This document shows, one piece after another, positions 1-64,000 of a stretch of DNA of 64,000 bases (position 1 is its first letter; each line of letters begins with the position of its first letter). Origin of the DNA: Bdellovibrio bacteriovorus str. Tiberius (GTDB taxonomy: Bacteria; Bdellovibrionota; Bdellovibrionia; Bdellovibrionales; Bdellovibrionaceae). Where the stretch lies: contig NC_019567.1 of the NCBI RefSeq assembly GCF_000317895.1, forward strand, positions 2,790,001 to 2,854,000, given 5' to 3'. The notes under the pieces are model-generated. The model was not told where the DNA came from and made no database searches. It saw only the letters and a list, made by a program, of their open reading frames with translations. The translations under genes and the position numbers were made by a program.

Positions 1-45
1 CAGACGACGGCGACCGCCCCAAGGACTTAAGCTTCGCATAGGCAT
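1..45 (-). CDS. Start of an unidentified minus-strand gene, cut by the window edge
   Basis: On the minus strand an AGGAGG ribosome binding site (positions 51-56) is followed five bases later by an ATG, and an in-frame ATG lies six bases further on. The visible start reads MPMRSLSPWGGRRRL and stays open to the window edge. Only 15 residues are visible. The start MRSLxPW is reminiscent of Hsp20-family small heat-shock proteins, but this is too little to name it. The gene would be transcribed leftwards, after the terminator of the EF-hand gene to its right. Confidence 0.5.
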   Translation of the reverse strand, partial: MPMRSLSPWGGRRRL

Positions 46-128
46 GGCATCCTCCTTATTGAGATGCCTTAAACCTAAAAACACCGCGCTAAAGCGTCAA
101 GAATGCACAAGGGTCAGTGTCAAAAGTA

Positions 129-162
129 AAAAGCCGGAGTGCTATCACACACTCCGGCTTTT
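129..162 (-). terminator. Rho-independent terminator after the prepilin operon
   Basis: A 13-base stem (129-141 with 150-162) around GCCGGAGTG is followed, on the minus strand, by a T-rich stretch. It lies 24 bases past the stop of the EF-hand gene, so it closes the 5603-186 operon. Confidence 0.85.
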
Positions 163-185
163 CGGTTTAAATTTTCAATTAAGAC

Positions 186-1340
186 TTACTTCATTTTTGG
201 CGAGAACCAAAGATCGATCACACGACCTTCTTTCTTTTTGCCTTTTTCAACAAAGACGAAGGTGCTCTTCTCTCGGATCTGAGCACGGTCCGCAATACCG
301 CTCACGGCGGAATCATCATATTTCAATGACACGGATTCAATGCGGGACTTCAGTGGTACAAGCTCACCTTTTTGCACTTTGCCATCGCCGTTTTTATCAA
401 ACCACAGCTGAAGCTTTGCAAAGTCCTTGTCGTTCTTGTCGATCACATTGTCTTTGTTCGAATCAAATTCGCGCAAAGCCTCGAAACCATTTTTGAACTT
501 GTCACCCTGATTACCGAATAGTTCGTCCTCAGTCGTGATCTGACCATCACCATTGCGGTCCACGGCAATGAAGGCACCTGGCGCACCAGCTTCAGGCCAC
601 ATTGTTTTGCCCGTTGGATTCAATGGGAAGTCGGTCACCGCTGTGAAGTTTGGCATCTTGTCATCGAAGAACACCATTAGTGGTGAGAAGTAACCGCCGC
701 AATAGCCGTTTTCGCCCGGGAAGAAGGCCGATACGCTGTACTGCTTCCCATCTTTGGAGTTACTGGTGTAAACAGACGCGGAAAGCGCTCCGTTATAACC
801 CATGTATTCCCCACCCTGCTTTTGGCCCGGCGCAAACACCTGGTCAAAGCTGACGGCTTCAAGCTTGGCTTCAAAGTCATTCGAGATATTACCCTCTTCA
901 TCCACTGTCGTGGTGAAATTCACCGGCAAGACTACACGCACGCTGTTACCAGCATACTGAGCCTTTACCCCGGCAGTGACATCTGAAATCTGAGTCACTT
1001 GCGCATCGTTACCTGCTTGGGTCACGACATTGGCCGGATATTTCACGGTGTAAGTTTTAAGTGCGCCCTTTTCCCGCAAGGTCAGCTTTACTGACACGCT
1101 GGAAACCGGCGAAAGCGGATTGGAAACGTGTCTTAAGTTAGTACCAAAACACGTGTTGGAGATATTCACAGTGATTCCATCAACCGAAGCCCTGGCGGCC
1201 TGGCCGGAAAGAACAACCCCTTGAAAACCTGCTGAGCCCCCGGCTCCCGAATTCACGGCTGCAGGCTGCTGTTCAGTCTGTGCATTCGCAGTGGATGACA
1301 CCACCATGGCTGTTGCACAAGCCCATCTTAACCAAAACAT
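186..1340 (-). CDS. Secreted EF-hand calcium-binding protein, last gene of the prepilin operon
   Basis: A 384-residue protein of unknown specific function. The N-terminus (about residues 1-20, ending in Ala-Asn-Ala) looks like a Sec signal peptide. The C-terminal third carries three EF-hand-like loops: DRNGDGQITTEDE near residue 258, DSNKDNVIDKNDKD near 290 and DKNGDGKVQKGE near 313. The first and third keep the Asp/Asn/Asp/Gly spacing expected for Ca2+ binding. The region before them (about 40-250) is beta-rich in appearance and not recognised. The gene starts 26 bases after the prepilin at 1367-2347 ends, on the same strand, so it is probably co-transcribed. Inference: an extracellular or periplasmic partner, or a calcium-stabilised cap, of the pilus-like structure made by this operon. 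Calcium-binding loops are known in pilus-tip proteins such as PilY1, but no PilY1 homology is visible. Confidence 0.75.
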   Translation of the reverse strand: MFWLRWACATAMVVSSTANAQTEQQPAAVNSGAGGSAGFQGVVLSGQAARASVDGITVNISNTCFGTNLRHVSNPLSPVSSVSVKLTLREKGALKTYTVKYPANVVTQAGNDAQVTQISDVTAGVKAQYAGNSVRVVLPVNFTTTVDEEGNISNDFEAKLEAVSFDQVFAPGQKQGGEYMGYNGALSASVYTSNSKDGKQYSVSAFFPGENGYCGGYFSPLMVFFDDKMPNFTAVTDFPLNPTGKTMWPEAGAPGAFIAVDRNGDGQITTEDELFGNQGDKFKNGFEALREFDSNKDNVIDKNDKDFAKLQLWFDKNGDGKVQKGELVPLKSRIESVSLKYDDSAVSGIADRAQIREKSTFVFVEKGKKKEGRVIDLWFSPKMK

Positions 1341-1366
1341 ACAAGCCCCCTTTTGGTTTCCCCTTT

Positions 1367-2347
1367 TTATTTCTTATCATTGCGCACGATCTTGAAATAA
1401 ATCAAAGCATCGTGTGCACTCTTTCTGGAAAACTCCACTTTCGCAACATCCGATGCGAAGAGCTGTCCAGGGCCAAACTGCCTACCGGTATACATCGACC
1501 GATAAACATTGACCTGTCCCCCTTTGGTATCCTTCTGTAGATAATACTTGATAATACTGACAACTTTCAAGCGCACCAACGGGGCTGCCCCCCCCATAGG
1601 CGGTATATCCCTTAAGAACTTATCTTCATCCCCGATTGTCTCACTTGGATACATCGGATTTGTCGTGTTGACGAAGCCCGGAATATTTAAAGCCAACAAA
1701 CGTGTGGCGCCCGGCGCCTGCACACTGCCCAGGAAAATCGGCGATCTTGCCGGCTTGCTGTAATCCGGACCCGAGGCCGTCATCTGACGAACCATAGTGG
1801 GAGTATCCAGCATCAGCACATTTCCGACTTGCCAGTAGCGACCCAGCCCCTGAGGATCCGAGAACTGCACTATGCTGTCTTTATTCAATGAAACAAACGT
1901 CAAAGAGGCCGCAACAAAAGGGTCCCCCGGTGCATTTCCAATTTGATAGGCATTCGACGGCGCATACATCATCGAACCGCCCATTTTTTCATTGGTCGCG
2001 ATAAAGATAAATTCATTGCGGCGGCCCGCTTCCAGAGTCAATTTTCTGGCAGCATTATCCACCGAGGATTGCGTCACATCCGCCACATAGTCAAAGAACT
2101 GACGGCCGTTATCATCGGTGATGATAACATTATTGAATGACGGCTCAGAGTACTTTAAGTCCCGCAGGATCATACGCTCTGCCAGGATGTTATCGACTTT
2201 GTCTTCGATCTCGTTGGTGATTTCTTTTTTGGTCTTTGCAGTGAATACAAAGAAAGAGGCCGCGACCATCCCCATGATCCCCATCAGGGCCACGCCGACA
2301 ATCATCTCTGCTAAAGTTAAACCGCGATTATTCTTGATTATCATCAT
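1367..2347 (-). CDS. Prepilin-type protein with class III-like N-terminus (PilW/GspJ-like)
   Basis: A 326-residue protein with a short basic leader (MMIIKNNRG) followed by LTLAEMIVGVALMGIMGMVA, a typical prepilin peptidase site. Cleavage would follow the Gly, and Glu is at mature position 5. One hydrophobic helix of about 20 residues follows, then a globular domain. The length exceeds a normal major pilin and fits a PilW- or GspJ-like minor (pseudo)pilin. Its start overlaps the stop of the upstream prepilin gene by 4 bases (2344-2347), which indicates translational coupling. The exact class, type II secretion or type IV pilus, cannot be decided from the window because no assembly ATPase or platform gene is present. 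Confidence 0.85.
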   Translation of the reverse strand: MMIIKNNRGLTLAEMIVGVALMGIMGMVAASFFVFTAKTKKEITNEIEDKVDNILAERMILRDLKYSEPSFNNVIITDDNGRQFFDYVADVTQSSVDNAARKLTLEAGRRNEFIFIATNEKMGGSMMYAPSNAYQIGNAPGDPFVAASLTFVSLNKDSIVQFSDPQGLGRYWQVGNVLMLDTPTMVRQMTASGPDYSKPARSPIFLGSVQAPGATRLLALNIPGFVNTTNPMYPSETIGDEDKFLRDIPPMGGAAPLVRLKVVSIIKYYLQKDTKGGQVNVYRSMYTGRQFGPGQLFASDVAKVEFSRKSAHDALIYFKIVRNDKK

Positions 2348-2832
2348 TGTGAGTTCACCACGAATTGATAGTCCACATAGCCATATGACTTGGCATCACC
2401 GGCCATTGCGGCTTTTTCACCCTGCGCCCAGTCCCGATGGGTCAAACGCACCGTCACCAGATAAAGCCCCTTCATGCCGGGATAGGCCTGAATCACAAAA
2501 CCATAGCGACCCGGGCAACCCGGGCATTCTTTTGCGGTAGACATCATCCCGTTACCCCACGCCATTGGCAGGTCGCCGGGATTCAAGGCGTTTTCACGCT
2601 CTTTGTCGGTGGTGAAATAGTTGATCTGATACATACGCACATTCGGACGGATGTTTTCGATCACGTCGTTGATTTGTTTGTACAGCGAGTTCTTGGTACC
2701 ACTGTCCATGGCGACCTTTTTCATGCTCAGGATCCCTGAGATAAAGAAGGACCCCACCAGCGTGATCATCGCCAGTCCCAGCAGGACTTCCAAAATGGAC
2801 ATACCCTTTTGGTTTGATGCTAATTTCATCAT
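2344..2832 (-). CDS. Prepilin-type minor pilin/pseudopilin (PilV/GspI-like)
   Basis: A 162-residue protein. Its leader MMKLASNQKG is followed by MSILEVLLGLAMITLVGSFF, a canonical prepilin peptidase site with Glu5 and a hydrophobic helix. The globular part is small and contains a CPGCPG motif (two cysteines) in the middle. Size and position between two larger prepilin genes suggest a PilV- or GspI-like subunit. It overlaps the upstream gene by 4 bases and the downstream gene by 4 bases. Processing by a PilD-type peptidase at the inner membrane is expected from family knowledge. Confidence 0.82.
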   Translation of the reverse strand: MMKLASNQKGMSILEVLLGLAMITLVGSFFISGILSMKKVAMDSGTKNSLYKQINDVIENIRPNVRMYQINYFTTDKERENALNPGDLPMAWGNGMMSTAKECPGCPGRYGFVIQAYPGMKGLYLVTVRLTHRDWAQGEKAAMAGDAKSYGYVDYQFVVNSQ

Positions 2833-5603
2833 ATGCCGGACTCCCTGGAGACTTCGAGAACGTAGAATCTCATCAGACGGTTTTTACACATCGTCGAGTT
2901 GCTGTTGTTGATCAGACCGCAGTCCGGATCCACCGCTGTCCAGCGGAAAGGATCGGCTTTTGCGCGCAACGAAATCGAATTACATTTATAAAGATTCGAG
3001 ACGTCACGCATGCTTGGATATGGATGCCATACCGGATAGCGATTGATAGTCGTGCAATCCTGAGCATTCAAACCTTTCAAAATCCCCGCTTGTCGAAGCT
3101 CGAAGGTCGCCATCGGATGATAGATGGTGCTCCAGCGAATACCGGCTTTATACGCCTGCTCGTCCACCTCAATGCCTTGAGAAACAATGATGCTTCCAAT
3201 AATTCTTAAAGGAGCCGAACGGCTTCGGATCTCAAGTTTTTCACAGTTCAGGAATCCAGAAACCAGATTCGCTGATGATTCGATAATGCAGGTTTTTGCC
3301 ATGGACACGACATGGAAGACCGCCGTGCCTGAACCGCCTGCAGGTGCATACGCATTACCGGCATTGAGGATCAGATCTTTGCGATCATCATACTTGTTGG
3401 TGAAGGACCAGGAATGCTTGGAATTTGGAGCAAAAGATTTAGACCAGTCCGTTCCGGCGAAAGCCGACGTGTTGGTTCCCAAAGTCTTACAAGCCAGATC
3501 CAGATTCACAAATGGATCTTCTCCGTCCGGCAGACCGCCTTTGGACTGCCCGCGAGAGTCCAACAACGTTTGCGACACATCAAAGCCGCCACCGTCAGGC
3601 CTGAATACCAAGGCCCCACGGTTGTTATTGGACCACGGACGCATGGAATAACCTTTATAATAAGCCACATCAAAGGCCTCAAATTCAAAGGACACCGGAA
3701 CACGCTCGCCATTGGAATTCACCAGGGCGTTGCTGTTTTCAAATTTGATTTCCAGGTCTTTGAACGAAGCATTGGTGTTTTCCGGGTTGTCCCCTGCTTT
3801 CACCGGATTCTTCATGGTGATATTTATTTTCGGCTGAATACCCATGTTCGCACGAACTTCACTCAAGTCACCGCGCAACGTGGAAACACGCTTTTCAGAA
3901 TTTTCCACCTGCTGTTCCAGACGGTTTTTATTGGCTTCTGCATTTCGCAGGTCATTTTGCGCATTGTTCAGGGCATATCGCGCATTTGCCACCCTGCCCG
4001 GATCAGCAGGTACACGGTTGCGCGCACGTTCCAGATCATCTTCAGCCTCGTTCACATCACGACGAGCTCTTTCCACAGCACGGGCGGCCTGATTCAGGTC
4101 GCGGCGGGCATCATCCAAGTCGCCTTCAGCATTACTCAACTGACGCTCGATGCTCTTTTCCAATGGACGCAGGTCAATTTTAGGCTCCAGGGTGACAGTT
4201 CCGTCCAAAGGAACTTCCCCTTCAACCTCAAGGTTACCAAATCTCATGGTGAACTTACTGACCGGAGTCGCACGACTTGTCAGACCCCAATCCTTAAGCA
4301 AATCACGAGAGAAGAAGTTTTTCACAGATGGTTGATCGACTTCCTTGGTCTGGGGATTGAACAAGTTACCGTCTGTCAAAGCCAGACGGTAATTATACTT
4401 GCCGCCACTCTTACTAAGCAGCGCCCCCGTCAACTGACTGTTCTCTGTCGTAGTTAATTTATACTTACGATCTTCGTGACGTTTACAAAGGGCCATCAAA
4501 TTCACACTTGGATTGCCCGAACCAGTCGCATAGCCCGACAGATAGTCCAAGCCCAGATCACGCTCCCCGTCCACTTCCACACCTTTTTGGAAACCGCCAA
4601 ATTGACGGATATTGGACCAGAACTGATCGACTTGATTCCCTGCAGAACGCGGACGGAACTCAACGTTTTCACGTTTGATCGGGCCATAGCCCAGAATGAC
4701 TTTGTCTTTGAAAGTGACTGGCGTATAGACCGTGTCCCCTTCAGCAACGTCCACCGCCAAATCCGGAGCTTTTGGCAAATGAATCGCACCATTCACAAAC
4801 ACAGGGGACTCGAAAGTCAGACCGGGATATTTGATCGTTTGTTCACGGGAACCATGTTGTTTAAAGTAAGCGCCACCGACCCCAAGATCGGATGCGGATT
4901 CTTTGTCCAGGCGCAGGTCACCTGCCACTAGCAGAGCAAAACTTCCCACTTCGCGCGGGTACACGCCGACAAAGGATGTTGTTTCAAGCTTGCTGGATCC
5001 GACTTCAATGATCTTTTTCTGCTTGTCACGAAGACTGACGACAACTTTCAGATAGACCTCGCGGCCGTACTCAGGAATGGCGGCACGCACGTCACGTGTG
5101 ATATTGATTTGAATGAATTCAACCGTGTAACCCTTCAAGTCAGCCACGATCTTATAAACCGGGTGCATCGTCGAGAAACTTGAAATATTAATCGTCTGAC
5201 TAATACCCTCTTTCAACGGCACTTTTTCCGGGTTGGCGATACCGATCGCCCGCAGGAAGTCCACGGACTCCTGCTTCATCAGCAGACGCTCCACCGAACG
5301 TGGGTGACTGAGGATCTCAACAGCTTTCGGAGGCGTGCTGGCCCCGCAGCTTTCCTGCATCCAGGACTCAGAAAAACACCAGCGCTGACGAATACCGAAA
5401 AGCGTGTAATCGACCATCGAATGCAACGCCAAACGTGCGGTGATGATGGATGCGGTCTTGGTCACCTGACTGCGGTGTTTGATAACGGTAGGAGAAAGGA
5501 AGTAAATCATCACGCCGACAACGCCAACAGCCACAAGGGCTTGGACGAAGGCACTTCCTCGATTATTTGAGACTGTACGTCCCTTTGATCTGCAAGATTT
5601 CAC
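2829..5603 (-). CDS. Very large prepilin-like protein with coiled coil; candidate tip subunit
   Basis: A 924-residue protein whose N-terminus has a basic leader, the sequence NNRG|SAFVQALVAVGVVGVMIYFL and one hydrophobic helix, so it looks like a prepilin. Mature position 5 is Gln rather than the usual Glu. In type II secretion the tip pseudopilin GspK is the one that typically lacks Glu5 and is also the largest. Residues about 480-586 form a strongly charged heptad-like coiled coil, rich in Asp-Leu-Asp-Asp-Ala-Arg patterns. Large beta-rich regions flank it. It is the first gene of a four-gene operon with two Glu5 prepilins and an EF-hand protein. Proposed role: extracellular tip or adhesin-bearing subunit of a pilus-like fibre. 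No known enzyme motif is visible. Confidence 0.72.
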   Translation of the reverse strand: MKSCRSKGRTVSNNRGSAFVQALVAVGVVGVMIYFLSPTVIKHRSQVTKTASIITARLALHSMVDYTLFGIRQRWCFSESWMQESCGASTPPKAVEILSHPRSVERLLMKQESVDFLRAIGIANPEKVPLKEGISQTINISSFSTMHPVYKIVADLKGYTVEFIQINITRDVRAAIPEYGREVYLKVVVSLRDKQKKIIEVGSSKLETTSFVGVYPREVGSFALLVAGDLRLDKESASDLGVGGAYFKQHGSREQTIKYPGLTFESPVFVNGAIHLPKAPDLAVDVAEGDTVYTPVTFKDKVILGYGPIKRENVEFRPRSAGNQVDQFWSNIRQFGGFQKGVEVDGERDLGLDYLSGYATGSGNPSVNLMALCKRHEDRKYKLTTTENSQLTGALLSKSGGKYNYRLALTDGNLFNPQTKEVDQPSVKNFFSRDLLKDWGLTSRATPVSKFTMRFGNLEVEGEVPLDGTVTLEPKIDLRPLEKSIERQLSNAEGDLDDARRDLNQAARAVERARRDVNEAEDDLERARNRVPADPGRVANARYALNNAQNDLRNAEANKNRLEQQVENSEKRVSTLRGDLSEVRANMGIQPKINITMKNPVKAGDNPENTNASFKDLEIKFENSNALVNSNGERVPVSFEFEAFDVAYYKGYSMRPWSNNNRGALVFRPDGGGFDVSQTLLDSRGQSKGGLPDGEDPFVNLDLACKTLGTNTSAFAGTDWSKSFAPNSKHSWSFTNKYDDRKDLILNAGNAYAPAGGSGTAVFHVVSMAKTCIIESSANLVSGFLNCEKLEIRSRSAPLRIIGSIIVSQGIEVDEQAYKAGIRWSTIYHPMATFELRQAGILKGLNAQDCTTINRYPVWHPYPSMRDVSNLYKCNSISLRAKADPFRWTAVDPDCGLINNSNSTMCKNRLMRFYVLEVSRESGI

Positions 5604-5741
5604 GGTGGTTTCTCCCTGTATCTTGTATCGACATTTATCGTATCAAACTTAAGATTTCAGAGTGTGGAACGACCCGTTTCAGAGCAGGTGGTGTCTCAGA
5701 TCAAAACGGTTTTTGTATCAATTTTAGCTTGTTTACATAAA
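5604..5741 (-). promoter_or_regulatory. Upstream region of the prepilin operon
   Basis: This 138-base stretch between the start of the prepilin operon and the gpmA terminator must hold the operon promoter, since gpmA is closed by its own terminator. I see AT-rich segments but no promoter boxes I would defend. Confidence 0.4.
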
Positions 5742-5775
5742 AAAAAGCCCACGACCGGAAGGTAGTGGGCTTTTT
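5742..5775 (-). terminator. Terminator of gpmA
   Basis: An 11-base stem, AAAAAGCCCAC with GTGGGCTTTTT, encloses a 12-base loop. On the minus strand it is followed by a run of T, 22 bases past the gpmA stop. Confidence 0.88.
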
Positions 5776-5797
5776 GATGAAATTTTCAATGTAAGGC

Positions 5798-6544
5798 TTA
5801 CTTCGCCTTACCCTGGTTGGCCACGGCCTCGATAGCGGCTTTGACCTCGTCCGGATCGCCGATGAACTCCTTTTTCAGGACCTTCAAATTTGCGTCCAAT
5901 TCATACATCATCGGGATCCCGGTCGGCATATTGACGCCCATGATCTCATCCGGGGTCATCCCCTCCAAATGCTGCATCAAGGCGCGCAAACTGTTCCCAT
6001 GAGCCACGATGAGCACTTTTTTGCCTGATTTTACAGCAGGTGCAATGGTGCCATCCCACAGCGGCAGGAATCTGGCCACAGTGTCTTTCAAAGATTCGTT
6101 GCTAGGCAAAAGTTTAGCGTCGACGTTTTTGTAACGAGGATCGTGGGAAGGATGACGAGGGTCGCTCACTTCCATTGGAGGTGGCGGAGTGTCGTAACTA
6201 CGGCGCCAGATCTTCACCTGCTCCTCGCCATGACGAGCCGCAGTCTCGGCTTTGTTCAATCCCTGAAGGGCTCCGTAGTGTCTTTCGTTCAAACGCCAGT
6301 CTTTGTGGACTGGAAGCCACACCTGATCCACTTCATCCAAGACGAAATTCAGAGTTTTAATCGCTCTTTTCAACACGCTTGTATATGCAACGTCGAAACT
6401 GAAGCCTTTTTCACGAAGAGCTTTGCCACCCTTTAGAGCTTCCGCTCGACCTTTTTCAGAAAGATCTACGTCCTGCCAGCCAGTGAAGCGATTTTCCTGG
6501 TTCCACACACTTTCGCCGTGTCGAATTAGCACCAACTTATACAC
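5798..6544 (-). CDS. gpmA: 2,3-bisphosphoglycerate-dependent phosphoglycerate mutase
   Basis: Interconverts 3- and 2-phosphoglycerate in glycolysis and gluconeogenesis, in the cytoplasm. The 248-residue length matches the dPGM family. The N-terminal [10 protein letters not shown] motif supplies the phosphorylated His (His9). The [25 protein letters not shown] and [12 protein letters not shown] motifs are all present and complete. Translation starts at a GTG (6542-6544), preceded by an AAGGAG ribosome binding site. It is a single-gene unit with its own terminator, divergent from sucA across a 251-base region. Identification is firm. Confidence 0.96.
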
Positions 6545-6795
6545 GCTTAAACTCCTTCATTTTGGATGGAAAAAGAGCTATCATGACAGCGTTTTAAATA
6601 ACATCAATAGCTTGGCGTTTTGCTACGCATTAAGACGTGTCAAACCCCCGAGTTTTTGAAAAATTAGCACGAGCTAGCGGGTTCTAAAACAAGCTATATC
6701 AAGGCACGAGGAGGAAGGCGTACTCCCCGTACGTCGACGACGAGAAACGCAGAGATAGCTTGTTTTAGAACCCGCTCAACAATTGAGGTTTAATC
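6545..6795. promoter_or_regulatory. Divergent gpmA / sucA promoter region
   Basis: This 251-base stretch lies between two divergent central-metabolism genes and must contain both promoters. Its sucA-proximal part is occupied by a long perfect inverted repeat (annotated separately). The sucA ribosome binding site is the TTGAGG just before the GTG start. No operator could be assigned. Confidence 0.5.
6675..6775. repeat. Perfect 22-base inverted repeat upstream of sucA
   Basis: Arms 6675-6696 and 6754-6775 are exact reverse complements over 22 bases (arm 1 begins AGCGGGTTCTAAAACAAG). The 57-base spacer itself contains a small hairpin, CGTAC-TCCCC-GTACG (about 6718-6732). The element ends 20 bases before the sucA start codon, so it could fold in the mRNA leader. 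There is no T-run for a simple terminator. It could be a regulatory leader or an interspersed palindromic element. Confidence 0.9.
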
Positions 6796-9501
6796 GTGAG
6801 CAACAGTGGCATCAACAGTGCGAATCTAGAATATATCGAACAACTCTACTCTGACTTCAAAGCGAATCCGGATTCACTGGCAGTTGAATGGAAAAGTTTT
6901 TTTGAAGGTGTTGAATTTGCCCAAGGTGGCAAGTTCGGAATGTCCGACAAGGAACTGGCAGTCTTCCAACTGATCCAGGCTTATCGCGCTGACGGCCACA
7001 CTGAAGCCAACCTCAACCCGCTTTATGCTCCGCAAGCAGGTGAACTTCTTTCCCTGAAACGTTTCGGTCTGACCGAAAAAGATCTGAACGCTAAATTTCA
7101 AATCGGTTCTGTGATTGGTAAAGCCAATGCCACGTTGAGCGATATCATCAATCACCTGAAAGCCACTTACTGCGGAACTCTTTCTTTGCAGGCGTCCGAC
7201 GCTTCCCCGAAAGAAGTGCAATGGCTGACTCAACAGTTTGAAAACAATCCGGCAAAACCCACCTTGGCTGACAAGAAAGACGCTCTGTCTTCTTTGACCA
7301 AAGCTGAGACTTTGGAAAAATTCGTACACACCCGCTACGTGGGAACCAAACGTTTCTCTGTGGAAGGGGCTGATTCCATTTTGCCGATGATGGACACCCT
7401 GGTGAACAAAGGCACCTCCCAGCAGGTTCAGGAAGTTTACGTGGGCATGGCTCACCGTGGACGTGTGAACATTCTGGTGAACTTCTTCGGCAAGCCTGAA
7501 GAATATGTTTTCGGTGACTTCAACGGTCCACTGGAACTTGCAGAGCCTATTGAAGACTTCGACAACGACGTGAAATACCACCTGGGTTATGTCACTGAAA
7601 AGAAAACCCCGACGGGAACTTGCAAAGTCACTTTGGCTTACAACCCTTCCCACCTTGAAACAGTGAATGCGGTTGCCTTGGGTATGGCTCGTGCGGCTCA
7701 GGATCAAATCGGCGCTTCTGGCAAAAAGAATGTTGTTCCGGTTCTGCTTCACGGGGACGCGGCGTTTGCCGGTCAGGGCATCGTGCAGGAAACTCTGCAG
7801 ATGGCCGGAGTTCATTCGCACTCTACCGGTGGTACGATCCACATCATCATCGACAATCAGGTTGGTTTCACAACCAGCGGCAAAGACACCCGTTCCACTC
7901 GTTATGCTTCTGATGCCGCGAAAATGACTTTCGTACCGGTTTTGCATGTGAACGGTGACGACGTTGAAAGTGCGGTTCGCAGCATGGACATCGCCCTTCG
8001 CTATCGCCAGGAGTTCGGCAAAGACGTTGTTATCAACCTTCTGTGCTACCGTAAATTCGGCCACAACGAAGGGGATGAACCAGCCTTCACTCAACCGCAG
8101 ATGTATGAGCTGATCAAAACTCACGCGACCGTTCGTGAATTGTTCGCCAAGAAACTGGCAGCTGAAGGCTCTGTGGATGCGAAGACTTCCGAGGACCTGT
8201 ACAACCAGGCCATGGATCGTCTGCAAAAAATCTATGAAGACACCAAAAAGAATCCGCCCAAGCTTAAGAACTTCAAGTTCGAAGGCAACTGGAAAGGACT
8301 TCGCAAAGCCAAGGACGCTGATTTTGAAAAAGCAGCAGACACCGCCTTCGATCTGGCGAAACTAAAACAGATCGGCGAAAAAATCGGCAGCTACCCTGCT
8401 GACTTCACTCCGCACCCGAAACTGATCAAACTTCTGGAGGCCCGCAAAGCCATGGGTGCCGGCAAAGAAAACATCGACTGGGGCATGGGCGAGCTTCTGG
8501 CCTACGGCTCTTTACTTAGCGAAGGCACTTCCGTTCGTCTGACCGGTGAAGACTGCGTGCGCGGCACGTTCACTCACCGTCATGCGGGTATGTATGACTT
8601 CAAAACTGGCAAAGCTTACTTCCCACTGGCGGATCTGAATCCAAAAGCTAAGCTGCTGGTGGCTGAAAGTATCCTGTCAGAATACGGCGTCATGGGTTAC
8701 GAATACGGTTACACCGTTCACGATCCAAAATCCCTGGTTATGTGGGAAGCGCAGTTCGGTGACTTCGTCAACGGCGCGCAAATCGTGATCGATCAATACC
8801 TGGCAGCCGGCGAATCCAAATGGCAGCAAATGAGCGGTTTGGTTCTGCTTCTGCCACACGGCTATGAAGGTCAGGGCCCGGAACATTCCTCTGCCCGTCT
8901 TGAGCGTTTCTTGCAGCTTTGTGCTCAGAACAACATGCAGGTTGTGAACCTGACAACTCCAGCGCAGATCTATCATGCTCTTCGCCGTCAGGTATGCCGT
9001 GACTTCCGCAAACCATTGGTTGTGATGTCTCCAAAATCCCTGTTGCGTCACCCACGTGCGGTGTCCCCTATCGAGGATCTGGCAAAAGGCCGCTTCCAGG
9101 AAGTGATTGCTGACACCATCGACAAATCCAAAGTGGACACCGTGGTGTTTGTTTCCGGTAAGCTTTACTACGAGCTTCTGGAAGAAAGAGAAAAATCCAA
9201 AAAAGAAAACGTGGCTTTGGTTCGTCTGGAGCAGATCTATCCATTCCCTGCAACTCAGGTGACGGAAGTTCTGAAGTCCTACCCTAAAGCGAAGACTTTG
9301 GTTTGGGCACAGGAAGAACCTAAAAACATGGGTGCCTTCCAGAATGTGTACTTCAAGTTTGTTGAGGTTGTATCCAAAGCCGGCCTGAAGCTGGGCTTTG
9401 AATACGTGGGCCGTCCGGAGAGATCTTCTCCAGCGACTGGTTCCGTCTACAGACACAGAACTGAGCAGGCTGAAATCATTAAAGCAGTTTTTAATAGATA
9501 A
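6796..9501 (+). CDS. sucA: 2-oxoglutarate dehydrogenase E1 component
   Basis: Thiamine-diphosphate E1 subunit of the 2-oxoglutarate dehydrogenase complex, which decarboxylates 2-oxoglutarate and transfers succinyl to the lipoyl group of SucB. The 901 residues include the family N-terminus (YIEQLYSDFKANPDSLAVEW), the GMAHRGRVNILVN and HGDAAFAGQGIVQETLQM motifs, the thiamine-diphosphate-binding region (IIIDNQVGFTT, CYRKFGHNEGDEP) and the C-terminal transketolase-like domain (LLPHGYEGQGPEHSSAR). The GTG start is chosen because it matches the family N-terminus and follows a TTGAGG ribosome binding site. It is first in the sucA-sucB-lpdA operon. Length is close to the usual 930 or so. Confidence 0.97.
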   Translation: MSNSGINSANLEYIEQLYSDFKANPDSLAVEWKSFFEGVEFAQGGKFGMSDKELAVFQLIQAYRADGHTEANLNPLYAPQAGELLSLKRFGLTEKDLNAKFQIGSVIGKANATLSDIINHLKATYCGTLSLQASDASPKEVQWLTQQFENNPAKPTLADKKDALSSLTKAETLEKFVHTRYVGTKRFSVEGADSILPMMDTLVNKGTSQQVQEVYVGMAHRGRVNILVNFFGKPEEYVFGDFNGPLELAEPIEDFDNDVKYHLGYVTEKKTPTGTCKVTLAYNPSHLETVNAVALGMARAAQDQIGASGKKNVVPVLLHGDAAFAGQGIVQETLQMAGVHSHSTGGTIHIIIDNQVGFTTSGKDTRSTRYASDAAKMTFVPVLHVNGDDVESAVRSMDIALRYRQEFGKDVVINLLCYRKFGHNEGDEPAFTQPQMYELIKTHATVRELFAKKLAAEGSVDAKTSEDLYNQAMDRLQKIYEDTKKNPPKLKNFKFEGNWKGLRKAKDADFEKAADTAFDLAKLKQIGEKIGSYPADFTPHPKLIKLLEARKAMGAGKENIDWGMGELLAYGSLLSEGTSVRLTGEDCVRGTFTHRHAGMYDFKTGKAYFPLADLNPKAKLLVAESILSEYGVMGYEYGYTVHDPKSLVMWEAQFGDFVNGAQIVIDQYLAAGESKWQQMSGLVLLLPHGYEGQGPEHSSARLERFLQLCAQNNMQVVNLTTPAQIYHALRRQVCRDFRKPLVVMSPKSLLRHPRAVSPIEDLAKGRFQEVIADTIDKSKVDTVVFVSGKLYYELLEEREKSKKENVALVRLEQIYPFPATQVTEVLKSYPKAKTLVWAQEEPKNMGAFQNVYFKFVEVVSKAGLKLGFEYVGRPERSSPATGSVYRHRTEQAEIIKAVFNR

Positions 9502-9523
9502 TTTTTTATAAAAGGACGTTGCC

Positions 9524-10780
9524 ATGAAACAAGAGATTAAAGTTCCCGCGGTTGGGGAATCCATCACAGAAGCAACCATCGGCAGTTGGACTAAAAAATC
9601 CGGCGACTTTGTAAAACGCAATGAAGTTCTTATGCTTCTTGAGACCGACAAAGCCAGCGTGGAAGTTGTCGCGGAAAACGACGGTGTTTTGACTATCAAC
9701 CCCGGCTGCGAAGCGGGTGCGGTTGTTCAAATCGGCGCAACAGTAGCAACTCTTGATACAGACGCAAAACCAGCAGCGGGCGCAGCAGCTCCAGCAGCTG
9801 AAGCCCCAAAAGCCTCCGCACCTGCCGGTGCTGCAGCTCAGCCGGCTGCCGCCGGGAAGGATGCCTCTGCGCACTTGTCCCCTGCTGTTAACAGAATCGT
9901 AAATGAAAAGGGTCTTGACCCTGCTTCCATCCAAGGGACTGGCAAAGACGGCCGCCTGACAAAAGGTGACGTACTTGATGCCCAGCCTGGTGCTAAGCCA
10001 GCAGCCGCGGCGGCTCCGAAAGCTGCTCCAGCTTCCGCGCCGGCCGGCGCTCCAGCACTGCCCGCTGCCGCGTCCAAACAAGGCGACAAAAAACTTGTTC
10101 CGATGACGACCATCCGCAAACGTATTTCTGAAAAACTGAAAGAAGCGCAAAACACGGCGGCTCTTTTGACCACTTTCAACGAAGTGGACATGGGCAAAGT
10201 GATGGAGCTTCGTTCCAAGTACAAAGACAAATTCAAAGAAAAATACGGCGTGAACCTGGGTTTCAACGGCTTCTTCGTAAAAGCTGTTGTTGAAGCACTG
10301 AAAGACTTCCCTGCGGTCAACGCATGGATCAACGGCACGGACATTGAGTACCACAACTACTACAATATCGGTATCGCGGTTTCCACAGAGAAGGGCTTGA
10401 TGGTTCCGAACGTGAAAGACGCAGATACACTTTCTTTGGCTGGTATTGAACTGGCGATCCGTGATCTGGCGACAAAAGGTCGTGATGGCAAAATCACTCC
10501 GAATGATCTGGGCGGCGGTACATTCTCTATCACCAATGGTGGCGTGTTCGGCTCTTTGCTGTCCACTCCGATTCTGAACTTCCCACAGTCAGCTATCCTG
10601 GGCCTTCACAAAATCCAGGATCGTCCAATGGCGATCAACGGCAAAGTGGAAATCCGCCCGATGATGTATCTGGCTTTGACTTACGATCACCGTATCATCG
10701 ACGGCAAAGAGGCTGTGAGCTTCCTTGTTAAAATCAAAGAACTTGTCGAAGATCCTGAAAGATTGCTTCTAGAGGTATAA
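9524..10780 (+). CDS. sucB: Dihydrolipoyllysine succinyltransferase, E2 of 2-oxoglutarate dehydrogenase
   Basis: E2 core of the complex, 418 residues. An N-terminal lipoyl domain has [10 protein letters not shown] (lipoylated Lys43). An Ala/Pro-rich linker spans about residues 83-120. The E1/E3-binding domain follows ([20 protein letters not shown], about 120-155), then a second Ala/Pro-rich linker. The catalytic acyltransferase domain ends with [13 protein letters not shown], carrying the active-site His. The start has a good AAGGACG ribosome binding site, 22 bases after sucA. The first linker contains 23 bases (9817-9839) identical to a sequence just after the hutU stop codon (28797-28819). 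This may mean that a short repeat contributed linker sequence. Confidence 0.96.
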
Positions 10781-10782
10781 TC

Positions 10783-12192
10783 ATGGCAGACACTCAATTT
10801 GACCTTATTGTTATTGGTTCCGGTCCCGGCGGTTACGTAGGGGCCATTCGCGCAGCTCAGCTGGGTCTTAAAACTGCGGTTATTGAAAAAGATAAAACTT
10901 ACGGCGGCACTTGCCTGAATGTAGGTTGCATCCCTTCCAAAGCCCTTCTTGAAAGTTCTGAGCACTATCAAGCCGCTCAGCATGATCTGGCTTCCCATGG
11001 TGTGAAGGTTTCCAAAGTTGATTTGGACCTTCCAACCATGCAGGCTCGCAAAGACAAAGTTGTAAAACAAAACACCGAAGGCATCGCTTTCTTGTTCAAA
11101 AAGAACAAAATCACTCCATTCACTGGCATGGGCAAAATCGTAGGCCCGGGCAAAGTGGAAGTGAAAGGTGCTGACGGCAACACTCAAATCCTGACGACCA
11201 AGTCCATCTGTATCGCAACCGGCTCTGTTCCTGTGGAACTGCCGTTCTTGAAATACGATGAAAAACGCATCGTATCCAACACCGGTGCCCTGGCTTTGGA
11301 TCAAGTTCCAAAATCCATGATTGTTGTGGGTGGTGGCGTGATCGGTCTGGAGCTGGGTTCTGTATGGCAGCGTCTGGGTGCCAAAGTCACAGTGATCGAA
11401 TATGCCAACCGTTTGGGCGGCACGATGGATCAGGACTGCATGAATGTGCTTAAGAAATCCATGGAAAAAGAAGGCATGAGCTTCCTTCTTTCCACGAAAG
11501 TGACTGGTTCTAAAGTTGGCGGCGATGGCGTTGAAGTGACTTACGAATCTTTGACTGATGGTAAAGCGTCCTCAATGAAGGCGGATGTCGTGCTTGTTTC
11601 CACAGGCCGCAAAGCGTTCTCGACAGGCGTTGGCTGCGAAGAAATGGGCATCCAAAAAGATCCTCAAGGTCGTATCATCGTTGATAAACACTACCAAACC
11701 AACGTTCCGGGCATCTATGCTATCGGTGACGTTATTGCCGGCCCAATGCTTGCGCACAAAGCGGAAGAAGAAGGCGTGGCTTTGGCAGAAATGCTGGCTG
11801 GTGGCGCTGGGCACGTGAACTACGACACCGTTCCAGGTGTGATCTATACTCACCCTGAAATCGCTTCTGTAGGTATCACGGAAGAATTCGCAAAAGAAAA
11901 AGGCATTGAAATCAACGTGGGTAAATTCCCGTTCATGGCCAACGGCCGTGCACGCGCGAAAGGCTACACTGAAGGTTTTGTAAAAATCATCGCGGATAAG
12001 AAAACAGACAAAATCCTGGGCGCCCACATGGTTGGTCCAAGTGTGTCTGAACTGATCCACGAAGTGATCGTCTGCATGGAGTTCGGTGGCAGCAGCGAAG
12101 ATCTGGCAAGATCCTTCCACGCCCACCCTACTTTGTCAGAAGTTGTGCGTGAAGCGGCTTTAGCCGTCGAAAAACGTCAACGCCAGATGTAG
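10783..12192 (+). CDS. lpdA: Dihydrolipoyl dehydrogenase, E3
   Basis: FAD flavoprotein of 469 residues that reoxidises dihydrolipoyl groups and reduces NAD+. An N-terminal GSGPGGYVGAIRAAQLG dinucleotide fold precedes the redox-active pair in GGTCLNVGCIPSK (Cys44, Cys49). A second NAD fold reads VVGGGVIGLELGSVW. The C-terminal catalytic HAHPTLSEV (His448) is intact. It begins 2 bases after sucB ends and completes the complex. The same E3 could also serve pyruvate dehydrogenase or the glycine cleavage system. Ala-rich repeat-like DNA follows the TAG stop before the terminator. Confidence 0.96.
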   Translation: MADTQFDLIVIGSGPGGYVGAIRAAQLGLKTAVIEKDKTYGGTCLNVGCIPSKALLESSEHYQAAQHDLASHGVKVSKVDLDLPTMQARKDKVVKQNTEGIAFLFKKNKITPFTGMGKIVGPGKVEVKGADGNTQILTTKSICIATGSVPVELPFLKYDEKRIVSNTGALALDQVPKSMIVVGGGVIGLELGSVWQRLGAKVTVIEYANRLGGTMDQDCMNVLKKSMEKEGMSFLLSTKVTGSKVGGDGVEVTYESLTDGKASSMKADVVLVSTGRKAFSTGVGCEEMGIQKDPQGRIIVDKHYQTNVPGIYAIGDVIAGPMLAHKAEEEGVALAEMLAGGAGHVNYDTVPGVIYTHPEIASVGITEEFAKEKGIEINVGKFPFMANGRARAKGYTEGFVKIIADKKTDKILGAHMVGPSVSELIHEVIVCMEFGGSSEDLARSFHAHPTLSEVVREAALAVEKRQRQM

Positions 12193-12266
12193 TCGGCCCC
12201 GCCGGCAGAGCTTCGGGCCCTGCCCGGCAGAGCTGGAGCGGCGGCAGCCGCGGAAGCTGAAGCAGC
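12190..12266 (+). repeat. Short GC-rich repeat starting at the lpdA stop codon
   Basis: From the TAG onward this matches, in the same sense relative to the gene, the sequence that follows the hutU TAG. The first 23 bases agree at 20 positions. After a 22-base insertion here, another 32 bases agree at 25 positions. It contains the 10-mer CGGCAGAGCT twice (12202-12211 and 12225-12234). Read in frame after the TAG it would give an Ala-rich tail. Likely a small interspersed element; the family is not recognised. Confidence 0.7.
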
Positions 12267-12273
12267 AAAAGCA

Positions 12274-12306
12274 AAACCCACAGTCCCCGACTGTGGGTTT
12301 TTTCTT
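12274..12306 (+). terminator. Terminator of the sucAB-lpdA operon
   Basis: A 12-base stem, AAACCCACAGTC with GACTGTGGGTTT, has a CCC loop and is followed by TTTTTCTTTT on the plus strand. It may also act weakly on transcripts of the convergent fibre gene. Confidence 0.9.
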
Positions 12307-12323
12307 TTCAGAATTCAGGTCTT

Positions 12324-14840
12324 TTATAGTCTCTTCACCCAAATTTGCAGTTTATCATCAACCGGAATGGACATATCCAAACGACAGTTCTTGGTGGCCG
12401 TATCGGTCGCTGTTTGCACATAGAACGTCAAATTCGTCTGGGCTGTTGCATAGCTAAAGAAGCCTTTTAAGTGGCTGGTCTCAGCTTCTCGCACACCGAC
12501 AGTCCCCGAATGATTGGTTCCATCCCAAAGACGGTAGCGGCAATAGACGGCGGCATCTACTGGATACAAAGAGTACATAAAAAGCGACACTTCGTATTCA
12601 CCAGCAGGAAGATTGGCAAAACGAATTGCGGGAATTTTCCCTTCAGTTGGGGCCGAGGCAGATCCTGTCACAGTTGCTGCCGGACAGTTTGAATTAGCGG
12701 CCGTAACACTAGTGAAGCTGGTCGTAGCCTGATTCCACATGCAGTTGTTCGCACCTAACATAGTCAAAGTTCCAACCACACCCGCGGTCGGAACAGTCGT
12801 ATTACAAATGATGCCGGTGGCAGTTCCATCAGAGACACACATTTTATTCGCTACCAAACCACCCACGCCCAAGACCGGTACATTGCCGGCGGCACTGCCC
12901 GTGGTGGCCACGGCCGCGGTTCCTAAACCCAAAGCCGTGCGTGCATTACCTGCTGTGGCCGCTCCGGTTCCCCCATTTGCAATGGGTAAAACCGATGTTC
13001 CCACAACATCCGCTGACGAAAGGTCCAGCGCCCCGAAGACCGGCGCACCACCACCCGCAGGGACACGCAAAACCTGATTGCCTGTGCCTGCCGCAGTTGA
13101 AACGGGACTAGCACCCGCGCCACCACCCAGTACAACCCCATGCTGAGTCAACGCTGCTGAAGACGCCATCGTCGTGCCAGAATTATAATAAGGAATTCCA
13201 CCCGAGGTTCCGGATGTTAAACCCGTTCCGCCTTTGGCGACGGAAATCGTCGGAAGCACTGAAGCCGAAACTGTGCCCGTGGCAAGATTGCTGGCATTGA
13301 TATTCGTCAAAGCAGATCCATCCACAGCTGGCAATTTTGAATCAGCCCCCAGCTTCACAATCTGATGTGCTCCCGTCCCGGTATTCACACTTGCGATACC
13401 CGCAGCCACCGTCATTCCTGAAACATCGGCACTGGTATCAAAGCGAACAAGGCCTTTGGCTGCGTAGGAAGCATCCCCCGGAGCCGTCTCCGTCGAATCG
13501 GCCGAACAATCCCAGGTTTTTGCCGTGTTATTCCATTTCAATATCTGGCCATCAGCGCACGCTGAAGTACTTGCCGCCACCGTCAGTTTTGCCGCGCCAT
13601 CGTAATAGCGAAGTGCTTTTAAATCAGAATTGTACCAGGAAAGGCCTTTGTGCCCGGCATTCAGCACCAGCGCATCTTCCTGCACTTGCGTGAAGTTCCC
13701 CAACAGTAAAGTCTTTGTGGCGCTCATGGTGATGTGACCAATAGCCAGAATATCCTCACCACCCATATTCAAATCACCCGTCATCGTGCCACCGTTCAGC
13801 GGCAATTTCGGGCTGGCCGTGTCTGCGGCACTGACACGTGCATCCACTGCGGTGTTAAAGTCAGACACCTGACTGGCGGTAATACTGATATTAGAGCAGG
13901 TAAAGGTGTCACTGATCGAAACCCATTTCAAAACCTGATTGGTCGCACACTGCAATTCACTTTTTTGCAGACGATCATTCAAAGCCGTCTGCAGTCCGGT
14001 GGTTTGAGAAATCGGCAAACTGCCGACACTTAAAACTCCAGCGCCATTTACGGACAACCCCGAACCCACTTGCACAACACCGGTGCTCGCCGCAGTGGCC
14101 ACAGGCACAGCTCCACCTGTGTCAGTAACACAGGAAAAGCTGGCTCCGTTGGATTTCAAAACTTCCCCCGCAGCACACGCAGGCAAGGCCGATTTAGCAA
14201 AGGCCTGAACTGTCGGATCACTTTCGTTGTTGGGAACTTCGGTCGCCAGATCTGTGATTTTTGCGTAACTGGCTGCCGCGACCCCGCCCAGCTTGTCGGA
14301 ATCACGAGCTTTGGCCGCTTCTTGCGCGACCATCGCATAAGGAACAGTCCCGATCTGATGAAAAGGCAAGATGGCGCGAGGCCCGCCTGAGCCCGTATCA
14401 AAGACGATCTTCACTTTACGAATGTCGCCAGCCGCAGGAGTGTAAGAGCCAGAACACACCGTGGATTCGGACCCCTGGTGTTGCGACACCAGCCCGTTGG
14501 CGACGGCCGAATCATTTGAAAAAACCTTCAGAATGTTTTCACGCGTTTGTTCCTGCCCTGCCGTCGCATAAACATTCACTGCGGAACTTCCCGAACCGAT
14601 TGTCAGGGCAAAACTGCCGTCCGAGGCGGAAAGGTCTTTATTCAGATGTTGCTCTTGGTACAAAAGACAGTTGTCAGGGCTAAGAACTTTTACTGTAAAA
14701 TCCACACTGCCTTCACTCAGAGGCAACTCCGAAGCCACATCCAAAATGCGCCCGGAAATTTGAATACCTTTGGGCCCGCTGGCCCAAGCCGCTGTGACTG
14801 AGAAACTGATCGCCAGAATACCCAGAAGTCGTTTCACCAT
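12324..14840 (-). CDS. Mosaic tail-fibre-like surface protein (fibre 1)
   Basis: A protein of about 838 residues with a signal peptide (MVKRLLGILAISFSVTAAWA). An N-terminal domain follows (ISGRILDVASELPLSEG...VKVLSPDNCLLYQEQ) that is clearly shared with the fibre at 18998-20887. The middle has fibre modules: paired SDPTVQAFAKSALPACAAGE-type units, an ADTASPKLPLNGGTMTGDLN segment, and a tail-fibre-like NGGTGAATAGNARTALGLG repeat. A C-terminal tip of about 150 residues contains several Cys and ends LQIWVKRL, possibly a TNF/C1q-like jelly roll. The organisation fits the mosaic adhesive trimer fibres reported in Bdellovibrio, which recognise prey surfaces. The ATG at 14840 is preferred over the GTG at 14852 because GAGG lies five to six bases before it. 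The gene starts 8 bases after a small lipoprotein gene ends. Confidence 0.78.
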   Translation of the reverse strand: MVKRLLGILAISFSVTAAWASGPKGIQISGRILDVASELPLSEGSVDFTVKVLSPDNCLLYQEQHLNKDLSASDGSFALTIGSGSSAVNVYATAGQEQTRENILKVFSNDSAVANGLVSQHQGSESTVCSGSYTPAAGDIRKVKIVFDTGSGGPRAILPFHQIGTVPYAMVAQEAAKARDSDKLGGVAAASYAKITDLATEVPNNESDPTVQAFAKSALPACAAGEVLKSNGASFSCVTDTGGAVPVATAASTGVVQVGSGLSVNGAGVLSVGSLPISQTTGLQTALNDRLQKSELQCATNQVLKWVSISDTFTCSNISITASQVSDFNTAVDARVSAADTASPKLPLNGGTMTGDLNMGGEDILAIGHITMSATKTLLLGNFTQVQEDALVLNAGHKGLSWYNSDLKALRYYDGAAKLTVAASTSACADGQILKWNNTAKTWDCSADSTETAPGDASYAAKGLVRFDTSADVSGMTVAAGIASVNTGTGAHQIVKLGADSKLPAVDGSALTNINASNLATGTVSASVLPTISVAKGGTGLTSGTSGGIPYYNSGTTMASSAALTQHGVVLGGGAGASPVSTAAGTGNQVLRVPAGGGAPVFGALDLSSADVVGTSVLPIANGGTGAATAGNARTALGLGTAAVATTGSAAGNVPVLGVGGLVANKMCVSDGTATGIICNTTVPTAGVVGTLTMLGANNCMWNQATTSFTSVTAANSNCPAATVTGSASAPTEGKIPAIRFANLPAGEYEVSLFMYSLYPVDAAVYCRYRLWDGTNHSGTVGVREAETSHLKGFFSYATAQTNLTFYVQTATDTATKNCRLDMSIPVDDKLQIWVKRL

Positions 14841-14848
14841 AACGTTCC

Positions 14849-15130
14849 TCACATGACTTGAAAGCGTATGTTGATTTCTGCCTGATAGACGCCATCATCG
14901 GAATAGGATTTATCCGTCGTGGTGACTTCACCCACCACACCTTCGACTCGGTACTGACCGGATTCATCCTGAGCGCTGATCTGCCTGGAAGGAGAAATAG
15001 CCATCTTGCCGGGAACGGAACGCAGAGGAACTGGCGACTCCTCAAGCGAAACTATGGACGCTTCCATCGAGCAGCCCGACAGAAGACTCCAAAGCATCAA
15101 AGTGAGACAAGATTTTACAATAACGCGCAT
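14849..15130 (-). CDS. Small lipoprotein paired with fibre 1
   Basis: A 93-residue protein with a lipoprotein signal ending in LLSGC, so lipidation would be at Cys20. The mature part is about 70 residues. Its C-terminal stretch (ISAQDESGQYRVEGVV, then DDGVYQAEINI) resembles the small lipoprotein at 18666-18944 (AISTSAGGYKLEATV, then SSQGYLLIL). Each lies directly upstream of a fibre gene on the same strand. Proposed role, by inference: outer-membrane anchor, plug or assembly factor for the fibre. No known family was recognised. Confidence 0.75.
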   Translation of the reverse strand: MRVIVKSCLTLMLWSLLSGCSMEASIVSLEESPVPLRSVPGKMAISPSRQISAQDESGQYRVEGVVGEVTTTDKSYSDDGVYQAEINIRFQVM

Positions 15131-15182
15131 TTAGAAAATCTATCGGATTTTCCAGAGCATGACTCAACAGGATTACGTTGAA

Positions 15183-16232
15183 TTAATCAAGAACCAAAGA
15201 AAGAGTATTCAGCATGGGCAGGTCCACATTCTGGAAGCGATAAGAATACGTCAGACGCATCTCCATTTGAATCGCATCCACCGTTCCCCCTAGGAAGTCC
15301 GTCGTGGTATTGTCCGAGTGCAGTTGCAGATCCCATACATGGCGTTCACCGTTGTATCCAGCACCGACCTTCGCATCCGAAAAATAGCCCATGAAACTTT
15401 CATCCAGATTGCCCGAGGTCGCAAACTTGCCATAGACCTTCTGCCAGGCAACTCCAAGTGCAGCAACCCCCGTCACGTACCACGGTCCCCGCGCCCAGAT
15501 ACCGCCGATGGCGCCACCCAGGCCCGCCATTTGACGATCCAGTTCCTGGAGGTCTGCCAGTCTGTCAAAACCAGAAGTCCCCGCAGGAATAAACGGAGAA
15601 TCCCCCGTCATCTTGTTGTCAGAAATCATCGCACTGGCAAAATAGGACCAGCCACTTTCCTTTTGATGTCCATCCTGGCCGAAAGCAACGCCCAGACTGT
15701 AATCGTCTTCACGCAAATTCCAATGCATCACAAAACTGATATTACGGGTGCTGATGTCACTGCGCTGGTATTTTATCCCAACGGGGGCGGAACCCGCATT
15801 GATGGCCTCGGTATTATCGAGGTAATAACCCTTGTAAGACTGATAGCTGAATTCATAGGTGCGCTTACCGTAAAACCGCAGATGAAAATCCGTCGCCGAG
15901 CTTTCACCCTTTTGATCGACAGTGGACTCGTCCACCGGATTGCTCAATCCGAGCGAGGCGCCCAGGTTTCTATAGCTGATTCCAAGATAAGTTTTACTGC
16001 CCACATTGGGCATGAACTGCGCTTCAGGCCCGTCATTCGGCGACTGAATGTCGATTTGATAGGAAGAAACTTGCGGCCCCAGCGTGACTTTGACTTCATC
16101 ATCACCGGCTTTATCCCATTTGGCTTGCTCCAATTTAACATCAGACCAAGCCGCAGATGCGGACAACAGAATCAAAGCGCCCAGCGCCTTTGCCAAACCC
16201 TTTAACGACACAAAGACTCTAACACCTTCCAA
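15183..16232 (-). CDS. Secreted protein resembling DUF4421-type outer-membrane proteins
   Basis: Up to 349 residues, with a signal-like N-terminus (KALGALILLSASAAWS). The mature sequence has many alternating hydrophobic/aromatic strands, such as TYLGISYRNLGASLGLSNPV, FHLRFYGKRTYEFSYQSYKGYYLDNTEAI and NISFVMHWNLREDDYSLGVAFGQ. These suggest a beta-barrel and resemble DUF4421 proteins. The start is uncertain: the longest frame begins at a TTG (16232) and overlaps the upstream gene by 31 bases, while a GTG at 16211 would overlap less. It lies upstream of the lipoprotein-fibre pair on the same strand, 52 bases from the lipoprotein gene, so it may belong to the fibre operon. Confidence 0.68.
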   Translation of the reverse strand: MEGVRVFVSLKGLAKALGALILLSASAAWSDVKLEQAKWDKAGDDEVKVTLGPQVSSYQIDIQSPNDGPEAQFMPNVGSKTYLGISYRNLGASLGLSNPVDESTVDQKGESSATDFHLRFYGKRTYEFSYQSYKGYYLDNTEAINAGSAPVGIKYQRSDISTRNISFVMHWNLREDDYSLGVAFGQDGHQKESGWSYFASAMISDNKMTGDSPFIPAGTSGFDRLADLQELDRQMAGLGGAIGGIWARGPWYVTGVAALGVAWQKVYGKFATSGNLDESFMGYFSDAKVGAGYNGERHVWDLQLHSDNTTTDFLGGTVDAIQMEMRLTYSYRFQNVDLPMLNTLSLVLD

Positions 16233-16651
16233 CCCGGTTGAACGGCGGGTTCTATCGGCGCTTCTTCGGCGGTGGGTTCATACTGGCTGATCAGATCATT
16301 TTCATATTTTGCGCAGTCTTTTTTCTTGAAGCTCTTTTCAGCCGGAATGGATTCAAGCACTGACACCATCAAATCCATGTGCGCTTCATCCTGCGCCCCT
16401 TGCGGCACGCTATTGTCACGCAATGAACGGATCTGACCCACGATTCTATTCATGGCCCGATAGCGTTCTTTGTTGTTCTTGGCTTTGCCGACTTCTTTTT
16501 CCAGCATTTCGGTGTAGGATTCCACCTGCTGGCGCACGCTGCGATTGCTGCGAATAGCGACTTCTCCGGCTCCCAGCCCTTCAGGTGGGATAATGGCATG
16601 AACGTCCAGACTGCAGACCAATACTGCTGACAAGACCCAGATCGTTTTCAT
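16202..16651 (-). CDS. Small secreted protein, paralogous to its upstream neighbour
   Basis: About 149 residues with a signal peptide (MKTIWVLSAVLVCSLDVHA) and a charged helical mature region, with two cysteines in the second half. The C-terminal pattern MDLMVSVLESIPAEKSFKKKDCAKYENDL...LESLCR parallels MSLFMDSLAFLPEKKDFQASKCKDYKKEV...VDLICK of the next gene upstream, so the two are probably paralogues. The ATG at 16651 is chosen because GGAGG lies five bases before it; the longer frame starts at a GTG two codons upstream. Function unknown. Confidence 0.7.
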   Translation of the reverse strand: MKTIWVLSAVLVCSLDVHAIIPPEGLGAGEVAIRSNRSVRQQVESYTEMLEKEVGKAKNNKERYRAMNRIVGQIRSLRDNSVPQGAQDEAHMDLMVSVLESIPAEKSFKKKDCAKYENDLISQYEPTAEEAPIEPAVQPGWKVLESLCR

Positions 16652-16744
16652 GCTCACCTCCAGCCCCTTTTATCTTACGATTCGAGATGTTTTTCAATCT
16701 CTAGCAGGGCTGAAGGCACCATATTAAGTGATTATTTAATCTGC

Positions 16745-17161
16745 TTACTTACAGATCAGGTCCACGACATTGAAAGCCTTATCAACAAAGGGCTCTTTTT
16801 GATCCTTTGCATAGGATTTCATCATGTCATTCACTTCCTTTTTATAGTCCTTGCATTTGGACGCCTGGAAGTCTTTTTTCTCTGGCAGGAATGCCAATGA
16901 ATCCATGAACAGACTCATATTGATTTCTTTTTCTTCACCCTGACGTGGGTTCTTGGATCTCAGTTCACCCATCTCACGGTAGTTCTTCAGGAACACATCG
17001 TAACGCTTGGTCACGTCCTTTTCCTTCTTCAACTCCCCTTCAAGCTTGGTGATCTTTTTATTGAATTCAGCAAAAACGTCCACTTTGGCCGCTTGCGCCG
17101 CACTCACAGAAAGACCCAACAGTACCGTGACTACAGTTCCAAGAATTTGTTTTCTGTGCAT
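16745..17161 (-). CDS. Small secreted helical protein
   Basis: A 138-residue protein with a signal peptide ending in SAAQA and a Lys/Glu-rich helical mature region (about 27-90). Two conserved-looking cysteines lie near 103 and 137. It resembles the downstream protein at 16202-16651, mainly in the C-terminal half. The ATG follows an AGGAG ribosome binding site by seven bases. It overlaps the end of the transglycosylase-like gene by 31 bases, so the two may be translationally linked. Not assigned to a family. Confidence 0.7.
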   Translation of the reverse strand: MHRKQILGTVVTVLLGLSVSAAQAAKVDVFAEFNKKITKLEGELKKEKDVTKRYDVFLKNYREMGELRSKNPRQGEEKEINMSLFMDSLAFLPEKKDFQASKCKDYKKEVNDMMKSYAKDQKEPFVDKAFNVVDLICK

Positions 17162-18564
17162 GTGCCTGCTCCTAGTGCTTTGTCCAATACGCGCGCCTGT
17201 GCTTTTACTGCCGGGATATAAAGAGAATCTTTATATGCAAACAGGTATTCCGCCAACGTCAAAGGTGTTTTTTTGCCAATCGCTTTGGCACGGGCTTCCC
17301 CGGCTTTGGCTTTCAACTGCGCTCCTGTCGGCCAGTAGTTCATGTCGAAATCAGCCTTTGTGATCGGATACTTTTTCAAGGTCGTGATACGGTACTTCAG
17401 CCACTCACGATAGAAAACCGGCGGACGACCTGGGCCCGAATTGTATGCCATCACAAAGATCATCTCTTTGATGGATTCTTTGTCGAAGCCGTCAATTCCA
17501 GCGTCTTTCATCAACTGCTCTACACCTTTGAAATCCGGATTCTTGGCATCCGTGGAACGATTCCACGCGCCGTTAGAATTTCTTTTGGTCGCGTGATAGA
17601 AGATACCATAGTAAACCATACTTCTTAGAGGATTCGGCGGAGTTGAAATCGCATGGCAGCGCTGAGAGTCCTCGGACAGGATTTCTTCAGCTTTGGCCGG
17701 AACTGCGCCTGGAATACTGCGCAGTCTTTGGCAGGATGCTTTGGTGCTGTTGTTGATACGGCCTTTGAAGTTTTCAAAGTTCTGAGCCACATCCGCCAGC
17801 GCCTGATCAGTGAACTGACCAATACCACCGTCATTCACCAGACCAAAGGCATTCACATGCAGACCGCTTTCGTTGGAAAGTTTTGGCGCAATGAACTTCG
17901 CCGGAACTTCCAGACAGTCCGCCACATCAATCAAAGAGTTATAAACCAGATTCACATAGTTTTCAGTCACGCAGGCCTTGTGGCCGTAACGCTCTGGAGT
18001 CCCCGTGTCCTGGTCACACTTGGCGAACAACCATGGATCTTTTTTATAGTCTTTCACGTCTTTGACTTCACGCTGATTTGTCGGCGGAGCCGTGCGGTTG
18101 AACTCAATGTCCGCCTCACGCTTTTCTTCCGGCGTCAGTGCACGGTCTTTCCAGAAACGCTTCATGATATAAAGAGCACATTTGCGTGGCAGAATATCCG
18201 CGGTCTTGGAATAGTCACGCCCACCGGCGAACAACCCTTTCGGGTCCGCTTTTTTGAAAGCTTCAAACTGCTTCTGCAGATAGTTGCGTTCAGGCCCGCA
18301 GTTTTCCGGTTTTTCGAACGTGATCATGTTTTCCACATCACCAAAATTACAGGTGCAGGTCATGTCGTCTTTCGCCGCCGTAGTACCAATCCCCGTCAGG
18401 GATTTATTGACGGTCTGCAGTTTTTTAATCACCTGCTCTTCAGCGCTGGAGGCATAGTCTCCGGCACCTGCGGTTGGACGAGTGATTTCATACCAGCCAA
18501 ACGCGGTGAATGAAGCCAGGCAACAGAATGTGTAAAACCAAAAGGATGTCCTTGAACGTTGCAC
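17131..18564 (-). CDS. Lytic transglycosylase-like secreted protein
   Basis: About 477 residues with an N-terminal hydrophobic segment (signal or anchor). The centre contains NESGLHVNAFGLVNDGGIGQF (Glu near 232-234), which matches the catalytic Glu-Ser and Asn-Ala-x-Gly...Gly-x-x-Gln pattern of SLT-type transglycosylases. A later MAYNSGPGRPPVFY fits the AYN(S/A)G motif of the same fold. About 220 residues precede the domain and include eight or so cysteines. It would cleave peptidoglycan between MurNAc and GlcNAc in the periplasm. The GTG at 18564 is preferred because AGGAG lies six bases upstream, whereas the ATG at 18570 directly abuts it. First gene of a minus-strand run leading to fibre 1. 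Confidence 0.75.
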   Translation of the reverse strand: MQRSRTSFWFYTFCCLASFTAFGWYEITRPTAGAGDYASSAEEQVIKKLQTVNKSLTGIGTTAAKDDMTCTCNFGDVENMITFEKPENCGPERNYLQKQFEAFKKADPKGLFAGGRDYSKTADILPRKCALYIMKRFWKDRALTPEEKREADIEFNRTAPPTNQREVKDVKDYKKDPWLFAKCDQDTGTPERYGHKACVTENYVNLVYNSLIDVADCLEVPAKFIAPKLSNESGLHVNAFGLVNDGGIGQFTDQALADVAQNFENFKGRINNSTKASCQRLRSIPGAVPAKAEEILSEDSQRCHAISTPPNPLRSMVYYGIFYHATKRNSNGAWNRSTDAKNPDFKGVEQLMKDAGIDGFDKESIKEMIFVMAYNSGPGRPPVFYREWLKYRITTLKKYPITKADFDMNYWPTGAQLKAKAGEARAKAIGKKTPLTLAEYLFAYKDSLYIPAVKAQARVLDKALGAGTCTENKFLEL

Positions 18565-18570
18565 GATCAT

Positions 18571-18665
18571 CTCCTCTTTCCATATTTATCAATGTCTTAT
18601 CTGTTTAAACGCCCGAAAACTGAACGCACTAAAGTCCAGTTCCTTTCCTCCGATAAGTAATATGC
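18571..18665. promoter_or_regulatory. Divergent promoter region between the two fibre clusters
   Basis: A 95-base region separates the minus-strand transglycosylase-to-fibre-1 run from the plus-strand lipoprotein-fibre-2 pair. Both units probably start here. No operator is recognisable. Confidence 0.45.
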
Positions 18666-18944
18666 ATGCTTAAACTGTCTTTAAGTCTTTTTAGCGCGTT
18701 GCTGATATTAGGGGGATGTTCTGACGTCACCCCGCAGGTCAGCTTTTTAAAAGGACAAACCCCCTCCCCGAGCACTGGTGGTCCCGCCGGAGGATCATTT
18801 ATAAAAACAGACCTGGCCAGCCATGCGATTTCGACTTCAGCAGGTGGCTATAAACTGGAGGCCACTGTTTCGAAAGAAGACAGAAGCACCCAGCTTGTCT
18901 CATCTCAAGGCTACCTTCTGATTCTTAATGAAGATGCCGACTAA
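18666..18944 (+). CDS. Small lipoprotein paired with fibre 2
   Basis: A 92-residue protein with a lipoprotein signal (LFSALLILGGC, lipidated Cys near 18) and a mature part of about 75 residues: a Ser/Gly/Pro-rich linker, then a short domain (HAISTSAGGYKLEATVSKED). This domain resembles the end of the lipoprotein beside fibre 1. It sits 53 bases upstream of the fibre 2 gene. Repeated pairing suggests a functional link with the fibre. The start has only a weak ribosome binding site. Confidence 0.72.
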   Translation: MLKLSLSLFSALLILGGCSDVTPQVSFLKGQTPSPSTGGPAGGSFIKTDLASHAISTSAGGYKLEATVSKEDRSTQLVSSQGYLLILNEDAD

Positions 18945-18997
18945 AATACGGTCAAAATCCTAAGGATTTGTCTAAATAACTCCGAATATATTCATGA

Positions 18998-20887
18998 ATG
19001 AAACCAAAGCACATTCGTTATCCTTTGTTGATAATCTCGCTTTTGTTTGCCTTTGCCGCAAAGGCGGATGGCTATCATGTGTCGGGGAAGATTCTTCGTC
19101 CCGACGGCACTCCCGTGGATACAAACGCAGTCAGTTTCAATCTTGAGGTCCTGTCCCCTGACGCCACCTGCGTGGTCTACCAGGAAACAATCAACAACGT
19201 CGACATGAGTGGCTCCAAAGGCCGCTTCAATCTGGTGCTGGGATCAGGAACAAAAGTTTACTCCAGCGGTGACATGTCTTTGGAAAAAGTAGTCTCTAAC
19301 AGTGCGTCCTTGACCTGTAAAGGTGGCGCCGCTTTCAATCCCGTTGCTACCGATGAAAGATCACTGCGTATATCTTTCTATGACGGCAGTGCGTGGCAAA
19401 GCTTTGCCGCCCAAAAGCTAAAGGCCGTTCCTTTCGCCACTGAGTCCCAAAATGCCCAATCAGCTAATAAGCTTGGTAACTACAACGCCACAAGCCTTTT
19501 GAGGGTGGATGGCGGCACGGCTCCGGCGATGACTCCGGCCCAGATGGCGGCTTTGTTGTCGGTGGTTACTGACTACAATCAGTTCTTGAAAGTTGAAGCC
19601 GACCCCACGGTTCAGGGCTTTGCCAAAAATGCCCTGCCAACATGTGCGGCTGGTTACACTTTGACTTCCAATGGCACAAGTCTGACGTGCGTTCAGGATC
19701 TGACCGGCACGAACTTTACTTTACCGACAGGCACCAACGGTCAGGTTCTTAAACACGATGGCGCTCAATGGAAAGCCAGTGCAATGGCGATCACGGATGT
19801 CAGCAATCTGAATGCCGAGCTGACCAACAAGCTGAGTAAAGCTGCTTTGCCAACCTGTACTGCAAGCGAAACCATGCACTACACTTCTGTGACGGACACC
19901 TGGGACTGCCTGGACATCACTGTGCCTTTGGCTGGTGACGTCATCGGAACTTCGACGGCAACTCAAGTCACCCGCCTGCGCGGAGTGAACGTATCTGCAA
20001 CAGCTCCCACCAGTGGTCAGGTGCTTCGTTACAATGGTACGGACTGGGTTCCGGCAACAGTCCCAACGGGAGCTGGCACAGTGACGTCGGTCGCTGCTGG
20101 CACAGGGCTTACTGGCGGTACGATCACTTCCACGGGTACTCTTTCATTGGCTAATACCAGCGTCACGGCAGGAAGCTATGGCAGCGCCACGCAGATTCCT
20201 TCTTTCACCGTAGATGCTCAAGGTCGCCTGACTGCCGCCGGCGGAACGACGGTGAACTTTATCAGCGGCGTGACCAGCGCCAATGCCTATATCACGGTTG
20301 CCAACGGCAGCACGGCCCCGATGATTACCGCCAATGTCGGCACCACCGCGAACACACTGGCCGCCGGAAATGATGCGCGCTTTACAGACTCGCGGGCCCC
20401 GGCAGGAACTGCTGGTGGAGACATCTCTGGAACTTATCCAAATCCGACAGTTGCAAAAATCCAGGGCAAAGCCGTGAACGTGACAGCGGGCTATTTCGAT
20501 GGTGGGGCTTTGGTTTACGACTCGGCCCTTGCTGCCTGGAAAACAGTGGCACCATGTGAAGCTGGATGGACATTGATCAACAAGGGCGATCCGTTCTGTG
20601 CACAAAAGCTGTCGAGCACAGGAACGAACTTCGCGGCTTCGATGACTCAGTGTTTGAATGCAGGTGGGAACCTTTGCGACCTTCAACAGGCCGTGGGGCT
20701 GTGCCAGTCAGACTTCATCGCAACAGACACAAGCTTATGGATCGGTCAGCTGGCCGACAACTCCAGCGCGCACGTCATTCTATGCACGGCCGCAAGCAAC
20801 TCATGGGCGGCTGGAACATTCAGCTTCGGCGTCACGGTGGATGGTTCCAACCCCATCCTTCCCTACTGCTGCAAAAACCGTCGCTAA
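18998..20887 (+). CDS. Mosaic tail-fibre-like surface protein (fibre 2)
   Basis: A 629-residue protein with a signal peptide ([18 protein letters not shown]). Its N-terminal domain ([20 protein letters not shown]...[16 protein letters not shown]) is shared with fibre 1. The shaft has SDPTVQ/[23 protein letters not shown] units, [15 protein letters not shown]-like repeats and a phage-tail-like [20 protein letters not shown] segment. The C-terminal tip (about 520-629) has eight or more cysteines, including [19 protein letters not shown], and a SLWIGQL motif. This recalls lectin-like folds and differs from the fibre 1 tip. A surface or predation role is inferred from Bdellovibrio mosaic adhesive trimer proteins; the ligand is unknown. 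Confidence 0.78.
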
Positions 20888-20893
20888 TTTAAA

Positions 20894-21457
20894 TTAAAAA
20901 CTGTATGTTACCGCCAACAGAGTGTTGGCGCCGCCCAGGAAATAGAATACCGAACGCACGTCGCTGTTTTCTTCCTGAGTCGCACTGTATATGTTAGCTG
21001 CTGCGAGCAAGGCATGGGTGGCCACCCGGATCCATTTGCGCTTTTCTTTTTCTTCACGTTCTTTCAGCAAAAACCGCTGTAAAACCTCATTCTTTTCAGC
21101 CAACGACAAAGAAGATCCGTCAATCGCGTAAAAGAACGAATCCATTTCATTGCCGGTATAGTAATAAGTCGCGCCCAAACCTATGGCCGCCAGTCCGACG
21201 TTTGAGGTGATGGCAAAAATAGTACGGCTGAAAATTTCTTCCGACTGCTGATAGCCGAGCGTCCCACCGATAGCAGCCACTGCGCCTGAAATCATATAGG
21301 CCACCCCCGCCTGTTCATCTTGCTGCTGCTGCTTGTGAACAAAGGCGCGGAATTCATTCCAATTGGATGGTCCGGAATAGTCCACATCGCGGCGATCGCC
21401 AGCGAAGGATTTCCCCGTTAAAAGCACAATGAAAAGCACGAAAATCAAAAATCTCAC
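20894..21457 (-). CDS. Secreted/membrane protein of unknown function
   Basis: A 187-residue protein with a signal-like N-terminus (FLIFVLFIVLLTGKSFA). It has hydrophobic Gly/Ala-rich segments near 53-70 and 83-103, a Lys/Glu/Arg-rich helix near 130-145 and a hydrophobic C-terminus ending in TYSF. It is last in a three-gene minus-strand run and overlaps the preceding gene by 4 bases. Its stop is only 6 bases from the stop of fibre 2, with no terminator visible between them, so the two transcripts may overlap. No family recognised. Confidence 0.65.
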   Translation of the reverse strand: MRFLIFVLFIVLLTGKSFAGDRRDVDYSGPSNWNEFRAFVHKQQQQDEQAGVAYMISGAVAAIGGTLGYQQSEEIFSRTIFAITSNVGLAAIGLGATYYYTGNEMDSFFYAIDGSSLSLAEKNEVLQRFLLKEREEKEKRKWIRVATHALLAAANIYSATQEENSDVRSVFYFLGGANTLLAVTYSF

Positions 21458-22473
21458 AAGCTCACCCCGAACTGGACAAACACGGCCTTATTCGTGCGTT
21501 CGCTCCAATAGGACAGCCCGGTGGAAAAATTTTTGTATGTCGCCAGAAATGCTGCCGCCTGATCGTACTGGGAAGCACTCAGCACCCCTTGCAAGACCCC
21601 CAATTGATAAGTCACCGCCCCCCGAACTGCGTCCTGGAAGTTTTCAGTCTCATTGTGAACCTGGAACTGCACGCCGACTTCCAAAAGTCCCAGGGGAACA
21701 GCGGGCTTTACCGAAGCCCCCAGCAAACCTTGTGGACGGATGGGATACTGCTCGGACTTTTTGTCGCTGACGCCCCACTGGGAAAGCATCGCCGAAATCT
21801 GCGGCTCCCACAGGGCGTCTTCCCAGGCATATAAAAGCCCGGGCTCGATATACAAGATGTCCTGATTATGAATCTCAAAAAGTTCGTCCCGTTCCCCGGC
21901 AACGGCTTCAACCACCGAAAAATAGTTTCCAACGTACTTCACATGCGTGTAACGAAGCTGCAGGCCCGCATAGAAGTTCCCCGAGGTGAAACTGGCAAGC
22001 TGCGCTTTGATGCTTTGTTCTTCGGAAGCAATCATGTCCACCATAGGCAGCGACGAGTTTTCAAACTGAGAGACATACACCAGTCGGTACGGCTCAACGG
22101 AAATGCCCCAGGTCGGACGCTGAAAGGAAGCTTCGACAGAGACTTCTCCGTCGACTGCTTCACGGCGGGAAAACATTTTTGCCACTGACGCTTCATCGCT
22201 GGTTCCGTTTAACAAAGCCTCGGCTTCGCGCAGGTATTCCATGTTGCTGCCCAAAAGCAGATCGGTATCAAAGCGCGGGGATTTTTCCTTCGCGACATAA
22301 GCCGGATTGCACGGAAGTCCCCGGCGCAAACTGTCCATCGAATAGCAGGCACTGCCCAGTGAGCGTGCCAGGAAACGGCTGCCTCCATCACGAATGGTTG
22401 GGGAATACGTGGCCGCTTGGGTAAATACGCAAGCGAATGTCAGAAGGATCGCCGAAAGAGTTCTTAGAAGCAT
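21454..22473 (-). CDS. Outer-membrane beta-barrel-like protein
   Basis: A 339-residue protein with a signal peptide (LLRTLSAILLTFACVFTQA). The mature part has many amphipathic strand-like segments, such as WGISVEPYRLVYVSQF, FYAGLQLRYTHVKYVGNYF, ILYIEPGLLYAWEDAL and LLEVGVQFQVHNE, and ends KAVFVQFGVSL. Two cysteines lie near residues 43 and 55. This suggests a barrel, but no named family is recognisable. It overlaps the genes on both sides by 4 and 10 bases, so it is part of one operon with a TPR-like lipoprotein upstream. Confidence 0.65.
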   Translation of the reverse strand: MLLRTLSAILLTFACVFTQAATYSPTIRDGGSRFLARSLGSACYSMDSLRRGLPCNPAYVAKEKSPRFDTDLLLGSNMEYLREAEALLNGTSDEASVAKMFSRREAVDGEVSVEASFQRPTWGISVEPYRLVYVSQFENSSLPMVDMIASEEQSIKAQLASFTSGNFYAGLQLRYTHVKYVGNYFSVVEAVAGERDELFEIHNQDILYIEPGLLYAWEDALWEPQISAMLSQWGVSDKKSEQYPIRPQGLLGASVKPAVPLGLLEVGVQFQVHNETENFQDAVRGAVTYQLGVLQGVLSASQYDQAAAFLATYKNFSTGLSYWSERTNKAVFVQFGVSL

Positions 22474-23198
22474 ATTTTTTCCTGGGGCCAGGGAATGGCC
22501 TCGGCTTCTTTTTTGAACCGCTGCAGATCTTCGGTGTAGCGGATGAATTCAGCTTTTTTCCCGGGGAACGCGGATGTCAGATCCTCACTGATCACGATCA
22601 GATGATCCAGCAATTGCAAAGCCCATTCAAAGTAAGGCTGCACCAGATCCGAACAAATCTTCTGACTGCGCACCACCTGCCAGTTCAGAAGACCCTCATT
22701 GACGACGGACTTTAAAAGCACCACCCGCAAAGTCGCGGCATAAAGGCGGGCCCCGGCTTCCGGTTGCTGGGCCAGCACTTGCAAGGCGCGAGTTAAGTCT
22801 TCACGGCCCTCATACTTCACTTCCGGGATTTTCTCCCACTGAGCGGCATAGCGGCCCAGGGACTGCATCAGCTCTTGAGTCTTTTGGTCCAAGCGAACCG
22901 CACTTAGCGACACGGTCTGAGGCTTCAGATTACGGACCGCCATGAAAGAATAGATCTTTTCGATGCGCACCCCGGCCCGACCAGCATAGGCGGACGCCAG
23001 CGCCAGTCTCACGTGCAGGTGGGGGTCCTGCTGTTCTAGTTTGGTGAGGTATTCAATCGCCTCGTTCCAGAGCCCCTGATCGATCAAATGATGGCCCTTG
23101 GAAAGACGGCTTTCCCGAGTGACAGGCTCCTCTTTTGACTGACAAGCCAAAAGGGAGAAAATGACCACAAATAGGGTGAGTTGGATGAATGTTCGCAT
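22464..23198 (-). CDS. Lipoprotein with TPR-like helical repeats
   Basis: A 244-residue protein with a lipoprotein signal (LFVVIFSLLAC, lipidated Cys19). Residues about 30-75 read as a tetratricopeptide-like unit (RLSKGHHLIDQGLWNEAIEYLTKLEQQDP, HVRLALASAYAGRAG), followed by more helices. It heads the three-gene minus-strand operon that converges on fibre 2. TPR lipoproteins commonly act as assembly scaffolds for outer-membrane or surface machines; that role here is inference. Confidence 0.7.
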   Translation of the reverse strand: MRTFIQLTLFVVIFSLLACQSKEEPVTRESRLSKGHHLIDQGLWNEAIEYLTKLEQQDPHLHVRLALASAYAGRAGVRIEKIYSFMAVRNLKPQTVSLSAVRLDQKTQELMQSLGRYAAQWEKIPEVKYEGREDLTRALQVLAQQPEAGARLYAATLRVVLLKSVVNEGLLNWQVVRSQKICSDLVQPYFEWALQLLDHLIVISEDLTSAFPGKKAEFIRYTEDLQRFKKEAEAIPWPQEKICF

Positions 23199-23327
23199 AG
23201 ATAACGCGGCATACTAGCGAGCCGCGGTATAAAATTCGAGATGACACACGACGCACTATAATAATTCCATTGATCCTTACCTGCCAGCAATATACCCCTG
23301 CCCCGGTGTAACACTCGAGGGGGTAAA

Positions 23328-24635
23328 ATGCTTCGTAGTCTCTTAGTTTCTGTAATGTTGTTGATGGGAACCGCAGCCAACGCGGCTGTTTGGAATGAAG
23401 TCAACGAATGGTCCCAAGCTTATGAAGACCGTTATGCGGAATGGGTTCGTGCTGAATGGCGCACGGATTTCTTTTCTCGCAAGGCTTTGCGCAACGGCCA
23501 AACCAATCCATATTATGGCCTGCGTGTAGACTGTGCTGACACTGTTTATTCCATGCGTATTATCTTCGCCTATGAAAACCGCCTGCCCTTCGTGGCTCAG
23601 GATCCTACGGCGGCTGGTAAAACCATCTCTAACAAAATGAGCCGTTGGGATGGCCAAAGCGAAAATCAGCGCGTGCGCAACTTCCTTTGGTATATCTATG
23701 GTGTGATGTCCACGCGTTCTCTTCCGAACGACACTTATCCGGTGGCAATCAACCGTAACACGATCCGCTCTGGCGGCTTGATGGCGACCAGCAAAAAAAA
23801 CCACCACTCCTGGACGATCAAAGAAATCCTGCCGATCGGTGTTCCGTATCTGGTTTACAACTCTGTTGTTGGCGCGAATTCTGGTTTCGGCCTGCAAGAA
23901 CGTCAGTCCTGGCCAAATCCGGACTGGGTGTTTGAGGGCGATTACTCTGTGAACAGCGGCGCGGGCTTCCGTTACTGGAGACCGGCTTCTGCGTTGAATA
24001 AACCAGTATGGCAGTCCCCAGGCTACAGCGATGAACAGTTCAAGATTCCTTTGAACAAATGGGTTCGCCACGTGCAAAGCCGTCTGGCTCTGCGCCAGGA
24101 AACCGATGACCAGTTGGTCGCTCGTCTGATCAAAACCACTTGTTCTGGTTTCGCGGACCGTGTGACTTCCATCAATGAAGGTCTGGACTATTTGAAGCGC
24201 AACAACAAGTGCATGGACTATGCAACTTATGACACGTACTCCACGCCAAACCGTGACCGTCGTATCTTTGACGATTTCATGTCTTTGCGTCGCGCTTACA
24301 AAGAAATCCTGCAAATCAACGGTGGTAATCAGTTGAGCTCTTCCACAAAAGCTCAATTGGACAAAATCTTCCCGGCGATTTCTTTGTCTGCGGCTCAGGA
24401 AACTTCCCGTATGGCAGCTCAGGCAGTGACTTCGGCTTCCGTGTGCGTGGTGGATTACCTTCCAGGCCGCAAAATGGATCTGGCAGAGTTCAAACGCCGT
24501 TTGTTCCAGGGTCTGATTTCCAACAATCCACATGACGGTGGTGAGTACCGCTGGGGTGAGGCTCGTGGGCCTTCGCAGCGTGCAAGAACCTGCCAATCAT
24601 GGGACCATTGGGCTCCAGATTTAACTCAGGAATAA
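23328..24635 (+). CDS. Secreted protein with candidate Cys/His catalytic pair
   Basis: A 435-residue protein with a signal peptide ending ANAA (residue 20). The early part has YYGLRVDCADTVYSMRIIFA (Cys69 at the start of a helix) and, about 90 residues later, SKKNHHSWTIKEILPIGVPY (His159/160 at a strand). This Cys-helix then His-strand arrangement is the core layout of papain-like, NlpC/P60 and transglutaminase-like enzymes. The remaining 270 residues are helical and unassigned. The ribosome binding site is GAGGGGG before the ATG. The next gene follows after 9 bases. Enzyme activity is inference; no family was named with confidence. Confidence 0.6.
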   Translation: MLRSLLVSVMLLMGTAANAAVWNEVNEWSQAYEDRYAEWVRAEWRTDFFSRKALRNGQTNPYYGLRVDCADTVYSMRIIFAYENRLPFVAQDPTAAGKTISNKMSRWDGQSENQRVRNFLWYIYGVMSTRSLPNDTYPVAINRNTIRSGGLMATSKKNHHSWTIKEILPIGVPYLVYNSVVGANSGFGLQERQSWPNPDWVFEGDYSVNSGAGFRYWRPASALNKPVWQSPGYSDEQFKIPLNKWVRHVQSRLALRQETDDQLVARLIKTTCSGFADRVTSINEGLDYLKRNNKCMDYATYDTYSTPNRDRRIFDDFMSLRRAYKEILQINGGNQLSSSTKAQLDKIFPAISLSAAQETSRMAAQAVTSASVCVVDYLPGRKMDLAEFKRRLFQGLISNNPHDGGEYRWGEARGPSQRARTCQSWDHWAPDLTQE

Positions 24636-24644
24636 AAAGGAACT

Positions 24645-25340
24645 ATGAGATCGACTAAACTTAGCACATGGATCACTTGGGGCCTGGTGCTTTTTGCACT
24701 GGGCGTGGCAACGGACTATTACTTCCTGCATATCCTTTTCCATCAAAAGCAGCAGGAAGCTTTGCAAGTGGCGGAAGGTGAACAGGCCGCAGCGACGACG
24801 GAAACCCCGGCGACCACCGCAGGCGATGACAGCTTCCTGGGTGAAAAAGGCAATGCGCAAGTTCAGCACGATTCCGGTAAAGACACCTTCTTGCCGTCTT
24901 TGCAGACCTGTGCTCCGGAAGTGGCGGCTCAAGCGATCGCCACCCCGGAAGCTTTGATGGAATACCTGCAAAAAAGCGTCGGTATTGCCAAGGAGGAAAT
25001 CTCTCTTGAAAACTACCACCTGACTTTGCCGGACGGATCATTGCGCCGCGTGCACCTGATCACCGCTGACAACACCAATGCGAAAGACAAAGTGGAAATC
25101 CGCTTCTTCAAATTGGATGCTGAAGGTTACCCAGAGCGTCTGACCCTGAAAGGCGATGAGACTTTGGAGTCCCTGCTTGCTTTGGGTAAAGTCAGCAAAC
25201 ACGAAGTGAAGTCTGTCCTGGAACTAAAAGACAAGACCACCGTGAATCTGGAAAAGCATGACAACGTCGTGTTCGAATTCCAGTACAACAACCACGGTAA
25301 AATTCTGTCCTGCCGTTACAAAGAGTGCCTTTGCCAATAA
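24645..25340 (+). CDS. Membrane-anchored periplasmic protein of unknown function
   Basis: A 231-residue protein with one N-terminal membrane helix (about 9-30), an Ala/Thr/Glu-rich linker (38-65) and a soluble alpha/beta domain (about 85-231). The domain includes YHLTLPDGSLRRVHLITADN and KVEIRFFKLDAEGYPERL. The C-terminus is Cys-rich (SCRYKECLCQ). It follows the Cys/His protein by 9 bases with an AAAGGAA ribosome binding site, so the two are probably made together. Not recognised as a known family. Confidence 0.65.
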   Translation: MRSTKLSTWITWGLVLFALGVATDYYFLHILFHQKQQEALQVAEGEQAAATTETPATTAGDDSFLGEKGNAQVQHDSGKDTFLPSLQTCAPEVAAQAIATPEALMEYLQKSVGIAKEEISLENYHLTLPDGSLRRVHLITADNTNAKDKVEIRFFKLDAEGYPERLTLKGDETLESLLALGKVSKHEVKSVLELKDKTTVNLEKHDNVVFEFQYNNHGKILSCRYKECLCQ

Positions 25341-25344
25341 GACT

Positions 25345-25365
25345 CAGGACCTGCCTTAGGTCCTG
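25345..25365 (+). other. Hairpin after the two-gene 23328-25340 unit
   Basis: CAGGACCT-GCCTT-AGGTCCTG is a perfect 8-base stem starting 5 bases after the stop. There is no T-run on the plus strand, so it is not a standard terminator; it may protect the mRNA 3' end. Confidence 0.5.
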
Positions 25366-25402
25366 ACCGGCATTAATAATCCGTCACAATATTTCAATCC
25401 AC

Positions 25403-25435
25403 AGACCCTCTGTTAAGATTAAACCCAGAGGGTCT
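25403..25435 (+). promoter_or_regulatory. Hairpin covering the ribosome binding site of the 25441 gene
   Basis: AGACCCTCTG (25403-25412) is an exact reverse complement of CAGAGGGTCT (25426-25435). The second arm contains the GAGGG ribosome binding site for the ATG at 25441. Folding would block translation initiation. Confidence 0.6.
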
Positions 25436-25440
25436 ATTGC

Positions 25441-25890
25441 ATGACAAAAAGCGGTTCATTTTTGCACAGCCGAAGCTTGTGGGTCTATTACACCCTCTTT
25501 TTTTCGGGCTCGCTGGTCCTTGTGTACCAAGCGCTGAACTGGGAGATCATTGGCGATTCCGTCAACTTCCTGTGTCTGCTGTTTCTTATGAATGGCCTGC
25601 TGGCGCGCAGATTCATCCACATTCTGGAAAACTCTTTGCTGATGACCCTGGGGTATATCCTGCCGCTCTTGATTCGTAACAGCTTGAAGCTGTCCTACAC
25701 CGAAGCCCCCTCGATCAAAGAGTTCTTAAATCTGGCGTTCGTGTCCACGACGACGACACTAGTTTTGGGAATTGGTTTTTCATTCTTGGGGATGCTGCTG
25801 CATCACTTCGGACACAAACTGCACCAAATGAGCCGAAGCCGCGTGACCACAAACAACAGTGTGACCACCGGCTCCCCTACGGACGAATAA
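25441..25890 (+). CDS. Small integral membrane protein
   Basis: A 149-residue protein with three to four hydrophobic segments (about 14-31, 40-56, 64-78 and 100-122) and a hydrophilic Ser/Thr-rich tail. Function unknown. The ATG follows GAGGG by eight bases, and that ribosome binding site lies inside a perfect 10-base hairpin. It ends one base before the stop of the convergent ABC ATPase gene. Confidence 0.65.
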   Translation: MTKSGSFLHSRSLWVYYTLFFSGSLVLVYQALNWEIIGDSVNFLCLLFLMNGLLARRFIHILENSLLMTLGYILPLLIRNSLKLSYTEAPSIKEFLNLAFVSTTTTLVLGIGFSFLGMLLHHFGHKLHQMSRSRVTTNNSVTTGSPTDE

Positions 25891-26691
25891 TCAGTCTCCG
25901 GTCGAACCCGCCATCTGGGCCATCTCAAAGCGATTTTGCTCTGCCATCACCATCTGTGACAGTTCACGTTTCAGATTATTAAAATCAACGTCTGCGGGAT
26001 TGCGCGGACGCGGGATTTGCACAATCACGTCTTTTTTCACTGTGCCCGGACGATAGCTCATCACGATAATGCGATCAGCGAGGTAAATGGCCTCTTCAAT
26101 ACTGTGAGTGACGAACACGACGGTTTTTTTCAGCTCGCTCCAGATCTTCAACAATTCATCCTGCAGGCTTCTGCGGGTTAAAGCATCCAGCGCCCCGAAC
26201 GGTTCATCCATCAGCATGATCGGCGGATCCAGGGCCAATACGCGGGCAATAGCCACACGCTGCCTCATCCCCCCGGAAAGATCTTTCGGGAAGCGTTTAC
26301 GGAAGTCCGTAAGCTTCAGCGTCTTCAAAAGCTGCTGCAGCTTTTGTTCTATCTGATCTGGTGGCGCGTTTTTGATTTTCAGACCGAAGGTGATGTTGTC
26401 CTCGACCGTCATCCATGGGAATAGAGCATACTCTTGAAACACCATACCGCGATCAGGTCCAGGCTCGACGATCTTATGCCCCCCGACGAAGACATCCCCG
26501 TCAGAAGGCGCCGAGAACCCTGCAATAGCATTCAAAAGAGTGCTCTTGCCACAACCCGACGGTCCCAACAGACACACGAACTGACCTTCCGGGATATTGA
26601 AATCAATATCCTTCAGGGCAATCACATCCTGCTCGGATCCTTTGAAAACTTTGGAAACATGCTTGATTTCGATTTGAGTTGGATTCGCCAT
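25891..26691 (-). CDS. ABC importer ATP-binding protein, NitT/TauT type
   Basis: A 266-residue ATPase for the importer encoded with the next two genes. Walker A GPSGCGKST (near 41-49), Q-loop VFQEYALFPWM, signature LSGGMRQRVAIARVL and Walker B IMLMDEPFGALD are all complete, as is the His switch (FVTHSIEEA). The FxxxALFPWMTVEDN region is typical of the SsuB/TauB/NrtD group. It is last in the operon, with its start adjacent to the permease stop. Substrate cannot be told from the ATPase. Confidence 0.93.
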   Translation of the reverse strand: MANPTQIEIKHVSKVFKGSEQDVIALKDIDFNIPEGQFVCLLGPSGCGKSTLLNAIAGFSAPSDGDVFVGGHKIVEPGPDRGMVFQEYALFPWMTVEDNITFGLKIKNAPPDQIEQKLQQLLKTLKLTDFRKRFPKDLSGGMRQRVAIARVLALDPPIMLMDEPFGALDALTRRSLQDELLKIWSELKKTVVFVTHSIEEAIYLADRIIVMSYRPGTVKKDVIVQIPRPRNPADVDFNNLKRELSQMVMAEQNRFEMAQMAGSTGD

Positions 26692-27518
26692 TATTCAAGA
26701 CCTCGATGCCAGCGCAGCAGATAGTTATTCAAACGGCTGACGACAGTGTCGATCGCAAGCCCCAACAGACCGATAGAGAACATTCCGGCGATGATCTTGT
26801 CAGACCAGAAGTACTCACGTGCCTCCAGAATGCGATACCCCAGCCCGTTGTTCACCGCGATCATTTCGGCCACGATCATACAGATGAAACCAGTCCCGAT
26901 ACCGATGCGCACACCGCTCAGGATGTACGGCATCGCTGCCGGCACGATGATTTTTCTGAACATCAGGAAAGATCCCGCACCCAGGTTTTTACCGGCACGG
27001 ATATAGATACTGTCCACAGCACGCACACCCACAATGGTATTCATCAAAACCGGGAAGAACGCCCCCAGAGCAATCAGGAACACGGCCGGAGGATTCCCCA
27101 ACCCGAACCACAAGATCGCCAAAGGAATGTAAGCAATCGGCGGGATCGGACGCAAAACCTGAATCAGCGGATTCATATAATCATAAATACGCTGGCTTGC
27201 GCCCATTAAAAGACCCAGCGGCAAAGCCAGCCCCCCACCGATCACAAAGCCCAGGAACACACGATAAAAGCTTTCCCAAAGATCGCGAATCAATTCGCCT
27301 GAAAAATACCAGGCAAACTTTGAACCTTGCGCCGGATCGTAAGCTTCAAGTGGCATCAGGTACTGATACCATTTTACAAGCACTGCCGAAGGCGCCGGAA
27401 GGACCTGAGGATTCACCCAACCTGCTCGCACCACGACTTCCCACACAATCACCACAATCGCCGGCACCCAGACACCTTTGAGCTTCGACATCAATCCTTG
27501 ATCCTTATTCATACTCAC
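26691..27518 (-). CDS. ABC importer permease, NitT/TauT type
   Basis: A 275-residue inner-membrane protein with about six transmembrane helices. It carries the EAA-loop sequence KNLGAGSFLMFRKIIVPAAMPYILSGVRIGIGTGF, typical of SsuC/TauC-like permeases. It would form the homodimeric channel for the ATPase and binding protein around it. It overlaps the ATPase gene by one base and starts right after the binding-protein gene. Confidence 0.93.
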   Translation of the reverse strand: MSMNKDQGLMSKLKGVWVPAIVVIVWEVVVRAGWVNPQVLPAPSAVLVKWYQYLMPLEAYDPAQGSKFAWYFSGELIRDLWESFYRVFLGFVIGGGLALPLGLLMGASQRIYDYMNPLIQVLRPIPPIAYIPLAILWFGLGNPPAVFLIALGAFFPVLMNTIVGVRAVDSIYIRAGKNLGAGSFLMFRKIIVPAAMPYILSGVRIGIGTGFICMIVAEMIAVNNGLGYRILEAREYFWSDKIIAGMFSIGLLGLAIDTVVSRLNNYLLRWHRGLE

Positions 27519-28550
27519 CTACTTCACGCCCAATGCTTTCTTCGCATCAGCCAACAGATCCAGTTTCACCCAGTCAGAAGCTTTGGGTGGCTTCTGCATG
27601 CGGCCCACGCCGTATTTCACCATAAAGTCCGTGGTGATCTGGATGTGTTCTACAGTCAGGTCATAAGTGTAGGGAGAGTTTCCGATCGCATCCTTGAAAT
27701 CCTGGGATGAAATCTGGTTTTTGAACATTTTCTCGATCACATATTTTTCAGCCAGTTCAGGTTTTTCAATGAAGGCTTTGGTTGCTTCCACGAAGCACTT
27801 CATGAATCTTTCAGCGACAGGCTTTTTGGTGTTGTACATCTTTTCCGTCATCACCAAAGTACGGATCGGTTCACCCATTGGAGTGTCATAAGGTTTCAAC
27901 AGCTCCACACCGAAGCCCTTATTAATAGCTTGAGAAGCTTGTGGTTCGCTCTGTGCCATGGCGTCGATGTTCTTTGCCTGCAAGGCCTGATTCAAATCGG
28001 CGAAGGCCATGTACACGATACGCACGTCTTTACCCGGCTGGTCGGACCAGGTCAGGTTGTGCTTGGCAAGTTCTGCCAACAACAACAACTCCTGCGCCCC
28101 ACCACGAGCCACACCGACTTTTTTACCTTTAAAGTCTTTCACTGATTTGATGCCTACATCCGGACGAATCACGATGCGCGCGCCACCTTCAGCAAAGCCA
28201 GCCACGGCATAGATAGGCACTCCACCGGAACGACCGGCAATCGCCGCATCCGCGGCACTGGCAGCCACGTCAATTTCACCCGCGATGATCGCCGGCATGA
28301 TATCAATGCCTTTTGCGAACACACGCTCGGTCACTTTCAAGTTGTACTTGGTGCAGTATTCGCTCATGTAACTGATGGCACCATAGTGAGCGAACTTCAG
28401 ATTCCCGACGCGCACAACGTCAGGAGTTTGAGCCTTGGCTTCAAAGTTAAACAGAAACAAAAGTAACAAAGCAAATAAACTAATCAGCAGCTTCACTGCT
28501 TTCATATTTACAGGGCGAGAGATCGCCACTGCTTTCGCTGTCGATTTCAT
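27519..28550 (-). CDS. ABC importer substrate-binding protein, NitT/TauT type
   Basis: A 343-residue periplasmic protein. It has an extended N-terminus, then a signal peptide (LLISLFALLLLFLFNFEAKA), then a SsuA/TauA/THI5-like fold: VRVGNLKFAHYGAISYMSEY, AIIAGEIDVAASAADAAIAG, KVGVARGGAQELLLLAELAKH. The ATG at 28550 has an AGGAGG ribosome binding site eight bases upstream, which supports the long N-terminus; an internal ATG at 28505 would give a more usual signal peptide. The family imports sulfonates, nitrate, thiamine precursors and related compounds. Substrate unknown; the neighbouring hut genes make a histidine- or urocanate-related ligand possible but unproven. Confidence 0.9.
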   Translation of the reverse strand: MKSTAKAVAISRPVNMKAVKLLISLFALLLLFLFNFEAKAQTPDVVRVGNLKFAHYGAISYMSEYCTKYNLKVTERVFAKGIDIMPAIIAGEIDVAASAADAAIAGRSGGVPIYAVAGFAEGGARIVIRPDVGIKSVKDFKGKKVGVARGGAQELLLLAELAKHNLTWSDQPGKDVRIVYMAFADLNQALQAKNIDAMAQSEPQASQAINKGFGVELLKPYDTPMGEPIRTLVMTEKMYNTKKPVAERFMKCFVEATKAFIEKPELAEKYVIEKMFKNQISSQDFKDAIGNSPYTYDLTVEHIQITTDFMVKYGVGRMQKPPKASDWVKLDLLADAKKALGVK

Positions 28551-28721
28551 AGGAGTCCTCCTAATAATTAAAGAGCATCATGTAATAATGGTCTGATGAT
28601 TAGCAGAAGTTGGCAAGGCTTTCGGGTCTCATTTAAGGACGATGTGAATATGAGAAAGAAATCAGAGAGGACTCACAAAATTATTTTTTGTGAAATCACA
28701 CAAAGCTTTTGAGGCCGAAAT
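28551..28721 (-). promoter_or_regulatory. Promoter region of the ABC importer operon
   Basis: About 170 bases between the hut terminator and the binding-protein start hold the importer promoter. There is an inverted repeat CACAAAA-TTATT-TTTTGTG (28674-28692), a possible operator, and the AGGAGG ribosome binding site at the gene-proximal end. No boxes are assigned. Confidence 0.5.
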
Positions 28722-28753
28722 AAAAAGGCGCTGGAGAAATTCCAACGCCTTTG
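28722..28753 (-). terminator. Terminator of the hut genes
   Basis: On the minus strand AAAGGCGTTGGA pairs with TCCAGCGCCTTT (one wobble) around a short loop, followed by a T-run. It lies about 80 bases past the hutU stop and separates hut from the importer operon. Confidence 0.82.
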
Positions 28754-28765
28754 AATGATGCATTT

Positions 28766-28777
28766 ATGTGATCACAT
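28766..28777. other. Twelve-base perfect palindrome ATGTGATCACAT
   Basis: The core TGTGA/TCACA resembles half-sites of CRP-family regulators but without the usual six-base spacer. It lies between the hutU stop and its terminator, an unusual place for an operator. May be chance. Confidence 0.35.
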
Positions 28778-28782
28778 ACAGA

Positions 28783-28837
28783 GCTACTTCAGCTTTCGCA
28801 CCTGCCGGTGCTGCAGCTCTGTCGGCAGTGCCGACTA
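28783..28837 (-). repeat. Short GC-rich repeat starting at the hutU stop codon
   Basis: Reading along hutU, the TAG begins a segment matching the one at the lpdA TAG (20 of 23, then 25 of 32 bases). On the plus strand, 28797-28819 is identical over 23 bases to the sucB linker (9817-9839). It contains two small hairpins: GTCGGCA-C-TGCCGAC at the stop and GCACC-TGCC-GGTGC. Confidence 0.7.
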
Positions 28838-30481
28838 CAACCACAAACTGCGGACACCGCGTTCTTTTGCTACGTCGTGAGCCAATTCATAGCCCGCGTC
28901 CAAATGTCTAAATACACCCATTGCTGGATCGGCAGTTAACACTCTTTCCAGACGACGAGCGGCTTTTTCGGTGCCGTCAGCAACGATGACCTGACCGGCG
29001 TGCTGGCTGTAACCCATACCCACACCACCACCGTGGTGCAAGCTGACCCAAGTGGCACCGCAAGCGGTGTTCACAAGTGCGTTCAACAAAGCCCAGTCAC
29101 TGACAGCGTCAGATCCGTCCTTCATCGCTTCCGTTTCACGATTCGGAGAAGCCACAGATCCGCAGTCCAAGTGATCTCGACCGATAACGATCGGCGCTTT
29201 CACTTTACCTTCAGCAACCAGTTGATTGAACATCAAGCCCGCTTTCGCACGCTCTCCGTACTCCAGCCAACAGATACGTGCTGGCAAGCCCTGGAAGGCA
29301 ATGCGCTCTTCAGCCATGTCCAACCAGCGCAGAAGGTCTTTCTTGTGCGGGAATAGTTTTCTCATCGCATCGTCAGTGACCTTGATATCATTTGGATCAC
29401 CCGACAAAGCCACCCAACGGAATGGACCCGAGCCTTTGCAGAACAAAGGACGGATGAACGCCGGAACGAAGCCTGGATAGTCGAATGCATTTTCAACGCC
29501 CGCTTCCTGAGCACGTGCGCGCAGGTTGTTACCATAGTCAAACGTCACAGCGCCGCGATCTTTCATCGCCAGCATGCCGCGAACGTGTTTTGCCATGGAA
29601 TCATAAGCCGCTTTCAAATAAGCCTTTTGATCTTTTTCACGGAAGGTTTTTGCAGTCTCGACAGTGTAACCTTCTGGGATGTAGCCCACCAATGGATCGT
29701 GTGCGGATGTCTGATCTGTCAAAAGATCCGGAGTAAAGTTTTTTTCGATCAACTGGTGAATCACCGTGGCCATATTGCCCTGCAAAGCCACGGATTTCGC
29801 TTCACCGGCTGCCGTGTACTTTTTGATACGCGCCAAAGCATCGTCAAGATCTGTTGCCACTTCATCAATGTATTTGGTTTCAAGACGCTTCTGGATGCGA
29901 GTCGGATCGATCTCTACCGCCAGAACGCAGGCACCAGCAAACACACCGGCAAGTGGTTGTGCGCCACCCATGCCGCCCAAGCCCGCAGTCAGAATCACAC
30001 GACCGGTCAGGTTGCCGCCAAAGTGCTGACGACCGGCTTCCACGAAGGACTCATAAGTCCCCTGGATGATCCCTTGAGTTCCGATGTAGATCCAGGAACC
30101 CGCCGTCATCTGACCGTACATCATCAGACCTTTTTTATCGAGTTCGTTGAAGTGCTCCCAAGTCGCCCATTTAGGCACAAGGTTGGAGTTCGCCAAAAGA
30201 ACGCGAGGCGCATCTTCGTGAGTTTTCAAAATGCCGATGGGCTTACCAGACTGCACCAAAAGAGTCTCGTCATTTTCAAGCTCTTTCAAAGCTTCCAGGA
30301 TCTTGTCGAAAGATTCCCAGTTGCGAGCCGCTTTACCGATACCACCGTAAACAACCAGTTCTTCCGGGTGCTCGGCAATCACCGGATCCAGATTGTTCTG
30401 AATCATGCGGTAAGCCGCTTCCTGCAACCACCCCTTACAAACCATCTTGTTCCCAGTAGGGGCTTTAACAACACGAGACAT
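28835..30481 (-). CDS. hutU: Urocanate hydratase
   Basis: Second step of histidine degradation: converts urocanate to imidazolonepropionate using tightly bound NAD+. At 548 residues it is close to the usual 555 or so. The family motifs are intact: [19 protein letters not shown] near the start, the NAD-binding [35 protein letters not shown], and the C-terminal [17 protein letters not shown]. The active-site Cys is in the [17 protein letters not shown] region. It starts 61 bases downstream of hutH on the same strand. No hutI, hutG or hutF lies in the window, so the rest of the pathway must be elsewhere. Confidence 0.97.
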
Positions 30482-30542
30482 AAATCCTCCAAAAGGTACC
30501 TGCTTACTTTTGCATAAGCAGTGCGCTAGAAATTAAATTTAA

Positions 30543-32078
30543 TTACCATTCCAATTCGCCGACAGCTTGCTCAACAACGGCCATCAACTCGCCAGACACC
30601 ATCATGGCTTTGATCGCCTCGACGTCTTTAGAGAAAATGCGGTCTTCTTTTGCAAACGGCACAGTCTTGCGAATGTGATCGTGAGCGGCCTTAACGGCTG
30701 CTGAGGGCTTCAACGGAGCCAACAAATCCAAAGCCTGAGTTGCAGACAGCAATTCCATCGCCACCACGTTTTCCGCGTTACGAAGAATCTGCGCGAACTT
30801 ACGGGCCGCAATAGTACCCATGGAAACGTGGTCTTCTTTTTCTGCAGACGTCGGAATGGAGTCCACGCTGGCCGGATGTGCCAGAACTTTATTTTCACTC
30901 ACCAAAGAGGCTGCCGCCACCTGCACGATCATGTGACCGGAATTCAAGCCTCCGTTTGGAGTCAGGAATGGCGGAAGCTCACTCATTTGTGTAGAGATCA
31001 TTTTGGAAATACGGCATTCGCTGATGCTTGCTTGGGAAGATAGCGCAATCCCCGCAAAATCCATCGCGTGCGCCACGGGCATACCGTGGAAGTTACCGCA
31101 GGAAAGAACTTTGTTCGCATCCGCAAATACCAGCGGGTTGTCCGTGGAGGAGTTCGCTTCAGTTTCCAAAACTTTCACCGCGTATCTTAGAGCATCTTTG
31201 GCTGCGCCGTGAACAGCCGGCATACAACGCAAAGAGTACGCATCCTGAACGCGCGGATCGTTCACCGCATGGCTTTCAGCGATCGGGCTGGTTTCGCCCA
31301 TCAAACGAATCAAATTGCGGCCGGTCTTGCCTTCACCTGCGTGAGGGCGGCTGGCTTGAATCAACGGATCAAACGGTTTTCTGGAACCACGCAAGCCTTC
31401 CAAGGACATCGCGCCAGCCAGATCTGCCAGCCACAACAAGCGGCGATTTTCCCACAAAGACAAAAGACCGATGGATGTCATCACCTGACAACCATTGATC
31501 ATGGAAAGACCTTCTTTGGCTTTCAGCTCCAGCGGAGTGATGCCTTTAGCTTTCAACAATTCAGTGACGTGCACGATCTTGCCGTCAGCTCCCCACGCTT
31601 CACCTTCACCGATGATGGTCAATGCCAGGTGAGAAAGCGGAGCCAAGTCACCCGACGCGCCCACGGACCCTTGAGAAGGAACCACCGGGATGATGTCGTT
31701 GTTCAGGAACTCAAGAATTTTTTCAACAACCAACGGACGAATACCGCTGTGGCCTTTAGCCAAAGCATTCGCACGCAGAACCATCATCGCACGCGTTTCC
31801 GTTTTAGTGAATGGAGCCCCAATACCCATCGAGTGGGAACGGATCAGATTTCTTTGCAGCTGTTCAATTTCAGCATCAGAGATACGAACGGAAGAAAATG
31901 CACCAAAGCCGGTGTTCACACCGTACATCACTTCACCGCTGGCGATACGACCCTCGATATAATCGCGGGACTTTTGCATATTGGCTCTTCCGGAAGCAGA
32001 CAGCTCCGCTTTGATGGAAGGGTTGTGGGCAATTTGGTATAGGTTTTCAAGCGTGATATTCTCACCAGTAATTTGCAT
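30543..32078 (-). CDS. hutH: Histidine ammonia-lyase
   Basis: First step of histidine degradation: releases ammonia from L-histidine to give urocanate. The 511 residues match the family. The Ala-Ser-Gly triad (141-143, in GSVGASGDLAPLSHLAL) that cyclises to the MIO cofactor is present, as are the MYGVNTGFGAFS and FHGMPVAHAMDF motifs. The ribosome binding site AGAGG precedes the ATG by eight to ten bases. It is first in the hutH-hutU pair; a long perfect inverted repeat lies 60 bases upstream of the start. Supplies carbon and nitrogen from prey amino acids, by inference. Confidence 0.97.
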   Translation of the reverse strand: MQITGENITLENLYQIAHNPSIKAELSASGRANMQKSRDYIEGRIASGEVMYGVNTGFGAFSSVRISDAEIEQLQRNLIRSHSMGIGAPFTKTETRAMMVLRANALAKGHSGIRPLVVEKILEFLNNDIIPVVPSQGSVGASGDLAPLSHLALTIIGEGEAWGADGKIVHVTELLKAKGITPLELKAKEGLSMINGCQVMTSIGLLSLWENRRLLWLADLAGAMSLEGLRGSRKPFDPLIQASRPHAGEGKTGRNLIRLMGETSPIAESHAVNDPRVQDAYSLRCMPAVHGAAKDALRYAVKVLETEANSSTDNPLVFADANKVLSCGNFHGMPVAHAMDFAGIALSSQASISECRISKMISTQMSELPPFLTPNGGLNSGHMIVQVAAASLVSENKVLAHPASVDSIPTSAEKEDHVSMGTIAARKFAQILRNAENVVAMELLSATQALDLLAPLKPSAAVKAAHDHIRKTVPFAKEDRIFSKDVEAIKAMMVSGELMAVVEQAVGELEW

Positions 32079-32137
32079 ATTCTGAGCCTCTCTTAAGAAG
32101 CCCGCATCCTAGCAAAATCCCCGCAAAACTGGCAAAG

Positions 32138-32220
32138 AAAGGTGCCTGGTTGTTTTTTCTGGCTACGTCGCATTACGCGACTTGACGCGGCGACGCCAGA
32201 AAAAACAACCAGGCACCTTT
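32138..32220. repeat. Perfect 26-base inverted repeat upstream of hutH
   Basis: Arms 32138-32163 and 32195-32220 are exact reverse complements over 26 bases (arm 1 begins AAAGGTGCCTGGTTGTTTTT). The 31-base centre contains the hairpin GTCGC-ATTAC-GCGAC (32167-32181). It fills most of the space between hutH and the terminator of the next gene. No coding capacity is seen. Candidate interspersed palindromic element or hut leader structure. Confidence 0.92.
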
Positions 32221-32228
32221 TAAACGAA

Positions 32229-32255
32229 AAAAGCCACTCCGTTGGAGTGGCTTTT
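32229..32255 (-). terminator. Terminator of the small porin-like gene
   Basis: A 12-base stem, AAAAGCCACTCC with GGAGTGGCTTTT, has a three-base loop and is followed by further T on the minus strand, 22 bases past the gene's stop. Confidence 0.88.
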
Positions 32256-32276
32256 GGATTGGAATTTGTTTGGTTT

Positions 32277-32798
32277 TTAGAATTCCAGAGGCAGGGATAC
32301 GGAAACAACGACGGATTCGTTTTTAGCGTCGATATCAACGCCGTCAACTTCGTCGAATGTTTCTTTCAGATATTCCACGTTCAAAGAAAGGAATGGCAGA
32401 CCCGTGAAGCCTACGCCCAATTTAGTCGCTTTACCTTTCATCTTGCCGCTGTCCTCAAGATCGACGTCGTTCATGAAGCCATAACCCAGCCATGCGCGAA
32501 CAAGGATCGGGAAATCAAGACCAACCACACCGTAGACTGTTGTTCTTTTTGCAGTCTCATCGCTGCCAGTGTCTGGCTTGAAAGTGCCGCTCAAACCTAA
32601 TGTGCCATCAAGACCCGCCCAGAACATCACCGGGGATCTGTACGCCAAACGCACACCCAACTGAGTTCCGTCGATTTTCCCATCTGGATCTGTGGTTTTA
32701 CCCATTTCATAGCCAAGATACGGCTCTAGCAGAATATCTGCGTGAGATACGCTCCCGAAACCCATAACAACAGCCAACATGACCAAGAGCTTTTTCAT
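32277..32798 (-). CDS. Small outer-membrane beta-barrel protein
   Basis: A 173-residue protein with a signal peptide ending SVSHA (residue 20). The mature part has about eight alternating strand segments (ILLEPYLGYEMGKT, GTQLGVRLAYRS, FWAGLDGTLGLSGTF, TTVYGVVGLDFP and others) and ends in SVVVSVSLPLEF. The C-terminal Phe is the usual outer-membrane barrel signal. Size fits an eight-stranded OmpW/OmpX-like barrel. Function unknown. It has an AAGGAGAAG ribosome binding site and its own terminator. Confidence 0.78.
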   Translation of the reverse strand: MKKLLVMLAVVMGFGSVSHADILLEPYLGYEMGKTTDPDGKIDGTQLGVRLAYRSPVMFWAGLDGTLGLSGTFKPDTGSDETAKRTTVYGVVGLDFPILVRAWLGYGFMNDVDLEDSGKMKGKATKLGVGFTGLPFLSLNVEYLKETFDEVDGVDIDAKNESVVVSVSLPLEF

Positions 32799-32932
32799 AA
32801 AGTCTTCTCCTTTTGTAACCCAAAAAATTTAGGCATCCTTTAGAATTTTGAAGAGACTCTTTCGCAGGGTCAACGACCGAAACCCCACCCTACCGAAAGC
32901 CCAGTCCAGACACACACGACCTTGGAGCGCTT

Positions 32933-33472
32933 ATGTTACGAAGTTACAAAGATGACCGCGAATACTACGCCTCATTGCCAAAAAAACGCATCGGAGTGGG
33001 CGCACTGCTGTTCTATAAAGGGGATCTTTTGATCGTTCAACCCACCTACAACCCGGCCTGGATCCTTCCCGGCGGAACCGTCGAAGCCGAAGAATCCCCC
33101 AGCGAAGCCCTGCAACGCGAATTAAAGGAAGAGCTCGGATTAAACACTCAAGCCGGCTCGCTGCTGGCCATCGACTATGTCAGCAACCGCGACGTCAAAG
33201 GCGAATACATGCAACTGCTTTTTTCTGCCAAAGATCTCACAGAACATCAGGCGCAAAACATCCGCCTGCCCATGTATGAAATTAAAGATTTCAAATTTGT
33301 CGCCCTTGAAAAGGCACTGGAAATGCTCACCCCGCTTGTCAGCCGCCGCGTGCACAGCGTGATGCTGGCGCAGGAACAAGAACTGGGAGCTGTTTATTTG
33401 GAAGAGGGCCGTGCGTTTTACGACCCTTTAAGACTGGCGATCGCCGAACCGTATTCTTTGCCAAAGACATAA
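32933..33472 (+). CDS. NUDIX hydrolase
   Basis: A 179-residue enzyme of the NUDIX family, which hydrolyses nucleoside diphosphates linked to another group. The NUDIX box GGTVEAEESPSEALQRELKEELGL (near 45-68) keeps the Gly, the REL and both metal-binding Glu residues. The N-terminus has IGVGALLFYKGDLLIVQPTY, typical of the fold. Substrate cannot be predicted. A GGAG ribosome binding site lies five bases before the ATG. Its last 55 bases overlap, tail to tail, with the end of rpe. Confidence 0.9.
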   Translation: MLRSYKDDREYYASLPKKRIGVGALLFYKGDLLIVQPTYNPAWILPGGTVEAEESPSEALQRELKEELGLNTQAGSLLAIDYVSNRDVKGEYMQLLFSAKDLTEHQAQNIRLPMYEIKDFKFVALEKALEMLTPLVSRRVHSVMLAQEQELGAVYLEEGRAFYDPLRLAIAEPYSLPKT

Positions 33473-34062
33473 CTGCCGGCAACGAATACATCCGCCTCGT
33501 GGCAGATCCTCGCGGTTTCAGCATTGATGCCGCCATCAACCTCAATCAGGCAGGACAAGTTCTTGGATGAAATTTCCTGACGCAGACGAGTGATTTTCGC
33601 GACCTGATCATTCATGAAGGACTGACCACCAAAGCCAGGCTCTACGGTCATCACCAGCACCAGCTCACACAATGGCAATAAAGGCAGAACCTCTTCCACC
33701 GCCGTGCGCGGACGCAGAGTGATTCCGGGTTTTGCGCCCAATTCACGAATGCGTTTCAAAGTCCCTGCGGCGTCTTTGGTGGATTCCACGTGAATGGTCA
33801 GATAGTCACTGCCCGCTTTCACGAATTCTTCCACATAGCGCTCGGGTTCTTCGATCATCAGATGCACATCCAAAGGAAGTGGCGACACTTTTTTCAGCGC
33901 CTTCACCACCGGGATTCCAATGGTGATATTCGGCACAAAGCGCCCATCCATCACATCCACGTGAATCCAATCGGCTCCTGCCGCAGCCACGGCCTTGATC
34001 TCTTTTTCAAGATTGGCAAAATCCGCCGACAAAATGGAAGGAGCCACCATCTTAGACGCCAA
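33418..34062 (-). CDS. rpe: Ribulose-phosphate 3-epimerase
   Basis: Interconverts ribulose 5-phosphate and xylulose 5-phosphate in the pentose phosphate pathway. A 214-residue TIM barrel with intact motifs: APSILSADFANLEKEI, WIHVDVMDGRFVPNITIG (metal-binding His and Asp), LDVHLMIEEPERY, VMTVEPGFGGQSF and IEVDGGINAET. It starts inside the end of fmt (11-base overlap), last of a def-fmt-rpe run. Its 3' end overlaps the NUDIX gene by 55 bases. Confidence 0.96.
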   Translation of the reverse strand: MASKMVAPSILSADFANLEKEIKAVAAAGADWIHVDVMDGRFVPNITIGIPVVKALKKVSPLPLDVHLMIEEPERYVEEFVKAGSDYLTIHVESTKDAAGTLKRIRELGAKPGITLRPRTAVEEVLPLLPLCELVLVMTVEPGFGGQSFMNDQVAKITRLRQEISSKNLSCLIEVDGGINAETARICHEADVFVAGSYVFGKEYGSAIASLKGS

Positions 34063-35008
34063 GCTGATCCCCCGCTTTCAAGGCATGACCTTTCAGGAAA
34101 TCAGCAATCGCCATGCGGTTACGGCTTTCAGGCTGAACTTCAAACAATTGCAAAACACCGTCACCGGTCGCAACAGAAATATGATCTTCGTGAACGGCCG
34201 TGATCGTGCCGGGCTTGGCACTGCCAATAGAACCGCCATCACGAGTGATGGTGGCTTTGTGCAATTTCAGTTTTTTCCCCTGCAACAAAGTATAGGTGCC
34301 CGGGCCATAGACAAAGCCGCGGATCTTTCCGTCGATCGCTTTGGCAGAAGTGCTCCAGTCGATCTGGGATTCCATCTTTTCGATTTTTTTCGCCAGCGTC
34401 ACCTTGGATTCATCCTGAGGTGTTGGCGCAAGATTGCCACGAACATAGTCCATCAGTTCCACTTGCAGAAGTTCCGCACCCAACTGGGCCAGCACATCGT
34501 GCAACTGCAATGCGTTCATGTCCGGAGTGATTTTCACACGACGAATGCCGATGATGTCACCGGCATCCAGTTTTTTAACCATCTTCTGCAGGGTCACGCC
34601 GCTTTCGACGTCACCGGCTTCGATGGCTCTTTGGATCGGAGCCGCCCCACGCCAGCGTGGCAAAACAGATCCATGCACATTCACGCAACCAAAGCGGAAT
34701 GAATCCAAAAATTCCTGCGTCAGGATTTGACCAAAGGCCACGACAACCGCCACCTCGGCACCCCAGGTTTTGATTTCCTGAAGCATCAGGGGATTGGCTT
34801 TCAAAGACTCGGGCGCCAGAACCTTCAGATTGTGGGCTTGAGCCAGAGCTTTTACGGGACTTGGAGTCAGTTGGAGTTTACGACCGGCAGGACGGTCAGG
34901 CTGGGTGACAACACCCACGACCTCAAAGTGCTCATCAGACAACAGAGCTTTCAAAGAGGTCACGGCAAATTCAGGGGTTCCTAGAAAACAGACGCGGACC
35001 TTGCTCAC
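34052..35008 (-). CDS. fmt: Methionyl-tRNA formyltransferase
   Basis: Adds the formyl group to initiator Met-tRNA. 318 residues with the N-terminal formyltransferase fold (VCFLGTPEFAVTSLKAL), the catalytic region VNVHGSVLPRWRGAAPIQRAI (Asn, His) and VTLQKMVKKLDAGDII with the conserved Asp, and a C-terminal OB-like domain from about 210. It overlaps def by 4 bases, the usual def-fmt pairing. Identification is firm. Confidence 0.97.
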   Translation of the reverse strand: MSKVRVCFLGTPEFAVTSLKALLSDEHFEVVGVVTQPDRPAGRKLQLTPSPVKALAQAHNLKVLAPESLKANPLMLQEIKTWGAEVAVVVAFGQILTQEFLDSFRFGCVNVHGSVLPRWRGAAPIQRAIEAGDVESGVTLQKMVKKLDAGDIIGIRRVKITPDMNALQLHDVLAQLGAELLQVELMDYVRGNLAPTPQDESKVTLAKKIEKMESQIDWSTSAKAIDGKIRGFVYGPGTYTLLQGKKLKLHKATITRDGGSIGSAKPGTITAVHEDHISVATGDGVLQLFEVQPESRNRMAIADFLKGHALKAGDQLGV

Positions 35009-35610
35009 ACTTCACACTTTTCTTCGTCAGCAGTTGTCTCTTCGCCTTCTTTTTCTTTTTTTACCGGGTAACCAAATTTCTTGATTTGATTTTTGATTTT
35101 GTTGCCCTTGATGAAGCTCAGGTGATCGATGAACAAAGTGCCTTCAAGGTGATCCATCTCGTGCTGCATGCAGATTGCAAGCAAACCGTCGGTTTTCACG
35201 ATGTACTCTTTGCCATTCACGTCGAACGCTTTCATTTCGATGTAATTAAAGCGCTGAACGGTTTCATAATAACCAGGAATGGACAAACAGCCTTCATCGA
35301 AAGTTGTTTTGCCTTCGCCTTTGACGATTTCCGGGTTGATCAGAATCAACGGCTGTTTCACAGCGGCCTCAAGTTCCGTCATTTCTTCGTATTTATAACG
35401 GCGGCCTTTTTCGTCTTTGGGACGAGTGTCGATCACCACCATGCGAACCAGCTCGCCCACTTGCGGAGCTGCCAGACCGATCCCGTTGGCGTGGTACATA
35501 GTCTCAACCATGTCTTCAGCCAATTTGGCGATTTCAGGTCCAAAGGATTCAACCGGTTGCGAAACTTCACGCAACTTCGGGTCTGGGAATGTGAGGATTT
35601 TCATGATCAT
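35005..35610 (-). CDS. def: Peptide deformylase
   Basis: Removes the formyl group from nascent proteins. 201 residues with all three motifs: GIGLAAPQVG (43-52), EGCLSIPG (metal ligand Cys108) and QHEMDHLEGTLF (His150, Glu151, His154). Beyond the usual length of about 170, it has a Lys/Glu-rich C-terminal tail of some 25 residues ending CEV. A GGAGG ribosome binding site precedes the ATG at 35610 by five bases and an in-frame ATG at 35604 by eleven. That binding site lies within an eight-base hairpin. Confidence 0.96.
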   Translation of the reverse strand: MIMKILTFPDPKLREVSQPVESFGPEIAKLAEDMVETMYHANGIGLAAPQVGELVRMVVIDTRPKDEKGRRYKYEEMTELEAAVKQPLILINPEIVKGEGKTTFDEGCLSIPGYYETVQRFNYIEMKAFDVNGKEYIVKTDGLLAICMQHEMDHLEGTLFIDHLSFIKGNKIKNQIKKFGYPVKKEKEGEETTADEEKCEV

Positions 35611-35612
35611 AA

Positions 35613-35629
35613 GGGCCTCCGGGAGGCCC
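35613..35629 (-). promoter_or_regulatory. Hairpin covering the def ribosome binding site
   Basis: GGGCCTCC (35613-35620) and GGAGGCCC (35622-35629) are exact reverse complements with one base between them. Because a loop needs about three bases, five to seven pairs could form. On the minus strand the arm nearest the start codon carries the GGAGG of def. There is no T-run, so this is unlikely to be the terminator of the upstream lptG-like gene. Confidence 0.55.
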
Positions 35630-35637
35630 CCATTATA

Positions 35638-36717
35638 TCAGCGTTTCAGCTTTTTGAGAAGAACGAAGGCCACTCCCAACATAACTATGTTGGGAGCCCA
35701 AGCCGCCGCGACCGGAGGCAGGGTCCCGTGCTGCCCTAAAGTAATCCCGGACGAATAGAACACGTAATAGGCGAAAACCAGGGCCAGACAGATCCCGACA
35801 TTCAGCATGGTGCCCCCGGACCGGGCCCGACCCACACTGAAAGGAATACCCAACAGGCACATGACCATGCCGGCAAAGGCAAAGCTGATTTTGGAATGAT
35901 AATCCACCTCGTAAGCCACTGTATCCAGGCCCGCCGCCTTATTCTTGTCGATAAAGTGCTCAAGCTCTTTTTGCGACATCATATCGGCGGTCTGACCGGC
36001 ACTTTGCAGGTCCTTGGAATCCTCGGCCATCACGATGCTTTTGGTCTTAAACGGACTGGTCAGCGGGAAGCTTGAGTCCTTGTTAAAGATCGTCACTGTC
36101 CCCTGCTCCAGCAGCCATTGGGCGCCTTGGATTTTCACCTCGGCCGCTGTGATCATCTGCACCAGGTCCCATTCATCGCTGAAGAAGTACATGGTCAAAC
36201 CTTGCGCCCCGTCCCCTTTGGCATTCAGGGTTTTGATATTGAAAATCGAGTTTTTAGAGCGGTACCAGATTCGGTCCGTGCGGATCGTGGAAAAACGATG
36301 CGGCTCTTTTTTCAGGTCATAGTACAGGATGTAGTTCTTTTGTTTGGTCGCGCGGGGCAGAACCCGGTCCGCCGCCATGTAACCCAAAGCCGAAATCACC
36401 GCCACCAAAAGCAGCATCGGAACCGCGATACGAATCAGGCTCATCCCGCTGGCAAATAACGCAACGAGTTCATTGGCTTTATTCAGGCTGGTCAGCGTCA
36501 GGATCACCCCCAGCAAACAGGCCACCGGCAACAATTGCGAGATAATTCCTGGGAACGAATACAGGTAATAATTCACCAATGCTGAGGGAGCGACGTCCTT
36601 GTAATTGACCATTGTGGACATCGCGTCAACAGCAGTGAACAGAGTCAAAAACACCAGAAGGCCACCGACGAAGTAACCCACGAAGAGCCAAGCTGTATAA
36701 CGATCGATCCTATTCAC
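35638..36717 (-). CDS. lptG: LptF/LptG-family lipopolysaccharide export permease
   Basis: Inner-membrane subunit of the Lpt machine, which extracts lipopolysaccharide and passes it to the periplasmic bridge. A 359-residue protein with N-terminal helices (WLFVGYFVGGLLVFLTLFT; near 60-85; near 100-120), a periplasmic beta-jellyroll region (about 125-265) and three C-terminal helices. Motif SLNKANELVALFASGMSLIRIA is characteristic of the YjgP/YjgQ family. It starts at a GTG with an AGGGA ribosome binding site and is divergent from romR. Whether it is LptF or LptG is not certain; LptG is preferred on general resemblance. Confidence 0.85.
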   Translation of the reverse strand: MNRIDRYTAWLFVGYFVGGLLVFLTLFTAVDAMSTMVNYKDVAPSALVNYYLYSFPGIISQLLPVACLLGVILTLTSLNKANELVALFASGMSLIRIAVPMLLLVAVISALGYMAADRVLPRATKQKNYILYYDLKKEPHRFSTIRTDRIWYRSKNSIFNIKTLNAKGDGAQGLTMYFFSDEWDLVQMITAAEVKIQGAQWLLEQGTVTIFNKDSSFPLTSPFKTKSIVMAEDSKDLQSAGQTADMMSQKELEHFIDKNKAAGLDTVAYEVDYHSKISFAFAGMVMCLLGIPFSVGRARSGGTMLNVGICLALVFAYYVFYSSGITLGQHGTLPPVAAAWAPNIVMLGVAFVLLKKLKR

Positions 36718-36771
36718 GGCAAATCCCTTAAACTCATTGACTGGCGGCGGAAATCCAATTTAACTTTGATT

Positions 36772-37872
36772 ATGGCTTTACGCGTCTTGCTTGCAGATGA
36801 GAGTTCCACAATCAAAAAAGTAATGCAACTGGCATTGTCTGACTTCGGGGTTGAAGTTAAATCAGTCCCCGTGGGTCTTGACGTATTGCAAGTTACAAAG
36901 ACCTTCAAGCCGGATATCGTATTCGCCGATGTGTTGTTAACCAAACGTTCAGGTTACGAAGTTTGCGCGGACCTGAAAAACGACGCTGAAACCGTCAATG
37001 TACCAGTGGTGCTGATGTGGAGCGGTTTCATGGAAATCGACGAAGCCAAAGCCACCGAATGCCGTGCGGACCGTCGCCTGGAAAAACCTTTCGATGCCGA
37101 TCATCTGCGCTCTCTGGTGTCTGATCTGGTACAAAAAACGAAATCCAATCCAGTTTCCAACTTCCTGACTTTCCCGGAAATGCCGGAGTTTGAAGAAACT
37201 CCAGCAGAAAACGCCCCTGCAACAGAGCAGAACGTTTACGCTATTCCAGAGGAAAAAAGCGATTTCCTGAACATCCCGGAAATCGACAGTGAAGAAGCCA
37301 ACCTGCTGGAGGTTTCCGGCGAGGAATTTTCGGCAGTTCCGCTGACCAATCCCAAAGCGGAAGACGAGCACGACGAGGGCGGCTGGGCTCATCAGGATCT
37401 GACCAAATTCAAAATCCAGATCCCTGAAACTGACAGCAACGACTTTGCCTCCAAATTTGTGATCCCTCAGGATGACGAGCTTTCCGGCCACATCGAGATG
37501 GATGGCGACTTTGAAGAAATCAGTTTTGTGAAATCCGCTCCGGAAGTGACTAAAACCAAAGCGCCATCGGCTGCTGCGGACTCCTTCATTTCCAACGTGG
37601 AAAAATCCGTCAAAGATCAAATGATGGAAACCCTCAAAAAGGGTGCAACAAAAGTCACCACTACTGGCGCGGCCCCACAGCCCGCTTCTAATGCTAAGCC
37701 CAATACTCAATCCAAGATGGACTTAGACCCCAATATGATGGAAAAGATTATCCGTGAGGAAGCTCGCGAAGTGATCGAATCCATCTGCTGGAAGGTCCTT
37801 CCGGAGATTGCTGAGCGTATCGTGCGCGAAGAAATCAAAAAAATCCTCCGCGAAACTGAAAAGTCCATTTAA
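36772..37872 (+). CDS. romR: RomR-like polarity protein with receiver domain
   Basis: A 366-residue protein. It has an N-terminal response-regulator receiver domain (residues 1-118: acidic pocket Asp9/Glu10, phospho-acceptor Asp53 in IVFADVLL, Ser84, Lys105 in LEKPFD) and a long acidic Pro/Glu-rich linker (about 120-310). A helical C-terminal region follows, with IIREEAREVIESICWKVLPEIA and ERIVREEIKKIL. This layout and C-terminal motif match RomR of myxobacteria and Bdellovibrio, which localises to a cell pole, works with the MglA GTPase, and is reported as required for prey invasion in Bdellovibrio. The ATG at 36772 is preferred over the TTG two codons upstream. First gene of a plus-strand run. 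Confidence 0.8.
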   Translation: MALRVLLADESSTIKKVMQLALSDFGVEVKSVPVGLDVLQVTKTFKPDIVFADVLLTKRSGYEVCADLKNDAETVNVPVVLMWSGFMEIDEAKATECRADRRLEKPFDADHLRSLVSDLVQKTKSNPVSNFLTFPEMPEFEETPAENAPATEQNVYAIPEEKSDFLNIPEIDSEEANLLEVSGEEFSAVPLTNPKAEDEHDEGGWAHQDLTKFKIQIPETDSNDFASKFVIPQDDELSGHIEMDGDFEEISFVKSAPEVTKTKAPSAAADSFISNVEKSVKDQMMETLKKGATKVTTTGAAPQPASNAKPNTQSKMDLDPNMMEKIIREEAREVIESICWKVLPEIAERIVREEIKKILRETEKSI

Positions 37873-37915
37873 GAGGCCGTCCTTACAGCGTCGACCTCTT
37901 TGCAAGTAAGAGGTC
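37871..37915 (+). promoter_or_regulatory. Alternative hairpins between romR and nadC
   Basis: AAGAGG occurs at 37871-37876, overlapping the romR stop, and again at 37908-37913, as the nadC ribosome binding site. CCTCTT at 37895-37900 can pair with either copy. The second pairing extends to eight bases (GACCTCTT with AAGAGGTC) and hides the nadC ribosome binding site. Confidence 0.6.
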
Positions 37916-37921
37916 TTAATT

Positions 37922-38746
37922 ATGACGTTGCTGGAGCTGATCCGCGCTGCCATCAAAGAAGACATGCCTCATGGCGATGTCACCACTGAATCCCTGGCCC
38001 TGAAACCCCGTATCGGACGTGCCCGTCTGAAAGCAAAGGAAGACATTGTTCTTTCCGGCGCCATGGCTTTTGAACAGTCCATGCAGGCTTTGGAACCCAC
38101 CTGCCGTATCAAGTGGCACTTTGAAGAAGGCGATGAAATTCTTAAGAATCAAATCATCTGCACGATCGAAGGCGATCTGGTGCAAATCCTGAAAGCCGAG
38201 CGCGTGGCTTTGAACTTCCTGGGTCACCTGTCCGGGATTGCAACTCACACTCGCCGTTTCGTGAAAAAAATCGAAGGCTCCAAAACCAAAATTCTCGACA
38301 CCCGCAAAACGACTCCGGCCTTCCGTGATCTGGAAAAGCGCGCCGTGGTTCACGGTGGTGGCGTCAATCACCGCATGAATCTGAGCGATGCCATCCTGAT
38401 CAAGGACAATCACATCTCTGTCATGGGCGGGATCACCAACGCGATCAATCGCGTGCGTGAACACAGCAATCTTCCAATTGAAGTGGAAGCGGGCAACGTG
38501 GAAGACGTTAAGGAAGCAGTGTCCATGAAGGCGCACCGAATCCTTCTGGACAACATGGACAACGACACTTTGAAAAAAGCTCTGGAAGTAATCCCCGCCG
38601 AAGTTGAAACCGAAGCCAGCGGCAATATGAATCTGGAGCGCGTGGCTTCCGTGGCCGCGCTGGGCGTGAACTATATCTCTGTCGGTGCGTTGACTCACTC
38701 GGCTCCGTGTGCGGACGTCAGCCTTGTCTTCCAGTGGGAGGACTAA
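37922..38746 (+). CDS. nadC: Nicotinate-nucleotide pyrophosphorylase (carboxylating)
   Basis: Quinolinate phosphoribosyltransferase of NAD synthesis: converts quinolinate and PRPP to nicotinate mononucleotide and CO2. 274 residues with the family motifs: EDMPHGDVTTESL near the start, LNFLGHLSGIATHTRRFV, KILDTRKTTPAFRDLEKRAV, VHGGGVNHRMNLSDAILIKDNH, EVEAGNVEDVKEA and NYISVGALTHSAPCADVSL. The ribosome binding site AAGAGG is six to eight bases before the ATG and lies in a hairpin. It overlaps birA by one base in a TAATG junction. Confidence 0.97.
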   Translation: MTLLELIRAAIKEDMPHGDVTTESLALKPRIGRARLKAKEDIVLSGAMAFEQSMQALEPTCRIKWHFEEGDEILKNQIICTIEGDLVQILKAERVALNFLGHLSGIATHTRRFVKKIEGSKTKILDTRKTTPAFRDLEKRAVVHGGGVNHRMNLSDAILIKDNHISVMGGITNAINRVREHSNLPIEVEAGNVEDVKEAVSMKAHRILLDNMDNDTLKKALEVIPAEVETEASGNMNLERVASVAALGVNYISVGALTHSAPCADVSLVFQWED

Positions 38747-39501
38747 TGGCGAAGGACAATCCAGCTTCTGACATTCGCATTGGACACGTCACTTCCCAGT
38801 GGGCCGAAGGCAATCACCTGTACGTGGCTTATCAAAAAGAAATGACCAGCACCAACGCCGTCGCCAAGGAAGAGGCTTTTGCCGAAAGCCTGTTGGAAGA
38901 ATCTTTGTGCCTTTATGTGACGGACCACCAGACCGCGGGTCGTGGTCGTGGCAAGAACACGTGGATTGATGCGCGTCCGGGCAGTTCTCTTCTAAGCTCC
39001 TGGTCTTATCTTTTGGGTATTAAACCTCAGCCGACCACATCCTGCCTTATTGGTCTTGCAGTGTATCGTGCATGCTCGACGACCTGGCCGTTTTTGGCTT
39101 GGAATCTGAAAGCTCCGAATGACATTTATATCGGCGACAAAAAAATCGCCGGCATTCTGTTAGAAAATGTCGCGCAAGGTGATGAGGTTCGTCTGGTGAT
39201 CGGTTTGGGTTTGAATGTCACCGATTCTCCGGAAGACGTCGACACGGCGACCAGCCTGATTGAATCTTTGCCTGCGGGCGCACCGCTATTGGGTCAGGAC
39301 TATATGGCGTTCCTGGATCGTCTGATGTTTGAACTGACGGATGCTGTTTCACACGCAGAAGAATCTTTAAGCCCTACAGATCAACTTTCTTTGCTGACAG
39401 CTTTGAACCAGCATCCTTTGCTGAAAGAAAAGTACACAGGCATGGAAGCAGACGGCAGTCTGTTGATTGGTGATAAAAAAATCAACTGGTCCACACTGTA
39501 A
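38746..39501 (+). CDS. birA: Biotin-[acetyl-CoA carboxylase] ligase
   Basis: Activates biotin with ATP and attaches it to the biotin carboxyl carrier protein. 251 residues with the ligase motifs: MTSTNAVAKEEA, DHQTAGRGRGKNTW (biotinyl-AMP binding), LKAPNDIYIGDKKIAGIL and VIGLGLNVT. There is no N-terminal helix-turn-helix, so it is the non-repressor type. The ATG within the TAATG junction is taken as the start; the open frame continues upstream but lies inside nadC. The nadC-birA pairing is common. Confidence 0.9.
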   Translation: MAKDNPASDIRIGHVTSQWAEGNHLYVAYQKEMTSTNAVAKEEAFAESLLEESLCLYVTDHQTAGRGRGKNTWIDARPGSSLLSSWSYLLGIKPQPTTSCLIGLAVYRACSTTWPFLAWNLKAPNDIYIGDKKIAGILLENVAQGDEVRLVIGLGLNVTDSPEDVDTATSLIESLPAGAPLLGQDYMAFLDRLMFELTDAVSHAEESLSPTDQLSLLTALNQHPLLKEKYTGMEADGSLLIGDKKINWSTL

Positions 39502-39513
39502 GGAATTTGCACG

Positions 39514-40065
39514 ATGGCACTGACTTTCACCCCTTTTCCGGATCTTGGAAACAAATGCCCTGACTTCACTCTGCCCGCAGTGGATGGCAAAACTTATTCG
39601 CTGAAAGATTTCAGCAATGGTCAGCCTTTGGTGGTGATGTTCATCTGCAATCACTGTCCGTATGTGCAGGCGATTGAAGACCGCTTGATCCATCTGGGTC
39701 ATGATTTGAAAAAACAAAATGTGAATGTGATTGCCATTTGTGCCAACGACGAAGAAAGCCACAACCGCGAAGACTCCTTCGAGAATCTGCAAAAACGCGC
39801 TCAAGAAAAAGGCTATCCGTTCGTTTACCTGCACGACAAATCCCAGGCTGCGGCTCACGCTTTCGGAGCGGTGTGCACACCGGATTATTTTGTGTACGAC
39901 AAGGACCTGAAGCTTTCTTACCGCGGACGCCTGGATGATTCCTGGAAAGACGCTGCGAAAGTGACCAAACGCGAGTTGTTTGACGCCGTTCAAACACTTT
40001 TGAAAAACGATAAAGTATCTGAAGAACAAACAGCCTCTATGGGCTGCTCTATCAAGTGGGTTTAA
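39514..40065 (+). CDS. Thioredoxin-fold (AhpC/TSA-type) protein
   Basis: A 183-residue cytoplasmic protein of the redoxin family. MFICNHCPYVQAIEDRL holds a CxxC-like active site (Cys-Asn-His-Cys near 48-51). DKSQAAAHAFGAVCTPDYFVYD contains the cis-Pro and an extra Cys. The ending ASMGCSIKW is typical of a widespread family of AhpC/TSA-like thiol oxidoreductases. Likely a thiol-dependent reductase; partner unknown. Twelve bases after birA, four bases before the next gene. Confidence 0.88.
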   Translation: MALTFTPFPDLGNKCPDFTLPAVDGKTYSLKDFSNGQPLVVMFICNHCPYVQAIEDRLIHLGHDLKKQNVNVIAICANDEESHNREDSFENLQKRAQEKGYPFVYLHDKSQAAAHAFGAVCTPDYFVYDKDLKLSYRGRLDDSWKDAAKVTKRELFDAVQTLLKNDKVSEEQTASMGCSIKWV

Positions 40066-40069
40066 GACG

Positions 40070-40606
40070 ATGAAGTATATTTTGGTATTTGTTGCAGTAA
40101 CGATGATTTCTTTCGGCCTTTTCCTGGCGAATTATCTGGGCGCCTTCAAAGGCGTTGATATTTCCGAATCTGTTCAGGGTCCTTTCAAGATCGTTTACGT
40201 TGAACACGTGGGTCCTTACCACAAAGTGAACAAACAGCTTGAGCGTATTGAAAAGTACATGACCTCCCAGAATATGACCTGCGGCCGCACCTTCGGTGAA
40301 TACCTGGACGATCCACAAGTCGTGGAAGAAGCTCGCCTGCGCTCTAAAGTGGGCTGCATCATCACTGGCGAACCACCACAACTTGTGGAAGGCCTGCAAG
40401 TGGGCGAAATCCCCGAGCGCAAGTACGTGATGGCGGTATTCACCGGGTCCCCGGGCATCGGGCCTTTGAAAGTTTACCCACGCGTGAATGACTTCATGGT
40501 AAAACAAAACTTAAAACAAACTGGCGCCGTGATTGAGATCTACGAGATCCACTCCATCACCGAGAAAAACGCCATGACCACCACTTACCTGTTCCCGGTT
40601 CAATAA
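40070..40606 (+). CDS. Membrane-anchored GyrI-like ligand-binding domain protein
   Basis: A 178-residue protein with one N-terminal membrane helix (about 3-25) and a GyrI-like/AraC-effector-binding domain (FKIVYVEHVGPYHKVNKQLERIEKYM, then MAVFTGSPGIGPLKVYPRVNDFMVKQ, and the final IEIYEIHS strand). Such domains bind small molecules; ligand and role here are unknown. Tightly packed between the redoxin and SleB-like genes, with a one-base overlap to the latter. Confidence 0.78.
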   Translation: MKYILVFVAVTMISFGLFLANYLGAFKGVDISESVQGPFKIVYVEHVGPYHKVNKQLERIEKYMTSQNMTCGRTFGEYLDDPQVVEEARLRSKVGCIITGEPPQLVEGLQVGEIPERKYVMAVFTGSPGIGPLKVYPRVNDFMVKQNLKQTGAVIEIYEIHSITEKNAMTTTYLFPVQ

Positions 40607-41310
40607 TGAAAGCGGTGGTTTTATCCGCACTGCTGCTGACCTCGGGGCTGGCTTATGCCGAAGCCCCTTGTCCGACCAGCTGCCAGGGGCCGTCTTCGAC
40701 CCCGGATAAAATCACCCTGTCCAAAATTGAGTCCACCCCTGCCTGTCTGACGCGTAAAAATGATGAAAGCAACGAACAGATCGTCCAGCGTGAAAAGCTC
40801 ACGGACTTTGAAGTGCTGGCGCGTCTGGTGTTTGCGGAAGGCATTTCGACCAATCTGGAAAAGTGCGCCAAATACGAAGACTCCCTGTTTGCCAGCCTTG
40901 CCTGGGGTGTGCAAAACCGCGTGGCGCTGGCAGAAGCCCAGCCCCGTTACGCCAAACAGTTTGGCAAGGGTCTGCACGGGGTGATCTTCAAGAAAGCCCA
41001 GTTCAATCCGGCAGTTTCTAAAAAATCGACTTATTCAAAACTTTTCCTGTGCCCAAGTGAACACCCGCAATGGCAGAAGTTCTGGGAGCTTTCCAAAAAA
41101 GCCGCCGATCAGGCGCTATCCCACCCGCAGAAAAATCCGCTGCCAAAATCCGTGACTCATTTTTATTATCCGCAAAGCACTCAGGCGACGAATCCACCCG
41201 TAGCGTGGGCTGACCTGAACAAAGATGCCGCCAAAAAGGCGTACATGAAGGACGTCAAAATTGAAGGCACCCGCTATAGCAACGAGTGCATTCAATTCTT
41301 TTCTTACTAG
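40606..41310 (+). CDS. SleB/CwlJ-like cell wall hydrolase, secreted
   Basis: A 234-residue protein with a signal peptide ending AYAEA. FEVLARLVFAEGISTN holds the catalytic-type Glu of Hydrolase_2 (SleB/CwlJ) proteins. It is followed by ASLAWGVQNRVAL, HGVIFKKAQFNPAV and THFYYPQS, all family landmarks. It probably cleaves peptidoglycan glycan strands in the periplasm or in prey. Several cysteines near the N-terminus may form disulfides. It is last in the romR run and converges with the SIMPL gene (4-base overlap). Confidence 0.82.
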   Translation: MKAVVLSALLLTSGLAYAEAPCPTSCQGPSSTPDKITLSKIESTPACLTRKNDESNEQIVQREKLTDFEVLARLVFAEGISTNLEKCAKYEDSLFASLAWGVQNRVALAEAQPRYAKQFGKGLHGVIFKKAQFNPAVSKKSTYSKLFLCPSEHPQWQKFWELSKKAADQALSHPQKNPLPKSVTHFYYPQSTQATNPPVAWADLNKDAAKKAYMKDVKIEGTRYSNECIQFFSY

Positions 41311-42026
41311 TTGATCTCGTATTCCGCAGTCACTTCGACACGAACTTTGATCTGACCCGCGGCCACATCAGTGGAAGCCGCTTCCGCCATCATTTTGGCG
41401 CCGCCAAAGTTTCTGAACACCGGTTGTGGAGGCAAGCCGCCAGAAACACCGTGGCTGATCTTGGAAACACCTTTGATCTTCACACCGGCCGCCTTGGCAA
41501 TTTCATCAGCCTTGGTGCGGGTCGCACGAACGGCTTCACCCAAGGTCGCAGTTTCTGTCTGATCGCGCTTGTCAGAATCCCAGGAAAGTGACGACACGTT
41601 GACACCTGCATCCATGGTCTTTTTCTCGGCCACCAGGGCGTCCAGGAAGTTCCCGGCGTCTTCAACCTTACGCAAAGTCACCGTCAAAGACTGGGACACA
41701 CGGAATCCGACCATTTTATTCTGACGAAGTTTTTGATCGTATTCATATTCCGGATTCAAAGAATAGTTGTCGGTCTGGATGTCTTCTTTTTTGATCTTGA
41801 AGTCTTCCAGAGTTTTTCTTACCTGTTTGAATTGGTTAGCCGCCAACCCTTGAGCTTGCTTCGCCGTAGAGGCTTTGCTCCAGACTTCGATATTGAGGTT
41901 GACCAAATTCGGGTCCAGTCCTCGCTCCGCAAAACCGCTCACGACGATATAGCGATTGTCGGCCAAAGCTTGGGCACCGGACACCATACAGACAGCCATA
42001 AGGCCTGCCAAAACGTACTGCTTCAT
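41307..42026 (-). CDS. SIMPL (DUF541) domain periplasmic protein
   Basis: About 239 residues with a signal peptide (MKQYVLAGLMAVCMVSGAQALA). The SIMPL domain reads YIVVSGFAERGLDPNLVNLNIEV, then KIKKEDIQTDNYSLNPEYEYD, FRVSQSLTVTLRKVEDAGNFLDAL and the ATLGEAVRATRTKADEIAKAAG helix, typical of the YggE-like family. The function of the family is poorly defined. The ATG at 42026 is preferred because GGGGAG precedes it; the longer frame from 42095 would add 23 residues before the signal peptide. Confidence 0.85.
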   Translation of the reverse strand: MKQYVLAGLMAVCMVSGAQALADNRYIVVSGFAERGLDPNLVNLNIEVWSKASTAKQAQGLAANQFKQVRKTLEDFKIKKEDIQTDNYSLNPEYEYDQKLRQNKMVGFRVSQSLTVTLRKVEDAGNFLDALVAEKKTMDAGVNVSSLSWDSDKRDQTETATLGEAVRATRTKADEIAKAAGVKIKGVSKISHGVSGGLPPQPVFRNFGGAKMMAEAASTDVAAGQIKVRVEVTAEYEIN

Positions 42027-42156
42027 TCTTCTCCCCTTTCCTTGGGTCAAAACACTAGCATAAGGGAGGGAATGTTTTAGGACAAGCTGCTTCAAGGATT
42101 GCGAACTAACAAAGTTCAGTCATAATTGGAGGCTCAACTTTCAAGGAGTTCCCCAA

Positions 42157-42801
42157 ATGAAAAAGATGCTTTTGATCGGCACAGCAGTAGCAATGATGCT
42201 TTCTGGCTGCGCGACCACACAAGAAAACCCAAACACAGCTAAAGGTGCTGGTATCGGTGCGGCGATTGGTGCTGTTGCAGGTGCGGTGATTGGTCACCAA
42301 ACTGGTAAACGCAACGAAGGCGCTTTGATTGGCGCAGCGTTGGGTGCTGGTATCGGTGGTACCGTTGGTCACCGTTTGGATAAACAACAAAAAGAACTGG
42401 CGAAAATCGCTGAAACCAAAAGAACTGAACAGGGTCTGATCACGAAGCTGAAAAGCGACATCCTGTTTGACACTGGTAAAGCTGATTTGAAACCAGCGGC
42501 GCAAACCAACATCAACCAGTTGGCTGCCATCATGAAGAAATATCCAGAGAACGTGCTGACTGTTAAAGGTTACACTGACGACACTGGTACTCAGATGGTG
42601 AACAACCCATTGTCTGAACAGCGTGCAAAAGCCGTCAGCGCTCAATTGATCGCTTCTGGTGTCCCTGCACAAACAGTGACTTCTGTTGGTATGGGTGCAT
42701 TGAACCCAGTTGACCCAGCGAAAACGAAAGAAGCGCGTGCTAAAAACCGCCGCGTGGAAATCGAAATCACTGTGGACGAATCCAAAGTTCCTAAGTCCTA
42801 G
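42157..42801 (+). CDS. OmpA-family lipoprotein with glycine zipper
   Basis: A 214-residue outer-membrane lipoprotein with lipobox MLSGC (Cys19). A glycine-zipper segment (about 30-75) has GAGIGAAIGAVAGAVIG and GAALGAGIGGTVG. The C-terminal OmpA-like peptidoglycan-binding domain (about 100-205) has LTVKGYTDDTGTQMVNNPLS, EQRAKAVSAQLIASG and AKNRRVEIEI. It links the outer membrane to peptidoglycan, like YiaD/Pal-type proteins. Strong AAGGAG ribosome binding site, own terminator. Confidence 0.93.
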   Translation: MKKMLLIGTAVAMMLSGCATTQENPNTAKGAGIGAAIGAVAGAVIGHQTGKRNEGALIGAALGAGIGGTVGHRLDKQQKELAKIAETKRTEQGLITKLKSDILFDTGKADLKPAAQTNINQLAAIMKKYPENVLTVKGYTDDTGTQMVNNPLSEQRAKAVSAQLIASGVPAQTVTSVGMGALNPVDPAKTKEARAKNRRVEIEITVDESKVPKS

Positions 42802-42812
42802 TTTTCAAAAAT

Positions 42813-42841
42813 AAAAAGGCCCGATTCCTTCGGGCCTTTTT
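42813..42841 (+). terminator. Terminator of the OmpA-like lipoprotein gene
   Basis: An 11-base stem, AAAAAGGCCCG with CGGGCCTTTTT, has a seven-base loop and lies 12 bases after the stop. Confidence 0.9.
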
Positions 42842-42952
42842 GCTGACTCTCAGCACACACATCCCGTGTAAGTTACCACTTCAATTGTTCCCATTTCCCC
42901 AACAATAAAACCGTGCCCTACACTTCCTCTAAATCATTCAGAGGAGTTTCCC

Positions 42953-43273
42953 ATGGCATTTGGAATTGTTCATTTTTTCCCGAACGGCACAAAACAACAA
43001 TACGACGCCACCTTGGCGGCTGTGCATCCGGACCGAAGCACATTGCCCAAAGGTCAGCTGTATCATGCCGCCGGAGAGTCTGACGGTGGATGGACCGTCA
43101 TCGCGATCCATGATTCACAGGAAAGCTGGGAAGAATTCCGCGATGACGTTCTGATGCCTCGCCTGTCCAAAGGGATCCAAGGAGGCTTCACCACACCTCC
43201 GCAAGAGCAGAGCTTTGAGATTTACTATGAAAAAGAAATCCGCCAAAGTGCGGGACGCGAAGCCAGTTTGTAA
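42953..43273 (+). CDS. Small protein, probable dimeric alpha/beta-barrel fold
   Basis: A 106-residue cytoplasmic protein. The pattern GIVHFFPNGTKQQYDATLAAV, GGWTVIAIHDSQESWEEFRDDVLMPRL and EIYYE resembles small ferredoxin-like (dimeric alpha/beta-barrel) proteins, which include monooxygenase-like and stress-responsive families. No catalytic motif identified. The GAGGAG ribosome binding site is clear. Its stop directly abuts the stop of the convergent phosphatase gene. Confidence 0.7.
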   Translation: MAFGIVHFFPNGTKQQYDATLAAVHPDRSTLPKGQLYHAAGESDGGWTVIAIHDSQESWEEFRDDVLMPRLSKGIQGGFTTPPQEQSFEIYYEKEIRQSAGREASL

Positions 43274-43864
43274 TTAAGTGGTTAGAGGCAGATTCAGTTC
43301 ACGAATCTGCAACCCCTCACGGCTTGAATACATCAGCACTTGGGCGCAGTCTTTTTGGATTTTAAAGGGACGCTTGGAATTCAAGTCCCAGCGGTGAGCC
43401 ATTGCCAAGGCTACCAAAATAACTCCCTTATGGGTGACGACCACGGAATCTTTGTGCCGCAGCTCAAGCTCGTCCAGCCAGGATTCCAAACGATCGGCCA
43501 CCTGCTGGTAAGTTTCTCCCCCCGGCGGCCCCGAGTCCCACCCCTGCCAACCATAGGACGGCGGTGAAAAATCCTGTCCCTGACGGATACTTTCTACAAA
43601 CTCACCTTCCCAGCGGCCAAAATCCGTCTCGATCAGACGAGAATCAACATGAACAGGCCGTTCCGGAAACAAAATACCGGCGGTTTCCCGCGCTCGTTGC
43701 AGAGGGCTTGAGAAAAGATCATAGTGAATCCAACGTTCCGTCAAATTCCACCTGCCAAGATCATTCTTCGCAGCTTCCGTCAGAGGAATATCCGTGCGCC
43801 CCTGATAACGATTCAGGTCGTTCCACTCTGTGGCGCCGTGACGGATAAGAACGATTTCAATCAT
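43274..43864 (-). CDS. Histidine phosphatase superfamily protein
   Basis: A 196-residue protein with the catalytic VLIRHGATEWNDLNRYQGRTDIPL start (His9 phospho-acceptor), SSPLQRARETAGIL, and the second His in VVTHKGVILVAL. It belongs to the phosphoglycerate mutase-like branch that includes CobC and sugar-phosphate phosphatases. It is shorter than GpmA and lacks its insertions, so glycolytic mutase activity is unlikely. Substrate unknown. Divergent from the glycan operon. Confidence 0.88.
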   Translation of the reverse strand: MIEIVLIRHGATEWNDLNRYQGRTDIPLTEAAKNDLGRWNLTERWIHYDLFSSPLQRARETAGILFPERPVHVDSRLIETDFGRWEGEFVESIRQGQDFSPPSYGWQGWDSGPPGGETYQQVADRLESWLDELELRHKDSVVVTHKGVILVALAMAHRWDLNSKRPFKIQKDCAQVLMYSSREGLQIRELNLPLTT

Positions 43865-43943
43865 ATTGAATTCCCTGAAAAATTTCCCATGGAAAACCCA
43901 TTGCTGGGCACGTGTTTCATTGGCGAGTATATTGCGCTTTCTT

Positions 43944-45743
43944 ATGTGGTCGCAATATCGTTTTTTACAAAAGGAACTTCTGAAGCAAAAGGAGCTGCTC
44001 GCTCTTTGTTGCGTGATTCTTTTTGTGCAGTCACTGCTGCTTGTGGCCTTTCCACTGCCGGTTCGCGTGGCTCTGGATATGGCGCTGACTCCGGGAGCAC
44101 GTGTTGATGATGTCTCTACAATCCTGGGTGTTGAACTAAGTCATCTGACGATTTTGATTTTTGCGTGTGTCGGCAGTTTGACCATCGGCCTGCTGATGAC
44201 GACGTTTGAATTTCTGGATGAACGCTTCACCAATCGCAGCATCGTTCGCCTGGTCAACAACATGCGCCTGCAGCTGCTGGGTGATTTGCTGTCCCGCCAG
44301 TTTGCTTATCTGGAAAGAAAAATCAAAGTCGATATCCTGGGTCGTGTTTCCGGGGACACTCAGAATCTGGAGCTGTTTGTTTCCACCAGCCTGGTTGTAG
44401 CTTTCAGATCCATCCCCAGTCTTTTGTTCGCCGTCGTGTCAATGTTCATCATCAACACGCGGTTTGCTTTTTTGATGCTGCTGTTGATCCCGGCGTTCTA
44501 TGCTTCGATCACCTTCCTTTCCAAAAAAATCAAACAGCACGAAAAAGAACATCGTTCCCGGACAAATCTTTTTGAACATGAATCTCTGCAAGCTCTGTCG
44601 TCGCTGTCGCTGTTAAAGTCCCTGCAAGGTGAAGGCGAAGCCCTGCAACGACTGCAGGACCGCCAACAGCAGATCAATCAAACCTTCCTGCAAAGCCGGT
44701 TCTTCACCGCATTACTGAATTCAGTTTTCTCAGGTTCCCGCCACATCATCCGTGCGTTGGTTCTGTTGCTGGGTGGATACGCCATTCTGCAGGGACAGCT
44801 GACCCTGGGAAGTCTGTTTGCCTTCGTCAGCTATCTTGAAGCTTTGAACCGCCCGGTGGGTGAAATTGCCAACTTCATTTCCCGCTATGGCAAAGCTTCG
44901 GCCAGCCTGGAACGCATCCAAGAGCTAAGTCAGGAACAATCCGCCTTCCCCGAGAAAGACGGCACCTTGTCTTTGCCATCATTGGCAAGCACTGATTCCG
45001 TTATGAAATTTAACAACGTGGCTTTTGCCTATGGCGAATCTGCCCCCCTGTTTACCGGCCTGAATCTGAATCTGCAGCGCCGCCAGCTGGTGGCGATTGT
45101 CGGTCCTTCTGGCGTTGGGAAAAGTTCGTTCATCAAATTACTAAACCGTCTGCATGATCCCAGCGAAGGCGTCATCACCCTGACCAGTGTTGCCATCAAT
45201 GATCTTGCTTTACGTGACTTGCGCCGCCACGTTTGTCTGATTTCCCAGGATCCGTTCTTTGTATCCGGCACTGTACGCGACAATCTGCTGCTGGCTTTGC
45301 CAAGCCTGCCGACGGATGAAGACCTGTGGCTGGCCCTTGAGAAAGTGAACGCCACTGAATTTGTGAAGGCCTTGCCTCAAGGCCTTGATACTTTGATCGG
45401 TGAATCGGGACTTCAACTGTCCGGTGGTCAGAGCAAACGACTGAGCCTTGCCAGAGGCTTCCTGCGTGCAGAGACCGCCTCGGTCTTCGTCTTTGATGAA
45501 CCCACCTCCGGGCTTGATCCGGTTTCCGCGGCTCACGTGATCAGTTCCTTGCGCGAACTCGCTGACAAAAAAGAATTGGTTCTATTCTCGACCCACCGGG
45601 TTTCAGAATTTGAAATTGCGGATCAGGTGTTGTTCTTTGCAAAACACCAAGTGCCTGCTTTGGCTTCCCATGAAAGTCTGCTTAACACCAACGCCACCTA
45701 TCGCGAACTGACCCGGCAAGAAAGCAACGAGGTGCCGGTATGA
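43944..45743 (+). CDS. ABC exporter, fused membrane and ATP-binding domains
   Basis: A half-transporter of about 599 residues. Six membrane helices span roughly 1-310 (first LALCCVILFVQSLLLVAF). The nucleotide-binding domain has Walker A GPSGVGKSS, Q-loop ISQDPFFVSG, signature LSGGQSKRLSLARGFL, Walker B FVFDEPTSGLD and the His switch STHRVSEF. It resembles lipid, glycolipid and peptide exporters (MsbA/PglK-like). The longest frame starts at a TTG (43866), two bases from the divergent gene; the ATG at 43944 leaves room for promoters and gives a normal length, but the ribosome binding site is weak. First of seven overlapping genes; likely exports the glycan product. Confidence 0.85.
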   Translation: MWSQYRFLQKELLKQKELLALCCVILFVQSLLLVAFPLPVRVALDMALTPGARVDDVSTILGVELSHLTILIFACVGSLTIGLLMTTFEFLDERFTNRSIVRLVNNMRLQLLGDLLSRQFAYLERKIKVDILGRVSGDTQNLELFVSTSLVVAFRSIPSLLFAVVSMFIINTRFAFLMLLLIPAFYASITFLSKKIKQHEKEHRSRTNLFEHESLQALSSLSLLKSLQGEGEALQRLQDRQQQINQTFLQSRFFTALLNSVFSGSRHIIRALVLLLGGYAILQGQLTLGSLFAFVSYLEALNRPVGEIANFISRYGKASASLERIQELSQEQSAFPEKDGTLSLPSLASTDSVMKFNNVAFAYGESAPLFTGLNLNLQRRQLVAIVGPSGVGKSSFIKLLNRLHDPSEGVITLTSVAINDLALRDLRRHVCLISQDPFFVSGTVRDNLLLALPSLPTDEDLWLALEKVNATEFVKALPQGLDTLIGESGLQLSGGQSKRLSLARGFLRAETASVFVFDEPTSGLDPVSAAHVISSLRELADKKELVLFSTHRVSEFEIADQVLFFAKHQVPALASHESLLNTNATYRELTRQESNEVPV

Positions 45744-46669
45744 AGCACATCCACTGCCGTCCGGTTCGCAACAGGTGGCTGAAAGCCCTTTATGAAAACA
45801 ATCTGGTGGAAGCTTCCACCAGAACCCGCCTTTACGCCGATAAGCTTTACCTGTATCAAGAGCTTGAAAAGACCTTGGGGCCGAAGCTTCATCTTTACCA
45901 TCCTAAAACTTGGGGGCTTAAGGCGTTCTTGGCCAAATACGACCTGACGTCGCCAGATTCTTTGCAAGACACCGCTCGTATTGAACAGGCGCTGCTTCAA
46001 GAGTTCCCCACCAATGTGATTTTAAAACCTGCGGCAGTGATCAACACGGCGGGTGAAACAGGTTTGTATCTGTTTTCCCGCGAATCGATCCTGCAGGCTT
46101 TCGAAGATCAAAACAAAGATCTTGTTCAAGCCTGTCTGCGCGAAACTGTTTACGTGTCTTCCCTGCTGGGAATTTTGGCCGGCGGTGAAGAATTCATTCT
46201 GCAAGAGCACATCGCCGCTTTAGCTGGTTACCCGGTGGTCACCAAAACCCGTCACTATCAGGAAGTGCGCATTCACACCTTTGAAAACGAAGTTCTTAAA
46301 GGCGCGTCTTATTCCCGCTGGCAAAAAAATGAAATCAAAAATTCCCAAGACTTTTATCGCGCGCAGGATTTCGTTCAGGAATTCCTGAATCAGCTGCCGG
46401 CAGAGCTGCTAAAGGGTCAAGCCTGGGGGCTGGATTTGTTAATTTTTGAAAACGGCACCGTGCGTATTCTTGAAATCAACACCAACCGCGGAGCCCAGGG
46501 GCAATGGACGGGATTCCTGTCCCGTCCGGAACTGATGGGGGCTTACACCCGCCTCATCGAAAAGAAAAAAGGTGTTCGCTTTGCGGGCCTTTCAGGCATC
46601 ATGCTGCGCTTGAATCTCGGAAACATCACCAAGCATCTGAAAAAGAAATATATTGAAGGTATCCGATGA
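45740..46669 (+). CDS. ATP-grasp-like enzyme of the glycan operon
   Basis: A 309-residue protein. VILKPAAVINTAGE (Lys and glycine-type loop), FILQEHIAALAG, EVRIHTFENEVLKGASYSRW and GLDLLIFENGTVRILEINTNRGAQG follow the order of ATP-grasp landmarks: ATP-binding Lys, Glu-containing strand and the final metal-binding Glu-x-Asn. ATP-grasp enzymes join a carboxylate to an amine or thiol through an acyl phosphate. Within a glycan operon it could attach an amino acid or peptide to a sugar, but the substrate is unknown. Overlaps the genes on both sides by 4 bases. Confidence 0.7.
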   Translation: MKHIHCRPVRNRWLKALYENNLVEASTRTRLYADKLYLYQELEKTLGPKLHLYHPKTWGLKAFLAKYDLTSPDSLQDTARIEQALLQEFPTNVILKPAAVINTAGETGLYLFSRESILQAFEDQNKDLVQACLRETVYVSSLLGILAGGEEFILQEHIAALAGYPVVTKTRHYQEVRIHTFENEVLKGASYSRWQKNEIKNSQDFYRAQDFVQEFLNQLPAELLKGQAWGLDLLIFENGTVRILEINTNRGAQGQWTGFLSRPELMGAYTRLIEKKKGVRFAGLSGIMLRLNLGNITKHLKKKYIEGIR

Positions 46670-47355
46670 AACAGAAATTCCTCTTCTTCCGCAACGATGA
46701 TCTTGGTTGGATGCCGGCTCAATTTGAACGTCTGATGGACCTTTTCCGCAAGCATGAACTGACCTTGTGTGCGGCGGCCATTCCCCTGTACTGCAACGAC
46801 AGCTACAAGAAAAACGCCTTTGCCTCAGATAGAAAATATCTGGAAGTTCATTCCCACGGATATTCCCACCTGGATCACCAAAACCAAGGCAAGAAAGCCG
46901 AATTCGGCGATCAGCGTGATCCCGAAAGCGTTCGTCATGAAATGCAAAAGTCACTGGACATGACCCGGGATCTTTTCGGTGATCTTTACTTTGCTGCGTT
47001 TACTCCTCCGTGGAACCGTATCGAGGACCGTTTTCTGCCGATCTTAAAAGAAGTCGGCTTTAAAGTTCTATCCCGTGATGGCGACAAGTCTGCTGCTATC
47101 GACGGCCTGATGGATCTTAATATCCATGTGGACGTGCACACCTCAAAAAAAGGCAAGCTGACCAGTCCTGAGGCTATCTGGCAAAGTACTCACGCCCAAT
47201 GGGAGCAGTCAGACCGCTGTGGCATCATGCTTCACCACAAGCACATGGAAGATCAGGACTACGCCGTTTTGGATCTGTTCCTGGCACAGGTGAAAGAACA
47301 AAATATCCCGGTCCTTTCCTATAAGGAAATCTGGAACGAGGGCCGCCATGTCTAA
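46666..47355 (+). CDS. NodB-like polysaccharide deacetylase-family protein
   Basis: A 229-residue cytoplasmic-looking protein with no signal peptide. FRNDDLGW gives the Asp-Asp motif, EVHSHGYSHLDH the metal-binding HxxxH and FTPPWNRIEDRFLPIL a motif 3-like Pro-Pro-Trp-Asn. LHHKHM supplies the late His. These match the carbohydrate esterase 4/NodB fold that removes N-acetyl groups from amino sugars with a divalent metal. Probable role: deacetylate a sugar precursor before export. It overlaps the preceding gene by 4 bases and the next by 8. Confidence 0.8.
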   Translation: MKQKFLFFRNDDLGWMPAQFERLMDLFRKHELTLCAAAIPLYCNDSYKKNAFASDRKYLEVHSHGYSHLDHQNQGKKAEFGDQRDPESVRHEMQKSLDMTRDLFGDLYFAAFTPPWNRIEDRFLPILKEVGFKVLSRDGDKSAAIDGLMDLNIHVDVHTSKKGKLTSPEAIWQSTHAQWEQSDRCGIMLHHKHMEDQDYAVLDLFLAQVKEQNIPVLSYKEIWNEGRHV

Positions 47356-48505
47356 AAAGCGTGTCGTCTTTTATTCCCATGACACTTTTGGACTGGGGCA
47401 CATCCGCCGAACCCAAAAGCTGGCCAATGAGATTGCCCAGAATGATCGTTCGATCCTGATCATCTGCGCGTCACCGAAAGCCAGTTCCTATTCGTCTTCC
47501 CAAGGGATTGAATACCTGAACCTGCCGGGATTCACCAAACAGGTCACAGGGCAGTACGTTCCGCGCAGCCTGAATATTCCCATTGATGAATTCGTGAACC
47601 TGCGTGCATCTTTGATCTTAAGCGCCGTGCGCGCCTTCCAGCCCGATGTCTTTATCATCGACAAAGAACCGCTGGGCGTAAAAAAAGAACTTCTGCCTGC
47701 GCTGGAATATCTGAAAAAGCAGAAGAAATGCAAAGTCGTCTGTGGCTTCCGCGATATTCTGGATGAAAAAGAAGCGGTCCAGGATGAATGGCAACGCCGT
47801 GACACGGCGGATTCTTTACGCCGTTATTTTGACCATGTGCTGATCTATGGTGAAAAAAACGTTTATGACTTCGCCGCAGAGTATGGCCTTGATCCGGACC
47901 TGGCGGAAAAACTTCTGTATGTAGGTTATGTTCACCCCCAGGAAAATCTGAATCACAGCGATTTCAAGATGCCGTTTGAAAACAAACTTCCGAACGTCAC
48001 CCTGACCCTGGGTGGTGGCGGCGATGGTGACGAGATCCTGAAACTTTATACGGAACTTCTTTCCCGTCGTGGCAGCGAGCTAAAATTCAATTCCTATGTT
48101 CTGACCGGGCCTTTCGCGAACCCTGAATCTGTCAAAGCCCTGCAGGCGATTGAAGTCCGATTGCCTCAATTGAGCGTCAAAGAATTCGTATCAGACAGCT
48201 TCTCGGTTTTTCAACAAAGTGACTTGGTCGTTTCCATGGGTGGCTACAACACCATGACGGAACTGGTCAGCATGGGACAAAAGCCGATCATCCTGCCACG
48301 AGTAAAACCCCGCAAAGAACAACTGATCCGGGCTTCTGTCTTCCAAAAACGCGGGCTCTGTGACTTCCTGGCCCCAGAGGCTCTGACCCCGGAATCCCTC
48401 GAACAGCTGATCACCCAGCGTTTAAGCAGCCCCCGGAAAGCCCCGCACTTCCCGGCCGAAGGCTTGGCACAGTTCCGTGACCTATTCAGTAAAGGCATCT
48501 TATGA
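47348..48505 (+). CDS. GT28/MurG-like glycosyltransferase (first of a pair)
   Basis: A 385-residue GT-B protein. An N-terminal VVFYSHDTFGLGHIRRTQKLANEI motif (Gly-Leu-Gly-His-x-x-Arg) marks the acceptor-side domain, PDVFIIDKEPLGVKKELLPALEYL lies in the middle, and the C-terminal nucleotide-sugar domain has TLTLGGGGDGDEIL and LVVSMGGYNTMTELVSMGQKPIILPR. This matches MurG-like/GT28 proteins. It resembles the gene at 49743-50891 in layout and motifs. Cytoplasmic; transfers a sugar from a nucleotide donor. Four-base overlap with the next gene. Confidence 0.85.
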   Translation: MSKKRVVFYSHDTFGLGHIRRTQKLANEIAQNDRSILIICASPKASSYSSSQGIEYLNLPGFTKQVTGQYVPRSLNIPIDEFVNLRASLILSAVRAFQPDVFIIDKEPLGVKKELLPALEYLKKQKKCKVVCGFRDILDEKEAVQDEWQRRDTADSLRRYFDHVLIYGEKNVYDFAAEYGLDPDLAEKLLYVGYVHPQENLNHSDFKMPFENKLPNVTLTLGGGGDGDEILKLYTELLSRRGSELKFNSYVLTGPFANPESVKALQAIEVRLPQLSVKEFVSDSFSVFQQSDLVVSMGGYNTMTELVSMGQKPIILPRVKPRKEQLIRASVFQKRGLCDFLAPEALTPESLEQLITQRLSSPRKAPHFPAEGLAQFRDLFSKGIL

Positions 48506-49746
48506 AACAAACCGCCATCGGCTTTGTCCTAAAAGGCTATCCCCGAGTCAGCGAAACCTTCATCGCTCAGGAAATCTATTTACTGGAACAACAGGGCTTT
48601 CAAATTGAAATCCTGTCCATGCGTAAAGCGCGCGAACCGGAACGTCAGCCCATCGTGTCCCTGATCAAAGCTCCGGTCACCTACATCCCTGAATACATCT
48701 GGGCCGAGTGGGGTACAGTTCTAAAAGAAAACCTGCGCACGCTGCGTCTGCATCCAGTTCGCTATCTGCGCTACTTGACCGTAGCGTTGACCCGCACCGT
48801 GGTTCAACGTGACGACAGCCCGATCAAACGCTTTTTGCAGGCGGGCTGGTTGATCTCTAAAAAGAATCTGGGCACCGACAGGTCCCCTATTCATCATTTA
48901 CATTCACATTTTGCGCACACTCCGACCGAACTGACCTGGTACATGTCCCGCGTTGCGGGGCTTAAGTATTCCATTTCTGCTCATGCCAAGGATATCTACA
49001 CCATTTCTGAAAAAGAACTGGTCGAACGCATCAACAGTTCTGAATTCATTATGACCTGCACCAGCTATAATCATGAATTCATGCAAAAGCTTCCGGCCGT
49101 GCAACCGCAAAAGGTTCACAAGGTCTATCACGGCATCAATCTGGAATCCTTCAAACCGACCTTTGCGAAAAGCTATTCCACAGAAGAACTGTCCCGCTTT
49201 GTCAGCGTCGGCCGTCTGGTCGAGAAAAAAGGCTATGACGTCATCTTCACTGCCCTGCAGGCTTTGAAAAAAGACGGCGTGAAATTCAGCTATGACATTT
49301 ACGGTGCCGGTGAAATGAAAAAAGAATTGCTGGCCCTGCGCGAGCAGTTGAATCTGGAAACTGAAATTCAGTTCCATTATACCGCCACCCATCCGCAGAT
49401 CATTGAGCGCTTCAATCAGGGTGGTATTTTTATCTGCGGATCAAAGCTGACGGCCAGCGGGGATCGCGATGGTATTCCAAATACCGTGGCCGAAGCCATG
49501 TCGATGGAACTTCCAGTTATTGCCACCAATGTGTCGGGCATTCCCGAACTTATCACCCACGGCAGTGACGGCCTTTTAATCGCAGAAAAAGACCCGGTGC
49601 AATTGACTCAAGCCCTGAAGGACTTGCTTCAAAACACCGAAAAGGCCCGCAGTCTGGGACTGGCCGCCCGTCAAAAAGTGGCGCAGGTCTTTGACAGCTC
49701 AAATCTGATCAATAACTGCTCCCGCCTGCTGGGACCTTACCGATGA
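48502..49746 (+). CDS. GT4-type glycosyltransferase
   Basis: A 414-residue GT-B protein. The N-terminal LKGYPRVSETFIAQEIYLLEQQG start is typical of exopolysaccharide GT4 enzymes, followed by HLHSHFAHTPTELTWYMSRV, YSISAHAKDIY and KVHKVYHGINLESFKP. The C-terminal donor domain has SVGRLVEKKGYDVIFTAL and GIPNTVAEAMSMELPVIATNVSGIPELI, the Glu-x7-Glu region. Retaining mechanism expected from the family. It lies between the two MurG-like genes with 4-base overlaps. Confidence 0.92.
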   Translation: MKQTAIGFVLKGYPRVSETFIAQEIYLLEQQGFQIEILSMRKAREPERQPIVSLIKAPVTYIPEYIWAEWGTVLKENLRTLRLHPVRYLRYLTVALTRTVVQRDDSPIKRFLQAGWLISKKNLGTDRSPIHHLHSHFAHTPTELTWYMSRVAGLKYSISAHAKDIYTISEKELVERINSSEFIMTCTSYNHEFMQKLPAVQPQKVHKVYHGINLESFKPTFAKSYSTEELSRFVSVGRLVEKKGYDVIFTALQALKKDGVKFSYDIYGAGEMKKELLALREQLNLETEIQFHYTATHPQIIERFNQGGIFICGSKLTASGDRDGIPNTVAEAMSMELPVIATNVSGIPELITHGSDGLLIAEKDPVQLTQALKDLLQNTEKARSLGLAARQKVAQVFDSSNLINNCSRLLGPYR

Positions 49747-50891
49747 CGAAACCTCGTCTGCTGTTTTATTGTCAGCATCTGTTGGGCATCGGGCATTTGA
49801 CCCGGTCCCTGGCTATTTGCGAAGCGCTGAATGAAGACTTTGAGGTTCACTTCCTGCAAGGCGGACCGGATGTTGGAAAAACACTGAAGCACCCGTCCTT
49901 TCATCATCATTTTTTGACACCGCTTTTGATGCGCGAATCAGATTGCAGTCTGTATGACCCGGCCGGCGTCAAAACCGCTGAAGAAATCTTTCAAGAGCGT
50001 CAACAGTCTATCAACACCTTGCTAGGTGATCTGCCTTTTGCCGCGGTGATCACCGAACTGTTCCCGTTTGGGCGCAACAAGTTCAAAGGTGAAGTCATGG
50101 ATCTGATCCAGAAGGCCCGTACGGTCAATTCGATGGTGCACGTGTCCTGTTCGATTCGCGATATCCTGGTTGAAAAAAAGGACTCGGTCGAACGTGAAAT
50201 GAAAATGGTCCGTCTGGTTGAAGAAAACTACGACGCCGTCTTTGTTCATTCCGACCCGCAGATTCTGCGCTTTGAAGAAACGTTTTCCCAGGCAACCCGT
50301 CTGCAAGAAAAATTATGCTACACAGGTTTCGTGACTGAAAGTCCGAAGGCCAAACACAGCTTAGGCCGCCGCAACGAAATTCTAATCAGCATGGGTGGCG
50401 GCGTTGTCGGTGATGAGCTGGTGTTGGCGGCCCTTGAAATCATGCCGTCCCTGCCGGAATACCTGTTCCGGGTGGCACCGGGGCCTTATGCCTCTGAAGC
50501 ACTGAAGAAAACTCTTGCCGAAAAAGCGGCGAACAATCCGCAACTGCGAATTGAACCCTTCTTGAACAATTTCGAGGAAGAGCTTTCGCAGGTCGCCCTT
50601 TCCATCAGTCTTGCTGGCTACAACACCATGATGAATATCCTCAACACCCGCACGCCGGCTTTGGTGTATCCATACATGGCCAACATTGAACAGAATCTGC
50701 GCGCGACCCGTATGGCCGATCAGGGTCTGCTATCGGTGATCTATGAAAAGGATCTGACCCCGGCAGATCTGCTTAAGAAAGTAAAAAATCAACTGCAGCA
50801 CCAATGGCCTTCACTTGAAGTCGGTCTGAAAGGTGCTAAACAAACATCGAAGTTGTTATCGAATATACTTCAAGAAAGGACGAATTCATGA
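49743..50891 (+). CDS. GT28/MurG-like glycosyltransferase (second of a pair)
   Basis: A 382-residue GT-B protein. LLFYCQHLLGIGHLTRSLAICEAL at the N-terminus and ILISMGGGVVGDELVLAALEIM plus ISLAGYNTMMNILNTRTPALVYP in the C-terminal half parallel the gene at 47348. The pair probably arose by duplication. Each would add a different sugar or use a different acceptor, by inference. It overlaps the flanking genes by 4 bases. Confidence 0.85.
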   Translation: MTKPRLLFYCQHLLGIGHLTRSLAICEALNEDFEVHFLQGGPDVGKTLKHPSFHHHFLTPLLMRESDCSLYDPAGVKTAEEIFQERQQSINTLLGDLPFAAVITELFPFGRNKFKGEVMDLIQKARTVNSMVHVSCSIRDILVEKKDSVEREMKMVRLVEENYDAVFVHSDPQILRFEETFSQATRLQEKLCYTGFVTESPKAKHSLGRRNEILISMGGGVVGDELVLAALEIMPSLPEYLFRVAPGPYASEALKKTLAEKAANNPQLRIEPFLNNFEEELSQVALSISLAGYNTMMNILNTRTPALVYPYMANIEQNLRATRMADQGLLSVIYEKDLTPADLLKKVKNQLQHQWPSLEVGLKGAKQTSKLLSNILQERTNS

Positions 50892-51658
50892 TCCGTCTTC
50901 TTTTGCCTCTGGTACTTATTTCAGGACAAGCTTTGGCGCTGGGCCAAAGGCTTCCAGATGAAGGGGCCCCCGTATTTATTTCTGACTTTGAAAAAGGCGG
51001 CTTTAAAGGCTGGGATATCAAACGCATTCCGCAGGATCATTCTGCCGAAATCCAAAGCGACGTGGTTCGCTCTGGCAGCAAAGCTGTGCGCTTTGAACTG
51101 CGCAACAACGAAAATGTTTCAGGCGGCTTCCGCTCGGAATTGCGTGATCCCTACTTTGCACCATTGTTCCAGGACACATGGTACCACCTGTCGGTGTTCG
51201 TGCCTGAGCACTTCCCGATGACCCTCACGAACTCGTGTGTTTTTGCCCAGTGGCATGATCAGCAAGATCCAGGGGATGGCGACCGCAATCCGCCAATTGC
51301 CATTCGTCTGCGTGGCACGGGACAACTGCACATTACGGCTCGCTACAGTGCTGAAAAGATCCAAAATGGAAAACCGGGACCTGAAGTATTGTTATATGAA
51401 GACGTCCGCTTCCAACGAAATGAATGGAATGATTTTATCGTGCGTGTTCACTGGTCCTATCTGAATAACGGCCAGGTGCAGATCTGGAGAAACGGAAAAA
51501 TGATCGTCGATTATCGCGGCCCGATTGGCTACAATGACGACAAAGGGCCTTACTTCAAGATGGGCGTTTACTGCCGGGAAACTCCGGTGGAACCTTTGGT
51601 CGCTTATCACGACAACTATCGTCGCGCACCGACATCAACTGAATTGAAACTGAAATAG
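50888..51658 (+). CDS. Secreted polysaccharide-lyase-like protein
   Basis: A 256-residue protein with a signal peptide (LLLPLVLISGQALALG). The mature part has a concanavalin-like jelly-roll pattern: FISDFEKGGFKGW, SGSKAVRFELRNNENVSGGFRSELRDP, CVFAQWHDQQD, FIVRVHWSYLNNGQVQIWRNGKMIVDY and YFKMGVYCRE. This resembles the heparin-lyase-like Polysacc_lyase family, which binds or cleaves uronic-acid glycans. As last gene of the glycan operon it may trim, release or bind the exported product. It ends 22 bases from the convergent macB gene with no terminator visible. Confidence 0.78.
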   Translation: MIRLLLPLVLISGQALALGQRLPDEGAPVFISDFEKGGFKGWDIKRIPQDHSAEIQSDVVRSGSKAVRFELRNNENVSGGFRSELRDPYFAPLFQDTWYHLSVFVPEHFPMTLTNSCVFAQWHDQQDPGDGDRNPPIAIRLRGTGQLHITARYSAEKIQNGKPGPEVLLYEDVRFQRNEWNDFIVRVHWSYLNNGQVQIWRNGKMIVDYRGPIGYNDDKGPYFKMGVYCRETPVEPLVAYHDNYRRAPTSTELKLK

Positions 51659-51680
51659 AGATTTAAAAGAACAGGCCCGG

Positions 51681-53663
51681 CTATTCGTAGCGCAGGGCCT
51701 CGATCGGTGACAGCTCGGAAGCTTGTTTCGCCGGCCAAAGTCCAAAGACCAGACCCACCACAAACGAAAACACAAACGCCACCACAACAGAACTCATCGA
51801 AAATAACGTCGCCCAATCCAGCAGCTCGCCCGCCGCGACAGACAATAGATATCCCAGAACGGTCCCAACGACCCCGCCGAACAGACCGATCAATACGGAT
51901 TCCACCAGGAACTGAGACAGAATATCCAGACGCTTGCCACCAATGGCTTTACGCAAACCCACTTCCCGGGTGCGTTCTTTCACGGATACAAACATCACGT
52001 TCATAATACCAATACCACCCACCAGCAACGCCACCACTGAAATCGCCTTTAGCATGGACGAAATAATGCCCGTGGACTGGGTGTACAGTTCCTGGATGTC
52101 GTTCATATTGCGAATGTCGTAATTGCGAGCTTCACCGTTTTTAATCTGACGATGGGAATACATCCATTCATCAACGACGTATTCAGCCCGCTTCATCGCC
52201 GGCCCCGAATCCGCCGCTTCAATTGTCATCACAGCAACACTGCGACGGCCCAACAAACGGTGCATGCCCGTTTTCAAAGGCACGATCAAAAGATCATCAC
52301 GGTCTTTGTAAGCCGTCGCCCCTTTTCGCGGAAGCAGTCCAATAATCTGATAATCAGCGCGATTGATACGAATGATCGCACCCACCGGGTTGCGATCCCC
52401 AAAAAGATTCTGGGCCGTGGTCTGGCCAATTAAAGCCACACGCGCCTGCAAACGGTTTTCATCATCGGTAAAGAAGCGCCCCATCACCGGAATAAAATTC
52501 TGCATGGCCTCGATAGAAGGTGTCGCCCCCATCAGTTCCACCACGGCATTTTTATTCCCGTAAGACGCCGTCACGTCCCCGTAGACCTGCGCATCGACGC
52601 TCTTGATTGCAGGCACGCTGCGCGAGAACTGTTCTAAAGACTCATAGTCATGCAATTCGAATTTGCGTAAGCTTTCGCTGGCCCCTTTGGCGCTTTTGGG
52701 ATTTACCGCGCGCACGTTCAGAATATTAGTGCCCAGGGATGAAATCATATCACCAACAGCTTTTTTAGCCCCTTCCCCGATAGCGACCATCGCCACAAAC
52801 GAGGCAATGCCGATCATCACTCCTAAAGTAGCCAGGCTGGTACGCAACAAATTCAGGGTCAATGACACCCAGGCCATGCGCAGGTTTTCACGCAAGCGTT
52901 TCCACTGAAATCGCTCTGCGCGTTCTTTCGTCGCAATGACTTCCGGATTTTCACAGCGAATGCGGGGTTCTTGCAGGGTTTCATCCCCAACCACCAGACC
53001 GTCTTTGATTGTGATCAAACGACGGGCTCTTTTAGCCACTTCCGGTTCGTGGGTGACCAGAATGATGGTTACACCTTTTTTGTTCAAATCATCCAGCAGG
53101 CCTAAAACTTCTTCTGTCTGCTGGGATGAAATATTCCCGGTCGGTTCATCGGCAAAAATAATTTTGGGATTGTTCGCCAAGGCACGGGCAATTGCCACGC
53201 GCTGCTGCTGACCACCGGACAACTGATGCGGCCGGTGGGTCAAACGGTGCCCCAGATCAACGGCTTTTAAAAGCTCAATCGCGCGCTCCTGCGGATTTTC
53301 GCCACCGGAATAAATGATTGGCAAAGCCACATTGTCTATACAGGTGGATCTTGGCAGCAGATTGAAGAACTGAAAAACAAAACCAATCAGATTCGACCGC
53401 AGTTCCGCCAACTGATCGTCATCCAGACCGTCAATGTTCTGACCATTCAGATGATAGTCTCCACCTGTGGAACGATCCAACAAGCCCAGAATCTGCATCA
53501 AAGTGGACTTGCCTGATCCCGAAGGACCCATGATCGCCACGAATTCGCCCTGGTGAATATCCAAGTTCACACCCGCAAGGGCTGAAACCTCAATAGACTC
53601 CCCTTCACCGACTTCGGTGACGTATTGTTTCTTGAGATTGCGAACAGAAATCAAAGGCTTCAT
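51681..53663 (-). CDS. macB: MacB-type ABC transporter (ATPase plus permease)
   Basis: A 660-residue protein. The N-terminal ATPase (about 1-235) has Walker A GPSGSGKST, signature LSGGQQQRVAIARAL and Walker B IIFADEPTGN; the family usually continues GNLD but here reads GNIS. A membrane helix lies near 275-300, a large periplasmic domain spans about 305-525, and three C-terminal helices (near 530-650) include the GGIGIMNVMFVSVKERTREVGLRKAIGG motif. MacB-type mechanotransmitters push substrates through a MacA-TolC channel. It abuts macA (one-base overlap). Confidence 0.93.
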   Translation of the reverse strand: MKPLISVRNLKKQYVTEVGEGESIEVSALAGVNLDIHQGEFVAIMGPSGSGKSTLMQILGLLDRSTGGDYHLNGQNIDGLDDDQLAELRSNLIGFVFQFFNLLPRSTCIDNVALPIIYSGGENPQERAIELLKAVDLGHRLTHRPHQLSGGQQQRVAIARALANNPKIIFADEPTGNISSQQTEEVLGLLDDLNKKGVTIILVTHEPEVAKRARRLITIKDGLVVGDETLQEPRIRCENPEVIATKERAERFQWKRLRENLRMAWVSLTLNLLRTSLATLGVMIGIASFVAMVAIGEGAKKAVGDMISSLGTNILNVRAVNPKSAKGASESLRKFELHDYESLEQFSRSVPAIKSVDAQVYGDVTASYGNKNAVVELMGATPSIEAMQNFIPVMGRFFTDDENRLQARVALIGQTTAQNLFGDRNPVGAIIRINRADYQIIGLLPRKGATAYKDRDDLLIVPLKTGMHRLLGRRSVAVMTIEAADSGPAMKRAEYVVDEWMYSHRQIKNGEARNYDIRNMNDIQELYTQSTGIISSMLKAISVVALLVGGIGIMNVMFVSVKERTREVGLRKAIGGKRLDILSQFLVESVLIGLFGGVVGTVLGYLLSVAAGELLDWATLFSMSSVVVAFVFSFVVGLVFGLWPAKQASELSPIEALRYE

Positions 53664-54607
53664 TATTTCTTCTTGGCCCCTACGCTGAATGGCAGACTTT
53701 TGCTGTCATTTTCATATGACAATGGCTTGTACAAAACCTGATCTGCAACGGTCAGACCCGCCAAAACTTCGACGGACTCGCCGTTGGATTCACCCAAAGT
53801 GACTTCCCGTTCAACATGTTCACCACCCGGGCCAACCAATTGCAACTTCACGGTCGTGTTTTTACGTCCTTCAGACAGCCAGCTTGGCAACAGCAGGGCA
53901 TTTTCTTTTTTCGCAATCAGATAGTCCACGCTGGCAGACATGCCGGATTTGATTTTATCCGGGAAGTCGGTGGAGGCCGTGATGAACACGTCATAAGTGG
54001 TCACATTGTTAGTCACCGTGCTTTGCTGGCCAATGCGTTCCACCACCCCGCTAAAGCGCTCGCCCCCGTAGGCATCAATTCCCACTTCCACGGTTTGACC
54101 GAGATGAACTTTGGCAATATCGGTTTCATCCACCTTCGAGATCACAATCAGAACGTCAGAAATCTCGAATAAGGTATTTTCCTGAGTCACCGACTGACCT
54201 TGATTCACATTGCGCAGAACCACAGTCCCCGTCGCTGGAGCCAGAATCGGTGTAGGACGATACATTTCTTGCAGGCGCACGCGTTCTTCAGCAGGGATGC
54301 CCTGGTGCAGGGAATCCATCAACGCCACCCGGTCACTGGAACTTAAAAGCGCCAGTTGCTGCCCTTTACGGACCTTGGCGCCTTCTTCCACCACAACACG
54401 GTCCACGCGACCCGCGATCGGAGTGTTCACCACGACTTTGTTTTTCGGAGTCACGGAACCATTGGCTGTGACTTTCACCACCAGTTCTCCGGTGCTTGCG
54501 GTCAGCACCTTCCAGGCACTTCTTTCGGAAGTGCGGGAAAACTTATACCCGGCAAAAAGCAAAAGAGCGACCGTTGCCACTCCTGCCATAATCAATGTCT
54601 TTTTCAC
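53663..54607 (-). CDS. macA: MacA-like periplasmic adaptor protein
   Basis: A 314-residue inner-membrane-anchored adaptor with N-terminal helix IMAGVATVALLLFAGYKF. The first half of the biotinyl-lipoyl-like domain reads KVTANGSVTPKNKVVVNTPIAGRVDRVVVEEGAKVRKGQQL and the second half PILAPATGTVVLRNVNQGQSV; beta-barrel segments follow. The helical hairpin between the halves is very short (about 30 residues), much shorter than E. coli MacA. It bridges MacB and the TolC-like protein encoded next to it. Confidence 0.88.
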   Translation of the reverse strand: MKKTLIMAGVATVALLLFAGYKFSRTSERSAWKVLTASTGELVVKVTANGSVTPKNKVVVNTPIAGRVDRVVVEEGAKVRKGQQLALLSSSDRVALMDSLHQGIPAEERVRLQEMYRPTPILAPATGTVVLRNVNQGQSVTQENTLFEISDVLIVISKVDETDIAKVHLGQTVEVGIDAYGGERFSGVVERIGQQSTVTNNVTTYDVFITASTDFPDKIKSGMSASVDYLIAKKENALLLPSWLSEGRKNTTVKLQLVGPGGEHVEREVTLGESNGESVEVLAGLTVADQVLYKPLSYENDSKSLPFSVGAKKK

Positions 54608-55851
54608 TGTTCCTCCGTTACGGCCAACAGTCTTTCAAGTTCGATGCGACTTTCCAGGGTGTCGCGCAGACTTTGCAGATAATCGCGTTCACTGGTGATC
54701 ATTTTGGTCTGTGCCTGATCCCAGTCCGAGTATTTGCGAACACCCAGTCGATACTGTCTTTCAACCGTTCGCGACCACAGATGAGTCGCTTTGACTTCAA
54801 GTTCTTTAGCTTTTAGATATTTAAGATTCGCACCGAAAAGACTGCGCGCTTTTTCAACATTTCTCTGCAAATGCGTGCGCGCGTCCTTCAGATTGAATTC
54901 CCGGGACAGTGCCACGGCCCGGCTCTGTCCTGAGCGATTGACGGTGGAAAAACCCTCAAACAACGGAAGGCTTAAAGTCAGACCGTACTGGTTTTCCTGC
55001 ACTGTTGATTGGTCTTCGGGTTTTGCTTTCGCCCACTGCACACTGGCCTTCAAAGATGGCAAATAGCCGGACTTCTGAATCGCGGAATCAGCCCACGCTT
55101 CATCCACCTGATCTTGCAACAGCATCAGACGCGGGTGATTGTCCGTCAGTGGAGTGTTGATTTGCGAATTTAGCAGCACATCAATGTCGTCGACCCATTT
55201 CGTGTCTATAGGCAGACTTTCCCCCAACAAGGCTTCGATTTCAGCCATTGCCGCGACATAGTTCTGATTTTCCAAAGCCAGGGTGGCTTTGGTGATTTCA
55301 ACATTGGCCCGGGACAGTTCCACTGACCAAAGGGCTTCAACTCCATTATTGTATTTGATTTGCACCACCGAGGTTTGATCCTGCTGCAAACGCAAAAGTT
55401 TGTTCCAGGTTTCTGTCGCGCGCTGGGAAATCAAAATACGCAACAGAGCCCGGCGAAGAGTGTAGCGGACTTCGGCTTTCTGTTCTTGCAGCTGGGACAG
55501 GCTTTGACGTTCCTGGAAGGAATACTTTTTAACTGTATTATAGGTAGAAAAACCATTGAACAGATTCCAGTTCGCTTTCACTCCATAGGTGTCAGTGGTA
55601 ATATCAGACCCCAGAAGTCCGCCCTCCTGCTCTTGGCGGGTGCGGTCAGCAAACAGGTACACTGACGGCAGGAAGTCAGACTTTGCGGCGTCTTTTTGGT
55701 AAGAAGCTGCTTCTTTCTGTTTTTCAAAGGCTTGAATTTCTGCGTTCTGAGAATAGGTTTTTTTCAACAACGTCGACCAATCCCAGACGACCGCCGCCTG
55801 GGACACAGAAGAAATCGTCAATAAAAGAACCAGAACCGCTTTAGTCATCAA
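54604..55851 (-). CDS. TolC-family outer-membrane efflux protein
   Basis: A 415-residue protein with a signal peptide ending SVSQA and the two-repeat OEP layout: long helices (NAEIQAFEKQKEAASYQKDAAK, and DNHPRLMLLQDQVDEAWADS in the second half) alternate with short strands. GLTLSLPLFEGFSTVNR is a typical OEP strand motif. It forms the trimeric outer-membrane exit duct for MacAB. It overlaps macA by 4 bases and the upstream gene by 4 bases. Confidence 0.9.
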   Translation of the reverse strand: MMTKAVLVLLLTISSVSQAAVVWDWSTLLKKTYSQNAEIQAFEKQKEAASYQKDAAKSDFLPSVYLFADRTRQEQEGGLLGSDITTDTYGVKANWNLFNGFSTYNTVKKYSFQERQSLSQLQEQKAEVRYTLRRALLRILISQRATETWNKLLRLQQDQTSVVQIKYNNGVEALWSVELSRANVEITKATLALENQNYVAAMAEIEALLGESLPIDTKWVDDIDVLLNSQINTPLTDNHPRLMLLQDQVDEAWADSAIQKSGYLPSLKASVQWAKAKPEDQSTVQENQYGLTLSLPLFEGFSTVNRSGQSRAVALSREFNLKDARTHLQRNVEKARSLFGANLKYLKAKELEVKATHLWSRTVERQYRLGVRKYSDWDQAQTKMITSERDYLQSLRDTLESRIELERLLAVTEEQ

Positions 55852-56432
55852 AGAGTTTCATCCTCTACCAAAGTAAAATCACCCTGCAGACGAACCGTCG
55901 GCATCAGAAAGCCTTTTTTATAAGTGATACTGATCCCCGACCAAACAAAGCGACCTTGAGATTTCGCCAGCAGCGCTTCACGCTGAACTGGATCCAGCGT
56001 CACAAAGAAACGAATGGATTGAACGCCATCAGCCTGTTCACCGAAAGAGTCCGGGGACAACGAATACACCGCACGTCCATTGACGTTGGCTTCGCGAGTC
56101 AGCCAGTGGGCGCCGACTTTCAGTGTTTTACCAACAGGATGGCCAAGCAGCACAGTTTCATCAAACAATTGAACTGGCATTGGCAGATTAAAAGTGAACT
56201 TTTTAAGCCCGTATTTATGGGTGCAAGCCTTGATACGCAAACGGGTTTGCACTTGATTCGCCGCCGGCTCTGCAAAGGACATATTCAACTTGCTGCTAAG
56301 GGAATCACCGTCTTCAGTGCAAGTATCCGCGATAAGATCATTTTCTTTCAAAAAATACTTATATACCGGAGTGGCCATCGCCATTCCCGGCACCACCAAC
56401 AGAGCCAAAGCAAAATTAAACGTTTTCAGCAT
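55848..56432 (-). CDS. Secreted protein of unknown function
   Basis: A 194-residue protein with a signal peptide (FALALLVVPGMAMATP). Two cysteines near 38 and 69 may pair. The rest is beta-rich (VQTRLRIKACTHKYGLKKFTFNLPMPVQLF, VWSGISITYKKGFLMPTVRLQGDFTLV). It overlaps the gene on either side and lies between a DUF4105/NlpC-like gene and the tripartite pump, so it is probably part of the same function. No family recognised. Confidence 0.68.
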   Translation of the reverse strand: MLKTFNFALALLVVPGMAMATPVYKYFLKENDLIADTCTEDGDSLSSKLNMSFAEPAANQVQTRLRIKACTHKYGLKKFTFNLPMPVQLFDETVLLGHPVGKTLKVGAHWLTREANVNGRAVYSLSPDSFGEQADGVQSIRFFVTLDPVQREALLAKSQGRFVWSGISITYKKGFLMPTVRLQGDFTLVEDETL

Positions 56433-57831
56433 TGTGGCCTCCTTGACGTTGAATCAGCCCCTGCAGGCGCCGCCAGTTAATAAAGAAGAAATCACGAGGG
56501 AAGACCGGCAAAGCGCGGATGACTTCGCTGGATACGGTGTTGTTACGATAAAGCAAAGTTGGAATCCATCTTCGGGCCGCGACTTCATCAAACGTCGTGT
56601 TTGGCAGCGGATACACACGCAAGCCTTCCACGGGATGACGAGGATTCAGCAAAAGCTCACGATAAGTCAGCACGGTGCTGAATTCCAGATAGCCCTTGTG
56701 ATCAAAGCCTTCAATCCCCGCTTGAGTCAAAACCCTGACAATCCCCTGATTGCAATTGTTCTTAAGCAAGCTGAACTTTTCTTTCGCCGAACCTTGTGCC
56801 GCCGCCAGATTTTCCAGAATGACCAACAAAGTGTCCACTTTGTCTTTGGCCACCATCAAGGTCACACCCACCGACATCGGGGCAATATTCTGATCAGCAA
56901 ACAAACGCAGCTGCTTGCGGAAGAAAGGATTATTAAAGATAAATGCACGGGCCGTGTTAGCACCCTGATTGTGGGCTTTCCAGCCCGTGGCAGAAAGTTC
57001 AAACAGACGACGTCCAATACGCAGGGTGGTGTGCCCCAGCGGACGCCAAAACGGATGATAATTCAGCTCAATCGGAACCAACTGGTTACCAAGAGCCGCT
57101 GCGATCAGTTCTTCGTCTTTTTCAAAGCGTTTTTCTGCGGGAGTTCGCCCCGTAATCTGGAAGGAAAGCTCTTGCCCGGATTCACCGAAAATGCTGAAGG
57201 ATTTTTTCTGAGTCGTCCACTCACCTGCCGCCGGGCTTACAAGGACTCCCCCCTCGGCTAATTCAAACTTTCCAAGAAGCAGACCGGCTTCAAAGGATTG
57301 CATATGTAGATCCGCCAGCTTCCCGGTCACATCGAAAACGACGGCCAGGCCTTTGGCTTCTTTGTTTTTTAAAACCAAGGCGCGCAGGATTTCAGACTGC
57401 CCGGGACGACGCAAAGACACCATGCGGGTTTCCATGCGCGTGTACTTTTCAAACATCTGCTTTGCCGTAAGACTTAAAAGCACATCCAGGCAACCGACTA
57501 ATGAATCCGGAGAATCAAAATAGTGATGCTCGCGAACCACGGCCGGACGGTTTTTAAGACCCAGAGTCTGCATCAGACTTTTCACGCTGAAAGCCAAACG
57601 GACTTTTGCAAGAACTTTATTCACCTGCGGCAGAGTCAATGCTTCCGGAACAGATCCGGTCACTTTACGAACGAAAGATTCTGACCAAATCGCGTTGCGA
57701 TCATAGATCACGTGAACGGAGCCCTTGGCGGAATGGAAGAAGCTCACCTTGGCGTAAGCGCCAAGATTTTGCTGCTTATCAAATACAGCCTTGCAGGTTC
57801 CGTCAAAAATATGACTTTGAGATCTTGTCAA
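56416..57831 (-). CDS. Protein with permuted NlpC/P60- or DUF4105-like His...Cys motif
   Basis: A 471-residue protein. In the C-terminal half GHTTLRIGRRLFELSATGW (His near 267) is followed about 90 residues later by LLKNNCNQGIVRVL (Cys near 358). A His strand preceding a Cys helix is the order seen in circularly permuted NlpC/P60 and DUF4105 (Lnb-like) proteins. The N-terminal half is unassigned. The TTG at 57831 is accepted as start because AGGAG lies six bases upstream; no signal peptide follows it. Role with the pump or glycan genes is inference. Confidence 0.65.
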   Translation of the reverse strand: MTRSQSHIFDGTCKAVFDKQQNLGAYAKVSFFHSAKGSVHVIYDRNAIWSESFVRKVTGSVPEALTLPQVNKVLAKVRLAFSVKSLMQTLGLKNRPAVVREHHYFDSPDSLVGCLDVLLSLTAKQMFEKYTRMETRMVSLRRPGQSEILRALVLKNKEAKGLAVVFDVTGKLADLHMQSFEAGLLLGKFELAEGGVLVSPAAGEWTTQKKSFSIFGESGQELSFQITGRTPAEKRFEKDEELIAAALGNQLVPIELNYHPFWRPLGHTTLRIGRRLFELSATGWKAHNQGANTARAFIFNNPFFRKQLRLFADQNIAPMSVGVTLMVAKDKVDTLLVILENLAAAQGSAKEKFSLLKNNCNQGIVRVLTQAGIEGFDHKGYLEFSTVLTYRELLLNPRHPVEGLRVYPLPNTTFDEVAARRWIPTLLYRNNTVSSEVIRALPVFPRDFFFINWRRLQGLIQRQGGHNAENV

Positions 57832-57844
57832 CTTCGGCTCCTGC

Positions 57845-59230
57845 TTAGTTCAACCACTGATTGCTGATTTCAACGTGACTGCCCGTCTGAACCACACGCT
57901 GGAATGCCGGATCTTTACCAATACTGATATAGTCAAAGCCCTGACGGGCCATATCCACCGGGTCAAAGATATTGCGACCATCGAAAATGACCGGCGATTT
58001 CAACATAGACTTCACTTGAGCAAAGTCGGCGCCTTTGAATTCAGGCCACTCGGTTGCGATCACCAGAACATCGGCCCCCTGCAAAGCCTCATAGAAAGAA
58101 TCCAACAACTGAACGCGGGATTCGAAGCTTAGCAACTTGCGTGCACCTTCCAAAGCAATCGGATCGGCGGCACGAATGCGCGCCCCATAATAAAGAAACT
58201 TTTCAATCAGACGCAAAGCCGGAGCTTCACGCAAGTCATCAGTGCCGGGCTTGAAGGCCAGGCCCCAGATGGCAATCGTTTTTCCTTCCAGTTCGCCTTT
58301 GAAATAGTTCTGAACCTTCTTAAAGAAATGATCATGCTGCTGCAGATTCACATCTTCCACCGCTTGCAGGATGCTCATCGGGCTTCCCAGATTGCTCGCG
58401 GTCTTGATCAAAGCCTTCACGTCTTTCGGGAAACAGGAACCCCCGTAACCAACGCCGGCATTCAGGAAGTGAGGACCGATACGACGATCCATGCCCATGC
58501 CTTTTTTCACCAGATCAATATTGGCGCCGGAAAGCTCGCACACACGGGACAGTTCGTTCATGAAAGAGATGCGCGTCGCCAGCATCGCGTTGGCCGCATA
58601 CTTGGTCATCTCGGAAGAATACACATCCATCACCAGAATGCGGGATTCATCATCCACAAACGGACGGTACAGACTAATGATCAACTGGCGGGCTTCTTCG
58701 CTTTGCACACCCGCGATCACGCGCTCTGGATAAAGGCAGTCTTCCAACGCCGCTCCTTCACGCAGGAACTCGGGATTGGAAACAATTTGAACATCGTACG
58801 AAACACCACGTTCAGCCAGTACCCGCATCACTTCCGCGCGCACGGCCTCGCACGTCCCAACTGGGACCGTGGATTTGACAACGACGACTTTGTCGGCAGT
58901 CATGAAGCGGCCGATGCTTTCAGCAACACTCATCACATAGCGCAGATCCGTGGAACCATCTTCATCAGAAGGTGTGCCCACGGCGATCATCAGAACGTCA
59001 GACGTCTGAACGGCTTCTTCAATGTTCGCAGTGAACGTCAGACGTTTTTTCTGGAAATTCTTTTTGATGAGTTCTTCAAGACCTGGCTCATAGAAAGGAG
59101 CAATTCCGTTATTTAATTTTTCAATGCGCTTCACATCGATATCAGCACACAAAACATCATTGCCTTTTTCAGCAAAGCAGGTCCCGGTGACCAAACCAAC
59201 ATAACCGGTTCCAATAACAGAAATTTTCAT
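57845..59230 (-). CDS. ugd: UDP-glucose 6-dehydrogenase
   Basis: Oxidises UDP-glucose to UDP-glucuronate with two NAD+, supplying uronic acid precursors. About 461 residues with ISVIGTGYVGLVTGTCFAEKG (NAD fold), VVVKSTVPVGT, NPEFLREGAALEDCLYPERVI, ANAMLATRISFMNEL, GVGYGGSCFPKDVKAL (catalytic Cys) and WGLAFKPGTDDLREAPAL. All key residues are present. The ATG at 59230 is preferred, with GAGGGG five bases upstream; the longer frame to 59251 adds seven residues before it. It follows the epimerase gene and precedes a TTG-started gene. Confidence 0.96.
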   Translation of the reverse strand: MKISVIGTGYVGLVTGTCFAEKGNDVLCADIDVKRIEKLNNGIAPFYEPGLEELIKKNFQKKRLTFTANIEEAVQTSDVLMIAVGTPSDEDGSTDLRYVMSVAESIGRFMTADKVVVVKSTVPVGTCEAVRAEVMRVLAERGVSYDVQIVSNPEFLREGAALEDCLYPERVIAGVQSEEARQLIISLYRPFVDDESRILVMDVYSSEMTKYAANAMLATRISFMNELSRVCELSGANIDLVKKGMGMDRRIGPHFLNAGVGYGGSCFPKDVKALIKTASNLGSPMSILQAVEDVNLQQHDHFFKKVQNYFKGELEGKTIAIWGLAFKPGTDDLREAPALRLIEKFLYYGARIRAADPIALEGARKLLSFESRVQLLDSFYEALQGADVLVIATEWPEFKGADFAQVKSMLKSPVIFDGRNIFDPVDMARQGFDYISIGKDPAFQRVVQTGSHVEISNQWLN

Positions 59231-59322
59231 ACACGCCCCTCTGACAAACAAAACAATATCGGGGCGGACCTTATACTATTACCGGTAATTTGAGAACGAT
59301 GCAGAGTGAGTGATCGAAACTT

Positions 59323-60303
59323 TTACAAGACTTCGCAAGAGACATCTGCGAGCAACGCGCGATGATCTTTGTGCCACTGAACTGTTTTGCGAAGTCCTTC
59401 ATCGAAGTGTACCGCGGGTTTCCACGAGAGAAGTCTTTCTGCTTTGCTGATGTCAGCCCAAGTCTCTTTCATGTCAGACTTGTTCGCAGCACTTTCTTCG
59501 ATTCCACTTTGCACACCAAGTTCATTTTCAATCCCATGAATCACTCGGGAAATGCTGATTGGATTTTTTCCGCCACCAAGATTTATAACTTCATAGCCCA
59601 AAGGTTTTGCAGAAAGAATTGTTCCGCGAGCGATGTCATCGACGTAAGTGAAATCGCGCGATTGAGCTCCATCACCAAACAGACGAATCGCCTGGCCACG
59701 AGTCATCCACTCGATAAAACGAAAGATCGCCATATCAGGACGACTGGCCGGACCGTAAACTGTAAAGTAACGAACGATGGAAACATCAATGCCGTAAAGA
59801 TAGTGATAAGTATAAGCCATCACCTCGGCCGCTTTTTTCGAAGCCGCGTAAGGAGAGATCGGCGTGTTCACTGCAAGCTCTTCATTGAACGGCATCGGAA
59901 GTCCGGCATACAAAGAAGAAGTTGAAGCCAATATGAACTTTGGAACTTTTGTGCGCTTCATCTGTTCCAGCAGATTCAGGGAACCCATCGCGTTCGTTGT
60001 CATATATATGTGCGGGTTTTCCATGCTGTAGCGAACACCCGCGCGCGCCGCCAGATTGAAGACCACATCAAATTGATGCTGGTCAAAAAGCTCAGCAAGC
60101 GCTTTGTTGTCCTCGATATCCAAGTGCTGAAAGGTAAAGCCCTTGGTGTTCTTCAACTGATCCAGACGCCAGTTCTTCAGGCGAACATCATAATAAGAAT
60201 TCAAATTGTCGATGCCGATGACTTCCACGCCATCAGCCAACAGCAACTCCGCCACTTTGCTCGCGATGAAACCAGCAACGCCGGTCACTAAAACTTTCTT
60301 CAA
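59323..60303 (-). CDS. NAD-dependent nucleotide-sugar epimerase, probably UDP-glucuronate 4-epimerase
   Basis: About 326 residues of the extended SDR family. VLVTGVAGFIASKVAELLL (NAD fold), LAARAGVRYSMENPHIYMTTN, the Ser-Ser and YAASK catalytic motif (Tyr-x3-Lys), and FTVYGPASRPDMAIFRFIEWM resemble UDP-glucuronate 4-epimerases. The product UDP-galacturonate would follow from Ugd activity. The TTG at 60303 is preferred as start because AGGAG lies six bases upstream, although the open frame extends to an ATG at 60330. Specificity is inferred from family resemblance and the ugd neighbour. Confidence 0.85.
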   Translation of the reverse strand: MKKVLVTGVAGFIASKVAELLLADGVEVIGIDNLNSYYDVRLKNWRLDQLKNTKGFTFQHLDIEDNKALAELFDQHQFDVVFNLAARAGVRYSMENPHIYMTTNAMGSLNLLEQMKRTKVPKFILASTSSLYAGLPMPFNEELAVNTPISPYAASKKAAEVMAYTYHYLYGIDVSIVRYFTVYGPASRPDMAIFRFIEWMTRGQAIRLFGDGAQSRDFTYVDDIARGTILSAKPLGYEVINLGGGKNPISISRVIHGIENELGVQSGIEESAANKSDMKETWADISKAERLLSWKPAVHFDEGLRKTVQWHKDHRALLADVSCEVL

Positions 60304-60337
60304 CTGGTACTCCTGAGATTCAGGCACCATATATAGA

Positions 60338-60370
60338 AACGCCTCTGGCGCAACAAGCGACAGAGGCGTT
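60338..60370 (-). terminator. Probable terminator of the HD-domain gene
   Basis: A perfect 10-base stem, AACGCCTCTG with CAGAGGCGTT, around a 13-base loop. On the minus strand only a weak T-rich tail follows, so termination may be partial. It lies 66 bases past the HD gene. Confidence 0.6.
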
Positions 60371-60436
60371 ATGTGAATTCTTTATCCGAGTTTGTTCCGC
60401 GTGATTCCGCAGACATCATCGTTAGTGAGTGATCAT

Positions 60437-61015
60437 CTATTTCTTCAGCAAGCTCTTTGCAAGATCCAGGAAGCGGGCTTCGGTCACTTCTGACGGCCAA
60501 GGGATGATCGGGAAATCAAACGGCTCGTCTTCAGAAATATTCCACGACTTCAGATCTTTCGTGATCAGGTCACGAACTTCAGTCGCCAGCAAACGACGGT
60601 CAATCTGCTTCACCACTTTTGGAAGTGGGTATTCCAGATTGAAGCGTTTGGAAATAGCCCAGTGAATGCGGGATTCAATAATTTCAAAATCCGGCAGCAA
60701 AGCTTTTACCGGAGACACCAGGTCACCCACATAAGCTTCGGTCGCATCATGGAAAAGCATGTGCAAGGCGATCTCTTTCGTCGGGGAAACTTCCGCCCCA
60801 AGGCAGGAGTGCTGACCCACGCTGTAGAAAAAGCGTGTGTGACCATTGAATCTTGCCTGACGAGCCAGCGCACAGGCGATGTCTTCGATCATAACCGCAT
60901 CCGGATCTGGCTTCAGAATACTGAAGCGACTTCCCGACAGGGTCACAACCCAGGACTTTTCCACGATTTCAGGACGATTCAAATTTTCCGGCAGAGCAGG
61001 CATTTCGATATTCAT
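60437..61015 (-). CDS. HD-domain phosphohydrolase (YfbR-like)
   Basis: About 192 residues. VGQHSCLGAEVS and MLFHDATEAYVGDLVSPVK provide the His and HD metal ligands, and a late Asp follows in VVKQIDRRLLATEVRDL. This matches the YfbR/5'-deoxynucleotidase-like group that hydrolyses nucleotide monophosphates. The ATG at 61015 is used because homologous-looking sequence begins there; the frame is open from a GTG at 61063 and neither start has a strong ribosome binding site. It stands alone, closed by a hairpin. Confidence 0.82.
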   Translation of the reverse strand: MNIEMPALPENLNRPEIVEKSWVVTLSGSRFSILKPDPDAVMIEDIACALARQARFNGHTRFFYSVGQHSCLGAEVSPTKEIALHMLFHDATEAYVGDLVSPVKALLPDFEIIESRIHWAISKRFNLEYPLPKVVKQIDRRLLATEVRDLITKDLKSWNISEDEPFDFPIIPWPSEVTEARFLDLAKSLLKK

Positions 61016-61231
61016 GGGTTGGTTGCTTACCCTACCGTTTAGGGAGTTGCATGAAGAATCCACCTAACTCAACGCATCAGATTCAGAATTTCTCGGAACA
61101 GTCAAAAGTCAAAAGAAGCCCCTTTTACGGGAAGGTAACTTGAGAAAATTGTGTGCTCTGCCAGAAGCTGCCTCCATCTCTTTGCGCAAAGAGGACAAAT
61201 AAAATCGAACACAAAATGGAGACCCCACAAT

Positions 61232-61711
61232 ATGAAACGTATTCTGACCCTTTTGATCACTCTGATGTCCGCTATGCCTGCATTTGCAGCAGTTAACGCA
61301 AACTCGTCTTGGGAAGAGATCGTTCGTGACCGCTATGCCATCATCAAAGCTCCGACCATCTATATGGGGCGTTCTATCGACTACATGTTCGCATGTCAGG
61401 ACGGCGACCGTCTGCGCACGATGAAGCCGGTAGACACCACAGTCAGCCGTACTCGCGGTGACCGTGAAGAAATCATCGTGATCGACCGCGATTATCTTTC
61501 CACGCCGATCGATTACACACACGAAGTGGAGAACTGCTTCTGGAACAACAACCAGCGCCGCTGTAAAATGGAGACTGTCACTGGTTCATACCCACTGACG
61601 GTGAACATCCCGGTTTACAAACGTGTTTCCAACCGCAACGTCGAAAGAGAAACACTCATGTTTAGAAAATCTTACACGGTCCCTCAGTGTGACACCCCTA
61701 CTGTGGACTAA
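61232..61711 (+). CDS. Small secreted protein of unknown function
   Basis: About 159 residues with a signal peptide (ILTLLITLMSAMPAFAA). Four cysteines in the mature part (FACQDGD, ENCFWNN, RRCKME, PQCDTP) suggest two disulfides. The ATG has a GGAGA ribosome binding site nine bases upstream. No family recognised. Eighty bases separate it from the Tat-exported flavoprotein gene on the same strand, so the two may be linked. Confidence 0.7.
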   Translation: MKRILTLLITLMSAMPAFAAVNANSSWEEIVRDRYAIIKAPTIYMGRSIDYMFACQDGDRLRTMKPVDTTVSRTRGDREEIIVIDRDYLSTPIDYTHEVENCFWNNNQRRCKMETVTGSYPLTVNIPVYKRVSNRNVERETLMFRKSYTVPQCDTPTVD

Positions 61712-61792
61712 GGCACTTTCAATACCCTTTCAACAAGAGGAGTTCCTAGAACTCCTCTTGTCTGTTTTGGGCCCCGGAATTATTTAGACGCC

Positions 61793-63412
61793 ATGCAAAG
61801 ACGTGATTTTCTTAAAACCAGTTTGTCCGTAGCAGCCCTTTCCTCCATCCCCGCTTCCGGCCTTGCCAAAGGCTCTGAGTGGGTCAATGACCAGCTGACT
61901 GATGACTGGCCGATCGCGCGCCTGAAGGACTCTGAAAACAACAGCATCGACTTCAACGGGGACGACATCAATCGCCCGCATGATGCCTTCTGGAACATCG
62001 ACGGCTATATCGAGAAAAAAGGCGGCGAACCCAAGTCCTTCTCTGAGGATCTGGATGTTGTGATTGTGGGTGGCGGTATTGCCGGCCTTTCCACGGCTTA
62101 CTATCTGCGCGACAAAAAGATCGCTTTGCTTGAAATGGATTTCCGCCTGGGTGGAAACTCCAAAGGTGAACAGTACAAAAACTCTGTCTATTCCACAGGG
62201 GCGGCTTATTTGGTCGAGCCGGATCAGACAGCCCCACTGGGCAGTCTTTTGACTGAACTGGGCATCTGGGACAAAGCGCGCCGTGAAAACTCGGACCACA
62301 CCACGGTTCTTTACAACAACAAATTCACTTCCCCGTTCTGGAAAGGCGCCACTGATAAGGCCGCCGCTGACAATTTCAACAAGGTGTTCAAACGCCTGGC
62401 TGAAATCGGTGCGGAAGCTGACTTCGACTATAACGGTGAACTGGCTAAATCTGTCGATCATTTGAACTTCGAACAATGGCTGACCAAAGAATTCGGCGAT
62501 GTTCACAAGCACTTGCTTGAATACTTCCAGCTGTACGGATGGAGCTCGTTCTGCGGTTCCACGGACGAACTGTCTGCTTACCAATACCTGGGCTTTATCT
62601 GTGCTGAGACCGGCACTTTGATGGCTTACCCGGGTGGTAATGCTTACGTGGCTCACAAGATGGCGCAAAAGATCCGCAAAGATGCGGGTGACAAATCCCT
62701 GCGCGCAGGAAGCATCGTATTGCGCGTGACCACCGAAGGTGATTCCGCTGTGATCCTGTATGAAGATGCCATGGGTGTTCTGAAAAAGATCCGCGCAAAA
62801 CAGGTTGTTATGGCCTGCCAGAAGTTCGTTGCAAAACGTCTGTTGCCACAGATGCCAAAAGATCAGGCTGACGCGATCACCATGCTTCCCTACCGTGCGT
62901 ATCTGGTTGGAAACATCCTGACGAAAAAGAACTTCCAAAGCCCCAGCTATGAACTGTACTGCCTGAAAGGCCAAGTACCACCGTCCCCGACGCCGATGAG
63001 ACGTGGTGACCGCAGCTTCACTGACATTTGTTTCGGCACGTGGGCCCAGGAAGAAAAAGTCGATCACAGCGTGCTGACGCTTTATCACGGCATCCCTTAC
63101 GATGGTGCCCGTCAGTTCCTGTTCAACCCAGCTTCTCATGACAAATACAAAGCCAAATATCTGCAGGACGTGGAACCGATTCTGCAAACCATGAACCTCA
63201 GCATGAACGACGTGCACGGCATCCGCCTGACTCGCTGGGGTCACGCTTTGCCGCTGTCTCGCGCGGGCCTGATTCAGGATGGCTTGCCTCAGAAGGCGTC
63301 TGAATCCATCAATGGCATCATCCACTTCGCCAATCAGGACAACTGGATGAATCCATGCTTTGAAACGGCTCACCACTGCGCCATCGAAGTGGCGACAAAA
63401 ATCAAAGGCTAA
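61793..63412 (+). CDS. Tat-exported FAD-dependent oxidoreductase (amine oxidase-like)
   Basis: A 539-residue protein. The N-terminus QRRDFLKTSLSVAALSSIPASG is a twin-arginine signal, so the protein is exported folded with its cofactor. A dinucleotide fold follows near 84-112 (DVVIVGGGIAGLSTAYYL, then ALLEMDFRLGGNS), as in NAD(P)/FAD-dependent amine oxidase and phytoene desaturase relatives. The C-terminal end has GIRLTRWGHALPLSRAG and IIHFANQDNWMNPCFETAHH, like the FAD-closing motif of the family. Substrate unknown. Single gene with a terminator downstream. Confidence 0.86.
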   Translation: MQRRDFLKTSLSVAALSSIPASGLAKGSEWVNDQLTDDWPIARLKDSENNSIDFNGDDINRPHDAFWNIDGYIEKKGGEPKSFSEDLDVVIVGGGIAGLSTAYYLRDKKIALLEMDFRLGGNSKGEQYKNSVYSTGAAYLVEPDQTAPLGSLLTELGIWDKARRENSDHTTVLYNNKFTSPFWKGATDKAAADNFNKVFKRLAEIGAEADFDYNGELAKSVDHLNFEQWLTKEFGDVHKHLLEYFQLYGWSSFCGSTDELSAYQYLGFICAETGTLMAYPGGNAYVAHKMAQKIRKDAGDKSLRAGSIVLRVTTEGDSAVILYEDAMGVLKKIRAKQVVMACQKFVAKRLLPQMPKDQADAITMLPYRAYLVGNILTKKNFQSPSYELYCLKGQVPPSPTPMRRGDRSFTDICFGTWAQEEKVDHSVLTLYHGIPYDGARQFLFNPASHDKYKAKYLQDVEPILQTMNLSMNDVHGIRLTRWGHALPLSRAGLIQDGLPQKASESINGIIHFANQDNWMNPCFETAHHCAIEVATKIKG

Positions 63413-63432
63413 GAAGCTTCACATTCCTCAAT

Positions 63433-63474
63433 AAAAAGGCTTGTATTAATTTGAGAATACAGGCGCTTTTTTCT
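63433..63474 (+). terminator. Terminator of the FAD oxidoreductase gene
   Basis: AAAAAGGCTTGTATT pairs imperfectly with AATACAGGCGCTTTTTT (one wobble and a small bulge) and ends in a T-run, 20 bases after the stop. Confidence 0.75.
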
Positions 63475-63506
63475 AAAGATCATGGGCGATAGAACGATAT
63501 AGATTT

Positions 63507-64000
63507 ATGCGTTTTATTGCCCTTTTGCTTTTTATGACGACATCGGTGAATGCCTGGGCTGATGGCAAAGCCTATCTTGATCTGGAAGAAGACCAGATCG
63601 TTTCTGTATTCAATAAACCCGGAATGAACTGGAAGAACTGTTCGGCCGATCCCAACTGCCGGCCCGTCGGCTGGCCGGATCGTGATGCTTCCATCGAAGT
63701 GACGTCCAAGCCGCGCAAGATGAAGGTGGAAGATCCCAACACCGGCACCATGCAAACGGAAGAGTACGTGCAGATCAAGTATTCTTACACCCGCGAGCGT
63801 GATGGCATCACCTACACCCAACAAGGCACCGGCTGGGTCGATGCCGCCTATGTCAATCGCAGCAAAACCAAAGCCGTCTATGGCGCGGCTGACGACAAAT
63901 CCGAATACTGCCCACCCGTTCAAAAATCCACAACCGGTGGCGGAACCAAAGAGGTTCAAAAAAGCATTTCCGGAATTCAAGCCGCCATCGCCAACAAAGG
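63507..64000 (+). CDS. Secreted protein, partial at the window edge
   Basis: An open frame from the ATG at 63507 to the window end, 164 complete codons with no stop. It has a signal peptide (MRFIALLLFMTTSVNAWA). The mature part, with DLEEDQIVSVFNKPGMNWKNC, YVQIKYSYTRERDG and TGWVDAAYVNRS, has the strand spacing of a bacterial SH3-like domain (function inferred). A Gly/Thr-rich linker (QKSTTGGGTKEVQKS) follows, so another domain likely lies beyond the edge. Overlapping minus-strand frames are judged shadows. Confidence 0.75.
   Translation, partial: MRFIALLLFMTTSVNAWADGKAYLDLEEDQIVSVFNKPGMNWKNCSADPNCRPVGWPDRDASIEVTSKPRKMKVEDPNTGTMQTEEYVQIKYSYTRERDGITYTQQGTGWVDAAYVNRSKTKAVYGAADDKSEYCPPVQKSTTGGGTKEVQKSISGIQAAIANK

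Follow-up and report, generated by a model that had tools for sequence, protein, structure and literature searches.

Seven overlapping genes of the predator Bdellovibrio bacteriovorus str. Tiberius, at positions 43944–51658 of the 64,000-nucleotide stretch of DNA analysed here (the window), raise the question of what they make and how the product leaves the cell. A preliminary description read them as an operon for an exported glycan or glycoconjugate. On balance, our analysis leans towards a cassette gained by horizontal transfer, with the operon as its biosynthetic core, that serves to make and export a glycan containing uronic acid.

The seven-gene operon

The reading frames of all seven genes were confirmed in place on the forward strand, with successive overlaps of 4, 4, 8, 4, 4 and 4 bases. 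Their order (ABC exporter, ATP-grasp-like protein, NodB-type deacetylase, GT28-like a, GT4, GT28-like b and a secreted PF14099 lyase) is conserved in two further Bdellovibrio genomes at protein identities of 64–80%; together with the overlaps, this indicates that the operon arrangement, as first described, is not due to chance. Promoter and terminator counts showed no excess over shuffles.

Pfam bears out the initial family calls for every gene except the ATP-grasp-like one. The first gene (43944–45743) encodes a fused ABC exporter of the MsbA/PglK-like superfamily, with membrane (PF00664) and ATPase (PF00005) domains and the Walker A, LSGGQ and Walker B motifs, although its scores against the MsbA and PglK models are under cut-off. 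The predicted NodB-like (carbohydrate esterase) deacetylase (46666–47355) scores above cut-off against PF01522 (25.6 bits, cut-off 23.1) and PF10096 (27.7 bits), and carries the metal motifs NDD and HGYSH expected of a polysaccharide deacetylase of this type. GT28-like glycosyltransferase a (GT28a, 47348–48505) matches PF04101 (Glyco_tran_28_C) and bears the signature YSHDTxGLGHxRR...MGGYNT; its predicted model is a full-length GT-B fold with two Rossmann domains (pLDDT 89.6). The nearest structures are GT1 natural-product glycosyltransferases, with MurG close behind (Z 28.4 to CalG1 and 25.7 to MurG; about 25–28 overall for GT1/MurG structures). Its partner is an EpsE-like GT4 enzyme (48502–49746; PF00534, E 4e-31), which reaches 159 bits against the EpsE model, under cut-off. 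GT28-like glycosyltransferase b (GT28b, 49743–50891; PF04101, E 1e-10) falls in a clade distinct from that of GT28a, and the two GT28-like proteins do not belong to MurG itself, scoring 26.2 and 35.5 bits against TIGR01133 (cut-off 250). The last gene (50888–51658) encodes a secreted polysaccharide lyase with an N-terminal hydrophobic signal. It matches the PL13/PL20-related family PF14099 with 139.5 bits (E 2e-40; cut-off 29.9), and its profile matches, to glucuronan lyase 2zzj (E 1.6e-6) and also heparin lyase I, suggest that it may cleave a uronic-acid polymer.

The ATP-grasp-like protein (45740–46669), a possible carboxylate-amine ligase, has no significant match in Pfam, NCBIfam and PDB searches. 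Its conserved motifs (K96-P97, GEEFxxQE, ExRxH, D232 and E245-x-N247) and a sub-threshold match to PF14397 (ATPgrasp_ST; E 0.04) make the assignment possible, without statistical support. PDB profile searches with 4 and with 17 relatives yielded nothing significant, nor did hhalign against one ATPgrasp_ST protein, and an AlphaFold model built from two sequences had a pLDDT of 41. The top hhalign segment aligns the two K-P motifs, an observation to which we give little weight. No relative of the protein was found in a plasmid collection.

The surrounding cassette

The operon sits in the middle of a block of genes of roughly 17 kb (43264–60437) that is transferable. In one close Bdellovibrio genome (G023), the bases corresponding to window positions 42803 and 60438 lie only 67 bases apart, forming an empty site; in another (G005), the site is filled by a different 3.5 kb. 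These sites show that the operon travels within a larger cassette, and 43944–51658 covers only part of the unit. The left edge lies at 43264 by comparison with G005 or at 42804 by comparison with G023, and the right edge at 60.44 kb, giving a length of roughly 17.2–17.6 kb. The same gene set occurs at another site in a further genome (G019). No repeats or tRNA were found at the edges, and GC content is even across the cassette; composition therefore gives no sign of transfer, and the empty site is the sign.

All of the flanking cassette genes lie on the reverse strand. Divergent from the operon is a putative histidine phosphatase (43274–43864) with RHG...THKG motifs, for which histidine-phosphatase/CobC-like models all score under cut-off; it is also linked in loci L021 and L065, while alphaproteobacteria and Desulfobacterota carry it inside the core operon. 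Convergent to the operon, three frames overlapping by a few bases (51681–55851) encode a MacB-type ABC transporter (51681–53663; PF12704, PF00005 and PF02687), a HlyD/MacA-type periplasmic adaptor (53663–54607; PF16576 and PF13437) and a TolC-type outer-membrane efflux protein (OEP; 54604–55851; PF02321, E 4e-44). With the MacB_PCD, FtsX and ATPase domains, the HlyD protein and the OEP all above cut-off, these constitute a MacAB-TolC-type tripartite exporter. An exported protein that lacks a Pfam match (55848–56432) and is conserved in L021 and L066 follows, and then a cassette-only protein with an HTTLRIG...NNCNQ motif (56416–57831), which we guess to be papain-like; its L021 orthologue has a PPPDE match at E 0.24 only. 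The block ends with a UDP-glucose 6-dehydrogenase (57845–59251; PF03721/PF00984/PF03720; E 7e-145 to the UDP-glucose dehydrogenase PDB 2y0e) and an SDR epimerase (59323–60330; E 3e-77 to 5u4q and 1e-56 to the epimerase set of PDB 6zl6), probably a UDP-glucuronate 4-epimerase like 6zl6. The operon had been thought to lack Wza- and Wzc-type export genes. This is true of the seven genes, but export and nucleotide-sugar genes adjoin them in the same cassette, and because MacB/HlyD/OEP and the dehydrogenase and epimerase belong to the unit, this is not an export-free operon.

Whether this exporter serves the glycan genes bears on a competing explanation, in which the ABC protein flips a lipid-linked oligosaccharide to yield a glycolipid or a decoration of LPS or protein, and MacAB is an independent, co-inherited efflux pump. 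MsbA and PglK, whose models the ABC protein matches under cut-off, are fused ABC exporters of this superfamily that flip lipid-linked glycans, and the absence of a polymerase would suit such a product. However, the 83–84% identical MacB copy is found only in the genomes that bear the cassette. Moreover, in L065, a locus from a distant Bdellovibrionota metagenome-assembled genome (MAG), the genes ABC-OEP-HlyD-MacB form a single operon with a 54% identical MacB orthologue, divergent from a phosphatase-ATP-grasp-deacetylase-GT28-GT4-GT28-GT4 operon of the same module. Nor did the cassette proteins include a recognisable family of initiating phosphoglycosyltransferase or ligase, and we regard this explanation as quite unlikely.

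Carriage is patchy: 3 of 24 Bdellovibrio genomes have the cassette, each with the whole set, including the dehydrogenase, epimerase and MacB/HlyD/OEP, transferred intact (the papain-like candidate occurs in exactly the same three), and the other 21 lack the block. The suggestion that the product modifies the prey envelope is therefore speculation, the more so as non-predators also have relatives of the core, for instance in cyanobacteria, in roseobacters and on E. coli plasmids. The same distribution bears on the idea that the lyase and glycosyltransferases degrade or remodel prey surface glycans during predation. A secreted lyase in a predator would fit, but most cassette genes are biosynthetic, and we consider this highly improbable. 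A direct attack of the predator on the prey envelope was likewise set aside on account of the patchy distribution.

The GT28–GT4 pair and a proposed pathway

At least 69 loci, drawn from many phyla, contain the GT28a core gene and its GT4 partner, adjoining in most cases. Recurrent neighbours across these 69 are ABC exporters (34), histidine phosphatases (24), deacetylases (15), nucleotide-sugar dehydrogenases (10), uronate-type lyases (heparinase II/III, 5) and the porins OprB (7) and AlgE (4). The core operon of some roseobacters opens with the dehydrogenase gene, and the S. meliloti core also has a PF14099 lyase nearby. The S. meliloti genes smb20804/05 have a reported effect on a Kdo capsule (PMC5539429); they were dropped as candidates for a link to the GT28 gene, as no annotation ties them to it. 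The deacetylase/GT28 combination recurs elsewhere. Among the loci examined, however, Bdellovibrio and one Oligoflexia MAG are alone in having the ATP-grasp-like gene with the glycan core, and because the broad family usually lacks it, making the amide-linked product suggested earlier cannot be what the core is for. A decoration step by this protein is possible but unproven.

The most likely reading is an uncharacterised pathway for a partly de-N-acetylated glycan containing uronic acid, flipped by the ABC exporter and exported by MacAB-TolC. From the gene content we infer a polymer, its sugars and the following reactions and order. The dehydrogenase would supply UDP-GlcA, which the epimerase would probably convert to UDP-GalA; GT28a, GT4 and GT28b would assemble a chain of N-acetylated sugar and uronic acid in the cytoplasm; the histidine phosphatase would strip phosphate from an acceptor or intermediate; and the deacetylase would free some amino groups. 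The weakest link is a possible coupling of the sugar to an amino acid or a small carboxylate by the ATP-grasp-like protein. The product would then cross the inner membrane through the fused ABC exporter and exit through the TolC-type duct via MacB/HlyD/OEP, with the periplasmic lyase trimming or clearing misrouted polymer, as AlgL does in the alginate system; the lyase could instead serve feeding rather than export quality control.

Several points count against this reading: there is no recognisable polymerase or chain-length gene, the three glycosyltransferases could equally make a short oligosaccharide, and no dehydrogenase or lyase is seen in most of the broad GT28–GT4 family. The best known substrates of MacAB-TolC systems are, furthermore, small molecules and peptides, not polymers, which would suit an alternative product, a small amino-sugar conjugate resembling aminoglycosides or mycothiol. 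Here a glycosyltransferase would transfer an acetylated sugar onto an acceptor bearing a phosphate, the phosphatase and deacetylase would act on this intermediate, the ATP-grasp-like protein would add an acyl group or amino acid, and the ABC protein and MacAB-TolC would export the result. Mycothiol and aminoglycoside pathways follow this logic of glycosyltransferase, phosphatase, deacetylase and ligase, the GT1 enzymes nearest to GT28a act in natural-product synthesis, and APH-type kinases appear in a sister gene type. Such a conjugate nevertheless leaves no obvious place for the secreted uronate-type lyase, the UDP-GlcA genes or the AlgE, OprB and heparinase of related loci, and we judge it unlikely.

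More broadly, and tentatively, GT28a-GT4A may mark an unrecognised family of uronic-acid polysaccharide pathways in many phyla that use a fused ABC exporter without Wza or KpsMT, to which Bdellovibrionota would have coupled MacAB-TolC for the outer-membrane step and added an ATP-grasp enzyme decorating freed amino groups. If so, one gene pair would identify a large class of polysaccharide loci without known characterisation, ranging over cyanobacteria, Sinorhizobium megaplasmids and E. coli plasmids, and MacAB-TolC-type export would gain a polymer substrate. It would also explain surface coating by a genus lacking Wza, and imply strain-specific surface chemistry in a predator that is under consideration for use as a living antibacterial.

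Comparison with known systems

The departure from standard capsule and O-antigen pathways that had been noted holds up. Neither the window's genome nor any of the 24 Bdellovibrio genomes has Wza (PF02563, Poly_export), which was detected in four control genomes. No Pfam family for a Wzx flippase or Wzy polymerase occurs among the scanned cassette proteins; there are no Kps families (KpsM/KpsT, KpsC/KpsS), the ABC protein being a fused PF00664-PF00005; and the glycosyltransferases are GT28-like and GT4 enzymes only, with no membrane-embedded GT2 synthase. Searches of open-licence papers found nothing relevant on a characterised locus with this gene content, which is weak evidence given that limit, and no characterisation of the two related gene clusters described below.

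Group 2 (KpsMT) and Wzx/Wzy/Wza capsules resemble the cassette in combining nucleotide-sugar genes, glycosyltransferases and export, but the cassette lacks a KpsMT-type ABC-2 transporter and the genome lacks Wza. The alginate system, in which AlgE exports the polymer and AlgL clears misrouted alginate in the periplasm, shares the uronate polymer theme, a periplasmic lyase and a dedicated outer-membrane exit, but uses a GT2 membrane synthase. With MacAB-TolC pumps the cassette shares MacB_PCD, FtsX and ATPase domains, a HlyD adaptor and an OEP, whereas its copy is gene-linked to glycan synthesis and its substrate is presumably a glycan.

Similar in synthesis genes is a Roseobacter/Azospirillum operon, GT28-GT4-GT4-histidine phosphatase-GT28-deacetylase (L035, L043, L044, L103, L105 and L130), which shares GT28a, GT4A, the phosphatase, a second GT28 and the deacetylase and is in some cases led by a nucleotide-sugar dehydrogenase. 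It differs in having an extra GT4C, no ATP-grasp and no MacAB-TolC, often with an adjacent ABC importer set instead of an exporter. The GT28-GT4-GT4-ABC-APH-(AlgE/OprB)-(Ugd) cluster of cyanobacteria, Planctomycetota, Nitrospirota, Aggregatibacter and E. coli plasmids (L047, L093 and L107) shares the GT28–GT4 pair and the ABC exporter family, in some cases with Ugd, a heparinase II/III lyase or a porin; there, APH-type kinases replace the deacetylase and ATP-grasp-like protein, and a beta-barrel porin takes the place of the TolC duct.

Operon and surrounding block

The seven genes at 43944–51658 are organized as the preliminary description had them, with successive overlaps of 4, 4, 8, 4, 4 and 4 bases. 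Pfam assigns to them a fused-type ABC exporter, a deacetylase (PF01522/PF10096), two Glyco_tran_28_C proteins (GT28a and GT28b), one GT4 glycosyltransferase and, as the last product, a PF14099 polysaccharide lyase; the remaining gene encodes an ATP-grasp-like protein. The GT28a model shows a GT-B fold.

Broken or empty sites in two other Bdellovibrio genomes indicate that the operon is part of a block of approximately 17.2–17.6 kb. In G023, window position 42803 joins 60438 with 67 bases in between; in G005, the common sequence stops at 43263 and restarts at 60438, with approximately 3.5 kb of other DNA in between. That insert (L160) carries two related regulator-like genes, and the site at 42804–60437 may be an insertion hotspot. 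The rest of the block comprises a divergent histidine phosphatase, a convergent operon of MacB, HlyD and a TolC-type outer-membrane efflux protein (OEP), two unknown-family proteins, a UDP-glucose dehydrogenase and an epimerase. The gene order, whose absence from relatives was to count against the preliminary description, is kept in G019, where the block has another chromosomal location with the OmpA marker gene approximately 0.5 Mb off; in G009 the block is divided among contigs. GT28a, a close MacB (83–84% identity) and the gene at 56416–57831 (minus strand) are confined to the same 3 of 24 Bdellovibrio genomes, the others having a MacB paralogue of at most 42–46%. A papain-like fold is suggested for the cassette-only 471-residue product of 56416–57831 by its conserved motifs, HTTLRIG and NNCNQ; it has no family match. 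What is shown directly is the operon with its gene content, the boundaries of the cassette and the linkage between exporter and precursor genes.

Exporter linkage and the GT28–GT4 core

In a distant Bdellovibrionota MAG, ‘Oligoflexia bacterium ACE_NR_PROT1’ (L065/L038), genes for a histidine phosphatase, ATP-grasp-like protein, deacetylase, GT28a, GT4, GT28b (56%, 48% and 42% identity for the last three) and a further GT4 run in one direction. ABC, OEP, HlyD and MacB genes form a single tight operon in the other, with MacB 54% identical across its first 435 residues. This arrangement links the tripartite exporter with the genes for the glycan. Two unknown-family proteins head the MAG's phosphatase/ATP-grasp operon (L065 5563–7607), the first with an FGFESE motif that recalls amidoligases. 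The Wza-type exporter PF02563, described at the outset as missing from the locus, is absent from the whole genome (a single contig of 3,988,594 bases) and from 24 of 24 Bdellovibrio genomes, with control genomes positive. The HD100 capsule-type cluster bd1677-1702 is reported to be missing from Tiberius (Hobley et al., PMC3539863).

Scanned across whole genomes, the GT28a alignment gave at least 587 confirmed stretches. Among 91 loci (the best 80 of these plus other fetched loci), GT28 and its GT4A partner, the core, occur together in 69. Two main layouts were seen: type A, GT28-GT4A-GT4B-ABC-APH, with OprB (6/30), heparinase II/III (5/30) or AlgE (4/30) as extras, and type B, (dehydrogenase)-GT28-GT4A-GT4C-phosphatase-GT28-deacetylase; six loci have features of both. 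The block in the window has the type-B core and, in addition to it, an ABC exporter, the lyase, the ATP-grasp-like gene and MacAB-TolC. In the tree, GT28a lies apart from GT28b, the A and B layouts cluster, and the GT28a sequences of Bdellovibrionota group together on their own (99% SH-aLRT, quick tree method).

Large E. coli plasmids carry a GT28-GT4-GT4-ABC-APH-APH-AlgE-Ugd locus (L047 1490–11668), whose GT28 gene is found in 18 of 5,426 complete E. coli genomes, plasmid-borne every time; one of these plasmids also has a heat-stable enterotoxin gene. The sister of this GT28 in the tree comes from Aggregatibacter kilianii (GT28-GT4-GT4-ABC-APH-Ugd, L107 10001–21065, on a 2.07-Mb contig). Three Desulfobulbales loci (L095, L096, L129) have, downstream of the type-B core, genes for an FtsX permease, an ATPase of the MacB class and a long M28 peptidase-domain protein, possibly a second link of the core to FtsX/MacB-type transport.

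The ATP-grasp-like protein

K96-P97, GEEFxxQE, ExRxH and D232 are common to relatives of this protein, and cassette versions also have E245-x-N247-T-N-R-G, a pattern typical of ATP-grasp enzymes. The original assignment has these residues and a sub-threshold PF14397 hit (E 0.04, residues 221–255) in its favour; Pfam and other family-model scans, profile searches and hhalign gave no significant match, and no reliable predicted structure was obtained. The protein is probably an ATP-grasp, and might, more tentatively, attach a carboxylate at the amino group that has been freed. The proposed ATP-grasp/deacetylase/GT28 neighbourhood recurs in Bdellovibrio and the Oligoflexia MAG; among the loci examined, the ATP-grasp-like gene accompanies the core nowhere else. 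Longer Bdellovibrionota relatives outside the core (L006–L011, L049–L058) mostly have signal-peptide-like N-termini, and in many the E245/N247 pair becomes D/V. An ATP-grasp-like family that is exported would be unusual, given how little ATP there is outside the cytoplasm.

Putative uronic acid and known pathways

Dehydrogenase, epimerase, lyase and neighbouring genes point the same way, to a putative uronic acid, by association. The dehydrogenase matches solved UDP-glucose dehydrogenases (E 7e-145); the structures closest to the epimerase are 5u4q and the 6zl6 set, the latter presumably UDP-glucuronate 4-epimerase; and the lyase is a relative of glucuronan lyase (profile match, E 1.6e-6) and of heparin lyase I. 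A nucleotide-sugar dehydrogenase adjoins the core in 10 of 69 loci (Bdellovibrionota, roseobacters, Sinorhizobium and enterobacterial/Pasteurellaceae), against a rough chance expectation of approximately 1, assuming three such genes per 4 Mb. Elsewhere, a PF14099 lyase lies close to the core in S. meliloti, heparinase II/III enzymes occur in Nitrospirota and Nitrosospira loci, AlgE or OprB porins adjoin the core in some loci, and sulfotransferases do so in some Planctomycetota. G019 has a second nucleotide-sugar dehydrogenase immediately upstream of the epimerase (L163 15274–16581) that is missing from the window cassette. Sugars, linkage order, polymer length and the substrate of each enzyme are what we infer.

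As first proposed, the locus matches no standard capsule or O-antigen system, differing in defining features from the Wzx/Wzy, KpsMT and synthase pathways alike. The individual protein families are already known; for their combination, no characterised counterpart was found in the open-licence literature searched, which is limited evidence. The locus is best filed as a variant of exported-glycan loci, and the GT28–GT4 pair plausibly marks a whole unrecognised pathway family.
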